Shown: piece after piece, positions 1 through 64,000 of the stretch
Numbering within the stretch: the stretch's first letter is position 1
How the letters are laid out: every line of letters starts with the position of its first letter
NCBI RefSeq assembly: GCF_036227565.1
Contig: NZ_CP109460.1
Coordinates: forward strand, 7,936,001 to 8,000,000
DNA length: 64,000 nt
Direction of reading: 5' to 3'
Origin: Streptomyces sp. NBC_01454
Lineage (GTDB): Bacteria > Actinomycetota > Actinomycetes > Streptomycetales > Streptomycetaceae
Position numbers and translations under genes: made by a program
The notes under the pieces: generated by a model
Told to the model about the DNA's origin: nothing
The model's input: only the letters and a program-made list of their open reading frames with translations
Databases searched by the model: none

Positions 1-3000
1 CTACGCCGACCTCACGGCGGCGGGGCTGTTCTACGGCCCCGCCCTGCGGGCCGTCGAATCGATCGCCGCAGGCGACGGCGAGGCGCTCGTACGCCTGCGG
101 ATCCCGGCCGAAGCCGCCCGCTTCGCCGGCTCCGCCCTCCACCCCTCGGTGGTCGACGGCGCCCTGCACGCCTTCGCCGTCCTCCGGGACCGGGACAACG
201 GCCCCGCGATGGTGCCGTACGCCCTCACCGCCGCAGAGATCCACGCCCCGGTGACGGACCTCGGGTACGCCTACGTTCGCACCGTTGGCACCGACCGCTA
301 CGACCTCACCCTGACCGACTCCGAGGGGAACGTCCACGTGCGACTGCGCGACCTGTCGCTGCGCCCCGCGCCCGGTGTCGCCCCGGCCCGGCCGACCGGA
401 GCCCCCGCCGCGGCGGCCGTCTCCGCCGGGGCGGCTGCCGTCGCGGACGATTTGATGTTCGCACCGCGCTGGACCGAACTGCCCGGCCGGTCCCCGCAGC
501 CGCTCCCCGACGGGGCCACCACCTGGCTCGTGCACGGGCCTGACTCGGCGCCGCTGGCGGCCGCCCTGCGCGCCCGCCTCGGCGGCGCCGTCGTCGCACT
601 CGACCACGACCGCGTCACCACCGCCACCGGCCGGCCCGACCACGTGATCCTGCTTGCCCCCCGTGCCGCGGGCGGGACCGACGACACCGCCGCGCTCGAA
701 GCGGCCCAGGAACGCGGTGTCCTCGCCCTGTTCCGGCTCGCCAAGGTCCTCCAGCGGACCCGCTCGGCCGTCCGCCTCACCGTGGTCACCGAGGACGCCC
801 TCACCGCGGCGGGCGAACCCGTGGCCAACCCGTACGCGGCCGGCCTGCACGGCCTGGCCCTGTCGCTGGCCCAGGAACACCCCCGCTGGCAGGTCGCCGT
901 CGTTGACCGCTCCTCCGCCGACGCGCCTTCCGCAGACGTGCTCGACGCCCCCGCCGGCGGCCCCTACGCACTGCGCAGCGGCGTGCTCCTCCACCGCCGG
1001 CTCGTCCCGGTCGCCGTCACGCCCCCGCAGGAGCGGATCCGCCGGGACGGCACCTACCTGATCCTCGGCGGGGCCGGGGGCATCGGCCTGGAACTCACCG
1101 AATGGCTGGTGCGCGGCTACCGGGCGAAGGTCGTCCTCCTCGGCCGCAGCGAACTCGACGCCGAGCGCCGCGCACGGCTGCGCGCCATCGACCCGGATGG
1201 CACCCTCGTCTCCTACCGCAGGGCCGACGCGACCGACCCCGCCGCGCTGCGGGAGGCCGTCGAGTGGACCCGGAGCGCCCACGGCGCCCTGCACGGCGTC
1301 TTCCACGCCACGATCGTCCTGCGCGACCAGACCGTCGCCACGATGACCGAGGAGACCTTCCGCTCCGTCCTCGACGCCAAGGCGCACACCTCGGTCGCCC
1401 TGCACGCCGCCCTGCGCGGCGTGGGCGGCCTGGACTTCGTCCTGTTCTTCTCCTCGGCGGTCGCCCTGTCCGGCAGCGCCGGCCAGGGCAACTACGCGGC
1501 CGGATCCACCTTCGAGGACTCCTTCGCCCACCACCTCGACCGGATGCTCGCCGCCCGGGTGGCCGTCATCAACTGGGGCTACTGGGGGACCGTCGGCATC
1601 GTCGCCGACGAGCGCTACCGCGAGCGGCTCGCCGCCACCGGAATCCACTCGATCACCCCGGAGGAGGGGATGGCCGCCGTGCACGCCGTGCTCGGACGCG
1701 AGGACCGCCAGGTCGTCGTGGTCAAGGCCGACGCGGCCGCACTCGCCGCGGTCGGCGCCCAGCCGCGCAGGGCCGCCGGGCAACCGGCCGGCCCGGACAC
1801 CACCACGTCCGGCACGGGAACGCCGTCCGGCACGGGAACGCCGTCCGACACGGGGACGCCCACCGACGACGTGGCCCTGGTGCCGTCGCTGGCCCAGCTC
1901 CCCCCGGTCGCCCGGCTGCTCACCGAGGCCGACGACGCCCGCCTGACCGAGGTCATGTGCGACTGGCTGTGGACGCTCTTCCGTCGCGAAGGGGTCTTCC
2001 TCGGCGACGCCGAGAGCTGGCAGCCCGCCGCCCTCGCCGAACGGCTGGCCGTCGTCCCCGCGCAGCGCAGGCTCTTCGCCGAGCTCCTGCGCCAGCTGAC
2101 CGAGGGCGGCTTCCTCGACGACCGGGGCGGAGCACTCGTCCCCGCCGGACGCGAGGCCGTCAAGAACCCCGAGGGAGACCTGGTCGAGCTGTGCGAGCGC
2201 AAGCCCGCGCTCAACCGATTCGACCGGCTGCTGCGCCCCTGCATGCAGAACCTCTTCGGCGTGCTGCGCGGCACCGTCCGCGCCACCGACGTGATGTTCC
2301 CGGGCGGCTCCAGCGCGCTCGTCGAGGGCGCCTACCGGGGCAGTCCGGTCGTCGACCGCGCCAACGAACTCGTCGTCGGCGCCGTCCAGGACCTGCTGTC
2401 CCGCCACGAGGGCCCGCTCACCGTCATCGAGATCGGCGCGGGCACCGGCGGCACCACCGCGAGCGTCCTGCCCGCCCTCGCCGCCTCGGGCACGGAGGTG
2501 ACGTACGTCTACACGGACATCTCCCGCGCCTTCCTGCGGCACGGGGAGCAGCGGTTCGCCGAGGAGCACCCGTACGTCCGCTTCCAGCGGCTCGACATCT
2601 CCGCGGACCCCGAGACCCAGGGCTTCACCCCGGGCAGCGCCGACCTGGTCGTCGCGGCCAACGTGCTGCACGCGACCGCCGACCTGCTTGCCACCCTGCG
2701 CGCCGTGACCCGGCTGCTCAAGCCCGGTGGACGGCTGGTCCTCAACGAGGCCAGCAGCAACGTCCTCACCGCCACCCTCACCTTCGGCCTGCTCGACGGC
2801 TGGTGGCTGCACGAGGACGCCGAACTGCGCCTGCCCGGCTCCCCGTTGCTCTCCGCCCCCGGATGGCGCAGGGCCCTCGCCCTCGCCGGCTTCACGCGCA
2901 GCCGGGCCGTGCCGGCCGACGAGGGGCTGAGCCAGCACGTGGTGGTCGCGGAGACGGCACCGGGCCGCACGGCTCCCGCCGCCGCGGCGCCCGCCGCGCC

Positions 3001-6000
3001 GGCACGCGCCGCGGAACCCCCGCTCCCCTCGGCCGGGCCGTCCGGCACGGAGGGCGACGCGCTGCTGGAAGCCGCGCGGGAGTACGTGAAGGACGCCTTC
3101 GCGCAGATCCTCCAGGTACCGCGCGAACGGCTCTGGCTGGACGAGACGTACGAGAACTTCGGCGTCGACTCGCTGACGGTCCCCCTCATCGTGGACGTCC
3201 TCGCCGAGGGCATGGGCGAGCTGCCGGTGTCCCTGCTGTTCGAGTACCCGACCGTCCGCGAGGTCGCCGACTACCTCGTCGAGCGGCACGCCGAGCGGGT
3301 GCGTGCGCTCCTTCCCGAGCCCGCCGCCGAGCCCGTGGCCGAGCCCGCCCCGGCGCCGGCCGCCGTCCCGGCCCTCCATGAGCCCGCCGCCGGCGTACGT
3401 CCGGCCGCCCGTCCGGCGCAGTCCGTGCAGGCCACCGACCACCGCGTCGCGATCGTCGGCGTCGCCGGCCGCTACCCCCAGGCCGAGGACCTCGACGTCT
3501 TCTGGGAGAACCTGCGGTCCGGCCGGGACTGTGTGAGTCAGGTGCCCGCCGACCGCTGGGACCACCAGGCTCCCGCCGACGCGGACGGCCGGCCGGTGAG
3601 CCGCTGGGGCGGATTCCTGGAAGGGATCGACGAGTTCGACCCGCGCTTCTTCCAGATGTCCCTGCGGGAAGCCGAGCTGACCGACCCCCAGGAACGGCTG
3701 TTCCTCCAGACCTCCTGGCACGCCATGGAGGACGCCGGCTACACCCGGGCCCGTCTCCGGGGCAGCCGCGTCGGCGTGTACGTGGGCGTGATGTACGGGC
3801 ACTACCAGCTGTTCGAGGACGAGCAGGGCCTCGCCGGCGGCATGGGCTACGCGTCCATCGCCAACCGCGTCTCGTACTTCTTCGACTTCCACGGGCCGAG
3901 CCTGGCCGTCGACACCATGTGCTCCTCCTCCCTCACCGCGATCCACCTCGCCTGCGAGGCCCTGGCGGCCGGTCAGGCGGACTACGCGCTCGCCGGCGGC
4001 GTCAACCTCGCCCCGCACCCGCGCAAGTACCGCCAGCTGGCGGCCGGCGGGTTCACCGGCGAGAGCGGGCGGTGCCGCAGCTTCGCGGCGGACGGCGACG
4101 GCATGGTGCCCGGCGAGGGCGTCGGCGCCGTCCTGCTCAAGCCACTGGCGGCGGCCGAGCGCGACGGGGACCGCATCCTCGGCGTGATCCTCGGCAGCTC
4201 CGTCAACCACGGTGGGAAGACGGGCGGGTTCGCCGTGCCCAGCCCCGGCGCCCAGGGCGAGGTCATCGCCCAGGCCCTGCGCACGGCCGAAGTGCCGGCC
4301 GACGGGATCTCGTACGTCGAGGCGCACGGCACCGGGACCCAGCTGGGCGATCCGGCCGAAGTCGCCGGACTCGTACGGGCCTTCGGCGACCTGCCGGCCG
4401 GCTCGGTCGCACTCGGCTCGGTCAAGTCCTCCGTCGGCCACCTGGAGTCGGCGGCGGGCATCGCGGCTCTCACGAAGGTCCTGCTCCAGATGAAGGCCCG
4501 CGAACTGGCGCCCTCCCTGCACGCGGACGCCCTCAACCCGGCCGTCGACTGGAACAGCGTGCCCTTCCGGGTGCAGCGCGAACTCGCCCCCTGGAAGGGC
4601 TCCGAGCCCCTGCGCGCGGGCGTCAGCGCCTTCGGCGCGGGCGGCTCCAACGCCCACCTCGTGGTCGAGGAGCACCGGACACCGGACCCGCGGCCCGACG
4701 CCGCGGCGGGACCGGACGTCTTCCCGTTCTCCGCGCGGGACGCGGAGGGCCTGCGCCGCGTCGTCGCGGGCATGCGGACCTGGCTGGGTTCGACGGGCAC
4801 CGGCGCCGATCCCCGGGACATCGCGGCCGCGGCCGGCGTACCCGTCACGGCGGTGGACGAACCCCTCGACGAACTGGGCCTGGACCCGGCCGTGATGGTG
4901 CGGCTGATCGGCCTCGGCGACGCGGTCGGGGCGGGCTCCGTGCACGGCGGCACGACCCTGCGCGAACTCGCAGGCCGCGCCGCGGGCGGCGCCGGCGTCG
5001 ACCTCATCCGGCTCGCCCGCACCCTGCAGACCGGCCGTGAGGCCATGGCCCACCGGTTCGCCGTCGTCGCACGGTCGGCGGGCGAACTCGCCGAGGCGCT
5101 CGACGCGTTCCTCGCCGGGCGGCCCGGCGGCCACACCGGCGTCGTGACGGCCGAGCCCGGGGCCGCGGTCGTGCCCTCCGCGGCGGATCCGCACGACACG
5201 GCCCGCCGCTGGGCCGCGGGAGAGGTCTTCGACTGGGAGGCCGGCCGGCCCGGTCCGGTACCGGCCCTGTCCCTGCCCGGATACCCTTTCGCGCGCACCC
5301 GCTGCTGGATCGACGCCGTCACCCCGGCCGCCCTCGCCGCCCTCGCCGCCCCGGCGGCCCCCACGGCCCCGACGGCATCAGGGACCGCGGACGCCCCCAC
5401 CCGGGGCGCCCGGTTCCGGGACGCCGTAATGGCCCTGCTGGGCACGGTCACCGGATACGCCCCCGCCGACCTCGAGCCGGCGGACTCCTTCCACGAGCAC
5501 GGCCTGGACTCCCTCGGCCTCATCCGGCTCGCCGACGAGGTCTCCAACGCCTTCGGCGTGCCCGTCGGCCCCGACCAGCTGCTCGCCACCCCCACCCCCG
5601 CCGCGCTCGCCGCGTGGCTGGAGGAGGAGCACCCGGGCGCCGCCGCGCCCCTGCCGGCCGGCCCCGCGTCGCGGGACCTGCCGGCCGAGGACGACCCCGT
5701 CGTGATCGTCGGTATGGCGGGCACCCTGCCCGGCGCACGGAACCTCGACGAGTTCTGGGCGGCCCTCCAGACGGGCGGTGACCTCTTCTCCGAAGTGCCC
5801 GCCGACCGCTGGGACAGCAGCGCCCACTACGGGGACCCGGCCCTGCACCCCGACCGGACCCGGATCACCCGGGGCGGCTTCATGCCGGACATCGACCGCT
5901 TCGACCCGCTGTTCTTTGGCGTCTCGCCCCGCGAGGCCCGCTGGATGGACCCCCGCCAGCGGCTGCTGCTGCGCACGGTGTGGTCGGCGCTCGAGGACGC

Positions 6001-9000
6001 GGGCATCGACCCGACCCGCCTCGCCGGCACCGACACCGGCCTGTTCGTCGGCGTCGGCTCGTCCGAGTACGCCGAGCTCGTGCAGCGCTCGGACACGGCC
6101 ACCGACGCCTACTCCTCGACCGGCCTGGCCCCCTCCATGCTGGCCAACCGCATCTCGTACCACCTCGACCTGCGCGGCCCCAGCGAACCCGTGGACACCG
6201 CCTGCTCCAGCTCGCTCGTGGCCCTGCACCGCGCGGCGGAGGCCCTGCGGCTCGGACACTGCGACACGGTCATCGCGGGCGGCGTCAGCCTCATGCTCTC
6301 CCCGGTCACCTTCGCCTCCCTCGAACGGGCCGGCATGCTCAGCCCCGACGGTGTGGGCCGGGCCTTCGACAAGGAAGCCGCGGGATACGTGCGCGGCGAG
6401 GGTGTCGGAGCCGTGGTGCTCAAGCGGCTCAGCCGCGCCCGCGCCGACGGCAACCCGGTGCTCGCCGTCCTGCGCGGCACCGCCGTCAACCACGGCGGCC
6501 GCTCCAACTCGCTGACCGCGCCCAACCCGCGCGCTCAGGCCGAGGTGATCGTGAAGGCTCACCGCGAGGCGGGCGTGGACCCGGCGACCATCGGGTACAT
6601 CGAGACCCACGGCACCGGCACGGTCATCGGCGACCCCGCTGAGACCAACGGCCTGCGCCAGGCCTTCGCCGAGCTCTACCGCGACTGGGGCCACTCCGCC
6701 CCGGCCGCCCCGCACTGCGCCCTGGGGGCCCTGAAGAACACCATCGGCCACCTGGAGCCGGCGGCGGGTATCGCCGCCGTGCTGCGCGTCCTGCTGTCCA
6801 TGCGGCACGGACGGATCACCGGGGACCCGCACGGCCCGGAACTCAACCCCCACCTGGCGCTGGAGGGCACGGCCTGCGAGATCGCGGTCGAGGCACGTGA
6901 CTGGAAGCCCGTGGCGCCCGGTGTCCCGCGCCGCGCCGGGGTCAGCTCCTTCGGCTACGGCGGGGTCAACGCCCACGTCGTGCTGGAGGAGTACCCGGCC
7001 GACGAACCGGCGCCCTCCGGCCGCCCGGCCGTGTTCGTCCTCTCCGCCCGCGACCCGGAGCGGCTGCGGGCCGCCGCCCACTCCCTCGTCGAGACCCGGG
7101 ACGGCTGGCGGCACGACCTCGCCGGCACCGCCCGTACCCTCCAGTCCGGCCGCACCGAACACGCCGAACGCCTGGCATTCGTCGCGGACTCGGGCGAGCA
7201 CGCGGTGGATACCCTGCGCCGCTACCTCGCCGGGGACCTCGCCGGCATCCACCAGGGGCGCGTGGAACGGCACGCCGACCGTGCGCCGTTCGACGGGCGC
7301 GGCGACGAAGAGACCGCTGCCGCGTGGGTGCGCGGCGCGACGGTCGACTGGTCCACCCGGTGGGAGCGGGCGCCGAAGCTGCGTTCGCTGCCGTCGTACC
7401 CCTTCGCCGCCGACCGGTACTGGTTCACCGACGGAGCTCCGGCGGCGCCGGCCACCCTCCCTGCGACGGCCCCCGCGGCCGTCCCGGCGACCGGGCCGAA
7501 GGCCGACACCGGGTTCGCCGCACGGACCGATGCCGCATCCGCACCCGGGCTCGCTGCCGATTCCGGCTCCGGGGCGGCCGACGGCCCCGCCGGCCGGGCA
7601 CCCGTCAGCCTCTTCACGGCCGCATGGGCGGCCGTGCCCGTGCCGCCCGCCGCCCCGCACCCGGGCCGGGTGCTGGTCTTCGGCGACCTGCCGGTCCCCG
7701 GCTCCGTGACCGTACGGGCCGGATCCGCGTACGCCGACGAGGGCTCCACCGTCACGATCCGCCCCGGCGAGGCCGAGGACTACGCCCGGCTGCTCGCCGC
7801 CGGAGCGGACCGGATCGTGCACCAGTGGCCGCTGCTCCACCCCGAACGCCCGGACCTGGGCATCGAGTCGGCCTTCCTGCTCGTACGCGCCATGACAGCC
7901 TCCCGGGCCGCCGCGCGGATCCAGGTCCTGGTGCCGGAGGGCGCCATGGCGGAGGCCTGGGGAGGGTTCGACGCCTCGCTGCGCGCCGCCCTGCCCGGCA
8001 CCGCCTTCGGTGTCGTACGCGTCGCCGGCCGGGCCGAACCGTCCGCCCTGCTCGCCGAGGTGGCCGCCGAGCGGCTCTCCTCGGCAGCCGTCCGCCTCTC
8101 CGCGGCCGGCCGCACCGTACGCGTGCTCACGGAGGCCGACCCGAGCCCCGTCACGGAGTCCCCGCTGCGTCCGGGGGCCGTCCACCTGGTGACCGGCGGC
8201 ACGGGCGGCCTCGGACTGCTGCTCGCCCGTACCCTGCTGGCGCGCGGCGCCCGGGTGGCGCTCACCGGCCGCTCCTCCGCCGCGGACCGGGCCGGGGAAC
8301 TCGCCGGCCTGCGCGCTCTCGGTGAGGTCGCCTACTTCCAGGCGGCCGTGGAGGACGAGGCCGCCATGACCCGCGTCGTGGCGGACGTCAAGCAGAAGTG
8401 GGGCGCGCTGCACGGGGTCTTCCACCTGGCGGCGACCGCCTCGCGCACTCCGCTGCCCGGAAAGGACCTCGCGGAGTTCCGCTCCCACCTGCGGGCCCGC
8501 TTCGAGGGCACCCGTGTCCTCGACGAGGTGACCCGTGACGAACCGCTGGACCTGTTCGTCCTGTACTCCTCGCTGGCCGGGCAGCTCGGCGACTACGGCC
8601 TGGTCGACTACGCCGTCGGCGCCCGCTACCTCGACGGTTTCGCCGAGGAGCGCGCGGCCCTGCGTACCGCGGGCCGCCGCAGCGGGCACACGGTCTCGGT
8701 CGACTGGCCCATGTGGCGTGCCGGAGGCATGCACGTGGAGGCCGAGGACGAGCGCCGCTACCTCGCCGAGACGGGCTTCCGCTACCTGGAGGCCGAGGAG
8801 GGGGAACGGCTGCTCGACCTCGTCCTGCGGCTGGGACGCCCCCAGGTCGCCGTACTGCCCGGAGCGCCCGAGCGGATGCGCGAGCAGGTCGCCGCGATGC
8901 GGATCCGGGAGCACGGGCACCGCGCCCGCCCGGCCGCCCCGGCGCCCGCCCCCTCCGCTCCCGCCGCTCCCGTGCACGCGGGCGAGCTGACCGAGCGGCT

Positions 9001-12000
9001 GCGGGAGCTCGTCGCCGAACTGCTGGGCCTGGCGCCGAAGGCGCTCGACCCGGAGGCCGGCTTCGGGGAGTACGGACTGGACTCCTTCGGGCTCCAGTCC
9101 CTCTCCGTGGCATTGGAGGAGCGCTACGGCGTCTCGGTGCCCACGACGACCCTGTTCGGTGAGAACACGGTCGAGAGGCTCGCCCGGCACCTGCTCGCGG
9201 AACACCCCTCCCTGGCGCAACCGTCCCGGACGCCCGCCACCGTGGGCGCGGAACCGGCCGCCGGGCCCGCCACCACCACCGTCACCACCGCCCCCACTCC
9301 CTCCCTCTCCACCGCTCCTTCCGCCGCGCCCGCCCGGGAGGACGCCGTCGCCATCGTCGGCATGTCCGGACGGTTCCCGGGCTCGGCGGACCTGGAGGAG
9401 TTCTGGCGGCACCTCAGGGACGGTGCGGACCTCATCACCGAGACACCCGCCGACCGCTGGGACTGGCAGGAGGTGTCCCGGCGCTTCGGCGGCACCGCCC
9501 GCTGGGGCGGATTCCTGAGCGACGTCGACCGGTTCGACGCACGGTTCTTCAAGATCTCGCCCGCCGAGGCGGAGGTCATGGACCCGCAGCACCGGCTGTT
9601 CCTCGAACACACCTGGGCCGCCCTGGAGGACGCGGGCTGCCGGGCCGACCGGCTCGCAGGCCGCCGCGTCTCCGTCTTCGCCGGCGTCCAGTTCAACGAC
9701 TACGAGTCGATGGTCCTGCGCGGCGAGCAGGTCAACCCCTGCGCGGGCACCGGGCTCGCGCGGACCATGCTCGCCAACCGCATCTCGTACCTGCTGGACC
9801 TCAAGGGCCAGAGCGAGAGCATCGACACCGCCTGCTCCAGCTCCCTGGTGGCGCTGCACCGCGCCGTCCAGGCCCTGCGCGCGGGGGAGAGCGAGCTCGC
9901 CGTCGCCGGCGGCGTGAGCCTGGTGCTCTCGCCGCAGACCGTGGTGGCCGGGAACCAGCTCGGGGTGCTCTCCCCGGACGGCCGCTGCAAGGCCCTGGAC
10001 GCCACGGCCGACGGGTACGTCAAGGGGGAGGGCGTGGGCGTACTCGTCCTCAAGCCGCTCTCCCGCGCCCTCGCCGACGGCGACCGGGTGCATGCGGTGA
10101 TCCGCGGCAGCGCGGTCGGCCACGGCGGGCACGCCTCGTCGCTGACCGCCCCCAACCCGCTGGCCCAGGCCGCCCTGCTGGTCGAGGCCTACCAGGACGC
10201 GGGGGTACCGGTCGGGACGGTGTCCTACAGCGAACTCCACGGCACCGGCACCGCCCTCGGCGACCCGGTGGAGATCGACGGCCTCGTCCGGGCCCACCGG
10301 ACCCTGGCCGACGGCCCCGCCACGCCCTGCGGCATCGGCACCGTGAAGACCAACATCGGACACCTGGAGCCCGCCGCGGGCGTCGCCGGAGTCATCAAGG
10401 TGGTGCTGGCGATGCGGCACCGCACGCTGCCGAAGACACTGCACCTCCAGACGCTCAACCCGCTGATCGACCTCACCGGTACGCCGTTCCGGCCCGTACG
10501 GGAGACGACCCCGTGGGCGCCCACGGACGCCGACGGCGCGCCCCTGCCGCTGCGCGCGGGCGTCAGCTCCTTCGGCTTCGGCGGAGTCAACGCGCACGTG
10601 GTCCTGGAGGAGGCGCCCGCCGGCGCGCCCCCGGCCCCGCTGCGGGACGACGCCAAGGAGGTGTTCCTGCTGTCGGGCAGGGACGAAGCCGCCCTGCGCC
10701 GGTACGCCGCCGCGATGGTGGAGTTCCTTGACGCGGACACGGATGCGGACGCGGACCATGGCAGCGCCGGCATCGGCGCCGGCGGTACGGATGTACCCGC
10801 GGCGTCGCTCGCCTCGCTCGCGTACACCTCCCAGGTCGCCCGCGTCCCCATGGCCGCCCGGCTCGCGGTGGTCGCCCGCTCCACCCGCGACCTGCGCGAG
10901 CAGCTGGCCGGCCACCTCGCGACCGAGCACGCCCCCGGCGGTACGGACGCCGACCACGCCTGGCTGTCCGAACCCGAGGGCGCCGAGTACCTCGCCCGGC
11001 TGGTCCGGGAGGGACGGCTCGACCGGCTCGCACGGCTCTGGCAGGACGGCGCCGACATCGACTGGGCCGCGCTGCGTACCGACCGGCCGCAGCCGGCGTC
11101 CATGCCGACCTACCCCTTCGCCCGCGAACGGCACTGGCTCACGGCGCCGGCCGCTACCGCGGGCGCGTCCGCCCCGCAGGACTCCGCACTGCTCCTGGTC
11201 AAGCGATGGGAGGCCGCCCCGCTGCCCCCCGCCGAACTGCCCGCGGGGATCCTGGTGCTGGCCCGCGCCGAGAACGAGCATCTCGCCACGAAGGCCTTCG
11301 GACCCGCCGCCACGGTGATCCGCATGGACGACGGCGACGAGGACGCCGCCCGGCGGATCGCGGAAGCGGCCCGCCTCGCGACGGCCGTGATCGACCTGGC
11401 CGACCTGTCGGACACGCCGCTCACCGCGCCGGAGCCCGACTGGGCGCGGATCGCGCTCCTGCGCGAGCTGGTCACCGGGAACCGCACCCGCGGCTTCACC
11501 TACCTCCACCTGACCCGGGGGCTCGTCACCTTCCGGACCGAGCGGCCCACGCTGCGCGGCGCGGCCTACGCGGGCCTCGTCCGGATGCTCACGGCCGAGT
11601 ACCGCGGCCTGTCCGCCCGCACCCTCGACCTCGACACCCTGGAGCCGGCCGCGCTGCGTGCGGCGGCCGCCGCCGAACTCGCGGCGACCGACCCGGTAAC
11701 CGAGGCCTGCGTACGGGCGGGCGTACGGCACCGGCCGGTGCTGCGCCCCGCCGACGCGGCGCCCGCCTCCGCCGACTGGTCCGCGGACCTGGCCGGCGGG
11801 ACCGTCGTGATCACCGGAGGGACGGGCGCGCTGGGCCGGCTGCTCGCGGCCCGGCTCGTCGAACGGGGCGCCGACCGGCTCGTGCTCCTCGGCCGTACCG
11901 CGCTGCCCGCCCGGACCGAGTGGCCCGCGCTCCTCGCGGACCCCGGCACCGACCCGGCCCTTGCGGCCAGGCTGCGCGACCTCGCGGCCCTGGAACGCCC

Positions 12001-14487
12001 CGGGGTCCGGGTCGCGTTCGAGACCGGCCCGCTGGACGGGGTCGCCGAGGTGCTCGACCGTGCCCGGCGCGAGATGGGCCCGATCGTCGGCATCGTGCAC
12101 TGCGCCGGACTCGGCGTCATGCGCGATCCGGCCTTCATCGGCAAGCGAACCGAGGACGTGCAGCGGGTCCTGGAACCGAAGACCGCGGGACTCCAGGCCG
12201 TCCTGGACGGCTGCGCCGGCGACCCGTTGCGCTTCGTCGTGCTGTACTCGTCCGTCGCGGGCGGCGTGCCCGCGCTGGCCGTGGGCCTCAGCGACTACGC
12301 GCTGGCCAACTCCGTGCTGGACCGCGTCGCCGAGTACCGCACCGCCACCGGCGGTGACTGCGCCCCCGTCGTCCGGTCGCTGCAGTGGCCGAGCTGGCGT
12401 GCGGCCGGCATGCCCGAGGTCGACACCCCGGCCTACCGGGACCTCGGTCTGCGCACCCTGGCCCCGGAAGCGGGACTGGACCTGCTGGACCGTGCGATGA
12501 GCGGCCCCGACCCGGTCGTGCTGCCCTGCGTCGTGGACGCCGGACGCTTCGACGCCGCCCGGCTGTTGGAGGTGCCCGCGCCGGGCCGGGCGGGCCGGCC
12601 GGACGGGACGGCGCCCGCGCCGGCTCCGTCGGCCGCCCCGCGTGGGGTACCGGCCGCGGACGGACTCGTCCGCCGTGTGACCGGGGTGCTCGCCTCGACG
12701 CTCCGGCTGGAACCCGCTGCGATCGGAGGGGACGAGGACTTCGCCGACCTGGGTGTGGACTCGATCATGATCGCCCAGATCCTCGCCGCGCTGGAGCGGG
12801 AGCTCGGCGTCGTCGCGGAGCCCTCGACCATCCTGGAGAACCCGACCGTGGCCCTCCTCGCCGAGGCCCTGCGCGACCTGGTGCCGGACCTCGCGACCCC
12901 TTCGCAGGACGCCGCCCCGGACGTCGCACCCGCCGTCCCGCCCATCCCTGCCGAGGCCACCGCTCCGGCCCCGGCTCCGGTTTCGCCCGACGCCGTCGTG
13001 TCCGGCGCTCCCGTCGCGGGAGCGGCCGCGCGGCGTGAGGACATCGCCGTCATCGGTATCGCCGCCCACTTCCCCGGCGCCCCCGACCAGGGGACGTTCT
13101 GGCGGAACCTGATGTCCGCGACGGATTCCGTCACGGAGGTGCCGCCCTCCCGCTGGGACAAGGACCGCTTCTGGCGGCCCGACCCGCAGCCCGGCACCAC
13201 CGTCAGCAAGTGGGGCGGCTTCCTCGACGCCATCGAGGACTTCGACCCGGAGCACTTCCGGATCGACCCGGCCGGGGCCGCACACGTCGACCCCCTGGTC
13301 CGGCAGGTCCTGGAGACCGGCGTGGAGTGCCTGGCCGACGCCGGGCTCACCCCGGAGGAGGTCGCGGGCCGGCGCGTGGGCGTCTTCGCGGGCGCCCGTG
13401 CGGCGAACTACGGCGCACACGTCGCCGCCGCCGGTCCGCACTCGATCAGCGGAATGGCGCAGAACTTCATCGCCGCGCAGCTGTCCCACCACCTCGACCT
13501 GCGAGGACCGTCCGTCGTCGTTGACACGGCCTGCTCCAGCGCGCTCGTCGCCGTGCACATGGCTGCTGCCGGCCTGCGGACCGGGGAGTGCGACCTGGCC
13601 TTCGCGACCGGGGTCGACATCCTCCTCGACGAGGTGCCCTTCGTCGGGATGAGCGGGGCGGGCGCCCTGTCGCCCACGGGGCGCTGCCACACGTTCGACG
13701 AGCGGGCCGACGGCATCGTCCTCGGCGAGGGCGCCGGCACGCTGCTGCTCAAGCGGCTGTCCGACGCCGTGCGCGACGGCGACCGGATCTACGCGGTGAT
13801 CGAGGGCAGCGCCGTCAACAACGACGGCCGCACCATGGGGATCACGACACCGAACCCGCGCGCACAGCGCGAGGTGATCGAGGCGGCCCTGGCCGACGCC
13901 GGTGTCTCCCCGGACCGGCTGGGCTACGTGGAGGCCCACGGCACCGGCACCATGATCGGTGACCCGATGGAACTGAAGGCGCTCACAGAGGCCTTCCGCG
14001 CCCGCACCGACGAGGTCGGCTTCTGCGGCGTCGGCAGCGTCAAGACCAACATCGGACACACCCTCAGTGCGGCCGGCATGGCCGGACTGATCAAGGTCCT
14101 GCTGTCGGTCCACCACGCGCAGCTGCCGCCGACGCTGCACTGCGCGACCCTCAACCGCCGTTTCCGCTTCGAGGAGTCGCCGCTGTTCCCCGTACGGGAG
14201 CCGCGCGGTTTCACGGGCCGCGACGGTACGCGCCGGGCCGCCGTCAGCTCCTTCGGGTTCGGTGGCACCAACGCCCACATGGTGGTGCGCCAGGCACCCG
14301 AAGCCCACGTCCCCGCGCGCGGACCGCTGGACCCGCCCCGCTACCGGCGGCGGCGCTTCTGGTTCGACGCGCCCGCGGACGCCCCCGCACGGCCCGCACA
14401 GTCCGTACAACCGCCCGCGCGAACGCCCGCACCGGCCCCCGCGCCGTTCTTCGAGCTCGAGTTCTCCGCCGTGCCGGAAGGAAAGAA

Positions 14488-14491
<4 letters not shown>
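1..14491 (+). CDS. Trans-AT modular polyketide synthase, 5' partial (DH-KR-MT-ACP, KS-ACP, KS-KR-ACP, KS-KR-ACP, KS)
   Basis: The reading frame is open at the left edge (first full codon at base 2), so about 4829 residues are visible and the N-terminus is missing. Domains by nucleotide: end of a dehydratase 2-370 (HPSVVDGALH carries the catalytic Asp); KR 455-1740 (GGAGGIG, GQGNYAAG); C-methyltransferase 1880-2970 (EIGAGTGGTT); ACP 3040-3290 (FGVDSL); KS 3437-4710 (Cys in DTMCSSSL, codon 3920); ACP 5413-5632 (GLDSLG); KS 5686-7003 (DTACSSS, Cys 6203); KR 7610-8880; ACP 8985-9210; KS 9341-10610 (Cys 9833); KR 11190-12540; ACP 12664-12880; KS 13037-14290 (Cys 13532). No GHSxG acyltransferase occurs anywhere, so extender units must come from discrete enzymes outside the window. 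The last KS has no partner domains here; its module continues in the next gene. The stop overlaps that gene's ATG by 4 nt. Confidence 0.95.
1811..1864 (+). repeat. 18-bp tandem repeat in KR-MT linker
   Basis: Two exact and one diverged copy of an 18-base unit (GGCACGGGAACGCCGTCC) encode a Gly-Thr-Gly-Thr-Pro-Ser linker repeat between the ketoreductase and the methyltransferase. It is in frame and probably a flexible spacer. Confidence 0.8.
4771..4990 (+). other. Serine-less ACP-like insert after KS in first PKS
   Basis: Between the KS and its C-terminal linker (which ends in LPGYPFARTRCW near 5310) sits a stretch with the pattern of a carrier protein: a short helix, then DELGLDPAVMVRL where an ACP would have GLDSL, then GGTTLRELAGR where an ACP would have the xPTVxxLA helix. 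The phosphopantetheine serine is replaced by proline (codon near 4888), so it cannot be a working carrier. A related stretch follows the KS of the second PKS at 18331-18570. Confidence 0.5.
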
Positions 14492-21440
<6,949 letters not shown>

Positions 21441-21444
<4 letters not shown>

Positions 21445-24400
21445 CCAACGAGGACAAGCTCCGCGACTACCTGCGCCGGGTGACCGCGGAACTGCAGTCG
21501 ACGCGGCAGCGGCTGCGCGATGTGGAGGAGCGATCCGCCGGGCCGGTCGCCATCGTCGGCATGGCCTGTCACTACCCGGGCGGCGTCGAGTCCCCCGACG
21601 ACCTGTGGTCGCTCGTCGCCGAGGGGCGGGACGGGATCACACCGTTCCCCGGCGATCGCGGCTGGGACCTGGACACGCTCCACCACCCGGACCCCGATCA
21701 CCCGGGCACGACCACCGTCCGCGAGGGCGGATTCCTGCACGGCGCCGCCCGGTTCGACGCGGGATTCTTCGGGATCTCGCCCAAGGAGGCGCTCCACACC
21801 GACCCGCAGCAGCGGCTGATCCTCCAGACGTCCTGGGAGGCCGTCGAGCGCGCCGGCCTGGACCCGAGCTCGCTGCGCGACAGCCGCACCGGCGTGTTCA
21901 CCGGCGTCATGCACCACGACTACCCGGGCGCCCAGGGCGCCGGCAGCGTCGTCGCCGGCCGCGTCGCCTACCAGCTGGGCCTGCGCGGCCCCGCCATCAT
22001 GGTGGACACCGCCTGCTCCTCGTCGCTCGTCGCCCTCCACCTGGCCGTCCGGTCCCTGCGCCGGGGCGAGTGCGACATGGCCCTCGTGGGAGGGGCCACG
22101 GTGATGGCCACCCCCGCCGCCTTCGTGGAGTTCAGCCGCCAGCGCGGCCTGGCCCCCGACGGCCGCTGCAAGCCGTTCGCCGCCGGGGCGGACGGCACCG
22201 CCTGGTCCGAGGGCGCCGGCGTCATCGTCGTCGAACGCCTCGCGACCGCCCTGGCCGCCGGCCGCCGCGTACTCGCCGTGGTCCGGGGCACCGCCGTCAA
22301 CTCCGACGGTGCCAGCAACGGCCTCACCGCACCCAACGGCCCCGCCCAACAGCGCGTCATCCGCGAGGCCCTCGTCGACGCCGGACTGACCCCCCAGCAG
22401 GTCGACGCGGTGGAGGCACACGGCACCGGCACCCCCCTGGGCGACCCGGTGGAGGCCCAGGCCGTGCTCGCCGCCTACGGCAGGGAGCGCACCCAGGCGC
22501 TGCGCCTGGGATCGGTCAAGTCCAATATCGGGCACACTCAGGCCGCCGCGGGCATCGCCGGGATCGTCAAGATGGTCATGGCCATGCGGCACGGGGTACT
22601 GCCCCGGACCCTGCACCTCGACGCCCCGACCCCGTACGTGGACTGGTCGGCGGGCGGCGTGGAACTCCTCACCGAGGACGCACCCTGGCCCGCCGGTACG
22701 GAACCCCGCCGGGCTGCCGTGTCCTCCTTCGGGGTCAGCGGCACCAACGCCCACGTGATCCTGGAGGAACCCCCGCTGCCGGTGGACGACCGGACCGCCG
22801 AACGGCCCGACGCCGAGCGGCCGGCATACGTGGCGAGCGCCGAGAGCGCCGAGAGCGCCGAGAGCGCCGAGAGCGCCGAGAGCGCCGAGAGCGCCGAGAG
22901 CGCCGAGAGCGCCGAAAGTGCCGAGACCCCGGTGACGCCGCCCGCCGGGCCCGGCCCCCTGGCCTGGACCCTGTCCGCCCGCTCCGACGCCGCACTGCGC
23001 GCCCAAGCCGCCACCCTCACCGCCTTCCTGACCAGGCACCCGCAGGAACCGCGCCCCGAGGACGTGGCCCTCTCCCTGGCCACCACCCGCGCCTCCCATG
23101 AGCACCGCGCGGTCGTCCTCGGCGGCGACCGGGCCGAACTCCTCGCCGCACTGGACGACCTGGCCGCCGGCCGGCCCTCGCCCGCCGTCGTCGAAGGGAC
23201 CACCGGGCCGAGCGGCGGCGTGGCCTTCCTCTTCCCCGGCCAGGGTTCGCAGTGGCGGGACATGGCCGTGCGCCTGCTGGACACCAACGCGGTGTTCCGG
23301 GAACGGATAGCCCAGTGCGAGAGCGCCCTGGCCCCCTACGTGGACTTCGAGCTGACCGCCGTTCTGCGCGGCGAACAGGACCTGGACCGGGTCGACGTCG
23401 TCCAGCCCGCCCTGTTCGCCGTGATGGTCGCCCTCGCCGAGGTGTGGCGCTCCCTCGGCGTCCACCCGGCCGCTGTCGGCGGACACAGCCAGGGCGAGAT
23501 CGCCGCCGCCTGCGTGGCCGGCGCCCTCACCCTCCAGGACGCCGCCCGTGTCGTCGCCCTGCGCAGCCGTGCCCTGACCACCCTCTCGGGCCGCGGCGGC
23601 ATGATGTCCCTCGCGCTGCCCGCCGACGAGGCACGCGACCGGCTCCGCCGCTGGGACGGCAGGCTGTCGCTGGCCGCCGTCAACGGCGCGGCCTCCGTGG
23701 TCGTCTCCGGCGACACCGACGCCCTCGACGAACTCCTCGCCGCCTGCGAGGAGGACGGCGTACGGACCCGGCGCGTCGACGTGGACTACGCCTCGCACAG
23801 CGCGCACGTGGAAGACGTCCGCGCGCAGGTCCTGGAGGCCCTCGCCCCCGTCAGCCCGCTCGCCCCCGAAATCCCCTTCTTCTCCTCCGTGGAAGGCCGC
23901 TGGATCGAGGCCGCCGACGCCTTCGACGCCGACTACTGGTACCGGAACCTGCGCGAGACCGTCCGCTTCGACGAGGCCGTCACCGCCCTCGTCCGGCGCG
24001 ACTGCACCACCCTGCTGGAGGTCAGCCCCCACCCGGTGGTCACGACCGCCGCACAGGAGACCGTCGACGCGCTGGGCACCGACACCGCCGTCGTCCACAC
24101 CCTGCGCCGCAACGAAGGCGGCCCCGGGCAACTGCTGCACGCCCTCGCCCAGTTGTACGTGAAGGGCGTACGCCCCGACTGGTCCGCGCTCTGGCCCGAA
24201 GCCCGCCGGATCGACCTGCCCACCACCACCTTCCTCACGGAGCCGTACTGGCTGAACCCCGGCCCCGGCACCGGCGGCGCGGGCGCCCTGGGCCTCGACG
24301 AGGTCGACCACCCCGTCCTGCGCGCCTCCCTGCCCGCCGCCGAGGGCCTGGTGCTCACCGGCCGGCTCGGCCTGGCCGCCCAGCCCTGGCTCGCCGACCA

Positions 24401-27400
24401 CACCGTCGAAGGACAGGTGGTCCTGCCGGGCGCAGCCCTCGCGGAGCTCGCCTCCCGGGCGGCGGACGAGGCCGGCTGCGCCGCCGTCGACCAGCTCACC
24501 CTGCTCACCCCGGTCGTCCTCCCCGACGAGGGCGACATCCGGCTGCGCGTGGACATCACGGCCCCGGCCGAGGACGGCTCGCGCGGACTGATCCTGCACA
24601 CCCTCATCGGGGCGGGGCACTGGACCACGCACGCCACCGGCGTCCTCCTGCCCGACGCCGCCGAACCGGTGGCCGCCACCACCGCGTGGCCGCCGGCCGG
24701 CGCCGAACCCCAGGACGTCGAAGCCCTCTACGCGACCCTGGAGGGCGCCGGCCTGAGCTACGGCCCGGCCTTCCGCGGCCTGCGGGCACTGTGGCGGGGA
24801 CGCGACGGGGACCTCCACGCCGAGGTCGCACTGCCCGACGCCGACCAGGCCGGCGCGTTCACTCTCCACCCAGCCCTGCTCGACGCGTGCCTGCACCCCG
24901 TCGCCCTCGGCGGGTTCCTCACCACAGGAGGGGGCCGCCGCCCGGCACTGCCCTTCGAATGGCAGGGCCTGCGCCTCCACGCCGCAGGCGCCGACACCGT
25001 GCGCGTGACCCTGTCCGCCGCGGGCCCCGACGCCGTCCGCCTCACCCTCACCGACACCACCGGGGCACCCGTCGCCTCGGTCGACACCCTCGTGCTCCGC
25101 GAGCTTCCGGCGGGCGCTCTCGGCCGCCCCGACCGGGGCGACCTGCTGCGCCCCGACCGGGTGACCCGGGCCCTGCCCGGCGGCGCGCACGAGGACTACG
25201 CCGTACAGGACCCGGAACTCGCCCGGCAGCTGGGGAAGCAGCCCACCCAGGACCCCGCGCCCCACGTCCTGGTGCCGACTCCGGCAGGCGAGCCCGGCGA
25301 GGCCGTGCGCGGCGCGCTCACCCTCGTCCAGGACTGGCTGGCGGACGAGAGCCGTACGGATTCCACGCTCGTCCTCGTCACCCGCCGGGTCCACCACGAC
25401 GTGGCGGAAGCCGCCGTCGCGGGTCTCGTACGGTCCGCCCAGCTCGAACACCCCGGCAGCTTCCGGGTGCTGGACCTGGCCGATCTCGACGCGACCACCC
25501 TCGCCGCCATCCCCGCCGCCCTCGCCGCGGACGAGCCCCAGCTCACGCTGGTGTCCGGGACCGCGACCGTGACCCGGCTGGTACGCGCCCTCCCCGCTCC
25601 GGCGGGGACCGGCGAGCTCGGCAGGACCCTGGTGACCGGCGCCTCCGGCACCCTGGGGCAGCTCGTTGCCCGGCACCTCGTCCACGCACACGGCGTACGC
25701 GACCTGGTGCTGGCCGGCCGACGTGGCTCCGACGCCCCCGGCATGGCCGCCCTCACGGAGGAGCTGGCCGGGGCCGGGGCCCAGGTCCGTGCCGTCGCCT
25801 GCGACGTCACCGACCGTGCCGATCTCGCGGTCCTGGCCGGCGGAGCCTCCTTCACGACCGTCGTCCACGCCGCGGGCGTCCTCGACGACGGCTTGGTGAC
25901 CGGCCTGACCCCCGAGCGCCTCGACCGCGTGCTCGGAGCGAAGCTCGACGCCGCGCTCCACCTCCACGAACTGCTGCCCCAGGCACGCCTGGTGCTGTTC
26001 TCCTCGGCCGTGGGCATCCTCGGCGGCCTCGGCCAGGCCAACTACGCCGCCGCCAACGCCGGCCTCGACGCCCTGGCCCGACGCCGCCACGCTGCGGGCC
26101 TGCCTGGGATCTCCCTGGCCTGGGGCCTGTGGGACGCCACCAGCGGCATGACCGACGGCGTCGACCGGGACCGCCTGGGCCGCTCCGGCTTCCAGCCGCT
26201 GCCGACCGCGGACGCCCTCGCTGCCCTGGACGCCGCCCTGGCCTCGGACGAGCCGGTGCTCGCCCCGATCCGGCTCGACCCCGGCGCCCTGCGGGCCCAG
26301 GAAGAGAACGTCCCCGCGCCGCTGCGCGACCTGTCCGGGAAACCCGCACGCCGCGGCGCCGCCCCCGGGGGCGGCGCCGCCGTCTCCGAACTGGCCGCCC
26401 GCCTCGCCGGGAAGACCGGCCCCGAGCGCCTGCGCACCCTGCTCGACCTGGTCGTCGGACACACCGCCGCCGTCCTCGGACATGCCTCGCCGGAGGCGGT
26501 CGACCCCGGCCGGGCCTTCAAGGACGCCGGCTTCGGCTCGCTCGCCGCCGTCGAACTGCGCAACCGCCTCGCCGGAAGCACGGGCCTGCGCCTCCCGGCC
26601 ACCCTCGTGTTCAGCCACCCCAATCCGGCGGCGGTCGCCCGCCACCTGGACGAACTCCTCGCGGGCACGACCCCGGCGGCCGCTCCCGTGGTCCGCGCCG
26701 CGGCCGCCGCCGCGGACGACCCCGTCGTCCTCGTCGGCCTCGGCTGCCGGCTCCCCGGCGGCGTCCGCACACCCGACGACCTCTGGGAGATGCTGGTCCA
26801 CGAACGCGACGGCATCGGCCCGTTCCCCGACGACCGGGGCTGGCCCCTGGAGCGCCTCTACGACCCCGACCCGGCCGCCCCCGGCACCACCTACACCCGG
26901 CACGGCGGCTTCATGGCCGACGCGACCGCGTTCGACGCCGCCTTCTTCGGGGTCGCGCCCCGCGAGGCCGTCGCCATGGACCCGCAGCAGCGGATCCTGC
27001 TGGAAACCGTCTGGGAGGCCTGCGAGGACGCCGGCATCGACCCGGCCTCGCTGCGCGGCAGCCGCACCGGCGTGTTCGTGGGCGCCATGTACCAGGACTA
27101 CGGCCGCCTCCTGGAGAACGCCGCCGCCGAGGGCTTCCTCGCCCCGGGCGTCGGCGGTGGAGTCCTCTCCGGACGGGTCGCCTACACCTACGGCCTGGAA
27201 GGCCCGACCGTCACGGTCGACACGGCCTGCTCCTCCTCGCTGACCGCCCTGCACCTCGCCGCGCAGGCGGTACGGGCGGGGGAGTGCGACCTTGCGCTCG
27301 CCGGCGGAGTCACCGTGCTCTCCACACCGGTGCCCTTCGTCGAGTTCAGCCGCCAGCGCGGACTGGCCGCCGACGGACGCTGCAAGCCCTTCGCCGCTGC

Positions 27401-30400
27401 GGCCGACGGCACCGCACTCGGCGAGGGCGCCGGAGTGGTGCTCGTCGAGCGCCTCTCCCGGGCCCGCGCCCTGGGCCACGAGGTGCTGGCCGTACTGCGC
27501 GGCAGCGCCCTCAACTCCGACGGCGCCAGCAACGGCCTCACCGCCCCCAACGGCGCGGCCCAGGAGAAGGTGATGCGCGCGGCGCTCGCCGCCGCCGGCC
27601 TGCACCCCGCCGACGTCGCCGCCGTCGAGGCGCACGGCACCGGCACGGCCCTCGGCGACCCCATCGAGGCGCAGGCGCTGCTCGCGGTCTACGGCCAGGA
27701 CCGGCCGGCCCCGCTGCTGCTCGGCTCGCTCAAGTCCAACGTGGGACACGTCCAGGCAGCCGCCGGCATCGCGGGAGTGATCAAGGCGGTCCTGTCCATC
27801 CGCAATGGCCTGCTGCCCCGGAGCCTGCACATCGACGAGCCCTCCCCGCACGTGGACTGGACCGCCGGCGACATCGCTCTGCTTGGCCGGGCGCAGCCGT
27901 GGCCCGAGGGGACCGGGCCGCGGCGCATGGGAGTCTCCTCCTTCGGCATCAGCGGCACCAACGTGCACGTCCTGATCGAGCAGGCATCGAGCCCCGAAGA
28001 GCCCCCGGAGCCGCTGCCCGCCCTGGACGGAGTCCCCTGGCTGCTGTCGGCACGCTCCGAGCAGGCCCTGCGCGGCCAGGCCCGCCGACTGCTGGAGTCG
28101 GACACCTCCGACCTCCCCGCCGTGGCGCGGGCCCTGTCCACCACCCGGGCCGCCCACCGCCACCGGGCCATGGTGAGCGGCGCCGACGCACAGCAGAGGC
28201 GCGCCGCCCTCACGGCTCTGGCGTCCGACGGCACGGCCGACGGCCTGCGCCGGGCGCGCGCCGCCGGGCAGCGGCTCGCCCTGCTCTTCACCGGGCAGGG
28301 CAGCCAGCTCCCCGCGATGGGAAGGGGCCTGTACGAGACCTTCCCTGTGTACGCGCAGGCCTTCGACGAGGTGTCCGCGCACTTCCGGCTCGACACCCCG
28401 CTGCGTGAAGCGGTCTTCGAACGGGAGGACCTGCTGGACCGCACCGAGTACACCCAGCCGGCCCTCTTCGCCCTCCAAGTGGCCCAGTTCCGGCTGCTGT
28501 CGAGCTGGGGCGTCACCCCCGACTCCCTGATCGGGCACTCCATCGGCGAGCTCTCGGCGGCCTGCGTCTCGGGCCTGGTGCCCCTCGCCGACGCCGCCGC
28601 CCTCGTCGCCGCCCGCGGCCGGGTCCTCGGCCAACTGCCGGCCGGGGGAGCCATGGTGGCCGTACGGGCGACGGAGGAGGAAGTCCTCGCCGTCCTGGAG
28701 GGCCGCGCCGACCGCGTGGGCATCGCCGCCGTCAACGGCCCCCGGTCGGTCGTCCTGTCCGGGGACGAGGAGGAGGTCCTGGCCGCGGCCCGGGAACTTT
28801 CGGAGCGCGGGCACCGTACGCGCCGGCTGCGCGTGGACGTCGCCTTCCACTCGCCCTGCGTGGACCCGGCGCTCGCGGAGTTCCGGGCCGCCGCCGCCGA
28901 GGTCCGCTTCGGACGGCCCGGAATCCCGGTGGTCTCCACCGTCCGCACCGCCCACGCGATGGACACCCCCGACTACTGGGTGGACCAACTGCGCGGCTCC
29001 GTGCGCTTCTTCGACGCCGTCCGCGAGGCCCACGGCAACGGAGCCACGGCCTTCCTGGAACTGGGACCCGACACCGTCCTGGCACCGGCCGTCGAGTCGT
29101 GCCTGCCCGGCCTCCCGGTGCGGCCCGTCTCGCTGCTGCGCCGCGACCGCGACGACGTCCGCACCGCCGTCGAGGCTCTGGGGCTCCTGCACACCCACGG
29201 AGTGGAGGCCGACTGGTCGGCCGTCCACGCCGGGCGGCCGGCCACCCGGGTGCGGCTTCCGAAGTACGTCTTCCAGGACCGCCGTTACTGGCCCGAGCCG
29301 GCCGATGTGGCGCAGGCCGCGCCCGTACCCGTACCCGTACCCGCAGCTGAGGCGGGGGAGGGGGCGCCCGCGCTCGATCCGTTCTGGTCGGCCGTCGAGA
29401 GCGCCGACCTCGGCGCCGCCCTCGACCTGCTGAACCTGCGGGGCGACGAGACACCGGCCCAGGTCCTCGACGCCCTCTGCCGGCTGCGCTCCGGAGCGGC
29501 GGCGCCGGTCCTCGAGGGGGCGCGGTGGACACGGGTGCCGGACGGCCCCGCCCCCGAGCTCGCCCACGACGTCCTGCTGCTCGCCCCCTCCACGGGCGAC
29601 GAGGAACTGGCCGACGGGGTCGCGGGCGCCCTGGTCCGGCACGGAGCCCGGGTCCGCTCGGGCGGTGCCGAGCGCCCGGACCTCGTGCTGGCCCTGCCCG
29701 GGACCGAACCGGCCGCCGAGGCGGGGGTTCCCCGGTGGGCCGTCGTCGAAGGCGGCGGCGTGGTGCCCGCCTGCGACCACGCCGTGACCCTCCCGAAGGA
29801 GCTCGACGCGCCCGCGCGCAGCCGCCTGTGCGCGGCCGTGGCCGAGGGGTACCGGGAGACGCGGATCGAGCCGGACGGGCTGTTCGTGCGCACCTACGAA
29901 CCGTTGGGCCGCACCGGCGTGTGGCGTCCCGAGGGGGACGTCCTGGTGGCCGGCCCGGCGGACGCGCTCACTGCGGCGACCGTCGACGCCGTGCTCGCGT
30001 CCGGGGCGCGCTGCCTGGTGGCCGGCGGTGCCGACCGCCCGGCCGGCGCCCTGGAGTTCGGGGACGCGGAGGGGACCGTACGGCTCGCGGCGGCGATCGT
30101 CCGGGCCGGCAGCGGCTTCGAGGACGTGGCGTCGCCGCTGGTGGCCGTCGTGTCCGTGGGGGAGACCGTGCGGGAAGCGGGCGCCTCGCTCGCCGTGGCG
30201 GTCCACCCCGACCTCGACCCGAGGGCTGCGGTGAGCGGGCTGTGGCGGGCCCTGTCCACCGGGGAGACGGCCGTACGCCTCCTGGACACCGCGCACGTGA
30301 CGCGGACCGCGCCGGCCGCGGAGCCCGAGGAGACTACGGAAGAGGCGACGGACCGCACGCCGGAGCCCGGGCCCGAGCCGAAGCACGAGTCCGAGCCCCG

Positions 30401-30719
30401 GCCCGACGGTCCGCGGCCCCAGGACTCCGGACTACGGGCCACCCTCGCGGGACTCCCCCGCGCGGAGTGGGCGGAGGCCGTGCTCGGCGGTGTGCGGGGC
30501 CTCGCGGCCGCCGTGCTCGGGTACGAGTCCGCGTCCGAGATCGACGCCGAGGGAGAGTTCTTCGACATGGGCCTGACCTCGGTCACCGCGCTCGAACTGC
30601 GCGACCACCTGACCGGGTTGACCGGTTTGGAGTGGCCCGCGGACCTCCTCTACGAGTGCCCGACACCGCAGGTGCTGGCCGACCTCGTGGTCGAGCAGCT
30701 GAGCGCGACCCCTGCCTGA
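21441..30719 (+). CDS. Cis-AT modular polyketide synthase, KS-AT(mmal)-DH-KR-ACP / KS-AT(mal)-KR0-ACP
   Basis: 3092 residues. The ATG at 21441 has a good ribosome site (GGAGGAAC) and overlaps the upstream stop. An N-terminal coiled docking helix ([18 protein letters not shown]) is followed by KS (34-444, Cys codon 22014), AT (591-907; GHSQG and DYASH, the methylmalonyl pattern), DH (951-1224; [22 protein letters not shown]), KR (1394-1618; [11 protein letters not shown] motif, B-type) and ACP (1664-1747; [11 protein letters not shown]). The second module has KS (1757-2184, Cys codon 27228), AT (2277-2574; GHSIGE and AFHS, the malonyl pattern), a degraded KR-like region (2654-2964) and ACP (3007-3090; [11 protein letters not shown]). 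There is no thioesterase. Predicted output is an alpha-methyl, alpha,beta-unsaturated unit followed by an unreduced beta-keto unit, normally passed on to an NRPS or a trans-acting release enzyme. Confidence 0.95.
22836..22925 (+). repeat. Ten-copy 9-bp tandem repeat encoding (Ser-Ala-Glu)10
   Basis: The unit AGCGCCGAG is repeated ten times in frame (the last copy reads AGT GCC GAG), giving a 30-residue Ser-Ala-Glu tract in the KS-AT linker. The near-perfect copies suggest recent slippage expansion. The reverse complement reads as an Ala-Leu-Ser tract but is not a gene. Confidence 0.97.
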
Positions 30720-30740
30720 GCCGCCGGCGGCCGGACCGGC

Positions 30741-30774
30741 GGGGCGCCGTACTGATCCCTCAGTACGGCGCCCC
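30741..30774 (+). terminator. Strong hairpin after the PKS operon
   Basis: A perfect 15-bp inverted repeat (GGGGCGCCGTACTGA / TCAGTACGGCGCCCC) with a 4-base loop begins 21 bases after the last PKS stop. There is no T-tract, which is common for Streptomyces terminators. It probably ends the PKS transcript. Confidence 0.85.
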
Positions 30775-30891
30775 GCGGATCAGGATGTGCAGGGTGGCTC
30801 CGATACCGGGCACCCTCTGCCGAACTCAGGGGTTTGGCGATGCCGTGGATCCGCTAAAGGGCCCGCGGCCGCCTCCTGGAAACGGACCACC

Positions 30892-31038
30892 ATGCGCACC
30901 GACTTCGATCCCGCTGCCCTGTCCCGCAACGAGTTCTACAGCTGCTGACCGCGGTCGTCGTGCCGCGGCCCATCGCGCCTGGGTCTCAACGATCAGCCCT
31001 GATGGTGCTTCGGCGAACCTGGCCCCTGCGAAGTTCCG
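30892..31038 (+). pseudogene. Flavin reductase-like (split-barrel FMN) gene remnant
   Basis: The ATG at 30892 reads MRTDFDPAALSRNEFYSC and stops. A shifted frame then gives LLTAVVVPRPIA, and after another shift WVSTISPDGASANLAPAKF. Joined, these match the N-terminal part of the flavin reductase-like domain family (PF01613), whose hallmark is VVPRPIAWVST-DG-xNLAP. Two frameshifts and loss of everything after about 48 codons make it non-functional. Confidence 0.7.
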
Positions 31039-31148
31039 AGGAAAGTGGAATCGGTGTAGGTCAGGAGCGTTTTTGCAGGTCAGGTCTTTGTGGTCCAAGT
31101 GCGTCGACGCTGTTGGTGAGACGCGTGTGATAGCAGGTGAGAGGTGAG

Positions 31149-31180
31149 GAGCCCCCGTCGGCTGATGCCGATGGGGGCTC
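31149..31180. terminator. GC-rich hairpin in the PKS-urease gap
   Basis: A 14-bp inverted repeat with one mismatch (GAGCCCCCGTCGGC / GCCGATGGGGGCTC) and a TGAT loop. It lies between the end of the PKS operon and the end of the convergent urease operon, so it could serve either, or be left over from a lost gene. Confidence 0.5.
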
Positions 31181-31274
31181 TGCGTGTGGTGGGTTGTGCC
31201 GTGATTGGCGGGAGTAGCGACTTCGGCTTTCCGACGCGCTGCGCCGTTTCGACGAGGCGAGAATGCTTGACTGC

Positions 31275-31409
31275 TCACGGCCCCTGGGTCTTGTGGTCCT
31301 GGGCTTCCCGGGGCGGTCGCGCTCTGGTCGTGCGGCTCGCCGGCCGGGGCCCCTCTTTTCCGAGCCCGGCCGCGTGCTGATGCGCGCGCACGATCGTGGA
31401 GTCCACCGA
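31275..31409 (-). pseudogene. IS5-family transposase fragment
   Basis: The minus strand reads SVDSTIVRAHQHAAG followed by a basic, Pro/Arg-rich stretch ending at a stop. VDSTIVRAHQHAAG is the central signature of Streptomyces IS5-type transposases. Only about 45 codons remain and no flanking inverted repeats were found. Confidence 0.75.
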
Positions 31410-31529
31410 TTATGTGGAATCAGGAATGTCACGTCGCAGGGCGTTAGTTGGGGGGCTCGGTACTCAGGGGCGGAGGTTGATGCGCTCTTGGTAGTGCGCT
31501 CACCGCGGCGCGCTCAAGCCGAGTCGGGC

Positions 31530-32344
31530 CTATCGGGCGATCGCCTCGTGGCCCCGGTCCAGTAGCCGTCGGAGGGTGGAGTGGTTGGCTGCCGCCGCCG
31601 TGATCAGGACCGCGGGGCCGGCGAGGGGGGTGAGGGCGGCCTCGCCCTCCTCGCCGGGGTCGGTCGGCAGGAGTTGGGGTGAGGGTTGCTGATGGGTGAA
31701 TTCCGGGTTGACGATGAGGAGTTGTCCGGTCATGCGGTAGTCCGCGAGGACGGCAGGGCCTGACCAGGAAGGAACGCCGGGGCCGACGGCGAGTTCCTGA
31801 TCCAGCAAGGGGCTCCCGGCCAGACGTACGGTCAGGCGGGTGCGGAGCCGTCCGGAGGGTTCGTTGGCGCGGCCCAGGATCTGCTCTTCCCTGAGCATCA
31901 GCCGTGCCCTGGGGGCGAGTTCGACGCAGGTGGTCGTCTCCAGATCGCTGTGCGCGGCGGAGATCAGCGGTTCCGGAAGGTAGTGCAGTTCCGCGTCGTC
32001 GTCCACGCGGAGGAGTATGTCGCTGGTGGCGGTGCCGCCACGTGGGCCTGGCAGGGAGAGGGTGGCGCTGACCGTGCCGAGGCTGAGCTGTGCGCCGGTT
32101 CGTACTTCGGCTTGGAGCCGCAGTTGGTCGCCGCCGTGGGGTGCGTTGACGGAGCCGGTGAGGACGACCCTGGCGAACGGTCCTGCGGTACGTAGGCGGC
32201 GGGGGATGAGAGCGCGTCGTCCGTGCAGTACGGGCAGGGCGGTGCCGCCGCGTGGGTCGGGGACTGCCACGATGTGCGCGGTGGAGTGGACCCCCGGGGC
32301 TGGGGCAACGGAGGCAGGGGGCGGGGCGGCGGCGTCGATGGTTG

Positions 32345-32348
<4 letters not shown>
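31530..32348 (-). CDS. ureD: Urease accessory protein UreD
   Basis: 272 residues, beginning [10 protein letters not shown]. It matches the UreD/UreH family, the scaffold that binds apo-urease and recruits UreF and UreG for nickel insertion. Features include the central [13 protein letters not shown] strand region and a C-terminal [21 protein letters not shown] segment. The chosen ATG overlaps the UreG stop by 4 nt (ATGA); a longer upstream frame exists but would run into ureG. It is the last gene of the urease operon, which reads leftward and converges on the PKS operon. Confidence 0.9.
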
Positions 32349-33040
<692 letters not shown>

Positions 33041-33080
33041 CACAGGCTCCAGTGGTGCGGGTGTGGGGTGCCGGGGCAGG

Positions 33081-33755
33081 TCAGGAGGCGAAGAGTCGTA
33101 CCGGCCAGGCGGCGTGCTGCTGGGCGCTGATGTCCAGTAGCGGTGCCGAGGCGGCGGGCAGAGCGTCGGTTCCTTCCAGGGGGACGCGTTCGGCGGCCTC
33201 GGCGGCCCGCGCGGCGACGTGGTCGATCTCGGCGGCGAGGCGTGCGAGGACGGCGGTGGCGTCGAAGGGGTCGAGGCTGAGCAGGCGGACGGTGGCGGTG
33301 GCCGGACCGCTGACGTTCTCGTAGGCGACCGCATACGCCGCGTCCAGAGCCGTCAGCCCCGCCGACCGGGCCGCCAGTCCCAGGACGATGGGCTGGTGTG
33401 CGCCGCGTGGCCGGGCCGTGGCCAGTTCGTCGAGCTCGGCCGAGGGCCAGGTGGCGCGGGCGGCCCGCATCATCTGCCGTCCCAGCCGCCGCGCCGTAAG
33501 GCGCAGCGCCGGGACGGGGGTCCGTGCGTCCGCGGCCTCGTCCAAGGCCAGCGGGTCGCAGCCGGCCGCGGCTGCGGCGGCCACGGCCGCTGCGGTCGGC
33601 CCGGCGGTGTGCAGCCGCCCGCGGCAGAACTCCTCCAGCGTCTTGGCGTCCTTGATGCGTCCGGCCTTCACGGCCGGCTCGGCCCCGCCGGAGTGCGCAT
33701 GGCCTCCGGCGGGAAACCGGCCGTCGGCCAGCACCAGCAGCGCGGCCCGGCTCAT
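33081..33755 (-). CDS. ureF: Urease accessory protein UreF
   Basis: 224 residues. The N-terminal [19 protein letters not shown] is the UreF hallmark (ADxxxPxGxxxHSxG), and the protein is all-helical as expected. It gates GTPase activation of UreG on the UreD-urease complex. It lies 55 bp after the ureC stop and 40 bp before ureG. No ureE gene is present between the structural and accessory genes. Confidence 0.93.
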
Positions 33756-33810
33756 CCTGCCTGCCTACGGTGGCGGCTCGACGGGCTCGATACATCCATC
33801 GGAGCAGCCA

Positions 33811-35571
33811 TCAGACGAGGAAGTACCGCTGGGCCAGGGGGAGAACCTTGGGTTCGTCTTCCTCGGCCATCTGCTCGACGTCAATGCCGTCGATGGTGAC
33901 CGTGAACGAGTCGGCGTCGACCACGATCTCGGGTGTCGCGTCGTTCTCCTTCATGTCCGCCTTGGTCAGGGACCGGGTGCTCTCGATTGCGTGGAACGGT
34001 TTGGCCACGCCGAGCCGCTCCGTCAGTCCGTCGTCCAGAGCCATCCGTGTCACGAAGTTGAAGGAGAGCGAGGCGGGGGCCCGGCCGACCGCGCCGTAGA
34101 CGGGGCGTGGCAGGACGGGCTGGGGCGTGGGGATGGAGGCGTTGGCATCGCCCAGCTGTGCGTACGCGATCTGCCCGCCCTTGATGACCAAGTGCGGCCT
34201 GACCCCGAAGAACTTCGGCTCCCACAGCACCAGGTCGGCGAGCTTGCCCGCTTCCACCGACCCGATCCTGTTGCCGACGCCGTGGGTGATCGCCGGGTTG
34301 ATGGTGTATTTGGCGACATAGCGGCGGACCCTGTGGTTGTCGGCCCTGTTGTCACCGGGTGCACTGCCGCGGCGTTCCTTCATCGTGTGCGCGAGCTGCC
34401 AGGTGCGCAGGACCGTCTCGCCCGCGCGCCCCATCGCCTGCGCGTCCGAGGACGTCATCGACATCGCGCCCAGGTCGTGCAGGATGTCTTCGGCGAGCAT
34501 GGTGGTCGGCCGGATCCGGGACTGTGCAAATGCCTCGTCGTTCGGGACGCCTGGTTTGAGATGGTGGGCGACCATGACCATGTCGAGGTGCTCTTCTGCC
34601 GCGTTGTAGGTGTACGGGATGCTCGGGTTGGTCGAGGACGGCAACACATTGCCGTGCGAGGCAACCTTGATGATGTCCGGGGCGTGCCCGCCCCCCGCGC
34701 CCTCCGCGTGGTACACGTGAATGCCCCGGCCGGCGATCGCGTCCAGAGTGCTCTCCAGGTAGCCGGCTTCGTTCAACGTGTCGGCGTGCAGGGCCAGTTG
34801 GGCGCCGACACCGTCCTCGCAGCACACCTCCAGCGCGGCGCGGATGGCGGCCGGGGTGGCTCCCCAGTCCTCGTGGATCTTGAATCCGAGGGCTCCGGCG
34901 CGCAGCTGGTCGCGCATCGACCCCTTATTGACCGTGCTGCCCTTGCCGGTCAGGCCGATGTTGACGGGGTAGGCGTCCAGGGCCTCGAACATCCGGGCCA
35001 GGTACCAGGCCCCGGGGGTGACGGTAGTGGCCTTGCTTCCCTCGCCGGGCCCGGCCCCGCCGCCGATGAGGGTGGTGACACCGGACCCCAGCGCCTCGGG
35101 AATGACCTGCGGGTCGACGAAGTGCACATGCGTGTCCACTGCGCCCGCCGTAAGGATCTTGCCGTTGCCCGCAATGATCTCGGTCTCGGGTCCGATGACG
35201 AGGTCGGGATGGACACCGTCCATGATGTCGGGGTTGCCGGCCTTGCCCAGGGCGACGATCTTCCCGTCGCGCAGGCCGACGTCCGCCTTGATGATGCCCC
35301 AGTGATCGACGATCACCACACCGGTGATGACGGCGTCGGGCGCCCCCTCCTTGCGGCTGCGCAGGGACTGCCCCATGGACTCACGGATCACCTTTCCGCC
35401 GCCGAAGACCACCTCCTCTCCCGCCAGACCCGGCCCGCCCGAGCGGTCCTCTTCGATCTCGATCCACAAGTTGGTGTCGGCGAGCCGGATGCGGTCGCTG
35501 GTCGTCGGGCCGTACAGCTGCGCGTACTCGTCGCGGGAGATCGCCAGCCGGTGCTTGGAGTGCTCACTCAT
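33811..35571 (-). CDS. ureC: Urease alpha subunit
   Basis: 586 residues; ATG at 35571 ([11 protein letters not shown]) overlaps the ureAB stop by 8 nt. Nickel ligands and catalytic residues are visible: DTHVHF, the carbamylated-lysine site [12 protein letters not shown], and [12 protein letters not shown] with the active-site Asp. The mobile flap, normally MVCHHL, reads MVAHHLKPG, so the flap cysteine (Cys319 in Klebsiella numbering) is alanine while the catalytic His is kept. Loss of this Cys is tolerated in characterised ureases, with reduced activity. Hydrolyses urea to ammonia and carbamate in the cytoplasm. Confidence 0.97.
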
Positions 35572-36289
35572 CGTCCTGCCCCACGTTCTCTTCGTCGTCC
35601 ACCGGTCCCGCTGTTTCGCCGCGCAGCCCCGGCACCACCTTGTTGCCCGCGAGCGGTACGAAGGCGAAGTCGCCGGCGCAGTTGGGCTCGAAACGTTCCG
35701 AGGCGCCCGCCGCGATGTGCAGCCGCAGCCCACGCGCCGCATCGCGCGATGGGTCCTCCCCTTTTCGCTGGAACTTCAGCGCGGGATTGACCTCCGCGAA
35801 GTGGTAGTGGGAGCCGACTTGAATAGGCCGGTCACCGTCGTTCCGCACCTCCAGCACCGTTACCGGCTTGCCCTCGTTGATGACGATCTCGCCGTTACCG
35901 AACTTGATCTTCCCAGGAACCATGTCCGCTTCCCCGCAGTCACCAGGGCCGGGATCAGGAACAATGGGAAGGATCTCCGAGAGGTTGCGGTCCACCAACT
36001 CGCGGACGGTGCACAGCTTGCTCCCGTCGGGGAAGGTCGCCTCCACTTGCAGGTCGCGGACCATATCGAAGACGCCGTACATCAGCTCAGAGGGAGTGAA
36101 CAGCCTGGCTCCGGAATGGGCCAGGTTCGTCACCGACTTCCCACGGCGCGCCCCCTCCATGATGTGCACGCTAATCAGCGCGACCACCTCGGGGTAGTTG
36201 AGCTTCACGTCGTCCGCCCAGCGTTTCGCCGCCACGTCGGCCGCCACGTAAATGAGCATCTTTTCTTGCTCATGGGGGCTCAGATGCAC
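35564..36289 (-). CDS. ureAB: Fused urease gamma/beta subunit (UreA-UreB)
   Basis: 241 residues from a GTG start at 36289 with AAGGTGA 7 bases upstream. Residues 1-100 are a gamma subunit ([33 protein letters not shown]). Residues about 125-230 are a beta subunit ([31 protein letters not shown], [16 protein letters not shown]). The fusion replaces the separate ureA and ureB of most bacteria and is known in one actinobacterial urease lineage. It is the first gene of the operon ureAB-C-F-G-D. A charged tail ([11 protein letters not shown]) overlaps the ureC start. Confidence 0.95.
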
Positions 36290-36965
36290 CCGACATCACC
36301 TTGTCATTCGTCCCGCGCCCGCCATAACGCCACAGCGAGGATTCGGATGGATGGGTTTCGAATCAGGCACCAAAAGATGGCCATCCCCAGCACAACGGGC
36401 CCTGGAAGGTCCAACTCGGCCACCTTGCAACAGTTCGTTGCTATATCTCGTCGAGTGCGCGGCCGCCTACAAATATCGCGGCCGTCCCTTCCGGTCGAAC
36501 ACCGGACCTACTCCGCAGAGATCGACATCTGCATGGCCGGTGTGAGAGGCGCACCAATGCCGCCCTACCCACTGCGCGGCAAACAACCGCACGCCCGTCC
36601 GAGCATCGGAATCGCCGACCGCCCCCAGGCTGATCCCTGTCACCGCTGACGGCCATCGCCGCGCCCCCGTGCCTCTTTGTCGGCTGAACAGCGCATCACA
36701 GTAGCCAAAGAGTCCTTCGCCCACGACGCAGTTGAGGCGACTGCGGCCGGAAAACGACGTCCCCGTGCCGGCCCCGCCTCCTGCTATGCCGGGACAGGCC
36801 GCTCGTTGACTGGCGAATCGGGGACAAGGCAGTCGTGCGGCCTGCACGACACCGGTCGCGCATTGTCCTGATCTAGGTGCCGTGCGGGCAATGGCATACG
36901 AGCGGATCGCAGCGGAGTGTTCCGCCGAACACGCCTTAAAAGGCGCCCCGTCGGCGGCGTTGATT
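36290..36965. other. Gene-free stretch upstream of urease
   Basis: 676 bases with lower GC than the flanks and no frame that resembles a protein family. The urease promoter must lie in its left part. No clear -35/-10 pair, operator or repeat was identified. Confidence 0.4.
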
Positions 36966-37228
36966 TATGGCCTTTTGCCTTGGCGGACCTCCACGATGGG
37001 CAGCATGGTGACGGTGGCGGGGAGGTCGAGATCGCGCGGTGTGGGGCCTGCGGGGGTGGGGATGTCGGTGAGCCGGGCGAGCAGCTCATCGACGGCGGTT
37101 TACCCATCGTCGACCGCCGCTCGTTCATCTTCGGTCAGCGGGATGGACGCGAGCATGCGCTGCAGGTTGCCCTTGGCTTCGAGGAGTTGGCTCCTGCTGG
37201 AGTCCTTGGGGGTATAATTGTTCGACAC
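36966..37228 (-). pseudogene. Small gene broken by a nonsense codon and a frameshift
   Basis: A GTG at 37228 starts SNNYTPKDSSRSQLLEAKG and continues NLQRMLASIPLTEDERAAVDDG to an in-frame TAA (37100-37102). The frame resumes with TAVDELLARLTDIPTPAGPT and, after a 1-base loss near 37020, ends ATVTMLPIVEVRQGKRP. Restored length would be about 86 residues. The PLTEDERAAVDDG and PTPAGPTPR segments resemble tails I associate with Streptomyces recombinase or plasmid-borne proteins, but I cannot name the family with confidence. Confidence 0.55.
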
Positions 37229-37498
37229 CTACGGGAACGTCGACTTGAGCCAGTTTATGTACGGCCTCACGTCCCGAGCTTTGGACGCGTGCCTTCCAAA
37301 ACGTGTGCGACCGTCCGAGCTGGATGTACGTACCCGAATTTCCCCTCATCTGGCAGATGGTCAGCTCTCCGGTTAGCGATTCGATCTCGCCCTCGCCTTC
37401 GGCTCTCATGATCTGACCAACGGCACCTGAACAGGGCAGTTACGCACCAGTGGCCCGCGGCCGATAGCCTCCCGCCACGCACCACACCAGGGGGAGAC

Positions 37499-37741
37499 GT
37501 GGACGAAGCCCGCGCCGCCTTATACGCCGCCATCATCGGATTCGCCGCAGGCATCATCGGAGCTGCGGTCGGCGGATGGGCCAGTTGGAGGGCCGCGCGA
37601 CATCAAGTGGTCGGCGGCGCAGAGAACGAACACAGACCTTGGGTTCGCCAAGAACGCCGCGCAGCCTACGGCCACCTAATCCGCTGCGTGCATGCATTTG
37701 ACGAGAGCGTCAGGGACCGGCCAGGAACCGGCCGATACTGA
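37499..37741 (+). CDS. Truncated small membrane protein
   Basis: 80 residues from a GTG start preceded by GGGGGAG. One N-terminal membrane helix (ALYAAIIGFAAGIIGAAVGG, then WASW) is followed by RAARHQVVGG and a basic segment with RRAAYGHLIRCVHAF. This is the start of a common actinobacterial hypothetical family (one helix, then an RRxAYxxFL helical region) usually two to three times longer, so it is probably a 3'-truncated copy. Confidence 0.5.
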   Translation: MDEARAALYAAIIGFAAGIIGAAVGGWASWRAARHQVVGGAENEHRPWVRQERRAAYGHLIRCVHAFDESVRDRPGTGRY

Positions 37742-37826
37742 ACGCGAGGGATTCGGCGGTCTCTTCCACCTGCTTGTCGAACTTCGTCTGCGCCATACCG
37801 TGCCCCGGCGGTGCGCTGTGTGCGGA

Positions 37827-38423
37827 TCAGCGGGCGACCGAGATCGCGAAGGGCGCGAATCCGCTGGACCGAATCACGTGCGGTACAAACAGTATCGCGG
37901 CTTCCGTGGCGCGCGCGGTCTGGATCCCGCCGAGATCAGTGATCCACTCCATGCGCCAGCCGAGGTTGATGAGCAATTCACGGACGGTCTGCTTGGCCTG
38001 CGGGTCGTCGCCGGAGAGGAAGGCGTCGGGCGCCTGGGTGAGCGTGGCCGGCGCGGTCATCACCGGGAAGAGCATGGTGTTGAGTGTCTTGACGACGCGC
38101 GTTTCGGGGAGCGCTTCCTGAAGTTGCTCGGCGAGGCTTGAGCCGGGGTAAATCAGGTGGGCCGGCAGTCCGTCCGGTCCGTCGACGGTGGCGTTGGAGA
38201 CGTCGACGAGGATCTTGTCGCGCAGTTCCTCGCGCAGGGCGACGAGCCGGTCCAGCGAGCCGGCTCCCGGGGTGGCGTTGATGACGATCTGGGCTGTCCG
38301 GGCAGCCTCGACGGCAGCGCCCGGCGCGCGGTCCGCCACCCTCACCTCATGCCCTGCCCGGGTGAGGGCTGTGGCCAGGTTGCCGCCGACGCGGCCGTTT
38401 CCGAGAACTGCGATCGTAGTCAC
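37827..38423 (-). CDS. NAD(P)-binding F420-reductase-like oxidoreductase
   Basis: 198 residues from GTG at 38423 with GGAAGG upstream. The N-terminal Rossmann motif VLGNGRVGGNLATALTRAGH and the segment IVINATPGAGSLDRL place it in the NADP oxidoreductase, coenzyme F420-dependent superfamily (PF03807). The middle KTLNTMLFPVM and FLSGDDPQAKQTV motifs are typical. Substrate unknown. It probably shares an operon with the phosphatase-like gene 41 bp upstream, under the divergent LysR gene. Confidence 0.85.
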   Translation of the reverse strand: MTTIAVLGNGRVGGNLATALTRAGHEVRVADRAPGAAVEAARTAQIVINATPGAGSLDRLVALREELRDKILVDVSNATVDGPDGLPAHLIYPGSSLAEQLQEALPETRVVKTLNTMLFPVMTAPATLTQAPDAFLSGDDPQAKQTVRELLINLGWRMEWITDLGGIQTARATEAAILFVPHVIRSSGFAPFAISVAR

Positions 38424-38464
38424 GATGATCTGGTCCTTCCGTGCGTGCAGGTTGCGGTGCGCGG

Positions 38465-39283
38465 TCAGCGTGAGAGCGTGGCGACGGCCTCGGCGTGGAC
38501 GCCGGGCGCGGCGGCCAGGAAGCTCTCGCTCTGCGGGGTCCAGGGGCGGCCCTCGGCGTCGGAGATCTGTCCGCCGGCCTCGGTGACGAGCAGTGCCCCG
38601 GGCAGCAGGTCCGCGCGGGCGCCGGCGAACTGCCAGAAGGCGTCGATCCGGCCGGCGGCCACGTTCAGCAGGTGCAGGGTTGCGGGCACGGCGGTGCGGA
38701 CGACGAGCGCGTCGAAGAGCATCGCGGTGATCGAGGAGCCGACGCGCCGCACGACCTTCTCGTCCTCGTCCGGCCGGGCCTGGCTGGTGGCCACGATGCT
38801 CAGGCCGAGGTCCGCGGTCTGGGAGACGTGCAGCGGCCGGCCGTCGAGGTAGGCGCCCGCGCCGGTGAGCGCGGTGTAGGTCTCCCCCGTCAACGGCAGG
38901 TGGACCGCGGTGAGCACCGGCTGGTTCTCACGCACGAGGGTGGCGGTCACCGCCCACTCCGGCAGGGCGTGCAGGTGGTTGACGTTGCCTTCGGCCGGAT
39001 CCACGACCCACCATTCGCCGGGCGGCAGCGCCCCGCCGTCCAGCTCGTCCTCCACCCAGCCGGCGTCCGGGCGCAGGCGCGTGAGGTGGGGGCGCAGGAT
39101 GTCGAGGGCCGTTTCGTCGTTGGCGGCGAGCGCGTTCATCAGCTCTTCGCGGGTCTGGTAGTGGACCACCTCGCCGAAGCGCTCACGCAGCGCCGAACCG
39201 GCCGCGCGCACGGCGATCACGGTCCGGCCGAGCAGGTCGGCGTCGGAGGTGGCGACATCGGTGGTCTGAAGCGTTTCGGACAT
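38465..39283 (-). CDS. Inositol monophosphatase-like protein with altered metal motif
   Basis: 272 residues; start preceded by GGGAG. The fold matches the inositol monophosphatase/CysQ family: WWVVDPAEGNVNH corresponds to the metal-binding DPxDGTxNF motif and LLPGALLVTEAGGQISD to the WDxxAGxxLxxEAGG motif. The second metal Asp of the first motif is Glu, the Thr is Asn, and the usual WD before the AGG motif reads RAD. Activity may be altered or lost. The upstream GWVEDEL supplies the expected acidic pair. It is divergent from a LysR gene 138 bp away. Confidence 0.8.
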   Translation of the reverse strand: MSETLQTTDVATSDADLLGRTVIAVRAAGSALRERFGEVVHYQTREELMNALAANDETALDILRPHLTRLRPDAGWVEDELDGGALPPGEWWVVDPAEGNVNHLHALPEWAVTATLVRENQPVLTAVHLPLTGETYTALTGAGAYLDGRPLHVSQTADLGLSIVATSQARPDEDEKVVRRVGSSITAMLFDALVVRTAVPATLHLLNVAAGRIDAFWQFAGARADLLPGALLVTEAGGQISDAEGRPWTPQSESFLAAAPGVHAEAVATLSR

Positions 39284-39421
39284 GGTGGTACTCCCGTCTG
39301 AGAAGGGGGTGATGGGGCCGGTCGGGGGCCGAGCTGCGCGTTCCGTCCTGCGCTCGTCTCGAAGGTATAGAGCCCCTTCATTAACTTCAAATGCATGTCA
39401 AGCACGGCTAGGATTACTCCC
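39284..39421. promoter_or_regulatory. Divergent promoter region with likely LysR site
   Basis: 138 bp between the phosphatase-like gene and the LysR gene. The AT-richer core around 39360-39400 (TAGAGCCCCTTCATTAACTT) is the probable operator and promoter zone. A T-N11-A palindrome could be placed there but not uniquely. Confidence 0.45.
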
Positions 39422-40330
39422 ATGCAATTGGATTTGAACCTGCTCGCCGCGCTCGACGCGCTGCTGGAGGAGGGCAGTGTGGCCGGGGCGGCCGCGCGCC
39501 TGCACGTCACCGCCCCCGCGATGAGCCGGAGTCTGGGCCGAATCCGGCGCACGACCGGGGATCAGATCCTGGTGCGTACCGGCCGCACGATGACCCCGAC
39601 GCCGTATGCGATCGCCGTCCGGCAACAGGTGCACGAGCTGCTGCATCAGGTCCAGGGGGTGCTGGCACCGAGCCGTGAATTCGATCTGGCAACGTTGGAG
39701 CGCACGTTCACACTCCGCTGGCACGATTCCCTGGTCGCCTTGAGCGGCCCCGCACTGCTCGCGGCCGTGCGCGGACAGGCGCCGGGCGTGCGACTGCGCT
39801 TCGTCGCGGAATCGAGCATCGACACCCCCGAGTTGCGGCGCGGCGAGGTCGACCTGGAAGCGAACGCCAACCGCCCGAGCGCACCGGACATCCGTGCCGA
39901 GAACGTGGGAAAGACCCGCCTCGTTATCGTCGTGAGGCAGGGGCACCCCCTCACCCGCGTCAAGGCCGTCACCGCAAAGCAGTACGCCGCCGCTGAGCAC
40001 GTCACCGTCTCGCGACGTGGAAACCTCAGCAATGCCCTCGACGACGCCCTCGCGCAGCTCGGCCTCACCCGCCGCGTGGTGGCGACCGCGCCCACGGAAG
40101 CAGCCGCGCTGGAGTTCGCGCGCGGCTCCGACCTCCTGATCTGCGTCCCCGAAGCCACCACGCGGTCAGCGGTCGCCGACCTCGGCCTGGCCGTGCTCCC
40201 CCTCCCGCTCGAACTGCCGTCGGCGCCGATATACCTGTCGTGGCATCAGCGCTACGACACCGACCACGCCCACGCCTGGCTGCGCGGGCTGGCGCGAACC
40301 GCGTTGGCCATCGGCGGAGCGTCGTCGTAG
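39422..40330 (+). CDS. LysR-family transcriptional regulator
   Basis: 302 residues from ATG at 39422 (MQLDLNLLAALDALLEEGSV); an in-frame ATG 27 bases earlier is less likely because AGGA lies 8 bases before the chosen start. The N-terminal winged helix (GAAARLHVTAPAMSRSLGRIR) is followed by a substrate-binding domain. Transcribed away from the phosphatase-like/F420-like pair, which it probably controls. Confidence 0.9.
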   Translation: MQLDLNLLAALDALLEEGSVAGAAARLHVTAPAMSRSLGRIRRTTGDQILVRTGRTMTPTPYAIAVRQQVHELLHQVQGVLAPSREFDLATLERTFTLRWHDSLVALSGPALLAAVRGQAPGVRLRFVAESSIDTPELRRGEVDLEANANRPSAPDIRAENVGKTRLVIVVRQGHPLTRVKAVTAKQYAAAEHVTVSRRGNLSNALDDALAQLGLTRRVVATAPTEAAALEFARGSDLLICVPEATTRSAVADLGLAVLPLPLELPSAPIYLSWHQRYDTDHAHAWLRGLARTALAIGGASS

Positions 40331-40410
40331 TCGGCGCCGTCCGGCCGCTTCACCCATACGTCCACGCGCCCACCTTGATGCCGCACGGCCGGCCGCTGTG
40401 CGGACCCGCA

Positions 40411-40580
40411 TCAGATCACCAGCCCCCGGCGGTAGGCGTACACGACCAACCTGAACGCGGTCGCGAAGCCCGAGTTTGCCGAGAATGCAGGACACGAACG
40501 TCTTGACGGTCTCCTGGCTGCTGACGTTGAAGCAGATCGCCGCCGCGTTCGGCGACGTGCCGAGCGACCGCGCCGCTGCG
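40411..40580 (-). pseudogene. LuxR-type regulator, C-terminal remnant
   Basis: The minus strand reads GTSPNAAAICFNVSSQETVK then TFVSCILGKLGLRDRVQ, the recognition helix region of a LuxR/NarL HTH (usually VSxxTVKTHVSRILxKLGLRDRVQ). A one-base shift then gives VVYAYRRGLVI and a stop, the normal end of such proteins. The rest of the gene is missing. The core is degraded, and it lies just after the LysR gene. Confidence 0.75.
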
Positions 40581-40602
40581 GGTCAATACACCTAGCCCCG
40601 CC

Positions 40603-41004
40603 CTAAATGGCGTTGTCCAGCGTCAGGGTGAGCTCGGCGATCCGCCACCCGCCGTCGGACCGGCACAGGCCGAACGTGTAGACCCCGGTCGAGATCATCT
40701 GGATGCTCTCGCCGGTGTCCCTCGTCTGCACCAGATAGGCCCGCACCTCAGCGGTGGCGGCGTCCGTCGTCGTGACCACGACATTGCCCAGGTGGTGCCG
40801 CACCCTTCCGGTCTGGGCCGTGTGCCCGTCACGGATAAAGTCGAGCACCGCCGCGCATCCGGCGACCGGGCCGAGCACTCCTTGTCCGGGCATCGTGAAG
40901 GTCCAGGTGGTGTCTTCGGTCAGGACCGCTTCCAGCTCGGGCACATTCAGCTCGTCCAGGGCGTGGGCGTAGTGCGCCACCGCCTGCTGGAGTTCGGCGA
41001 TCAC
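40603..41004 (-). CDS. SnoaL-like/NTF2-fold protein
   Basis: 133 residues from GTG at 41004. The pattern (N-terminal helix with HYAHALDELNVPELEAVLTED, then VRHHLGNVVV, AEVRAYLVQT, and GGWRIAELTLTLD) is the SnoaL-like NTF2 fold (PF13577). Such proteins are hydrolases, isomerases or ligand binders of varied function. The start overlaps the upstream oxidoreductase stop by 4 nt, so the two are co-translated. Confidence 0.8.
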   Translation of the reverse strand: MIAELQQAVAHYAHALDELNVPELEAVLTEDTTWTFTMPGQGVLGPVAGCAAVLDFIRDGHTAQTGRVRHHLGNVVVTTTDAATAEVRAYLVQTRDTGESIQMISTGVYTFGLCRSDGGWRIAELTLTLDNAI

Positions 41005-41999
41005 GAGACCACCGTCAGCACGATCTTGCCTTGGAGGTGGCCCTGCGCGGCTCGCGTGTGTGCGCTGCCCGCCTCGGACAGCGGGTAGGTGCTGTCCACT
41101 CCGACCTGGAGCTTGCCCTCGTCGAACAGGCGCCCGATCTCGGCGAGCTGGGGGCCGTTGGAACGCACCTGAATGTTCGAGACTGTGATGCCCAGACGCG
41201 CCGTCTCTTCCGGGTCGTACTGGGCGAAGAACACCGGAAACATGGTGCCGCCGCGCTTGAGCACGGACAGGAAGCGTGAGCTGTCCGGGCCACCGACGGC
41301 GTCGATCACCAGGTCGACACCGCTGACCACGTCCGCGGCCTGCGTCCTGGTGTAGTCGATGAACTCATCGGCGCCGAGCTTGCGCAGGAACTGCTCGTGC
41401 CGGCCCGAGGCCACCGCGATGACGTGTGCCCCCTTCCATTTCGCCAGCTGCACCGCGAAGTGGCCCACTCCACCGGCGGCCCCGTTGACCAGCACGGTCA
41501 TCCCTGGCGTGATCGGCACCGGCTGGTGCACCTGGCCGGTGAAAGGAGACGGCACGTCGTGGCCGAGATCAACCAGGTACTGCCAGGCCGTAAGCACGGC
41601 CATCGGCGCCCCAGCCGCCTGCACGTGGTCGATACCGGCCGGCTTGTGAGCCAGGTCCGAAGCCGGCGCGGCCACGTACTCGGCGTATGTCCGGCCGTCG
41701 AATCCGGGGAACCGCAGCATGCCGAAGACCTCGTCACCGACGGCGAACCCCAGCACGTCCGGAGCGACCGCCTGGACCACGCCCGACATGTCCGTTCCGG
41801 GGATCAGGGGGAACTCCAGCGCCGGCCTCACCTCGGCCGGCATGACCTTCATCCCCTCACGCAGGTACCAGTCCGGCGGGTTGATGCCCGCCGCGTGCAC
41901 CCGGACGAGCACCTCGCCCGGGCCGATCTCGGGAACCGGCACCTCGTCATACTGCAAAACTTCCGGCCCGCCCGCTTCGTGGAACTGGATCGCCTTCAT
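41001..41999 (-). CDS. NADP-dependent quinone oxidoreductase-like protein (zinc-free MDR)
   Basis: 332 residues. MKAIQFHEAGGPEVLQYDEV is the typical MDR start. The catalytic domain holds HAAGINPPDWYLREG, and the Rossmann region VLVNGAAGGVGHFAVQLAK binds NADPH, with IDAVGGPD later. No zinc-binding cysteines are visible, as in quinone reductases. It forms an operon with the SnoaL-like gene and is divergent from a LysR gene, a frequent arrangement for electrophile or quinone response units. Confidence 0.9.
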   Translation of the reverse strand: MKAIQFHEAGGPEVLQYDEVPVPEIGPGEVLVRVHAAGINPPDWYLREGMKVMPAEVRPALEFPLIPGTDMSGVVQAVAPDVLGFAVGDEVFGMLRFPGFDGRTYAEYVAAPASDLAHKPAGIDHVQAAGAPMAVLTAWQYLVDLGHDVPSPFTGQVHQPVPITPGMTVLVNGAAGGVGHFAVQLAKWKGAHVIAVASGRHEQFLRKLGADEFIDYTRTQAADVVSGVDLVIDAVGGPDSSRFLSVLKRGGTMFPVFFAQYDPEETARLGITVSNIQVRSNGPQLAEIGRLFDEGKLQVGVDSTYPLSEAGSAHTRAAQGHLQGKIVLTVVS

Positions 42000-42121
42000 T
42001 GCGCCTGTCGCTTTCTTGGGGAAACGTTGCCCCTTCAGTCAAGGCCCAGGACGGCATGGCCGTCCAAGACCGGTTCGGCAACCCAATCATTCCGAAACGG
42101 CATGACGCCTACGCTGGAAGG
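42000..42121. promoter_or_regulatory. Divergent promoter region
   Basis: 122 bp between the divergent oxidoreductase and LysR genes; the place for both promoters and the LysR operator. No unambiguous consensus was identified. Confidence 0.4.
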
Positions 42122-42997
42122 ATGAACGATCTCGGACAGGACCTCGAACTGCGGCTGGTGCGCTACTTCACCGTGGTGGCGGCGCACCAGCACTTCGGCC
42201 GGGCCGCCACCGACTTGCACGTGGCCCAGCCGGCGCTGAGCCGCCAGATCCAACGGCTCGAGAAGTATCTCGGCGCACGACTGCTGGACCGCGAACCCAA
42301 GGGCACCCGGCTCACTCCGGCCGGCCAGAAGTTCCTCCCCCGTGCCCAAGCCCTGCTGCAGGCTGCCCGCCAGGCCGAGCTGGCCGTGCGTGAACAAGCC
42401 GATACCGAACGAATCGCCATCGGCTATGTTGAAGACCTGGTGATCACTGCCGCCGTACGGGAACTGCGCCGCCGTTACCCGGACGCCGAGATCGCCACCC
42501 GGTACCTGAGCTGCCGCGACGTCGGGGCGCTGTCCGACAAGCGCGTCGACGCCCTGATCGCGCGGGCCCCGCTGCCGCTCGCCGCCGACGACGTGTTCAC
42601 CACGCCGCTGTACGAGGAGCCCCGGATGCTCGTGGTCCCGCGCGGCCATCCCTTGGCCGACCGCACGTCGGTGACCGCGGAAGAACTGGCCGGCGAGGAG
42701 GCGGCGCCGTGCGCGTTCGAGACCGCGGACTGGACTTCCTACCGGATCCTCGGGGCCGGCGTGCCGCCGATCGAGAGCTACGAGGACAAGCTCGAACTCG
42801 TCGCGAGCGGCAGGGCAATCGCCGTGCTACCGGTCGGCGATCGGCGTAGCTCACTGCGTCCCCACCTCGTCACCGTCCCGGTCGAGGGCGCTCCCCCGAG
42901 TCAGGTCGTCCTGGTCAGCCGCAAGGGCGACCCGAATCCGATGATCTGGAATCTCCGGCTGGCGGCCAAGGCCACCCTGACCGCCCCGGCAGCCTGA
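42122..42997 (+). CDS. LysR-family transcriptional regulator
   Basis: 291 residues from ATG at 42122 (MNDLGQDLELRLVRYFTVVA); GGAAGG abuts the start. The HTH is HFGRAATDLHVAQPALSRQI with a typical coiled linker, and the effector domain follows (RMLVVPRGHPLADR). Most likely controls the divergent oxidoreductase/SnoaL-like pair. Confidence 0.92.
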   Translation: MNDLGQDLELRLVRYFTVVAAHQHFGRAATDLHVAQPALSRQIQRLEKYLGARLLDREPKGTRLTPAGQKFLPRAQALLQAARQAELAVREQADTERIAIGYVEDLVITAAVRELRRRYPDAEIATRYLSCRDVGALSDKRVDALIARAPLPLAADDVFTTPLYEEPRMLVVPRGHPLADRTSVTAEELAGEEAAPCAFETADWTSYRILGAGVPPIESYEDKLELVASGRAIAVLPVGDRRSSLRPHLVTVPVEGAPPSQVVLVSRKGDPNPMIWNLRLAAKATLTAPAA

Positions 42998-43183
42998 CCG
43001 GGACCCGCTTGGCACTGAACTGCCCCAAGCCGTGCTCACGCGCGCTGTGTTCGTCGCGTATCTGCCGGTATCGCTCGGGGTCAGGTTGTGCCGGATCAGC
43101 GTCCGACCCCATGGAACGGCGATCAAGTACGCCGTCTCGACCAGGAACCGTTGCCGTATCGCGTGAGGGTGCAGGGAAGCTTC

Positions 43184-43325
43184 AGATCCGACCAGGTCAA
43201 CGACGATGCGGGTCAGGGGGAGGGCGTAGAGGCGGACGAGAGCAGCCGCGACACGGACCTCCAGAGTCAACGCCGTGTCGTTGAAGCAGCGCAGCAGCTC
43301 CTTTCGGTGCTTGTCCTCGACCTGG
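43184..43325 (-). pseudogene. Site-specific integrase/recombinase fragment
   Basis: The minus strand encodes EDKHRKELLRCFNDTALTLE then VRVAAALVRLYALPLTRIV, a segment characteristic of large Streptomyces tyrosine-recombinase-type integrases (an RVAxxLVLLYAQPLTRI motif). Upstream and downstream frames are broken. A second, unassigned coding-like piece (minus strand, about 43000-43120, YRQIRDEHSAREHGLGQF) lies beside it in another frame. Confidence 0.6.
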
Positions 43326-43362
43326 AAGTGGCCTGGGAGTTGGGCGGCTGGGTGCTTCTGCT

Positions 43363-43620
43363 GTCGATCTGCGTGCCGAACCGGTCGACGAGGTGCTCGA
43401 CCGGGTCGAGCGGTCTTTGGACGTTCGTTTGGAGCGGGGGAGTGTGGTGCGTAAGCGTCGCTCGGTCGGCGCGCGTACGGACCGCGGGACCTGGGTGCGG
43501 TTGGAGCGCCGGCCTTTGGCGCGGATCGATGGCCAGGGGTGGAACGGCACGGAGGCCGCGGCAGCGCTGGGGGGCGTCGCTATGCCGCGGTGGCTGGCCG
43601 GCGTCGCGTGGCGGGACGCG
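43363..43620 (+). pseudogene. Phosphotransferase-like gene fragment
   Basis: The frame VDLRAEPVDEVLDRVERSLD continues with RKRRSVGARTDRGTWVRLE and ends WNGTEAAAALGGVAMPRWLA, GVAWRDA. This resembles the N-terminal part of an actinobacterial phosphotransferase-like hypothetical family. The frame then runs into sequence antisense to the next gene, so the C-terminal two thirds are gone and no start codon is obvious. Confidence 0.5.
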
Positions 43621-43668
43621 TCAGGCGAGGCCCTGCCCCGTGCGGTGCCGCCCTGCGGCGGCGGTGCG

Positions 43669-43878
43669 TCAGCTCTGTGCGGTGTCGTCGCCTGTCTGCC
43701 CAGCGCCCTCGGCTGCGCCTGCCTTCTCGCGCATCTTGCGCACCAGCTCCGCCTTCTGGTCGGCGGCACCCTGGCGGTCGAGGTTGCGGTGCGGACCGTT
43801 GTTCTGCCGTTCGGCGCGGGACAGCCTCTTGCGCCGGCCGCCGCCCATGCCCACGGGGTTGTTGATGTTCTTGCTCAC
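43669..43878 (-). CDS. DUF6243 family protein
   Basis: 69 residues from GTG at 43878, with GGGAG upstream. MSKNINNPVGMGGGRRKRLS and NNGPHRNLDRQGAADQK are the conserved core of a small, very basic Streptomyces protein family of unknown function. The length is normal for the family. Confidence 0.85.
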   Translation of the reverse strand: MSKNINNPVGMGGGRRKRLSRAERQNNGPHRNLDRQGAADQKAELVRKMREKAGAAEGAGQTGDDTAQS

Positions 43879-44518
43879 GGGTTCTCCCAGGACGATGTGA
43901 AGTGATCTACGGATTCATCGGTGGGGGACAGGCGCGGCATCGTCGAAGGACGTCAGCAGGGGCCCGTCACGCTCTCACTCGTCAATCGGCGTCTGGAAGA
44001 ACATGACAAAGACATTACCCGGTTCCGTCGGCCCCGCACACCAAACTCTTCGCCGCCCCGGCGTCGGCCGGGCCTTCAGCGAGCGCCCCGGGTCAGGCGT
44101 TTCCTTCCGGGAACATCAGCACAGCCAGCACCCGCCGGTGGTCGCCGCCCGCCCGGGGCAGGTCCAGATGGGCGTTACTGGCCGCCGCGGGCGTTGCCGA
44201 TGGCCGCGAGCACACTGACGGCATGAGCATTCAGGAGAAGTCGAAGGCGATTGCCGGGTCTCAGCCCCCCGACCCCAACGAAGCCCCTGCCGGCGGAATC
44301 GGCCTTTCGCCAGGGAGAGTTGCCGGGGCCCTTCATATAGAGGGAAGGCGTCGGCGTCCCGCCACCGCCTGTCAGTCTGCTGATGTAGCTACTGATGCCG
44401 CTCCGCGCCGGTCGCCTTCACGGCAGGTCACATTACGTCGCGGTGACCGATGCCCTTCCGAAGCGTGCTGCCTAGTGTCGTGTCGTTCCTGGCAGTAACG
44501 AATCGAAGGCGGGGCCCG
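43879..44518. other. Gene-free stretch
   Basis: 640 bases without a convincing gene on either strand. The short frames present lack family resemblance and codon bias. The part just left of 44519 must hold the promoter of the RibD-like/GNAT pair. Confidence 0.4.
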
Positions 44519-45088
44519 ATGCGTCGGCTCACGTATTTCATCGGCTACAGCATCGACGGCTTCATCGCCGGTCCAGAAGGTCAGTACGACTCCTCCTGCT
44601 TCGACGGCGACCTCAAGGCCGCGATTCTCGCCGAGTTCCCGGAAACCATCCCGGCCCACCTCCGTAAATTGCTGGGCATCGCCGGCACGGCGAACAGGAA
44701 ATTCGACACGGTCCTCATGGGGCGCGGCGCCTACGAGGCCGGGCTGCAGGGCGAAGCCACCAGTCCCTATCCCCATCTCCGGCAGTACGTGTTCTCCTCG
44801 TCCCTGACGCGGCCCCGTCCTGAGGTCAATGTCGTGGCCGACGACCCGGTGGAGTTCGTCCGCGGGCTGAAGCAGCAGCCGGGCATATCCATCTGGCTGA
44901 GCGGCGGCGCCGTGCTGGCAGGGCAACTGCTGGGGGAAGTGGATGAGTTGACCGTCATCCGCTACCCAGTGGTGTTCGGAGACGGCATTCCTCTGTTCCG
45001 CACCGCATTCGACCCTGCCGGCTTCACCCTGACCGGTTCCCGGGTCTTCACCACCGGCGCGACCCTCACCACGTACACCAAGCAGTAG
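44519..45088 (+). CDS. RibD C-terminal/dihydrofolate reductase-fold protein
   Basis: 189 residues from ATG at 44519 with AAGGCGGGG upstream; an earlier in-frame start is less supported. MRRLTYFIGYSIDGFIAGPE, DTVLMGRGAYEAG, IWLSGGAVLAGQLL and VVFGDGIPLF follow the RibD_C domain pattern (PF01872), a DHFR-like NADPH-binding fold. The substrate is unknown; many such genes are uncharacterised reductases. 8 bp separate it from the acetyltransferase gene. Confidence 0.88.
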   Translation: MRRLTYFIGYSIDGFIAGPEGQYDSSCFDGDLKAAILAEFPETIPAHLRKLLGIAGTANRKFDTVLMGRGAYEAGLQGEATSPYPHLRQYVFSSSLTRPRPEVNVVADDPVEFVRGLKQQPGISIWLSGGAVLAGQLLGEVDELTVIRYPVVFGDGIPLFRTAFDPAGFTLTGSRVFTTGATLTTYTKQ

Positions 45089-45096
45089 GAGAACCT

Positions 45097-46038
45097 GTGC
45101 TGTTCCGACCCACGACCGAGGCCGATACCCGGCGCGTCGTCGACGTGATCGTCGATGAGCCCGTCGGCTGGATAGGCGCCGACCGCTACCTGGCCGAGAA
45201 ACGGCAGGGAATGTACCGCCCGGAGTGGACCTGGATCGCCGAAGACAGCAGGCGGGTACGAGCCCGTGCCCTGTGGTGGGGGCAGTCGGACAGCGCTCAC
45301 CCCGTCGCCCTGGACTGCCTTCACGTCGACCCCGCACTTGGCGACCGTGCGGAAGTGGCGGCCGGGCTACTGGCTGCCGGGCTGCAGGCGTTCGCCGCTC
45401 AGGGCGCGCCCAAGCCTCCGCTGTACAACCTGACGCTGTCCGTCAACTGGCGTGACAATCCAGCCGCGGCGGCAGCCGTGGGCTGGCGGCGTCAGGCCGC
45501 GATGGCAGCCGGGCTCACCCACGAAGTGGAACGGCTGCGCCTGGAGTGGACACCCGACGTCGGCCTTCCCACGTCCGGGGGCCGGTTGTCCTTCGCTCCG
45601 GCGTCGGACGAGGAGTTCCTTCAGCTGATGCGACGGATAGCCGTCGGCAGCCTGGACGACGAGACCCGCAGGAACATCGCGGCCAAGGGCGCCGAAGCCA
45701 CCGCCCGGGACGAGATGGACTTCTACCTCGGCTGTCCGGGCCGGCGCGAATGGTGGCGCGCGGCATACAGCCCAGACGGGCAGGTCGTGGGGCTCACTGT
45801 TCCCTCCGCGACACCGTACGCCCGCAATGTCGGCTACCTCGGCGTCGTACCCGAGTTCCGCGGCCACGGGTACGTGGACGACCTTCTCTCCGAGATCACC
45901 CGCAGCCATGCGCACACGGGCGCCGAGCTGATCACCGCCACCACGGACACCGGCAACACGCCCATGGCTGCGGCCTTCACCCGAGCCGGCTACCGGACGA
46001 AGGAGATACGGATGATCTATTCGGCGCCGGTGGTGTGA
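45097..46038 (+). CDS. GNAT-family N-acetyltransferase
   Basis: 313 residues from GTG at 45097 with AGGAGAA. The C-terminal half has the acetyl-CoA site (VGYLGVVPEFRGHGYVDDLL, the RGxGY/A motif) and a late TGNTPMAAAFTRAGY motif. The N-terminal half looks like a second, degenerate GNAT unit, giving a tandem-GNAT length. Substrate unknown. Co-transcribed with the RibD-like gene. Confidence 0.88.
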   Translation: MLFRPTTEADTRRVVDVIVDEPVGWIGADRYLAEKRQGMYRPEWTWIAEDSRRVRARALWWGQSDSAHPVALDCLHVDPALGDRAEVAAGLLAAGLQAFAAQGAPKPPLYNLTLSVNWRDNPAAAAAVGWRRQAAMAAGLTHEVERLRLEWTPDVGLPTSGGRLSFAPASDEEFLQLMRRIAVGSLDDETRRNIAAKGAEATARDEMDFYLGCPGRREWWRAAYSPDGQVVGLTVPSATPYARNVGYLGVVPEFRGHGYVDDLLSEITRSHAHTGAELITATTDTGNTPMAAAFTRAGYRTKEIRMIYSAPVV

Positions 46039-46237
46039 GGTGTGAGGACCGAGGGGCACACCCACTCCGGACCGGCGCGCCCGCCCGCAGACGCCGCGGG
46101 CCTGATCTCGCCTTGACCGTCACCCGCCTTGCGGCCGAAGAGCGCCCCGCAGGCCGCCGGAAAGTTCCTCATGCCACGGTGCGAGGCCCCTTGGGCGTGC
46201 GCCTCTTCCAGACAGACCGACCCCACCGATAAAGGAC

Positions 46238-46897
46238 GTGACGTTGTCTCCTGATCCGACCACCGTGCACCCTCTGTCCGCGCACGACCGCGTGGTGTTC
46301 CTCAGACCGTTGGTCACCTCACCGAAGATCGTCGTAGGCGAGTACACCTATTATGACGACCCCGACGGTGCGACAGGCTTTGAGCACCGCAACGTGCTCT
46401 ACGCCTACGGGCCGGAGCGTTTGGTCTTCGGCAAGTACTGCGCCATCGCCGCAGGCACGAAGTTTCTGATGGCCGGCGCCGAGCATCCGACGATGGGCGC
46501 GTCCACGTTCCCGTTCACCATGTTCGGCGGCCGGTGGGCGGAACAGACCCTGGACATCGTCACCGCCATGCCGAGCCGCGGTGACACCGTCGTCGGCAAT
46601 GACGTCTGGTTCGGCCACCAGGTGACCGTGATGCCCGGCGTGCGGATCGGAGATGGCGCCATCGTCGCGGCCGGGTCGGTGGTCACCACCGACGTTGCCC
46701 CCTACACGATTGTGGGCGGCAATCCGGCCCGGCCCATCCGGCAGCGCTTCGCCGATGTCGACATTCAGCGGCTCCTGCGCGCCGCATGGTGGGACTGGCC
46801 CGCCGGCCTGGTCACCGAACACGCCCGCACGATCATGGCCGGGACCCCGGCCCAGATCGAAAGCATCGCCAACCGGCACAGCCAGCAGCGCAGTTGA
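46238..46897 (+). CDS. Vat/CatB-type xenobiotic acetyltransferase (streptogramin A type)
   Basis: 219 residues from GTG at 46238; a TTG two codons later has better spacing to AAAGGA. The protein is a left-handed beta-helix acetyltransferase of the Vat/CatB family: FLMAGAEHPTMGASTFPFTM holds the catalytic His, and hexapeptide repeats run through VVGNDVWFGHQVTVMPGVRI to GAIVAAGSVVTTD and IVGGNPARPIRQRF. Members O-acetylate streptogramin A or chloramphenicol using acetyl-CoA. The next gene is a streptogramin B lyase homologue, which favours a Vat role. Confidence 0.88.
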   Translation: MTLSPDPTTVHPLSAHDRVVFLRPLVTSPKIVVGEYTYYDDPDGATGFEHRNVLYAYGPERLVFGKYCAIAAGTKFLMAGAEHPTMGASTFPFTMFGGRWAEQTLDIVTAMPSRGDTVVGNDVWFGHQVTVMPGVRIGDGAIVAAGSVVTTDVAPYTIVGGNPARPIRQRFADVDIQRLLRAAWWDWPAGLVTEHARTIMAGTPAQIESIANRHSQQRS

Positions 46898-46954
46898 TGA
46901 GCGCCCGGTCGAAGCAAGGTCCTCCCGGGGCAAGACCCACGGCCCATGAGTGTT

Positions 46955-46970
46955 CGGAGCGTGTGCTCCG
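46955..46970 (+). promoter_or_regulatory. Short hairpin in the leader of the lyase gene
   Basis: A 6-bp inverted repeat (CGGAGC-GTGT-GCTCCG) lies about 20 bases before the lyase start and just upstream of its ribosome site (GAGAGAAG). It could be an mRNA stabiliser or a weak translational control; function not shown. Confidence 0.35.
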
Positions 46971-46991
46971 TGAGAAGCAGAGAGAAGTTTG

Positions 46992-47918
46992 ATGCCAGTG
47001 TTGGTCGAGGAGTTTGCTGTGACCGAGCGCAGCAGCGGTCCGTACGCGCTCGTCACGGGACCGGACGGGGCGCTGTGGGTCACCCTGGTCCACAGCGGAA
47101 GCATCGGGCGGCTTGTGCCCGGAGAGGAGCCTACGAGCCATCAACTCGATCCGGAATGTGGGCCGACGGCCATCACTGTCGGGCCGGACGGCGCCTTGTG
47201 GTTCACCGAGCACCGGACGCACCGCATCGGCCGGATCACGCTCGACGGCACCATCACGGAGTTCGCGTTGCCCACCGCCAAGTGCGGGCCGTTCGGGATC
47301 GCCACCGGGCCGGATGGAGCACTGTGGTTCACCGAGACCGCCGCCGACCGCATCGGCCGGATCACCCCCGACGGCCGTGTGGCCGAGTTCCCGCTGCCGG
47401 CCACCGGGGCCTTCCCCTCCGCGATCACCGCCGGCGCCGATGACGGGATGTGGTTCACCCTGAACCAAGCCAACGCGATCGGGCGGATCGGCATGGACGG
47501 AGCCGTCACCCTCCACGCCTTGCCGACCGAGTCCGCCGCCCCGGTAGGCATCGCAGCGGGACACGACGGGGCGCTCTGGTTCACCGAGATCGGCGCCGGG
47601 CAGATCGGGCGGATCACCCTCGACGGCCTGATCACCGAGTTCCCGCTGCCCGCCCGCACGTCCCGCCCGCATGCCATCACCCCTGGCAGCGATGGCAATC
47701 AGTGGTTCACCGAGTGGGCCGGCAACCGCGTCGGCTCCATCACTCCCGATGGCATGATCACCGTGCTCGACCTGCCGACCGCCGGTTCCGAGCCACACGG
47801 CATCACCCTGGGCCCGGACGGCGCCCTGTGGACGGCGCTGGAGATCGGCGCACTCGCCCGCATCAGCTCACCCCGGACTCCGGCGGCCCGCCGCGACCTC
47901 TCGGCGCGCCCCGCGTAA
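46992..47918 (+). CDS. vgb: Virginiamycin B lyase-like protein (Vgb)
   Basis: 308 residues from ATG at 46992; GAGAGAAG is 5 bases upstream. The chain is a beta-propeller of repeats with GPDGALWFTE and IGRITxDG in nearly every blade, the Vgb pattern, with a length close to characterised Vgb enzymes (about 295-300). The catalytic region EPHGITLGPDGALWTALE keeps the Glu, His and Glu expected of the Mg-dependent lyase. Such enzymes open the cyclic depsipeptide of streptogramin B by elimination. It lies 94 bp after a Vat-type gene. Confidence 0.9.
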   Translation: MPVLVEEFAVTERSSGPYALVTGPDGALWVTLVHSGSIGRLVPGEEPTSHQLDPECGPTAITVGPDGALWFTEHRTHRIGRITLDGTITEFALPTAKCGPFGIATGPDGALWFTETAADRIGRITPDGRVAEFPLPATGAFPSAITAGADDGMWFTLNQANAIGRIGMDGAVTLHALPTESAAPVGIAAGHDGALWFTEIGAGQIGRITLDGLITEFPLPARTSRPHAITPGSDGNQWFTEWAGNRVGSITPDGMITVLDLPTAGSEPHGITLGPDGALWTALEIGALARISSPRTPAARRDLSARPA

Positions 47919-47958
47919 CGGCAAGTACAGAACCCACGGCACATGAAATGAGACACGC

Positions 47959-48306
47959 ATGAAATACGCACTCGTGATATTCGAGACGGATGAGTCGCGC
48001 CATCGGATCCGGGCCGATCGGGACGCCCACCGAGGAGCATACGAAGCCTGGATCGGCCAGATCGCAGCGGCGGGCAAACTGATCAGCGGCGATGCGCTCG
48101 AAACCGAGCACTTCACCCCGGTCACCGTACGCAAGACCGCCGATGGAGCGCCCATGGTGACCGAGGGACCCGTGCATGCCGGTGAAGAGACCCTCGGCGG
48201 CTGGTTCGTGGTCGATGTGGCCGACCGCGAGGAAGCCGTAGAACTGGCCAAGGGGCTCGGCACCCCCGAAACCGTCGAAATCTGGCCGCTGCTCGAAACC
48301 GCCTGA
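47959..48306 (+). CDS. YCII-related (DGPF) domain protein
   Basis: 115 residues. MKYALVIFETDES, a GKLISGDALE segment and VTEGPVHAGEETLGGWFVVD, ending VEIWPLLE, match the YCII-related/DGPF domain family. These small ferredoxin-like proteins often accompany ECF sigma or LuxR regulators. It follows the lyase gene by 40 bp and may be in the same transcript. Confidence 0.85.
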   Translation: MKYALVIFETDESRHRIRADRDAHRGAYEAWIGQIAAAGKLISGDALETEHFTPVTVRKTADGAPMVTEGPVHAGEETLGGWFVVDVADREEAVELAKGLGTPETVEIWPLLETA

Positions 48307-48547
48307 GCCGCACCACCGGAATACGGGAACGGAAGGGATGACTCGAAGGCGCACACCGAGGCCGAGGACCGAGCGGTGGTGTGCGTAGCCGAAGGCCGAT
48401 GAAACGCCGCACAGATGGCTGGTGCGGGCGGCTCCGCAGTGCTCGCATTTTTTGCCACGACCGCCATGGCCTCGGTCTCGCCCCGCACATACAGTGGTGA
48501 TCATGATGCTCGGCTGTTGCCGGGGGCGGTGATCGGGGGAACGGGCG

Positions 48548-51232
48548 ATGCAGGGGCGCGGAGAAGAACGGCGGCACATTGAACGGATACTCGCCGACGC
48601 CCACCGCGGAGAAGGCAGCGCCCAGCTACTGCACGGCGAAGCCGGCATCGGCAAGACCACCCTCCTTGAACACGCGGCCGCCCACGCAGAGGGCATGCGC
48701 GTGCTGCGGGTCGAGGGCATCGAGTCGGAGATGGAGCTCGCCTTCGGCGGGCTCCATCAGCTCTTCCTGCCGGTGCTGGATCTGCTCGACCGCCTACCAG
48801 GCCCCCAGGCCGGGGCCCTGCGGGCGGTCTTCGGTCTGAGCGACGAAGCCGTCCGGGACCGTCTCACGCTCGGGCTCGCCACGCTGTCGCTGCTCTCCGA
48901 GGCGGCCGCGGAAAGGCCCTTGCTGTGCCTGGTCGACGATCTGCAATGGCTCGACCAACCGTCCGTGGAAGCACTGTCCTTCGCCGCCCGCCGGCTGCAG
49001 ACCGAAGGCATCGCCATGCTCTTCGCCACCCGTGACACCTCCCCGGCCGGCGGAGCCAAGGCACTTCCTCGCCTGCACATCACCGGCATCGACCGGCAAT
49101 CGGCCGCCATGCTGCTGCCCGGACTTGCGCCCCCGGTCGCGGAGCGGATCATCGCCCAGGCGCAAGGCAACCCGCTGGCGCTGCAGGAGCTGGCCGCCGC
49201 ACTGACCCCGGCGCAGCGGGCCGGACAGCTGGGGCCACTGGCACTGCCCGATACCCAGTCGGCGCTGCCCAGCCGGCTGCAGGACGCGTTCGCCGAGCAG
49301 GTACGCCGCCTCCCCGAGGCCACCCAGCGCATGCTCACGATGGCCGCCGCCGACGACACCGGGGACCTCTCCACGGTGCTGGGGGCCGCAGCCCTGCTCG
49401 GCGGGGAGACCAAGGATCTGGAGCCCGCCGAGCGCGCCGGGCTCCTCTTCGTCTCCGCGCAGAGGCTGCGTTTCCGGCACCCCCTCATCCGCTTCGCCGC
49501 CTACCAACAGGCCCCGCTCGCCTGGCGACTCGCGGTGCACCAGGCGCTGGTGACGGTCCTGGACGGTTCCCGGCACGCACACCGTCGCGCCTGGCACCTG
49601 GCAGCCGCAGCGACCGGACCGGACGAGCAGATCGCCGCGGAGCTGGAGCGAGTCGCCGAATGGGCAGGCAGCAGGCAGGCGATGGCATCCGCGTCCGCCG
49701 CGTACGAGCGAGCCGCCCACCTCACCGCCGACGCACACAGACGCGCCCGTCGGCTGATCAACGCCGCTCAGAAGGCGAGCGAGGCCGGTCAGGACGAACG
49801 ATGCCGCGGGCTCACCGATCAGGTCCCGGTGCCGCTGCGGGACCCGGGCATGGCGGCGGACTTCGCCCGCGTACGCTCCGTGGTCGAACTGGGCTACGGC
49901 AGTCCCGGCCAGGCCGCCCGCATCCTGACCGAATGCGCGGACTCGGTCTCCGCCGACCGCCCCGACAAGCTCGCCCCACTGCTGACCGACGCCATCCATG
50001 CGGCCTTCTGCGCGGGCGACGCAGCCCTCATGACCGAGATCGGCGCCCGCACTCCCCACCTGCCCATCCTGGCCGTGCCCGCCCAGCTGCTCGCCAACGA
50101 CATCCCCAGGGCACGCCAGACGCTGGACGCTCTCATGCCGGCCGGCCGACTCACCGGCAACGGGCTCATGAACCAGCTGATGACCGGCATCTACTGCCAA
50201 CTGATCGCCCATCACGAAGCCGCGCACGAGCTGGCCACCGCCGCGGTCACCCACTGCCGCGAGCAGGGCATCGGCGGATGGCTGCCCACCGCACTGCACC
50301 TGCGCGCCCAGGCCGAACTGGCACTCGGTCGACATAGCGACGCACAAGCACACGCCGCCGAAGCACTCCGGCTGGCCGACTACTACGAACTGGACCACCG
50401 GGCCGCCCACCTGCGCGCCCTGTCGGCGGTGCTCGCCGCCGTCCGGGGAGAGGAGGAACCGGCCCGGGAACTGGCCTCCTCGGCACTGGCCTACACGCGC
50501 CCCCGCAATGTCGGACGGGGCACGGCGGACGCGCGGTGGGCGCTGGGACTGCTCGACCTCGGCCTCGGCCGCGCTCAGGCCGCACTGGAACACCTGGAAG
50601 CGGCCCGGCAGGCAGCGGGCCACCCCCTCCTGGCGCGACACCTGCTGCCCGATGTGATCGAGGCCGCCGTTCGCGCTGGCCACCCGGAGCGGGCGAAGGA
50701 ACCCGCAGAACAGCTCACGACATGGGCGGCCGACCTCCAGCAGTCCCACTTCGCCGCACAAGCCCACCGCTGTGCGGCACTGACCAGCCCTGACGCGCAG
50801 GCCGAGAAGCACTACGTTGCCGCCCTGACCCTTCATGCCAGTGGTGGTGACTTCGACCGGGCCCGCACCGAACTGCTCTATGGCGAATGGCTACGCCGCT
50901 CGCGCCGCAAGCTCGACGCCCGTGACCACCTACGCACCGCAATGAAGCTCTTCACCAAGCTGGACGCACAGCCATGGGCCCGCCGGGCGTGCACAGAACT
51001 GCAGGCAGCCGGCGAGACCCCTGACGCGACCGAGGCCGCCCACTCACCCATCGGCCGCTTGAGCTCGCAGGAACGCGAAGTCGTTCGACTCGCGGCCACC
51101 GGGGCCACCAACCGCGAAATCGCCACGCAGCTGTTCCTGAGCCCCCGCACCGTCGGGCACCACCTCTACCGCGCGTTCCCCAAGCTCGGCATCAGCTCAC
51201 GAACAGAGCTCGCCGACCTGCTCGCCTCCTGA
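48548..51232 (+). CDS. LuxR-family ATPase regulator (LAL/MalT-like)
   Basis: 894 residues from ATG at 48548 with GGGGGAAC. Residues 1-230 form an AAA-type ATPase: Walker A GEAGIGKTTLLEH and Walker B LLCLVDDLQWLD. The middle is a long TPR-like helical array. The C-terminus is a LuxR HTH: LSSQEREVVRLAATGATNRE then IATQLFLSPRTVGHHLYRAF. Large ATP-binding LuxR regulators activate secondary metabolism or catabolic genes; the target is not evident. It is the first gene after the resistance-like pair and reads in the same direction. Confidence 0.93.
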   Translation: MQGRGEERRHIERILADAHRGEGSAQLLHGEAGIGKTTLLEHAAAHAEGMRVLRVEGIESEMELAFGGLHQLFLPVLDLLDRLPGPQAGALRAVFGLSDEAVRDRLTLGLATLSLLSEAAAERPLLCLVDDLQWLDQPSVEALSFAARRLQTEGIAMLFATRDTSPAGGAKALPRLHITGIDRQSAAMLLPGLAPPVAERIIAQAQGNPLALQELAAALTPAQRAGQLGPLALPDTQSALPSRLQDAFAEQVRRLPEATQRMLTMAAADDTGDLSTVLGAAALLGGETKDLEPAERAGLLFVSAQRLRFRHPLIRFAAYQQAPLAWRLAVHQALVTVLDGSRHAHRRAWHLAAAATGPDEQIAAELERVAEWAGSRQAMASASAAYERAAHLTADAHRRARRLINAAQKASEAGQDERCRGLTDQVPVPLRDPGMAADFARVRSVVELGYGSPGQAARILTECADSVSADRPDKLAPLLTDAIHAAFCAGDAALMTEIGARTPHLPILAVPAQLLANDIPRARQTLDALMPAGRLTGNGLMNQLMTGIYCQLIAHHEAAHELATAAVTHCREQGIGGWLPTALHLRAQAELALGRHSDAQAHAAEALRLADYYELDHRAAHLRALSAVLAAVRGEEEPARELASSALAYTRPRNVGRGTADARWALGLLDLGLGRAQAALEHLEAARQAAGHPLLARHLLPDVIEAAVRAGHPERAKEPAEQLTTWAADLQQSHFAAQAHRCAALTSPDAQAEKHYVAALTLHASGGDFDRARTELLYGEWLRRSRRKLDARDHLRTAMKLFTKLDAQPWARRACTELQAAGETPDATEAAHSPIGRLSSQEREVVRLAATGATNREIATQLFLSPRTVGHHLYRAFPKLGISSRTELADLLAS

Positions 51233-51260
51233 CGCCCCACTCGCGACGCGCATTTCCGGC

Positions 51261-51401
51261 TCATCGCCTTTGAGGGTGTAGTTGGGGTCTGAATCCACCG
51301 GTTTCAAGCAAGCTCCGGGCGATGTAGTTGGTGAGGTTCCGGAAGCCCAGGGCGGAGCTGCGGAGGTGCTTGAGGCACCCGTTGAGCGCTTCGGTCAGCC
51401 G
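51261..51401 (-). pseudogene. ISL3-family transposase C-terminal fragment
   Basis: The minus strand reads TEALNGCLKHLRSSALGFRN then LTNYIARSLLETGGFRPQLH and a stop, the end of an ISL3-type transposase. A one-base shift just upstream (TGP frame) breaks the join to the catalytic core, which is missing. Confidence 0.7.
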
Positions 51402-51583
51402 GACCGGTCAACGCGCCTATTCCGCTTGAGGTGCTTCGGCTTGTCCTTCTTGGCATGGAGACCACGCGTGGCCGCCGGAGTCTCACGGCAGACTGGAAGG
51501 GGGCAGGGTCACCCACCACCGGTACGGGACCCGGCGCATCCGGTCACGGCCGCTGGAGAGCGTAGAGCACGGCTGGTGCCGCA

Positions 51584-51690
51584 TCAGGCAACGGTCGCCC
51601 TGTTGCTCACTTCCGTAGCCGTTGGTCGTGGTGTGCTTGTTCCGCCAGATGATGCAGCGGCGGATCATGTCGTCCGCCTCGTCGACGGCC
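51584..51690 (-). pseudogene. Putative transposase tail fragment
   Basis: The minus strand encodes VDEADDMIRRCIIWRNKHTT, followed after a frameshift by a short RLRK end. The WRNxHAxDxRLR pattern is seen at the C-terminus of several Streptomyces transposases, possibly IS630-type. Family assignment is tentative. Confidence 0.4.
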
Positions 51691-51999
51691 ACGACAGTGT
51701 GCACTCTGGCCCCCCGCTGCCCGATCGCTGCCACGGAGGCCCGGACCCGGTCGACATGCCGGACCGCGGTGCCGCAGTCGGTGGCGCCCACCGGGATGTG
51801 GTCCATGGCCCGGCGCGGAGCCACGAAGGTGGCGGCGAGGTGGTCGGGCAGCAGGGTGCGGGGGCGGCGTGCCGAGCCGGGCACCACTCGGCCCAGTGGA
51901 GAGCGCGGTGCTTTTCGTTGGGTTAGACGGTGACACTCTCGGGCGAGGCGGTGATCACGTGCACGGCGGGGCACCTGATCGGTGGGGCTGTCAGGGGTG

Positions 52000-52076
52000 G
52001 TGAGGGCGACCCATTCGACGAGCTGGATGACGATGCCGTTGGGGTCGGTCACTGGTCCGGCATACCGCCGATCAGC
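52000..52076 (-). pseudogene. Glyoxalase/VOC-fold C-terminal fragment
   Basis: YAGPVTDPNGIVIQLVEWV is the last strand of a VOC (glyoxalase/bleomycin resistance) protein. A stop codon lies immediately upstream in frame, so only about 25 codons survive. Confidence 0.55.
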
Positions 52077-52150
52077 TTACCGGCGCCTGTTAACGCGCCG
52101 AGGGGACCGCACTTCCCCGCTGCCGCCCGCGGCGCGTGCAGGATAAGGGC

Positions 52151-52648
52151 ATGACGCCCCATCGTGGCAGCCCGGCGGGCGGTCCTTGGCCTCGCCCCGT
52201 CATCCGCCTCCCACATGAGCAGGAACTCTTCGCCCGTGGGCGCGGTGTGCAGGACCACCTTGCGGACGCGATCACCGCTTTCGCGGGATCGATGGTCTTT
52301 GTGTATGTGCACATGGTGTGGTTCGCCGGCTGGATCGTGATCAACGAAGGGTTCTTCGGCCAGGCTGCTGTCTTCGACCCTTTTCCCTTCGGGCTGCTCA
52401 CCATGATCGTCAGCCTTGAGGCGATCTTCCTGTCGACATTCGTCATGGTCAGTCAGAACCGTCAGGCCGCGCGCGACACGATTCGCGCCGATCTCAACTT
52501 CGAAGCCAGCGTGCGTTCGGAGGTCTGGTCGACGAACTTGGGGCGCGCCCTGGGCCTGGACCCGGAAGAGATCGAGCGGCAGACCCAGGAGCTCATCTCG
52601 ACGAGCCGAGCCAGGATGAACAGCGAGATGGGACGCCCTCAGCCCTGA
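52151..52648 (+). CDS. DUF1003 membrane protein
   Basis: 165 residues from ATG at 52151 (AGGATAAGGG upstream). Two membrane helices (FAGSMVFVYVHMVWFAGWIV; LTMIVSLEAIFLSTFVMVSQ) with FDPFPFGLL between them and NRQAARDTIRADLNFE after are the DUF1003 signature. Function unknown; probably an inner-membrane protein. Flanked by decayed sequence, but intact itself. Confidence 0.9.
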   Translation: MTPHRGSPAGGPWPRPVIRLPHEQELFARGRGVQDHLADAITAFAGSMVFVYVHMVWFAGWIVINEGFFGQAAVFDPFPFGLLTMIVSLEAIFLSTFVMVSQNRQAARDTIRADLNFEASVRSEVWSTNLGRALGLDPEEIERQTQELISTSRARMNSEMGRPQP

Positions 52649-52853
52649 GCGCCTGAGCCCCGTGCGGCAGGCACTCCGCTCCTGCCGAATGCGCTCAAGT
52701 GGATGATGGTGTGGCCTGTGCACAGCGTGGGCGTGCCTTCGCGGTGCCCCACGTGTCTCGGAGCAGCAGGACGGGGGCGGTCATGATGGCTGATGCCGCG
52801 AGGGCCGCGGCGGGGAGGCCCGGATACGCATGGGGAGAGCGTCAGGTCGAAGG

Positions 52854-53291
52854 TCAGTGCGGCGGTGCGATCAGGAGACGGGCGCTCAGCAACGTCGCCC
52901 CGCCGGACGGGAGGAGAACCAAGCGGCCGGTGATGTGGCGCCAGCAGTTCACCGGTGCCATCTGGGGGCATTGGGCCAGGTACACCACGGGGACCTCGCC
53001 GCCGGTCGCCAGGACTTGCCCGGTTCCGCGGGTCCGGGGGTGAACTCCACGCGGGTGTCCCTGGTGGTCGAGGACGACGATGACCGTACCCAGCCATGTC
53101 CGTCGGCGTCGCCCCCCGCCAGTTGTCGACCACCACGCCCAGCGTGTGCCTGCCGTGCCGCCGTAGCCGCCGGATGCCACTGCCTCCCGCCACGCGCAGG
53201 CGAAGAACAGTACCGTAGCCGCGGCGCAGGCCAACTGACCCGTCAGACCGTTCGACACCGCCGCTTCCGACCCCGTGCGGCGCAAAGCCAC
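52854..53291 (-). pseudogene. DUF3592-like membrane protein, apparently frameshifted
   Basis: The frame has an N-terminal hydrophobic helix (LACAAATVLFFACA), a core with VLATGGEVPVVYLAQCPQM and a C-terminal hydrophobic region (RLVLLPSGGATLL). The expected middle segment HTLGVVVDNWRGATPTDMAG is found in the neighbouring minus frame at about 53080-53160, and the order fits one protein split by a frameshift. VPVVYLxxxP is shared with the intact DUF3592 gene at 57013-57414. Confidence 0.5.
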
Positions 53292-53376
53292 TTGGGTGGC
53301 TTCGGCGGCGAACCACCGTCAAGGGGGCGGTGTTTGCAGCTCTCGCAGGGGACAAACCCTACTGGGCGCGCCGCCG

Positions 53377-53763
53377 TCAGGCGGAGTCGAAGCGTTCGCG
53401 GGCCGTCTCGATGGCGCCGAGGTAGCGGTGGGTCCAGTCGCACATGCCGTCGACGGTCGCGCGCAAGGCCCGGCCCGGTTCCGTGAGGGCGTACTCGACG
53501 CGCGGCGGCACGGTCGGGTGGACGGTCCGTTCGACCAAGCCGTTGCGTTCCAGCAGACGCAGGTTCTGGGTGAGCATCTTGTGGCTGATGCCCTCGATCT
53601 CGTTGCGCAGTTCGGTGAAGCGCAGCGTGCGGTCGCCCACCGCTTCGATGATCAGCAGCGCCCACTTGTTGGCGATGTCCGAGAAGATCTCCCGCGCCAA
53701 GGAGTCCGCCCGCGTCACATCCGCCTCGTCGTTGGCCGAGCCTTTGAGCTGCTTGGTCACCAT
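53377..53763 (-). CDS. HxlR-family transcriptional regulator
   Basis: 128 residues from ATG at 53763. The winged helix KWALLIIEAVGDRTLRFTEL, then LRNEIEGISHKMLTQNLRLL and ERNGLVERTVHPTVPPRVEY, is textbook HxlR, ending with the usual YALTEPG helix. It is divergent from a RidA-family gene across 98 bp and most likely represses it and itself. Confidence 0.92.
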   Translation of the reverse strand: MVTKQLKGSANDEADVTRADSLAREIFSDIANKWALLIIEAVGDRTLRFTELRNEIEGISHKMLTQNLRLLERNGLVERTVHPTVPPRVEYALTEPGRALRATVDGMCDWTHRYLGAIETARERFDSA

Positions 53764-53861
53764 GGAGTTCCCCAGTCACCGAAAAGTGCGTTCTTCCACG
53801 TCAGCGGCCACTCTCCTACGGTTTCCGAGTAACCACAAGAGAGCGCAAGGAGACACGCAGC
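53764..53861. promoter_or_regulatory. Divergent HxlR/RidA promoter region
   Basis: 98 bp between the two starts. The ribosome site AAGGAG for the RidA gene is at its right end. An HxlR operator is expected here but not assigned. Confidence 0.4.
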
Positions 53862-54269
53862 ATGGCTATCACCCTGGTTAACCCCGATGGACTGCCCAAG
53901 ATCGACGTCTACCGGCAGGTGGCGGTCGCATCCGGTTCGAAGATGGTCTTCGTCGCCGGGCAGGTCGCCTGGGACGCCGACGGAGTCACGATCGGCGAGG
54001 GAGATCTCGCCGCGCAGGTCGAGCAGTGCTACCTCAACGTCGGCACCGCCCTGGCCGGGGCCGGTGGCTCCTTCGACGACGTGGCGAAACTGACCGTCTA
54101 CGTCGTCGACTGGACGCCCGACAAGATGCCCCTGCTCCAGAACGGGACCTCCCGGGCGGCCGCGAGGCTCGGAGCCGCCCCGGTGCCACCGGCCACGCTG
54201 GTGGGCGTAGCGGCACTGGACGTCCCCGAGCATCTGGTCGAGATCGAGGCCACCGCGATCCTCGACTGA
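53862..54269 (+). CDS. RidA-family protein
   Basis: 135 residues with AAGGAGA upstream. The pattern KMVFVAGQVAWDADG, then QVEQCYLNVGTALAGAGGSF and VYVVDW, VPPATLVGVAALDVPEHLVE, is the RidA/YjgF family of trimeric enamine/imine deaminases and their relatives. The usual catalytic Arg near the C-terminus (in RxAV) is not seen; the position reads PATLVGV, as in some RidA subfamilies that do not deaminate. Divergent from hxlR. Confidence 0.9.
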   Translation: MAITLVNPDGLPKIDVYRQVAVASGSKMVFVAGQVAWDADGVTIGEGDLAAQVEQCYLNVGTALAGAGGSFDDVAKLTVYVVDWTPDKMPLLQNGTSRAAARLGAAPVPPATLVGVAALDVPEHLVEIEATAILD

Positions 54270-54478
54270 TCAGCCCGGGCGGGAAGCGTCCGGGCGAGAG
54301 GCCACGAACCTGCCGGCGCAGCGGGCCAGCTGAGCCCGCAGCCGCTCGCACGGCATGCCCTCCTGACTGGCCAGGCAGCGCCGCGTCCGAATCAGGGTGA
54401 CTACGCAAAGCGACCAGATGTGACCTGGCCGCTGGAATACCGCGCGGGCGACAGGCGGCGACACCTGAACGTGCGACC

Positions 54479-54680
54479 TCAGTCAGTCTGACTCTTGGTC
54501 AGCGTCCGCGCGCACGGTAGGCGTCGTGGGTGCCGATGGGCACGCCGGCTCCGCCGACGGGTGCGCAGGTCGAGGGCGTAGACCTCGCCCCGTACGTGGG
54601 CCTGTCCTCGGTCGCGGCCGCCGAACACGTAGAGGGACCCTGCGATCAGGGCGCCCTCGTCGTGGTCGCGGGATTCGGCA
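54479..54680 (-). pseudogene. Kelch-repeat protein remnant
   Basis: The minus strand reads GSLYVFGGRDRGQAHVRGEV then YALDLRTRRRS, one Kelch blade (the GG pair and a Tyr-x-Leu-Asp segment), before sliding out of frame to a stop at 54479. Neighbouring blades are absent. Confidence 0.55.
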
Positions 54681-54893
54681 GCCTTGGCAGGCTCTCCCAG
54701 CGGCTGGTGCTGATGTCATTGGCCGAAACCGTGTCGAGGGTGCGGCCAGCGCGGCGAGCAGAGCTGTTCCGCGGATCAGAACGTCGCGGCGGTGCCTCCC
54801 ATCGGTCTTTTCGATTCTGCGAGTTGGTGGTGATCGAGGTGCCGGCGGTCCGGCGGCAGGTGCACCGGGTCGGACCGCCGGTGGGGTGTGTGG

Positions 54894-55109
54894 TCAGTTG
54901 TCGGACAACTGCTGGATCTCGGCGACGGTCAGGACATGGCCGCCGATGCCCCAGCCGCCCTCGGGTACTTCCTCGACGAGTACCAGGGTGGTGGCGCGGG
55001 CGCGTTCGCCGTAGATCTCGACGTACAGGTCGGTGGTGCGAGTGATGATCTGCGCCTTCTGCTTCTGGGTGAGGGTGCCCGCAGGGATCTTGAAGTTCGC
55101 GTATGGCAT
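54894..55109 (-). CDS. 4-oxalocrotonate tautomerase-family protein
   Basis: 71 residues from ATG at 55109 with GGAGGGAAC upstream; longer frames are read-through. The mature protein would start with Pro (MPYANFKIPAGTLTQKQKAQ), the catalytic N-terminal proline of the family, and LVLVEEVPEGGWGIGG matches the strand and loop of 4-OT homologues. Enzymatic substrate unknown. Divergent from an MmyB-like regulator. Confidence 0.9.
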   Translation of the reverse strand: MPYANFKIPAGTLTQKQKAQIITRTTDLYVEIYGERARATTLVLVEEVPEGGWGIGGHVLTVAEIQQLSDN

Positions 55110-55269
55110 GGGGGTTCCCTCCTGCTCAGGCTTGGGTGAGTCGACCGCTGCGATGCGTGGTCGCCGTTCCCTCACCCTCGACCGGTCCGCGGTCGGTTGC
55201 CAGGGCTGTGCCCACCCTGGGGTTGCCGGCCCCTGGATCAGCGCACGTCGTACCCGACACGATGCGGGT

Positions 55270-55923
55270 ATGGACCTTCCTGAACTCGCCGCGTACCTCA
55301 AGTCCCGGCGCGCCCGGATCCGGCCGGCCGACGTCGGTCTGCCCACTGGGCCCCGACGCCGGGTCCCCGGTCTGCGGCGGGAGGAGGTCGCTCAGCTCGC
55401 GGGACCGTCGGCGGACTACTACACCGAGCTGGAACGTGGGCGCGGCGCCCAGCCGTCGGCGCAGGTCCTGGCAGCCCTCGCCCGGGCGCTGCGCCTGGGC
55501 GGTGACGAGCGCGACCACCTGTTCCACCTCGCCGAGCGCCCTGTGCCCTGGCCGCCGGCGGCCGGGCCGCGCTACATCCAGCCGGGCCTGCTCGCACTCC
55601 TGGACCGGCTTGCGACGACTCCCGCGCAGATCATCACCGACCTGCACGAGACCCTCGTGCAGAACAAGGCGGCCGTCGCGCTCGTGGGCCGGCAGCCGAC
55701 GGGGCGCGGGCCTGCGGCGGGCTTCATCCACCGCTGGTTCACCGATCCCGGCTCGCGCGCGATCTACCCATCCGACGAACACCCCCACCATTCCCGGGTG
55801 TTCGTCGCCGATCTACGGGCCGTTGCCGCCCGGCGCGGCCGCGACGCCGAAATGGACCGCTTTGTGGGCGTGTTGCGGCGGCGCAGCTGGAGCTGCTCTC
55901 CGTCATCGGTACGCAGGACATGA
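55270..55923 (+). CDS. XRE/MmyB-like regulator with internal deletion
   Basis: 217 residues from ATG at 55270 (MDLPELAAYLKSRRARI). The HTH (VPGLRREEVAQLAGPSADYY then TELERGRGAQPS) and the start of the MmyB ligand domain (IHRWFTDPGSRAIYP) are normal. After DAEMDRFVGVLRR the frame shifts, and the remaining residues are not MmyB-like. The next frame, up to a TGA at 55950, gives AQLELLSVIGTQDMTPASAV, the usual MmyB end. So about 60 central residues of the ligand domain are missing and the reading frame is broken. The DNA-binding part is intact. Confidence 0.8.
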   Translation: MDLPELAAYLKSRRARIRPADVGLPTGPRRRVPGLRREEVAQLAGPSADYYTELERGRGAQPSAQVLAALARALRLGGDERDHLFHLAERPVPWPPAAGPRYIQPGLLALLDRLATTPAQIITDLHETLVQNKAAVALVGRQPTGRGPAAGFIHRWFTDPGSRAIYPSDEHPHHSRVFVADLRAVAARRGRDAEMDRFVGVLRRRSWSCSPSSVRRT

Positions 55924-56011
55924 CACCGGCGTCCGCGGTCGTGCCGCGCTGATCGAGCCGGCCGGGGGTACGGGCACGGCCCCTTCGGGAAGGCGGGCCG
56001 TCGCGTGGTAA

Positions 56012-56491
56012 TCAGCCTTCACGTCGGCGATTGCGGTGAGGTTGCTCCGGGCTGTCGAGGCCGCCCACGGCCGCCCGTATGTGAGCAGGTTCGCACGGGC
56101 TGTTCCGGCCCGCACACCACCAGGAGAGCTGCCCGTCCGACTCACGCGGATGCATACCGCGGTCGTGCTGGTCGCACACAGGCCATGCCTGCCACAGACA
56201 CTCGGCGACGGTTTCCTGTGCGGCGTCGGTGATGGCCGCCAGAGCAAGGACAGGGTTGTCCGCCGAGTCCGGATCCACCACGTTGCCGTGCCACTCGCCG
56301 TTGGCCAGGGCTACGCAGACGTACTCGGCCACGTCCTCGTCGTACGAGGGAAGTCCCAGCAATTGCAGGGATCCTTGGTCTGGCAAGGTCAGCGCAAGGT
56401 CCCGGTTGACAAGGGCAAGAGCCCTGTCCCACAACGGGTACTCGCCGAGCAAAACCCCACGGGGCTCGGGCAGATCGAAGAGAGCACTCAT
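56012..56491 (-). CDS. Conserved actinobacterial hypothetical protein
   Basis: 159 residues from ATG at 56491 (MSALFDLPEPRGV). An N-terminal segment with GEYPLWDRALALVNRDLALT and a Cys/His-rich C-terminal part (AWPVCDQHDRGMHPRESDGQ then LSWWCAGRN, two CxxH-like pairs) suggest a small metal-binding protein. I recognise the HP-x-x-W-x-C layout from Streptomyces hypotheticals but know no function. The last about 20 residues may be frameshifted. Confidence 0.65.
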   Translation of the reverse strand: MSALFDLPEPRGVLLGEYPLWDRALALVNRDLALTLPDQGSLQLLGLPSYDEDVAEYVCVALANGEWHGNVVDPDSADNPVLALAAITDAAQETVAECLWQAWPVCDQHDRGMHPRESDGQLSWWCAGRNSPCEPAHIRAAVGGLDSPEQPHRNRRREG

Positions 56492-56718
56492 GGAGACCAT
56501 CCTGCACGGCGGGCGGGCCGCGCTATCCGTGCACCACGTGGTGAGAAACGTGGGTCACTTACTGTGGCGAACTGCTTTCTGAGAAGGACATGGAGCGGGC
56601 GTTCGACGAGGCGGTTGCCGTAGTGCGGAGCAAGGAGGCGCGCGACGACCACTGCGGAAGGGGGGCGGCCCGTGTGGAAGGTGGCGGTGGCGGCGCTGAT
56701 GATGCCGCGGCTGCGGGC

Positions 56719-57012
<294 letters not shown>

Positions 57013-57414
57013 TCAGCGGGTGATCACGACGCACACCGCGACGCCGAGGAAGAGCACGCCTCCGGCGAACGGGCCGACGACCGGAGATGTGCGGTGCTTC
57101 AGGGTGAACACCCTTGCGCTCTTCGGCTGTTCGGGCAGGTAGACGACCGGCACATGGGTTCCGAGGTTCAGCCCCAGCCCCGTCCCTATCGCGGTGGGCC
57201 GGAACCTGACGGGTCGGCCCTGCCGGTCGGTGAACTCGATGACGGGCGTCAACGGTTCGTCCGATGACGACTGCTCCTGGTCCACCACCACCCCCTCGGC
57301 GTGCACCCCGTACCGGCTCAGCCGCACCTGCAACCGTGCCTCCCGCACACCGGCCCACAGACCCAACAGGCCGGCCAACACGCATAGCCCGATACCGATC
57401 GTCTCACCCGTCAT
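57013..57414 (-). CDS. DUF3592 membrane protein
   Basis: 133 residues from ATG at 57414 (MTGETIGIGLCVLAGLLGLW). An N-terminal and a C-terminal membrane helix (PFAGGVLFLGVAVCVVIT) flank a soluble domain with TPVIEFTDRQGRPVRF and THVPVVYLPEQPKSARV, the DUF3592 layout. Function unknown. It resembles the broken gene at 52854-53291. Confidence 0.85.
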   Translation of the reverse strand: MTGETIGIGLCVLAGLLGLWAGVREARLQVRLSRYGVHAEGVVVDQEQSSSDEPLTPVIEFTDRQGRPVRFRPTAIGTGLGLNLGTHVPVVYLPEQPKSARVFTLKHRTSPVVGPFAGGVLFLGVAVCVVITR

Positions 57415-57889
57415 CCGTCCCCTGCTCTCCCTCGCACAGCGCCCACCCGGCACGGGCCGCGCATCAGGATGACGCGGCACCCAGCCTGATGGTTCACGAA
57501 GGTGCCCGGGCGCGCCGGCTCCTTGGGCTCACTCAGTCTTGGTGAGGGTGGTGCGCATGAAGGGCCGGTAGCCGCTTCGCCGTCGGTCGCGTTCGAGTCG
57601 CAGGTGATCGTGCCTCGGCATTGAGGGCGCGGGCCATGCGGGCCGACCCGGGCCAGTCAGCCGAAGATAACGCCATGCTTACAGGACCTGGGCAGCAGAC
57701 GCCTCCGCCAGCTCCCGCGCGTCCCTGAGCCTGCGCCTCGTCTCCTCGGACTCGACCGTTGAAGCGGCCGACAGGTGATCAGTGGCCTGAAGTGCGAGGA
57801 TGGGAGCAGCGAGCGATGTCCGGAGGCACGGATCACGGGGAGGGAACGTACCCTGACCGCCTTACGGCTCGGAACGGCGGTGTTTCGTC
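57415..57889. other. Gene-free stretch
   Basis: 475 bases. A short minus-strand tail (YRPFMRTTLTKTE before a stop near 57533) has the look of a gene end without a body, but no family was recognised. The promoter for the dehydrogenase gene at 57890 must lie at the right end. Confidence 0.4.
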
Positions 57890-58651
57890 ATGACTGCAGC
57901 GCCCAGCGATCGCGGCAACCCGCCGCGCCTCGATCTCGCCGGTCAGACCGTCGTGGTGATCGGCGCCAGCGCGGGTATCGGCTTGGAAACCGCCCGCCAA
58001 GTGCGGGCAGGTGGCGGCAGGCTGATCCTGGTCGGCCGCAGTCCGGAACGGCTGGAACGGGCTGCGCGCGAACTTCATCCGGTCAGTACGGCGGCGTTCG
58101 ATGCGACCGACGCCGACCGCCTCCAGCAGTTCTTCCAGGACCTTCCCGGGCCCGTCGACCATGTGATGGTGACGGCCGGCAGCCCTTCCTACCGGCCCTT
58201 GTCAGACATGGATCTCGACGCCGCCCGTCGGGAGTTCGGGCAGCGGCTCACCCTGACACTCGGCGTCGCCCTCCACAGCCGCGACAAGGTTCGCCCGGGA
58301 GGCACACTACTGTTCATGAGCGGCACGGGCGGCCGACGTCCCGGTGTCGGCATGACCATCGTGTCGGCTCTGACGGCCGCGCTGTCCGCCCTTACTGCCA
58401 ATCTGGCGCTCGAACTGGCGCCGACCCGGGTGAATGTCATCGCTGCGGGCTTCGTCGACACGCCCCTGTCCGCCTCGCTGCTGGGCGATCAGCTGGAGGC
58501 CCGGCGCGCGGAGCTGCGCGACACGCTTCCCATCCGACGGGTGGTCGGGCCGGCCGACGTCGCCGCGCTGGCCGTCCACCTCATGTGCAACGACGCCCTC
58601 ACCGGTGGCACATACGACATCGACGGCGGGCAGCAGCTCCTCCCGCACTGA
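57890..58651 (+). CDS. Atypical short-chain dehydrogenase/reductase
   Basis: 253 residues. The Rossmann motif VVVIGASAGIGLETARQVRA and the C-terminal ALTGGTYDIDGGQQLL are those of SDR proteins. The catalytic region reads MSGTGGRRPGVGMTIVSALT, so the YxxxK pair of classical SDRs is absent, while ALTANLALELAPTRVNVIAA aligns with the following helix. Either a non-classical catalytic mechanism or a binding protein. It starts 475 bp from its nearest neighbour on the left and stands alone. Confidence 0.88.
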   Translation: MTAAPSDRGNPPRLDLAGQTVVVIGASAGIGLETARQVRAGGGRLILVGRSPERLERAARELHPVSTAAFDATDADRLQQFFQDLPGPVDHVMVTAGSPSYRPLSDMDLDAARREFGQRLTLTLGVALHSRDKVRPGGTLLFMSGTGGRRPGVGMTIVSALTAALSALTANLALELAPTRVNVIAAGFVDTPLSASLLGDQLEARRAELRDTLPIRRVVGPADVAALAVHLMCNDALTGGTYDIDGGQQLLPH

Positions 58652-58754
58652 CGCACCGAGGATGCCGGAGGACGAGGCAGCCGGCTCAACCGCCCCCGTT
58701 GCCAGTTCGCGCAGCTTCGGCCGATCTCCGGACCCGTTCGGCGTTGCCTCACGG

Positions 58755-59033
58755 TCACCGGGCTGTGCCGCCGGCCAGCAGGGTGATCGTGGCATGCACG
58801 GCGTCGGGGTCTCCGTCGTAGGAGCACGTGAGCAGACCGGCCTCGCTGAGTTGAGCCAAGGCTGTGGTGAGGCCCTCGGGGGACGTACGCAGTGCGACCG
58901 CGGCCGGGCGCACGGGGAGGCTGATGACGTGCGCCGCCGTGGCCCGTCCCAGCGCGGGCGCGGTGGTGGCGAGGTCCGCGAGCAACCCCGCCAACGGTCC
59001 CCCTGCGAGGGCCGAGTGCGCTCTCGCTTCCAT
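58755..59033 (-). CDS. Small protein of unknown function
   Basis: 92 residues from ATG at 59033 (MEARAHSALAGGPLAGLLAD). The middle part VRPAAVALRTSPEGLTTALA then QLSEAGLLTCSYDG has the look of a winged-helix unit (helix, turn, helix, wing). It may be the C-terminal piece of a larger regulator whose start was lost. Not recognised. Confidence 0.4.
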   Translation of the reverse strand: MEARAHSALAGGPLAGLLADLATTAPALGRATAAHVISLPVRPAAVALRTSPEGLTTALAQLSEAGLLTCSYDGDPDAVHATITLLAGGTAR

Positions 59034-59201
59034 GGACGAGGGGCCCGCTCGGCGGTGGAAGGGGGGAACAGGGACGAGGAACGCATGGTGGAACTGGTGT
59101 CGGGGCGCATGGTGCGGGAGCAGGATCCCGTCGACGAGGGCGCCGGCCGCCTCCCCGCGGTGTTCGGCGGACGTACGGCTCCCGCTGCGCGCACGCTCGT
59201 G

Positions 59202-59556
59202 GATCGGCGTGGGCGACCGCGTCGGGGTGCGGGTGCCCTCCGGCACCAATGATCTCTACGTCTGCATTCTGGCCGTGCTCGCCGCGGGGGCGGCGTATGT
59301 ACCGATGGACGCCGAGGCCGCGCTCTTCCTCCAGGACGAACCGATCGGCCCGGGTGACCGGGTGCTGGCCGGTCTCTCGGTCGCCTTCGACGCCTCGTGC
59401 GAGGAAATGTGGCTCGCCTGGCGGCACGGCGCCTGTCTGGTCCCCGTGACACGTTCCCGGGTCCGTGACGGAGCCGGTCTCGGCCCGTGGCTGGCCGAAC
59501 AGGACATCACCGTCGTGTCCACGGTCCCCACGCTCGCCGCGCTGTGGCCGGTGTAA
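59202..59556 (+). pseudogene. NRPS adenylation-domain remnant with internal deletion
   Basis: The frame reads GVGDRVGVRVPSGTNDLYVC, ILAVLAAGAAYVPMDAEAAL, then FLQDEPIGPGDRVLAGLSVA, FDASCEEMWLAWRHGACLVP and VVSTVPTLAALWPV to a stop. Both halves are adenylation-domain sequence, close to the poly-lysine-synthetase-like NRPS group (SVAFDASCEEMWLAWRHG). The AMP-binding core between VPMDAE and AEAALFLQD, including TSGTTGxPK, is absent. No start codon, carrier or condensation domain remains. Confidence 0.75.
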
Positions 59557-59819
59557 CCGGTTGTAGACGCCTCGCCGGTTTCCGTAACGGCTCGATCCGC
59601 GCCCACTGCACATCCGTTGACGGCACACCCGGACCAACGACCGGACTGATCCAAACGAAACTGCCCAGCTGGGCCTGAAGCGTGCTGCAGAAAGCTGTGA
59701 GGCAGGCATTTTCCTTCAATGGGCGGGGTGTTGAAGTTGAGGCGTTGTGGGTGAAGACGTTCACCGGGCTGCCGATGCGGCTCCGGCGGAGCGATGGCTC
59801 GGCTCGTCTGCGGGTGTCG

Positions 59820-60515
59820 TCACAGGCTCAGCAGCAGGTCCCGGACCGCTGCGGGTCGGGACAGGAAGGGGTGGTGGCCGGCGTCGAGTTCGACGACGCT
59901 GTCGGCTCGGCGGGCGAACTCGCGTTGTAGGCGCGGCGGGGTGCCCCGGTCCTGGGCGCAGATGAGGTACGTCGAGGGCACTTGCTGCCATGCGGCCGCC
60001 CCGACCGGCTGCCCGGTCACCTGCACGCTCTGCCGGGCGAGGTGGTGCGCCGCCTGCGCCTGGACCTCTGGGTCGCAGTCCTGCAGGAATGTGTCCACGA
60101 GCAGCTCGGGGCGAACCCCGAAGGTGCCGGCGTCGGGGTCGACGTCGAGGAACGGGGCGGGGCTGCCGTCCCCGAACTCCGACAGGCTCTGCCCGACCTC
60201 GGGCAGGTAGCTGGAGACCAGCAGCAGGTGGCGCACCGACCCGATTCCCGCAGCAGCCTCCGCAGTGACGATTCCGCCGTAGCTGTGGGCGACCACGATG
60301 GTCGGCTCGTCGCCGGCCTGCAGCACCTGCCGCACCGCGTCAACATCATCGGGCAGCCCCGGACCGCCGACGCCGCCTGGCAGGCCCGCCTCGCCGCAAC
60401 TCGGTAGCGCCGGGGCCACGCTCGGCACCCCCCGCTCCTGCAGCAGCTCGGCGGTGCGGTGCCACCACCACGACCCATCCCGCACGCACGCCCCATGCAC
60501 GAATGCGACCCTCAT
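59820..60515 (-). CDS. Alpha/beta hydrolase
   Basis: 231 residues from ATG at 60515 with GGAGGTGG upstream. The start MRVAFVHGACVRDGSWWWHR, the nucleophile elbow IVVAHSYGGIVT, the acid region LICAQDRGTPP and the late His in LDAGHHPFLSRP complete a Ser-Asp-His triad. It belongs to the haloperoxidase/salicylate-esterase-like group of actinobacterial hydrolases. The IS21 element begins 100 bp upstream, so its promoter may be affected. Confidence 0.9.
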   Translation of the reverse strand: MRVAFVHGACVRDGSWWWHRTAELLQERGVPSVAPALPSCGEAGLPGGVGGPGLPDDVDAVRQVLQAGDEPTIVVAHSYGGIVTAEAAAGIGSVRHLLLVSSYLPEVGQSLSEFGDGSPAPFLDVDPDAGTFGVRPELLVDTFLQDCDPEVQAQAAHHLARQSVQVTGQPVGAAAWQQVPSTYLICAQDRGTPPRLQREFARRADSVVELDAGHHPFLSRPAAVRDLLLSL

Positions 60516-60766
60516 CGCCACCTCCAAGCCGGCTTTCCTATCATCATGGCCCGGGTCTCGCCTTGTCAGCTTCTCCTCCGGAGCCTCGCATCGACTGTGT
60601 GGCTGACTCTCTCGTGTGACGGCGGTCTTCGTAAGCTCCACGCTGGCGGCCATCTACGGCGCAATCTATGGCCACGGTTTTCCCCACGTACGGCATGGGG
60701 TCCCCGGGTACGGCCAGATTTCTCCCCGCTCGCTTTGAGTAATCCCGCTCGACGACGCTGGAGCGG

Positions 60767-62299
60767 GTGAAGAACAGCGAGGAAATCATGGAGATCCTGG
60801 AGGCTTACGACCTCACGGGGAGTTACCGCGCCGCGGCCGAGCTGGCCGGGTGCGACCACCACACGGTGGCCCGATATGTGAAGATGCGGGCGGCTGGGCA
60901 GCAGCCGGACAAGCGCCGGCACCGGGCCCGGCAGATCGACGACTATCTGCCGAAGATCGAGGAACTGGTGGTTCGCTCGCAGGGCAAGATCCGCGCGGAC
61001 GTGGTCCACAAGAGGATCACCGCGATGGGCTTCACCGGCGGGGAACGCACCACCCGCCGCACCGTCGCCGAGGCGAAAGCCCAGTTCAGGGCCGGTAGGC
61101 GGCGGGTCTATCGGCCGTGGGTGACCGAGCCGGGGCTCTGGCTCCAATACGATTTCGGCGACGGCCCGGTGATCAACGGACGCAAGACGACGCTGTTCTG
61201 CGCCTGGCTCGCGTGGTCGAGGTTCCGCGTCGTGATTCCGATCTGGGACAAGACGCTGCCGACGATCACCGCGTGTCTGGACACGACGTTCCGCCGGATC
61301 GGCGGCATCCCGGCCTACGTGCTCACCGACAACGAGAAGACCGTCACCACCGATCACGTCGCCGGGATCGCGGTCCGTAACCCGGAGATCGTCGAGGTCG
61401 CGAGGCACTACGGCACGACGATACGTACTTGCCTGCCCGCGGATCCGGAGACCAAGGGCGGCTCGGAGTCCACGGTGAAGATCGCGAAGGCCGATCTCGT
61501 GCCGAAGGACGTGAATCTGCGCGAGCAGTACAAGAGCTTCGGTGACCTGGAGGCGGCTTGCCGGCAGTTCTGCGAGGAGGTCAACTCCCGTATTCACAAG
61601 GCGACTCGACGCAAGTCCGTCGAGCGGCTCGCGGAGGAAGCCCACCGGCTGCACCCGCTGCCGAAGAGTCCGTTCACCGCGGCATTCGGCACCACCCGCC
61701 GGGTCTGCTGGGACGCGACGATCTCGGTCGAGGCGGTCCGCTACTCGGTCCCGCACGAACTGATCGACACCCGGGTCTGGGCCCGCTTCCACGGCGACGA
61801 GCTGATCGTCACCGCCGCCGACGAGACCGGCTCGGCCCGTGAGGTCGCCCGCCACCAGCGGGGCGAGCCCGGCAGCCCTGTCTTGGACGACGCCCACTAC
61901 CCGCCCCGCGAAAACAAGGAATCCGACCGCACCCCGCGGGCCACGAGCGCGGAGGAGGCCGCGTTCCTCGCCCTCGGCCCCGGGGCGGCGTCCTGGCTGA
62001 TCGAAGCAGCCGCGACCGGCGTCCGCCGGATCAAGGCGAAGATGGCCGAGGCCGTCGCCCTGGCGAAACTCCACTCCGCGGCGGAAGTCGACCGCGCGCT
62101 CGGCACTGCCGCGGTCACCGGACGGTTCGCCGACAAGGACCTGCTGTCCATCCTCGACTACCAGGCCGTCCACGGCCCCACCGAGCCGCACCGCCGCAGC
62201 GAGGACCACTCCCTGCAGCCCGGCACCGGCGCCTGGTCCACGTTCGGCCTGTCCGCCACTTCTGATCTTCCCGAGTACGACGAAAGCGATCTCGCCTGA
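60767..62299 (+). CDS. istA: IS21-family transposase IstA
   Basis: 510 residues from GTG at 60767. The N-terminal HTH (SYRAAAELAGCDHHTVARYV) binds the ends. The DDE core has QYDFGD, LTDNEKTVTT and ETKGGSEST with the catalytic acids in place. The stop overlaps the istB ATG by 1 nt, so translation is coupled. Confidence 0.95.
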   Translation: MKNSEEIMEILEAYDLTGSYRAAAELAGCDHHTVARYVKMRAAGQQPDKRRHRARQIDDYLPKIEELVVRSQGKIRADVVHKRITAMGFTGGERTTRRTVAEAKAQFRAGRRRVYRPWVTEPGLWLQYDFGDGPVINGRKTTLFCAWLAWSRFRVVIPIWDKTLPTITACLDTTFRRIGGIPAYVLTDNEKTVTTDHVAGIAVRNPEIVEVARHYGTTIRTCLPADPETKGGSESTVKIAKADLVPKDVNLREQYKSFGDLEAACRQFCEEVNSRIHKATRRKSVERLAEEAHRLHPLPKSPFTAAFGTTRRVCWDATISVEAVRYSVPHELIDTRVWARFHGDELIVTAADETGSAREVARHQRGEPGSPVLDDAHYPPRENKESDRTPRATSAEEAAFLALGPGAASWLIEAAATGVRRIKAKMAEAVALAKLHSAAEVDRALGTAAVTGRFADKDLLSILDYQAVHGPTEPHRRSEDHSLQPGTGAWSTFGLSATSDLPEYDESDLA

Positions 62300-63090
62300 T
62301 GGCCACCCCTCTTCGCACCGTTCCCGGCACCAACGGCGACCCCCTCGCCGAGGCCATCGAGCTCACCAGGCGGCTCAAACTCCCGCACATCCGCCGGTCG
62401 TTGACCGACATCATCCCCACCGCGAAGGCCCAGAGGTGGGACCCGGCCGAGGTCGTCCGCGTCCTTCTCGCCGAGGAGGCCGCCGGACGAGACCGCGCCA
62501 ACCTGCACACCCGCCGCAAGCGGGCCGGCTTCCCCACCGGCAAGACCTTCGGCGACTGGGACGAGGGCAAGTCCTCGATCCCCAGGGCGACCCAGGACGC
62601 GCTCAAGACCCTCGAATGGGTCGGCCGCCGGGAGTCGTTTTGTATTTGTGGACCAAGCGGCACGGGCAAGAGCCACTTCACCGAGGCTCTTGGGCAGACC
62701 GCGGTCGAGGCCGGCCTGGCCGTCTCATGGTTCACGATCGAGGACCTCGGCTCGCTGGTCCGCCGTCACCGCGCGGACGACTCGATAGCAAGGGCCCTGG
62801 CACGGATCATCCGTTCGGATTTGATCATCGTGGACGACATCGGGCTCCTGCCCGTCTCCGAGGACGCCGCCGAGGGCTTCTACCGACTGGTCGATGCCGC
62901 ATATGAGCGACGCTCGATCGCGGTGTCAAGCAACCTTCATCCGTCTGGCTTCGACGAGATCATGCCCAAGACCTTGGCCACAGCGACTGTCGATCGTCTT
63001 CTGCACCACGCTCATGTCGTGGTCACGCAGGGTGATTCGTTCCGGCTTACCGAGGCCACCACCGGGAAGGGAGTGAAGCCCTTCAGCTGA
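62299..63090 (+). CDS. istB: IS21-family ATP-binding protein IstB
   Basis: 263 residues. Walker A GPSGTGKSHFTEAL, Walker B LIIVDDIGLLP and the RRSIAVSSN sensor region are those of the IstB/DnaC-like AAA+ ATPase that helps IstA choose the target. Full length. Confidence 0.95.
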   Translation: MATPLRTVPGTNGDPLAEAIELTRRLKLPHIRRSLTDIIPTAKAQRWDPAEVVRVLLAEEAAGRDRANLHTRRKRAGFPTGKTFGDWDEGKSSIPRATQDALKTLEWVGRRESFCICGPSGTGKSHFTEALGQTAVEAGLAVSWFTIEDLGSLVRRHRADDSIARALARIIRSDLIIVDDIGLLPVSEDAAEGFYRLVDAAYERRSIAVSSNLHPSGFDEIMPKTLATATVDRLLHHAHVVVTQGDSFRLTEATTGKGVKPFS

Positions 63091-63204
63091 TCCACACCGA
63101 CCCAAAGGCGGGGAGATTATCTGGCCGCAGGCGGGGCGATCATGCCGTCCACCTGCGGGGATGTCTCAAGGCCGCCAGCGGGGCGCCACAGAAGGCCATT
63201 GACA

Positions 63205-63542
63205 CTCGTGTCGGCTATTTGGCTTCGGTCTTGCTGTCGCGCCTTTGGTTCCCGATCGAGAGTCCACCCGGGAAAGTGCGTCACCATGACCCCGGGGACG
63301 AACCGTCCGAAGAAATACGCACAAAAGATCGGACCGTATCGCGAGGGCGCCTGCAGCTGCCCTCCGCTCTCATCGTCGCAGACCTCGGTTTCCGTTCCGG
63401 CTACTCCGTCGCCCATCACTCATCGGTAGCGCATAGAGCCCTCGGAGCGTTCGGATACGGAACCGGACATTCGACGATCAGCGGTTCGTAACGGCTTCCT
63501 CAACTCCCGGTGGCCAGGAAGCGAGAGGGTCATGATGCAGGA
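63205..63542. other. Gene-free stretch after the insertion sequence
   Basis: 338 bases with no recognised gene. A short frame from 63287 (MTPGTNRPKKYAQKIGPYRE) has a fair ribosome site but a tail without coding character. It may be a remnant. Confidence 0.35.
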
Positions 63543-63944
63543 ATGTCGTTGGCCCAGTGCGCACTGACCCAGTTGGCGGCATGGACGGACCTCACAGAGG
63601 CGGTGCCGAGCTGTGGGAGGGGACGTGCACTGTGCTCACCCCGCGGTGAGATCGTTCACTTTCACTCGGAGTGGCAAGCTGACCTGCATCTCACGGCCCG
63701 GTTCATCCGGCGGTTCGAGAGCCACCTCAAGAGGTCGACTGCGGTGAGGCTGGTACCCGGCTCACAGTGGATGACCGTACGCCTGGACACCGGCTCGGAC
63801 ATCCAGCTGCTCATCACCTTGGTGAGCCTTGCTCTGTGGGCCCATGGCGCGTGGCCGGTTCCGGACGCGGCGCGCTGGCCGAGGTGCAACGATCGTTACC
63901 ACCAGGGCAAGGCGCTTTCGCCCGAGTTTCTTGGCGGAGGCTGA
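63543..63944 (+). CDS. Luciferase-fold domain protein
   Basis: 133 residues from ATG at 63543. IVHFHSEWQADLHLTARFIR and WMTVRLDTGSDIQLLITLVS fit the small luciferase-domain family (PF17648) widespread in Streptomyces, and the length is right. No enzymatic role is known; the name comes from a fold shared with a luciferase domain. A longer upstream start is possible but less likely. Confidence 0.7.
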   Translation: MSLAQCALTQLAAWTDLTEAVPSCGRGRALCSPRGEIVHFHSEWQADLHLTARFIRRFESHLKRSTAVRLVPGSQWMTVRLDTGSDIQLLITLVSLALWAHGAWPVPDAARWPRCNDRYHQGKALSPEFLGGG

Positions 63945-63968
63945 AGAACGTTTGGGGTAGGTGATGTG

Positions 63969-64000
63969 ATGACCGGTGTACGTGAGGAAGAAGCCATTCG
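63969..64000 (+). CDS. Start of a gene cut by the window edge
   Basis: ATG at 63969 begins MTGVREEEAIR, open to the end. GGGGTAGGTGATG upstream may supply the ribosome site. Nothing can be said about function. Confidence 0.35.
   Translation, partial: MTGVREEEAI

Follow-up and report, generated by a model that had tools for sequence, protein, structure and literature searches.

Positions 1-30,719 of the window, which is the 64,000-nucleotide stretch C1:7,936,001-8,000,000 of the 9.46 Mb, five-contig genome of Streptomyces sp. NBC_01454, encode the final three PKS proteins of a gene cluster and constitute its right 30.7 kb. With 80 kb of sequence to the left of the window added to the analysis, and a Streptomyces globosus plasmid region of 91% identity (found by megablast) supplying the query genes, the left edge of the cluster is placed 47,578 bases (47.6 kb) left of the window, and the whole predicted elfamycin cluster spans 78.3 kb (C1:7,888,422-7,966,719). 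From left to right the genes are HI, B, MT2, CI, two P450s and PanD, followed by a KirM-like methyltransferase, CII, a FacT-like MFS pump and TetR, a PPTase, and the PKS genes AI, AII, AIII, AIV, AV and AVI. The cluster ends on the right at position 30,719 and urease genes come next. The features of the window, in window positions, are:

1..14491 (+): AIV, KirAIV-like trans-AT PKS, 6540 aa, the 3′ three quarters of the gene lying in the window (Pfam, domain profiles)
14488..21444 (+): AV, KirAV-like trans-AT PKS, 2318 aa, DH-ACP-KR / KS-DH-KR-ACP (Pfam, domain profiles)
21441..30719 (+): AVI, KirAVI-like cis-AT PKS, 3092 aa, KS-AT(YASH)-DH-KR-ACP / KS-AT(VAFH)-ACP (Pfam)
Module 1: DH -388..388 (starting left of the window), KR 1049-1588, C-MT 2399-2881, ACP 3080
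Module 2: KS 3440, ACP 5420; reductive domain not found
Module 3: KS 5693, KR 8177, ACP 8993
Module 4: KS 9341, KR 11798, ACP 12671
Module 5, split: KS 13037 at the end of AIV; DH 14488, ACP 15403 and KR 16174 on AV
Module 6: KS 16966, DH 18910, KR 20209, ACP 20965
Module 7 (AVI): KS 21540, AT 23226, DH 24330, KR 25620, ACP 26445
Module 8 (AVI): KS 26718, AT 28281, ACP 30486
23226..24173 (+): AT of module 7, GHSQG and YASH motifs (domain profiles, motif reading)
28281..29207 (+): AT of module 8, GHSIG and VAFH motifs (domain profiles, motif reading)
29208..30485 (+): last-module linker with no recognisable KR (Pfam)
31530..35742 (-): right border, UreD, UreG/CobW-type and urease alpha genes, outside the cluster (Pfam)

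Modules were called from Pfam, home-made domain profiles and motif reading, which together confirm the eight consecutive modules that the initial annotation had read in this order. The AIV gene reaches 5131 bases beyond the left edge of the window, and its domains within the window are DH(end)-KR-MT-ACP / KS-ACP / KS-KR-ACP / KS-KR-ACP / KS. AIV is 88% identical over its full length to its S. globosus counterpart, and AV and AVI are 88% and 87% identical to theirs. Module 6 has an additional, weaker ACP-like match at 18373 that lacks the GxDS motif. The active-site cysteine (xxxCSSxL) and HGTGT are kept in all seven KS domains that begin in the window, as they are in all 14 found across the cluster.

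Within AI-AVI the Pfam family Acyl_transf_1 is matched in AVI only, with AT-less PKS proteins preceding it, in agreement with the claimed switch from AT-less to cis-AT synthase at the last protein; hits of a home-made AT profile within the AIII and B A domains were set aside, as Pfam gives them no support. The YASH motif of the module 7 AT we take to be of the methylmalonyl type, and VAFH in module 8 presumably represents a malonyl-type variant. The 426-aa linker of module 8 matches no Pfam family at E ≤ 0.01. For the 'KR0' assigned to it previously, 'no recognisable KR' is thus a safer description than an inactive KR, with the same beta-keto prediction; a module of this kind would leave in place the beta-keto group on which Dieckmann closure depends.

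Other features lie outside the cluster. About 30 kb to its right is a transposase-like gene whose product has an rve integrase domain and a Mu-type C-terminal domain (window 60767-62299), and window 48548-51232 encodes a LuxR-type regulator of 894 aa that carries an AAA domain at its N-terminus. The genome has two further large modular PKS regions, C1:120299-253792 with 23 KS matches and C1:8256568-8304112 with seven, the latter containing a second CCR gene (C1:8278342).

Left of the window, the sequence contains trans-AT genes, a glycine-like NRPS and P450s, as had been expected there, together with upstream modules (AI-AIII) for the dienyl-amine half. CI is a double trans-AT with a PfaD-like domain and CII a trans-AT protein with a single AT. 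AIII carries C-A-PCP-KS (domain profiles, Pfam), and its A-domain code, DILQLGMIWK, is one that we take to be glycine-like; code positions were picked by eye from the core motifs. The A domain of the NRPS B has the code DTLQLGVIWK, which is that printed for the beta-alanine NRPS AurB in PMC9361827, and PanD is an aspartate decarboxylase (TIGR00223, 164.7 bits). HI is a Dieckmann cyclase that matches NcmC structures in the PDB (E 2.9e-49) and has a C91/D118/H259 triad, the spacing of which resembles the Cys88-Asp115-His253 triad quoted for a Dieckmann cyclase in PMC4979870. There is no thioesterase among the Pfam hits of AI-AVI and B. MT2, with a Methyltransf_2 domain and 93% identity to its S. 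globosus counterpart, sits between B and CI, where Table 1 of PMC9361827 lists aurM* in the aurodox cluster; P450a adjoins PanD, the position in which aurOII is listed. The roles of the two P450s are assigned from gene position only.

Taken together, the trans-AT proteins, NRPSs, P450s, beta-alanine supply and Dieckmann cyclase match the kirromycin gene set as given in PMC5818483 and PMC9361827. The gene set thus supports the elfamycin-type product or close relative that the initial annotation had proposed, and sharpens it to one of the factumycin kind; domain order read without tools sufficed to name the compound class correctly. Two other possibilities were considered. The 798-aa open frame that suggested a TetR-pump fusion is not one, the TetR lying in another frame, and a glycosylated elfamycin appears less likely, with no glycosyltransferase among the listed cluster genes and a scan of five ORFs left of HI.

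Among the closest known systems is that of S. globosus LZH-48, where a collinear cluster (AI-AVI, PPTase, TetR, FacT, CII, KirM-like, PanD, two P450s, CI, MT2, B and HI) lies on plasmid NZ_CP030864 and encodes proteins 84-95% identical to those of NBC_01454, the extremes being the PPTase (84%) and the KirM-like protein (95%). The label 'facT, elfamycin' on its pump is a PLSDB/RGI prediction (97.5%). NZ_CP030864.1 is a 562-kb plasmid typed as mobilizable, with a MOBP relaxase. The two clusters differ in that one is plasmid-borne and the other chromosomal, and in that S. globosus has ccr and HipA-, DUF3037-, DUF6204- and DUF2087-like neighbours that in NBC_01454 are missing or fragmentary. In NBC_01454 the HipA- (101 of 249 aa), DUF6204- (56 of 111) and DUF2087-like (51 of 181) genes of the S. 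globosus cluster survive as fragments left of the window, at window-relative positions -30862..-30560 and -33849..-33510, and neither ccr nor DUF3037 has a match in this region.

The comparison of tailoring genes took in 11 named genomes with an HI relative, as well as S. globosus and NBC_01454. Only the surroundings of HI were read in G-G2, ISL-94, CB00455, SM11, Micromonospora rubida and Saccharopolyspora NFXS83, and of the 11 genomes the scoring of ccr and PhyH in the cluster covers the other five; the stretch as far as AI was also read in S. kronopolitis, S. roseoverticillatus and S. klenkii, and the KirM-to-PhyH stretch in S. anulatus NRRL B-2873 and S. viridosporus NRRL 2414. There are three arrangements. 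MT2 with both P450b and P450a is present in NBC_01454, S. globosus, S. kronopolitis, G-G2, ISL-94, CB00455, SM11 and NFXS83 (in the last with P450s at 67-70% identity). S. anulatus and S. viridosporus have the kirromycin gene set, in which MT2 was not found and ccr adjoins PhyH. In S. roseoverticillatus, S. klenkii and M. rubida there is MT2 and one P450 between CI and PanD, which is P450b-like in the first two (84-85%) and P450a-like in M. rubida (73%). A kirrothricin-like type without P450a is ruled out for NBC_01454, which has both P450s. Across 392 genomes of the genus, HI relatives of 76% identity or more occur in four (NBC_01454, G071, G252 and G239), G252 and G071 having coordinates that coincide with those of S. 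roseoverticillatus and S. klenkii; the weaker relatives in 18 further genomes (35-45% identity) are probably cyclases of other pathways.

Two genes of the kirromycin type are missing from the NBC_01454 cluster. One corresponds to KirHVI, the phytanoyl-CoA dioxygenase-like (PhyH) protein that, according to PMC5818483, is needed for the C30 hydroxyl. The cluster-borne PhyH proteins of S. anulatus and S. viridosporus, used as queries, match nothing at E ≤ 1e-3 in a 144-kb region containing the NBC_01454 cluster, nor in the S. globosus, S. kronopolitis, S. roseoverticillatus and S. klenkii stretches; what looked like a remnant of PhyH next to ccr in S. roseoverticillatus is an artefact that falls within ccr, because the S. 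anulatus query frame included 112 residues overlapping ccr in a different frame. Three PhyH genes occur in the NBC_01454 genome, none of them closer to the cluster than 287 kb. In the seven genomes whose PhyH regions were examined by position, PhyH lies on the contig of the cyclase and amid cluster genes in S. anulatus and S. viridosporus, and on other contigs in CB00455, M. rubida and NFXS83 (contigs differing in length from the cyclase's) and in SM11 and S. kronopolitis (short contigs). Cluster tailoring genes were not found in these five off-contig stretches, weak cross-matches aside (P450s at 32-33% in CB00455; PKS and AT queries at 40-44% in M. rubida). The CB00455 PhyH (9290-10162 of its stretch) is 55-56% identical to the cluster-borne PhyH of S. 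anulatus and S. viridosporus and adjoins a P450 but no other cluster gene.

The second missing gene is ccr, encoding a crotonyl-CoA carboxylase/reductase (KirN is described as a putative crotonyl-CoA reductase in PMC5818483). It is present in the S. globosus, S. roseoverticillatus, S. klenkii, S. anulatus B-2873 and S. viridosporus clusters and absent from those of NBC_01454 and S. kronopolitis. There are two good CCR genes elsewhere in the NBC_01454 genome, and these could supply ethylmalonyl-CoA.

Antibiotics of the kirromycin/aurodox class jam elongation factor Tu (EF-Tu) and so halt protein synthesis in bacteria. The EF-Tu gene that had been anticipated beside the cluster was not found near it; NBC_01454 has one standard copy (C1:4,629,682), 3.3 Mb from the cluster, and one divergent copy. 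The standard EF-Tu has Ser and Thr at what we take to be E. coli positions 125 and 375, counted from the C-terminus. EF-Tu A375T confers kirromycin resistance in Salmonella (PMC5485169) and has served in a search for producers of elfamycins (Yarlagadda 2020, reported in PMC8625390). PMC6804068 describes the EF-Tu of S. cinnamoneus as resistant and those of S. collinus and S. ramocissimus as sensitive. An even draw of 32 genus genomes comprised NBC_01454 and 31 others; one EF-Tu locus was read in each of 30 of these and all are Val125/Ala375, the 31st (G029) being Ser/Thr, and two second copies that were read are likewise Val/Ala (the G034 second copy being left out). Three of the 11 named carriers of an HI relative are Ser/Thr (S. 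kronopolitis, S. roseoverticillatus and S. klenkii) and eight are Val/Ala, a count that excludes six divergent second-copy loci not read by the motif. The resulting excess (3/11 against 1/31 drawn genus genomes; Fisher p 0.049, kinship uncorrected) is weak. All 13 distinct Ser/Thr EF-Tu sequences fall in one clade (support 0.999 in a tree of 68). Among the 30 EF-Tu loci nearest to that of NBC_01454 in the 392 genus genomes, 11 others are Ser/Thr, and nine of these 11 belong to genomes that lack an HI relative at the 76% identity level, by a search that would miss elfamycin clusters without a Dieckmann cyclase. Since Thr375 is found in genomes without a close cyclase relative and is absent from eight of the 11 carriers, it is not a mark of producers; it fits the predicted self-protection, yet is a property of the lineage and no proof of production. 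In two genus genomes, G157 and G266, EF-Tu is matched three times, with one or more of the matches being Ser125/Thr375, which suggests an extra resistant copy; both lack an HI relative at E ≤ 1e-40.

These genes suggest a plausible pathway. AI and AII would make the left polyketide, with ethylmalonyl brought in by the trans-AT protein CII, and AIII would add glycine; AIV-AVI would lengthen the chain, the built-in ATs taking over in AVI. PanD would make beta-alanine for incorporation by B, and the Dieckmann cyclase HI would close the pyridone and release the product. The known enzymes are KirM, the 20-O-methyltransferase, and KirHI, the Dieckmann cyclase (PMC5818483, PMC9361827); KirOI, which gives the C5-C6 double bond of the pyridone, and KirOII, needed for the tetrahydrofuran (PMC5818483); and AurM*, the pyridone methyltransferase (PMC9361827). 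The KirM-like methyltransferase would thus supply the 20-O-methyl, oxidation of the pyridone and of the tetrahydrofuran region would fall to the two P450s, and MT2, by analogy to AurM* (PMC9361827), would methylate the pyridone. The producer is predicted to be protected by FacT-like efflux together with its housekeeping EF-Tu with Thr at 375.

MT2 is present and the C30 hydroxylase (KirHVI/PhyH) is absent from the cluster, and the likeliest product is therefore an N-methyl, 30-deoxy, factumycin-like compound. We consider it highly probable that the locus is a complete kirromycin-class elfamycin cluster with a product of this type, its gene set fitting factumycin better than aurodox or kirromycin. 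The [M+Na]+ of 801.4302 given for factumycin in PMC5785472 corresponds by computation to C44H62N2O10, 32 Da lighter than aurodox. The predicted product may have this formula or one oxygen more. Heneicomycin, which we take to be 30-deoxy-aurodox (C44H62N2O11, 16 Da lighter than aurodox), would fit equally well as its name.

The absence of PhyH from the cluster would matter less if C30 were hydroxylated by a dioxygenase encoded elsewhere, in which case the product would be aurodox itself (30-hydroxy). MT2 and the two P450s suit aurodox, and there are three PhyH genes in the genome to choose from. However, these are only 22-23% identical to the PhyH of the two kirromycin-type clusters, in both of which PhyH adjoins ccr within the cluster, and one of the three has a counterpart of 57% identity in Saccharopolyspora NFXS83 that lies on a different contig from the cyclase gene of that strain; we regard aurodox as an unlikely product. 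The lack of ccr, together with the HipA, DUF6204 and DUF2087 fragments, means that some decay is possible, and a cluster that is decaying and silent could look like this, having lost a gene kept in the clusters of five relatives and broken three of its neighbours. The tailoring genes, KS motifs and long open reading frames are nonetheless intact, and replacing kirN did not stop a mutant from producing a kirromycin derivative (PMC5818483). S. kronopolitis likewise has no ccr, and its cluster proteins remain 95-98% identical, in line with an older loss after which the remainder was retained. A silent, decaying cluster is very unlikely.

Domain order by itself is no proof of class, and a trans-AT polyketide other than an elfamycin might share it by chance; set against the full gene set, the A-domain codes, the FacT relative and 78-kb collinearity, such a coincidence is scarcely credible. 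We also entertain, as a speculative and rather unlikely extension, that NBC_01454 and S. kronopolitis, whose clusters have neither ccr nor a C30 hydroxylase and whose best-scoring EF-Tu is Ser125/Thr375, make an undescribed congener, the monophyletic Ser125/Thr375 EF-Tu lineage being a pre-existing resistant background that allows uptake of elfamycin clusters by Streptomyces lineages.

On the favoured reading, a factumycin-type elfamycin, the locus can be set beside the kirromycin, aurodox and factumycin systems, which were compared by published descriptions and gene tables, the likeness to them being indirect. Kirromycin (S. collinus; PMC5818483) shares the trans-AT AI-AV, the cis-AT AVI, KirB, KirD, KirHI, KirCI and KirCII, as well as KirM, two P450s and a KirP-like PPTase; as described there it has KirHVI and KirN and no pyridone methyltransferase, whereas NBC_01454 has the reverse. 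The aurodox cluster of S. goldiniensis, as tabulated in PMC9361827, has the HI-B-M*-CI order and much of the gene set in common with NBC_01454, down to the identical A-domain code of AurB and B, but the table lists AurHVI (the C30 hydroxylase) and AurN (CCR), neither of which is in the NBC_01454 cluster, and the aurodox cluster lacks the PPTase that NBC_01454 has. Factumycin (Streptomyces WAC5292) has the FacT pump, to which that of NBC_01454 is similar, and according to PMC4979870 a Dieckmann cyclase without a thioesterase, likewise the case in NBC_01454. The cluster is a new instance of an already known antibiotic class and opens no new kind of system; as an intact-looking, chromosomal elfamycin cluster with a clear tailoring prediction, it helps to compare the losses and gains that separate kirromycin, aurodox and factumycin.
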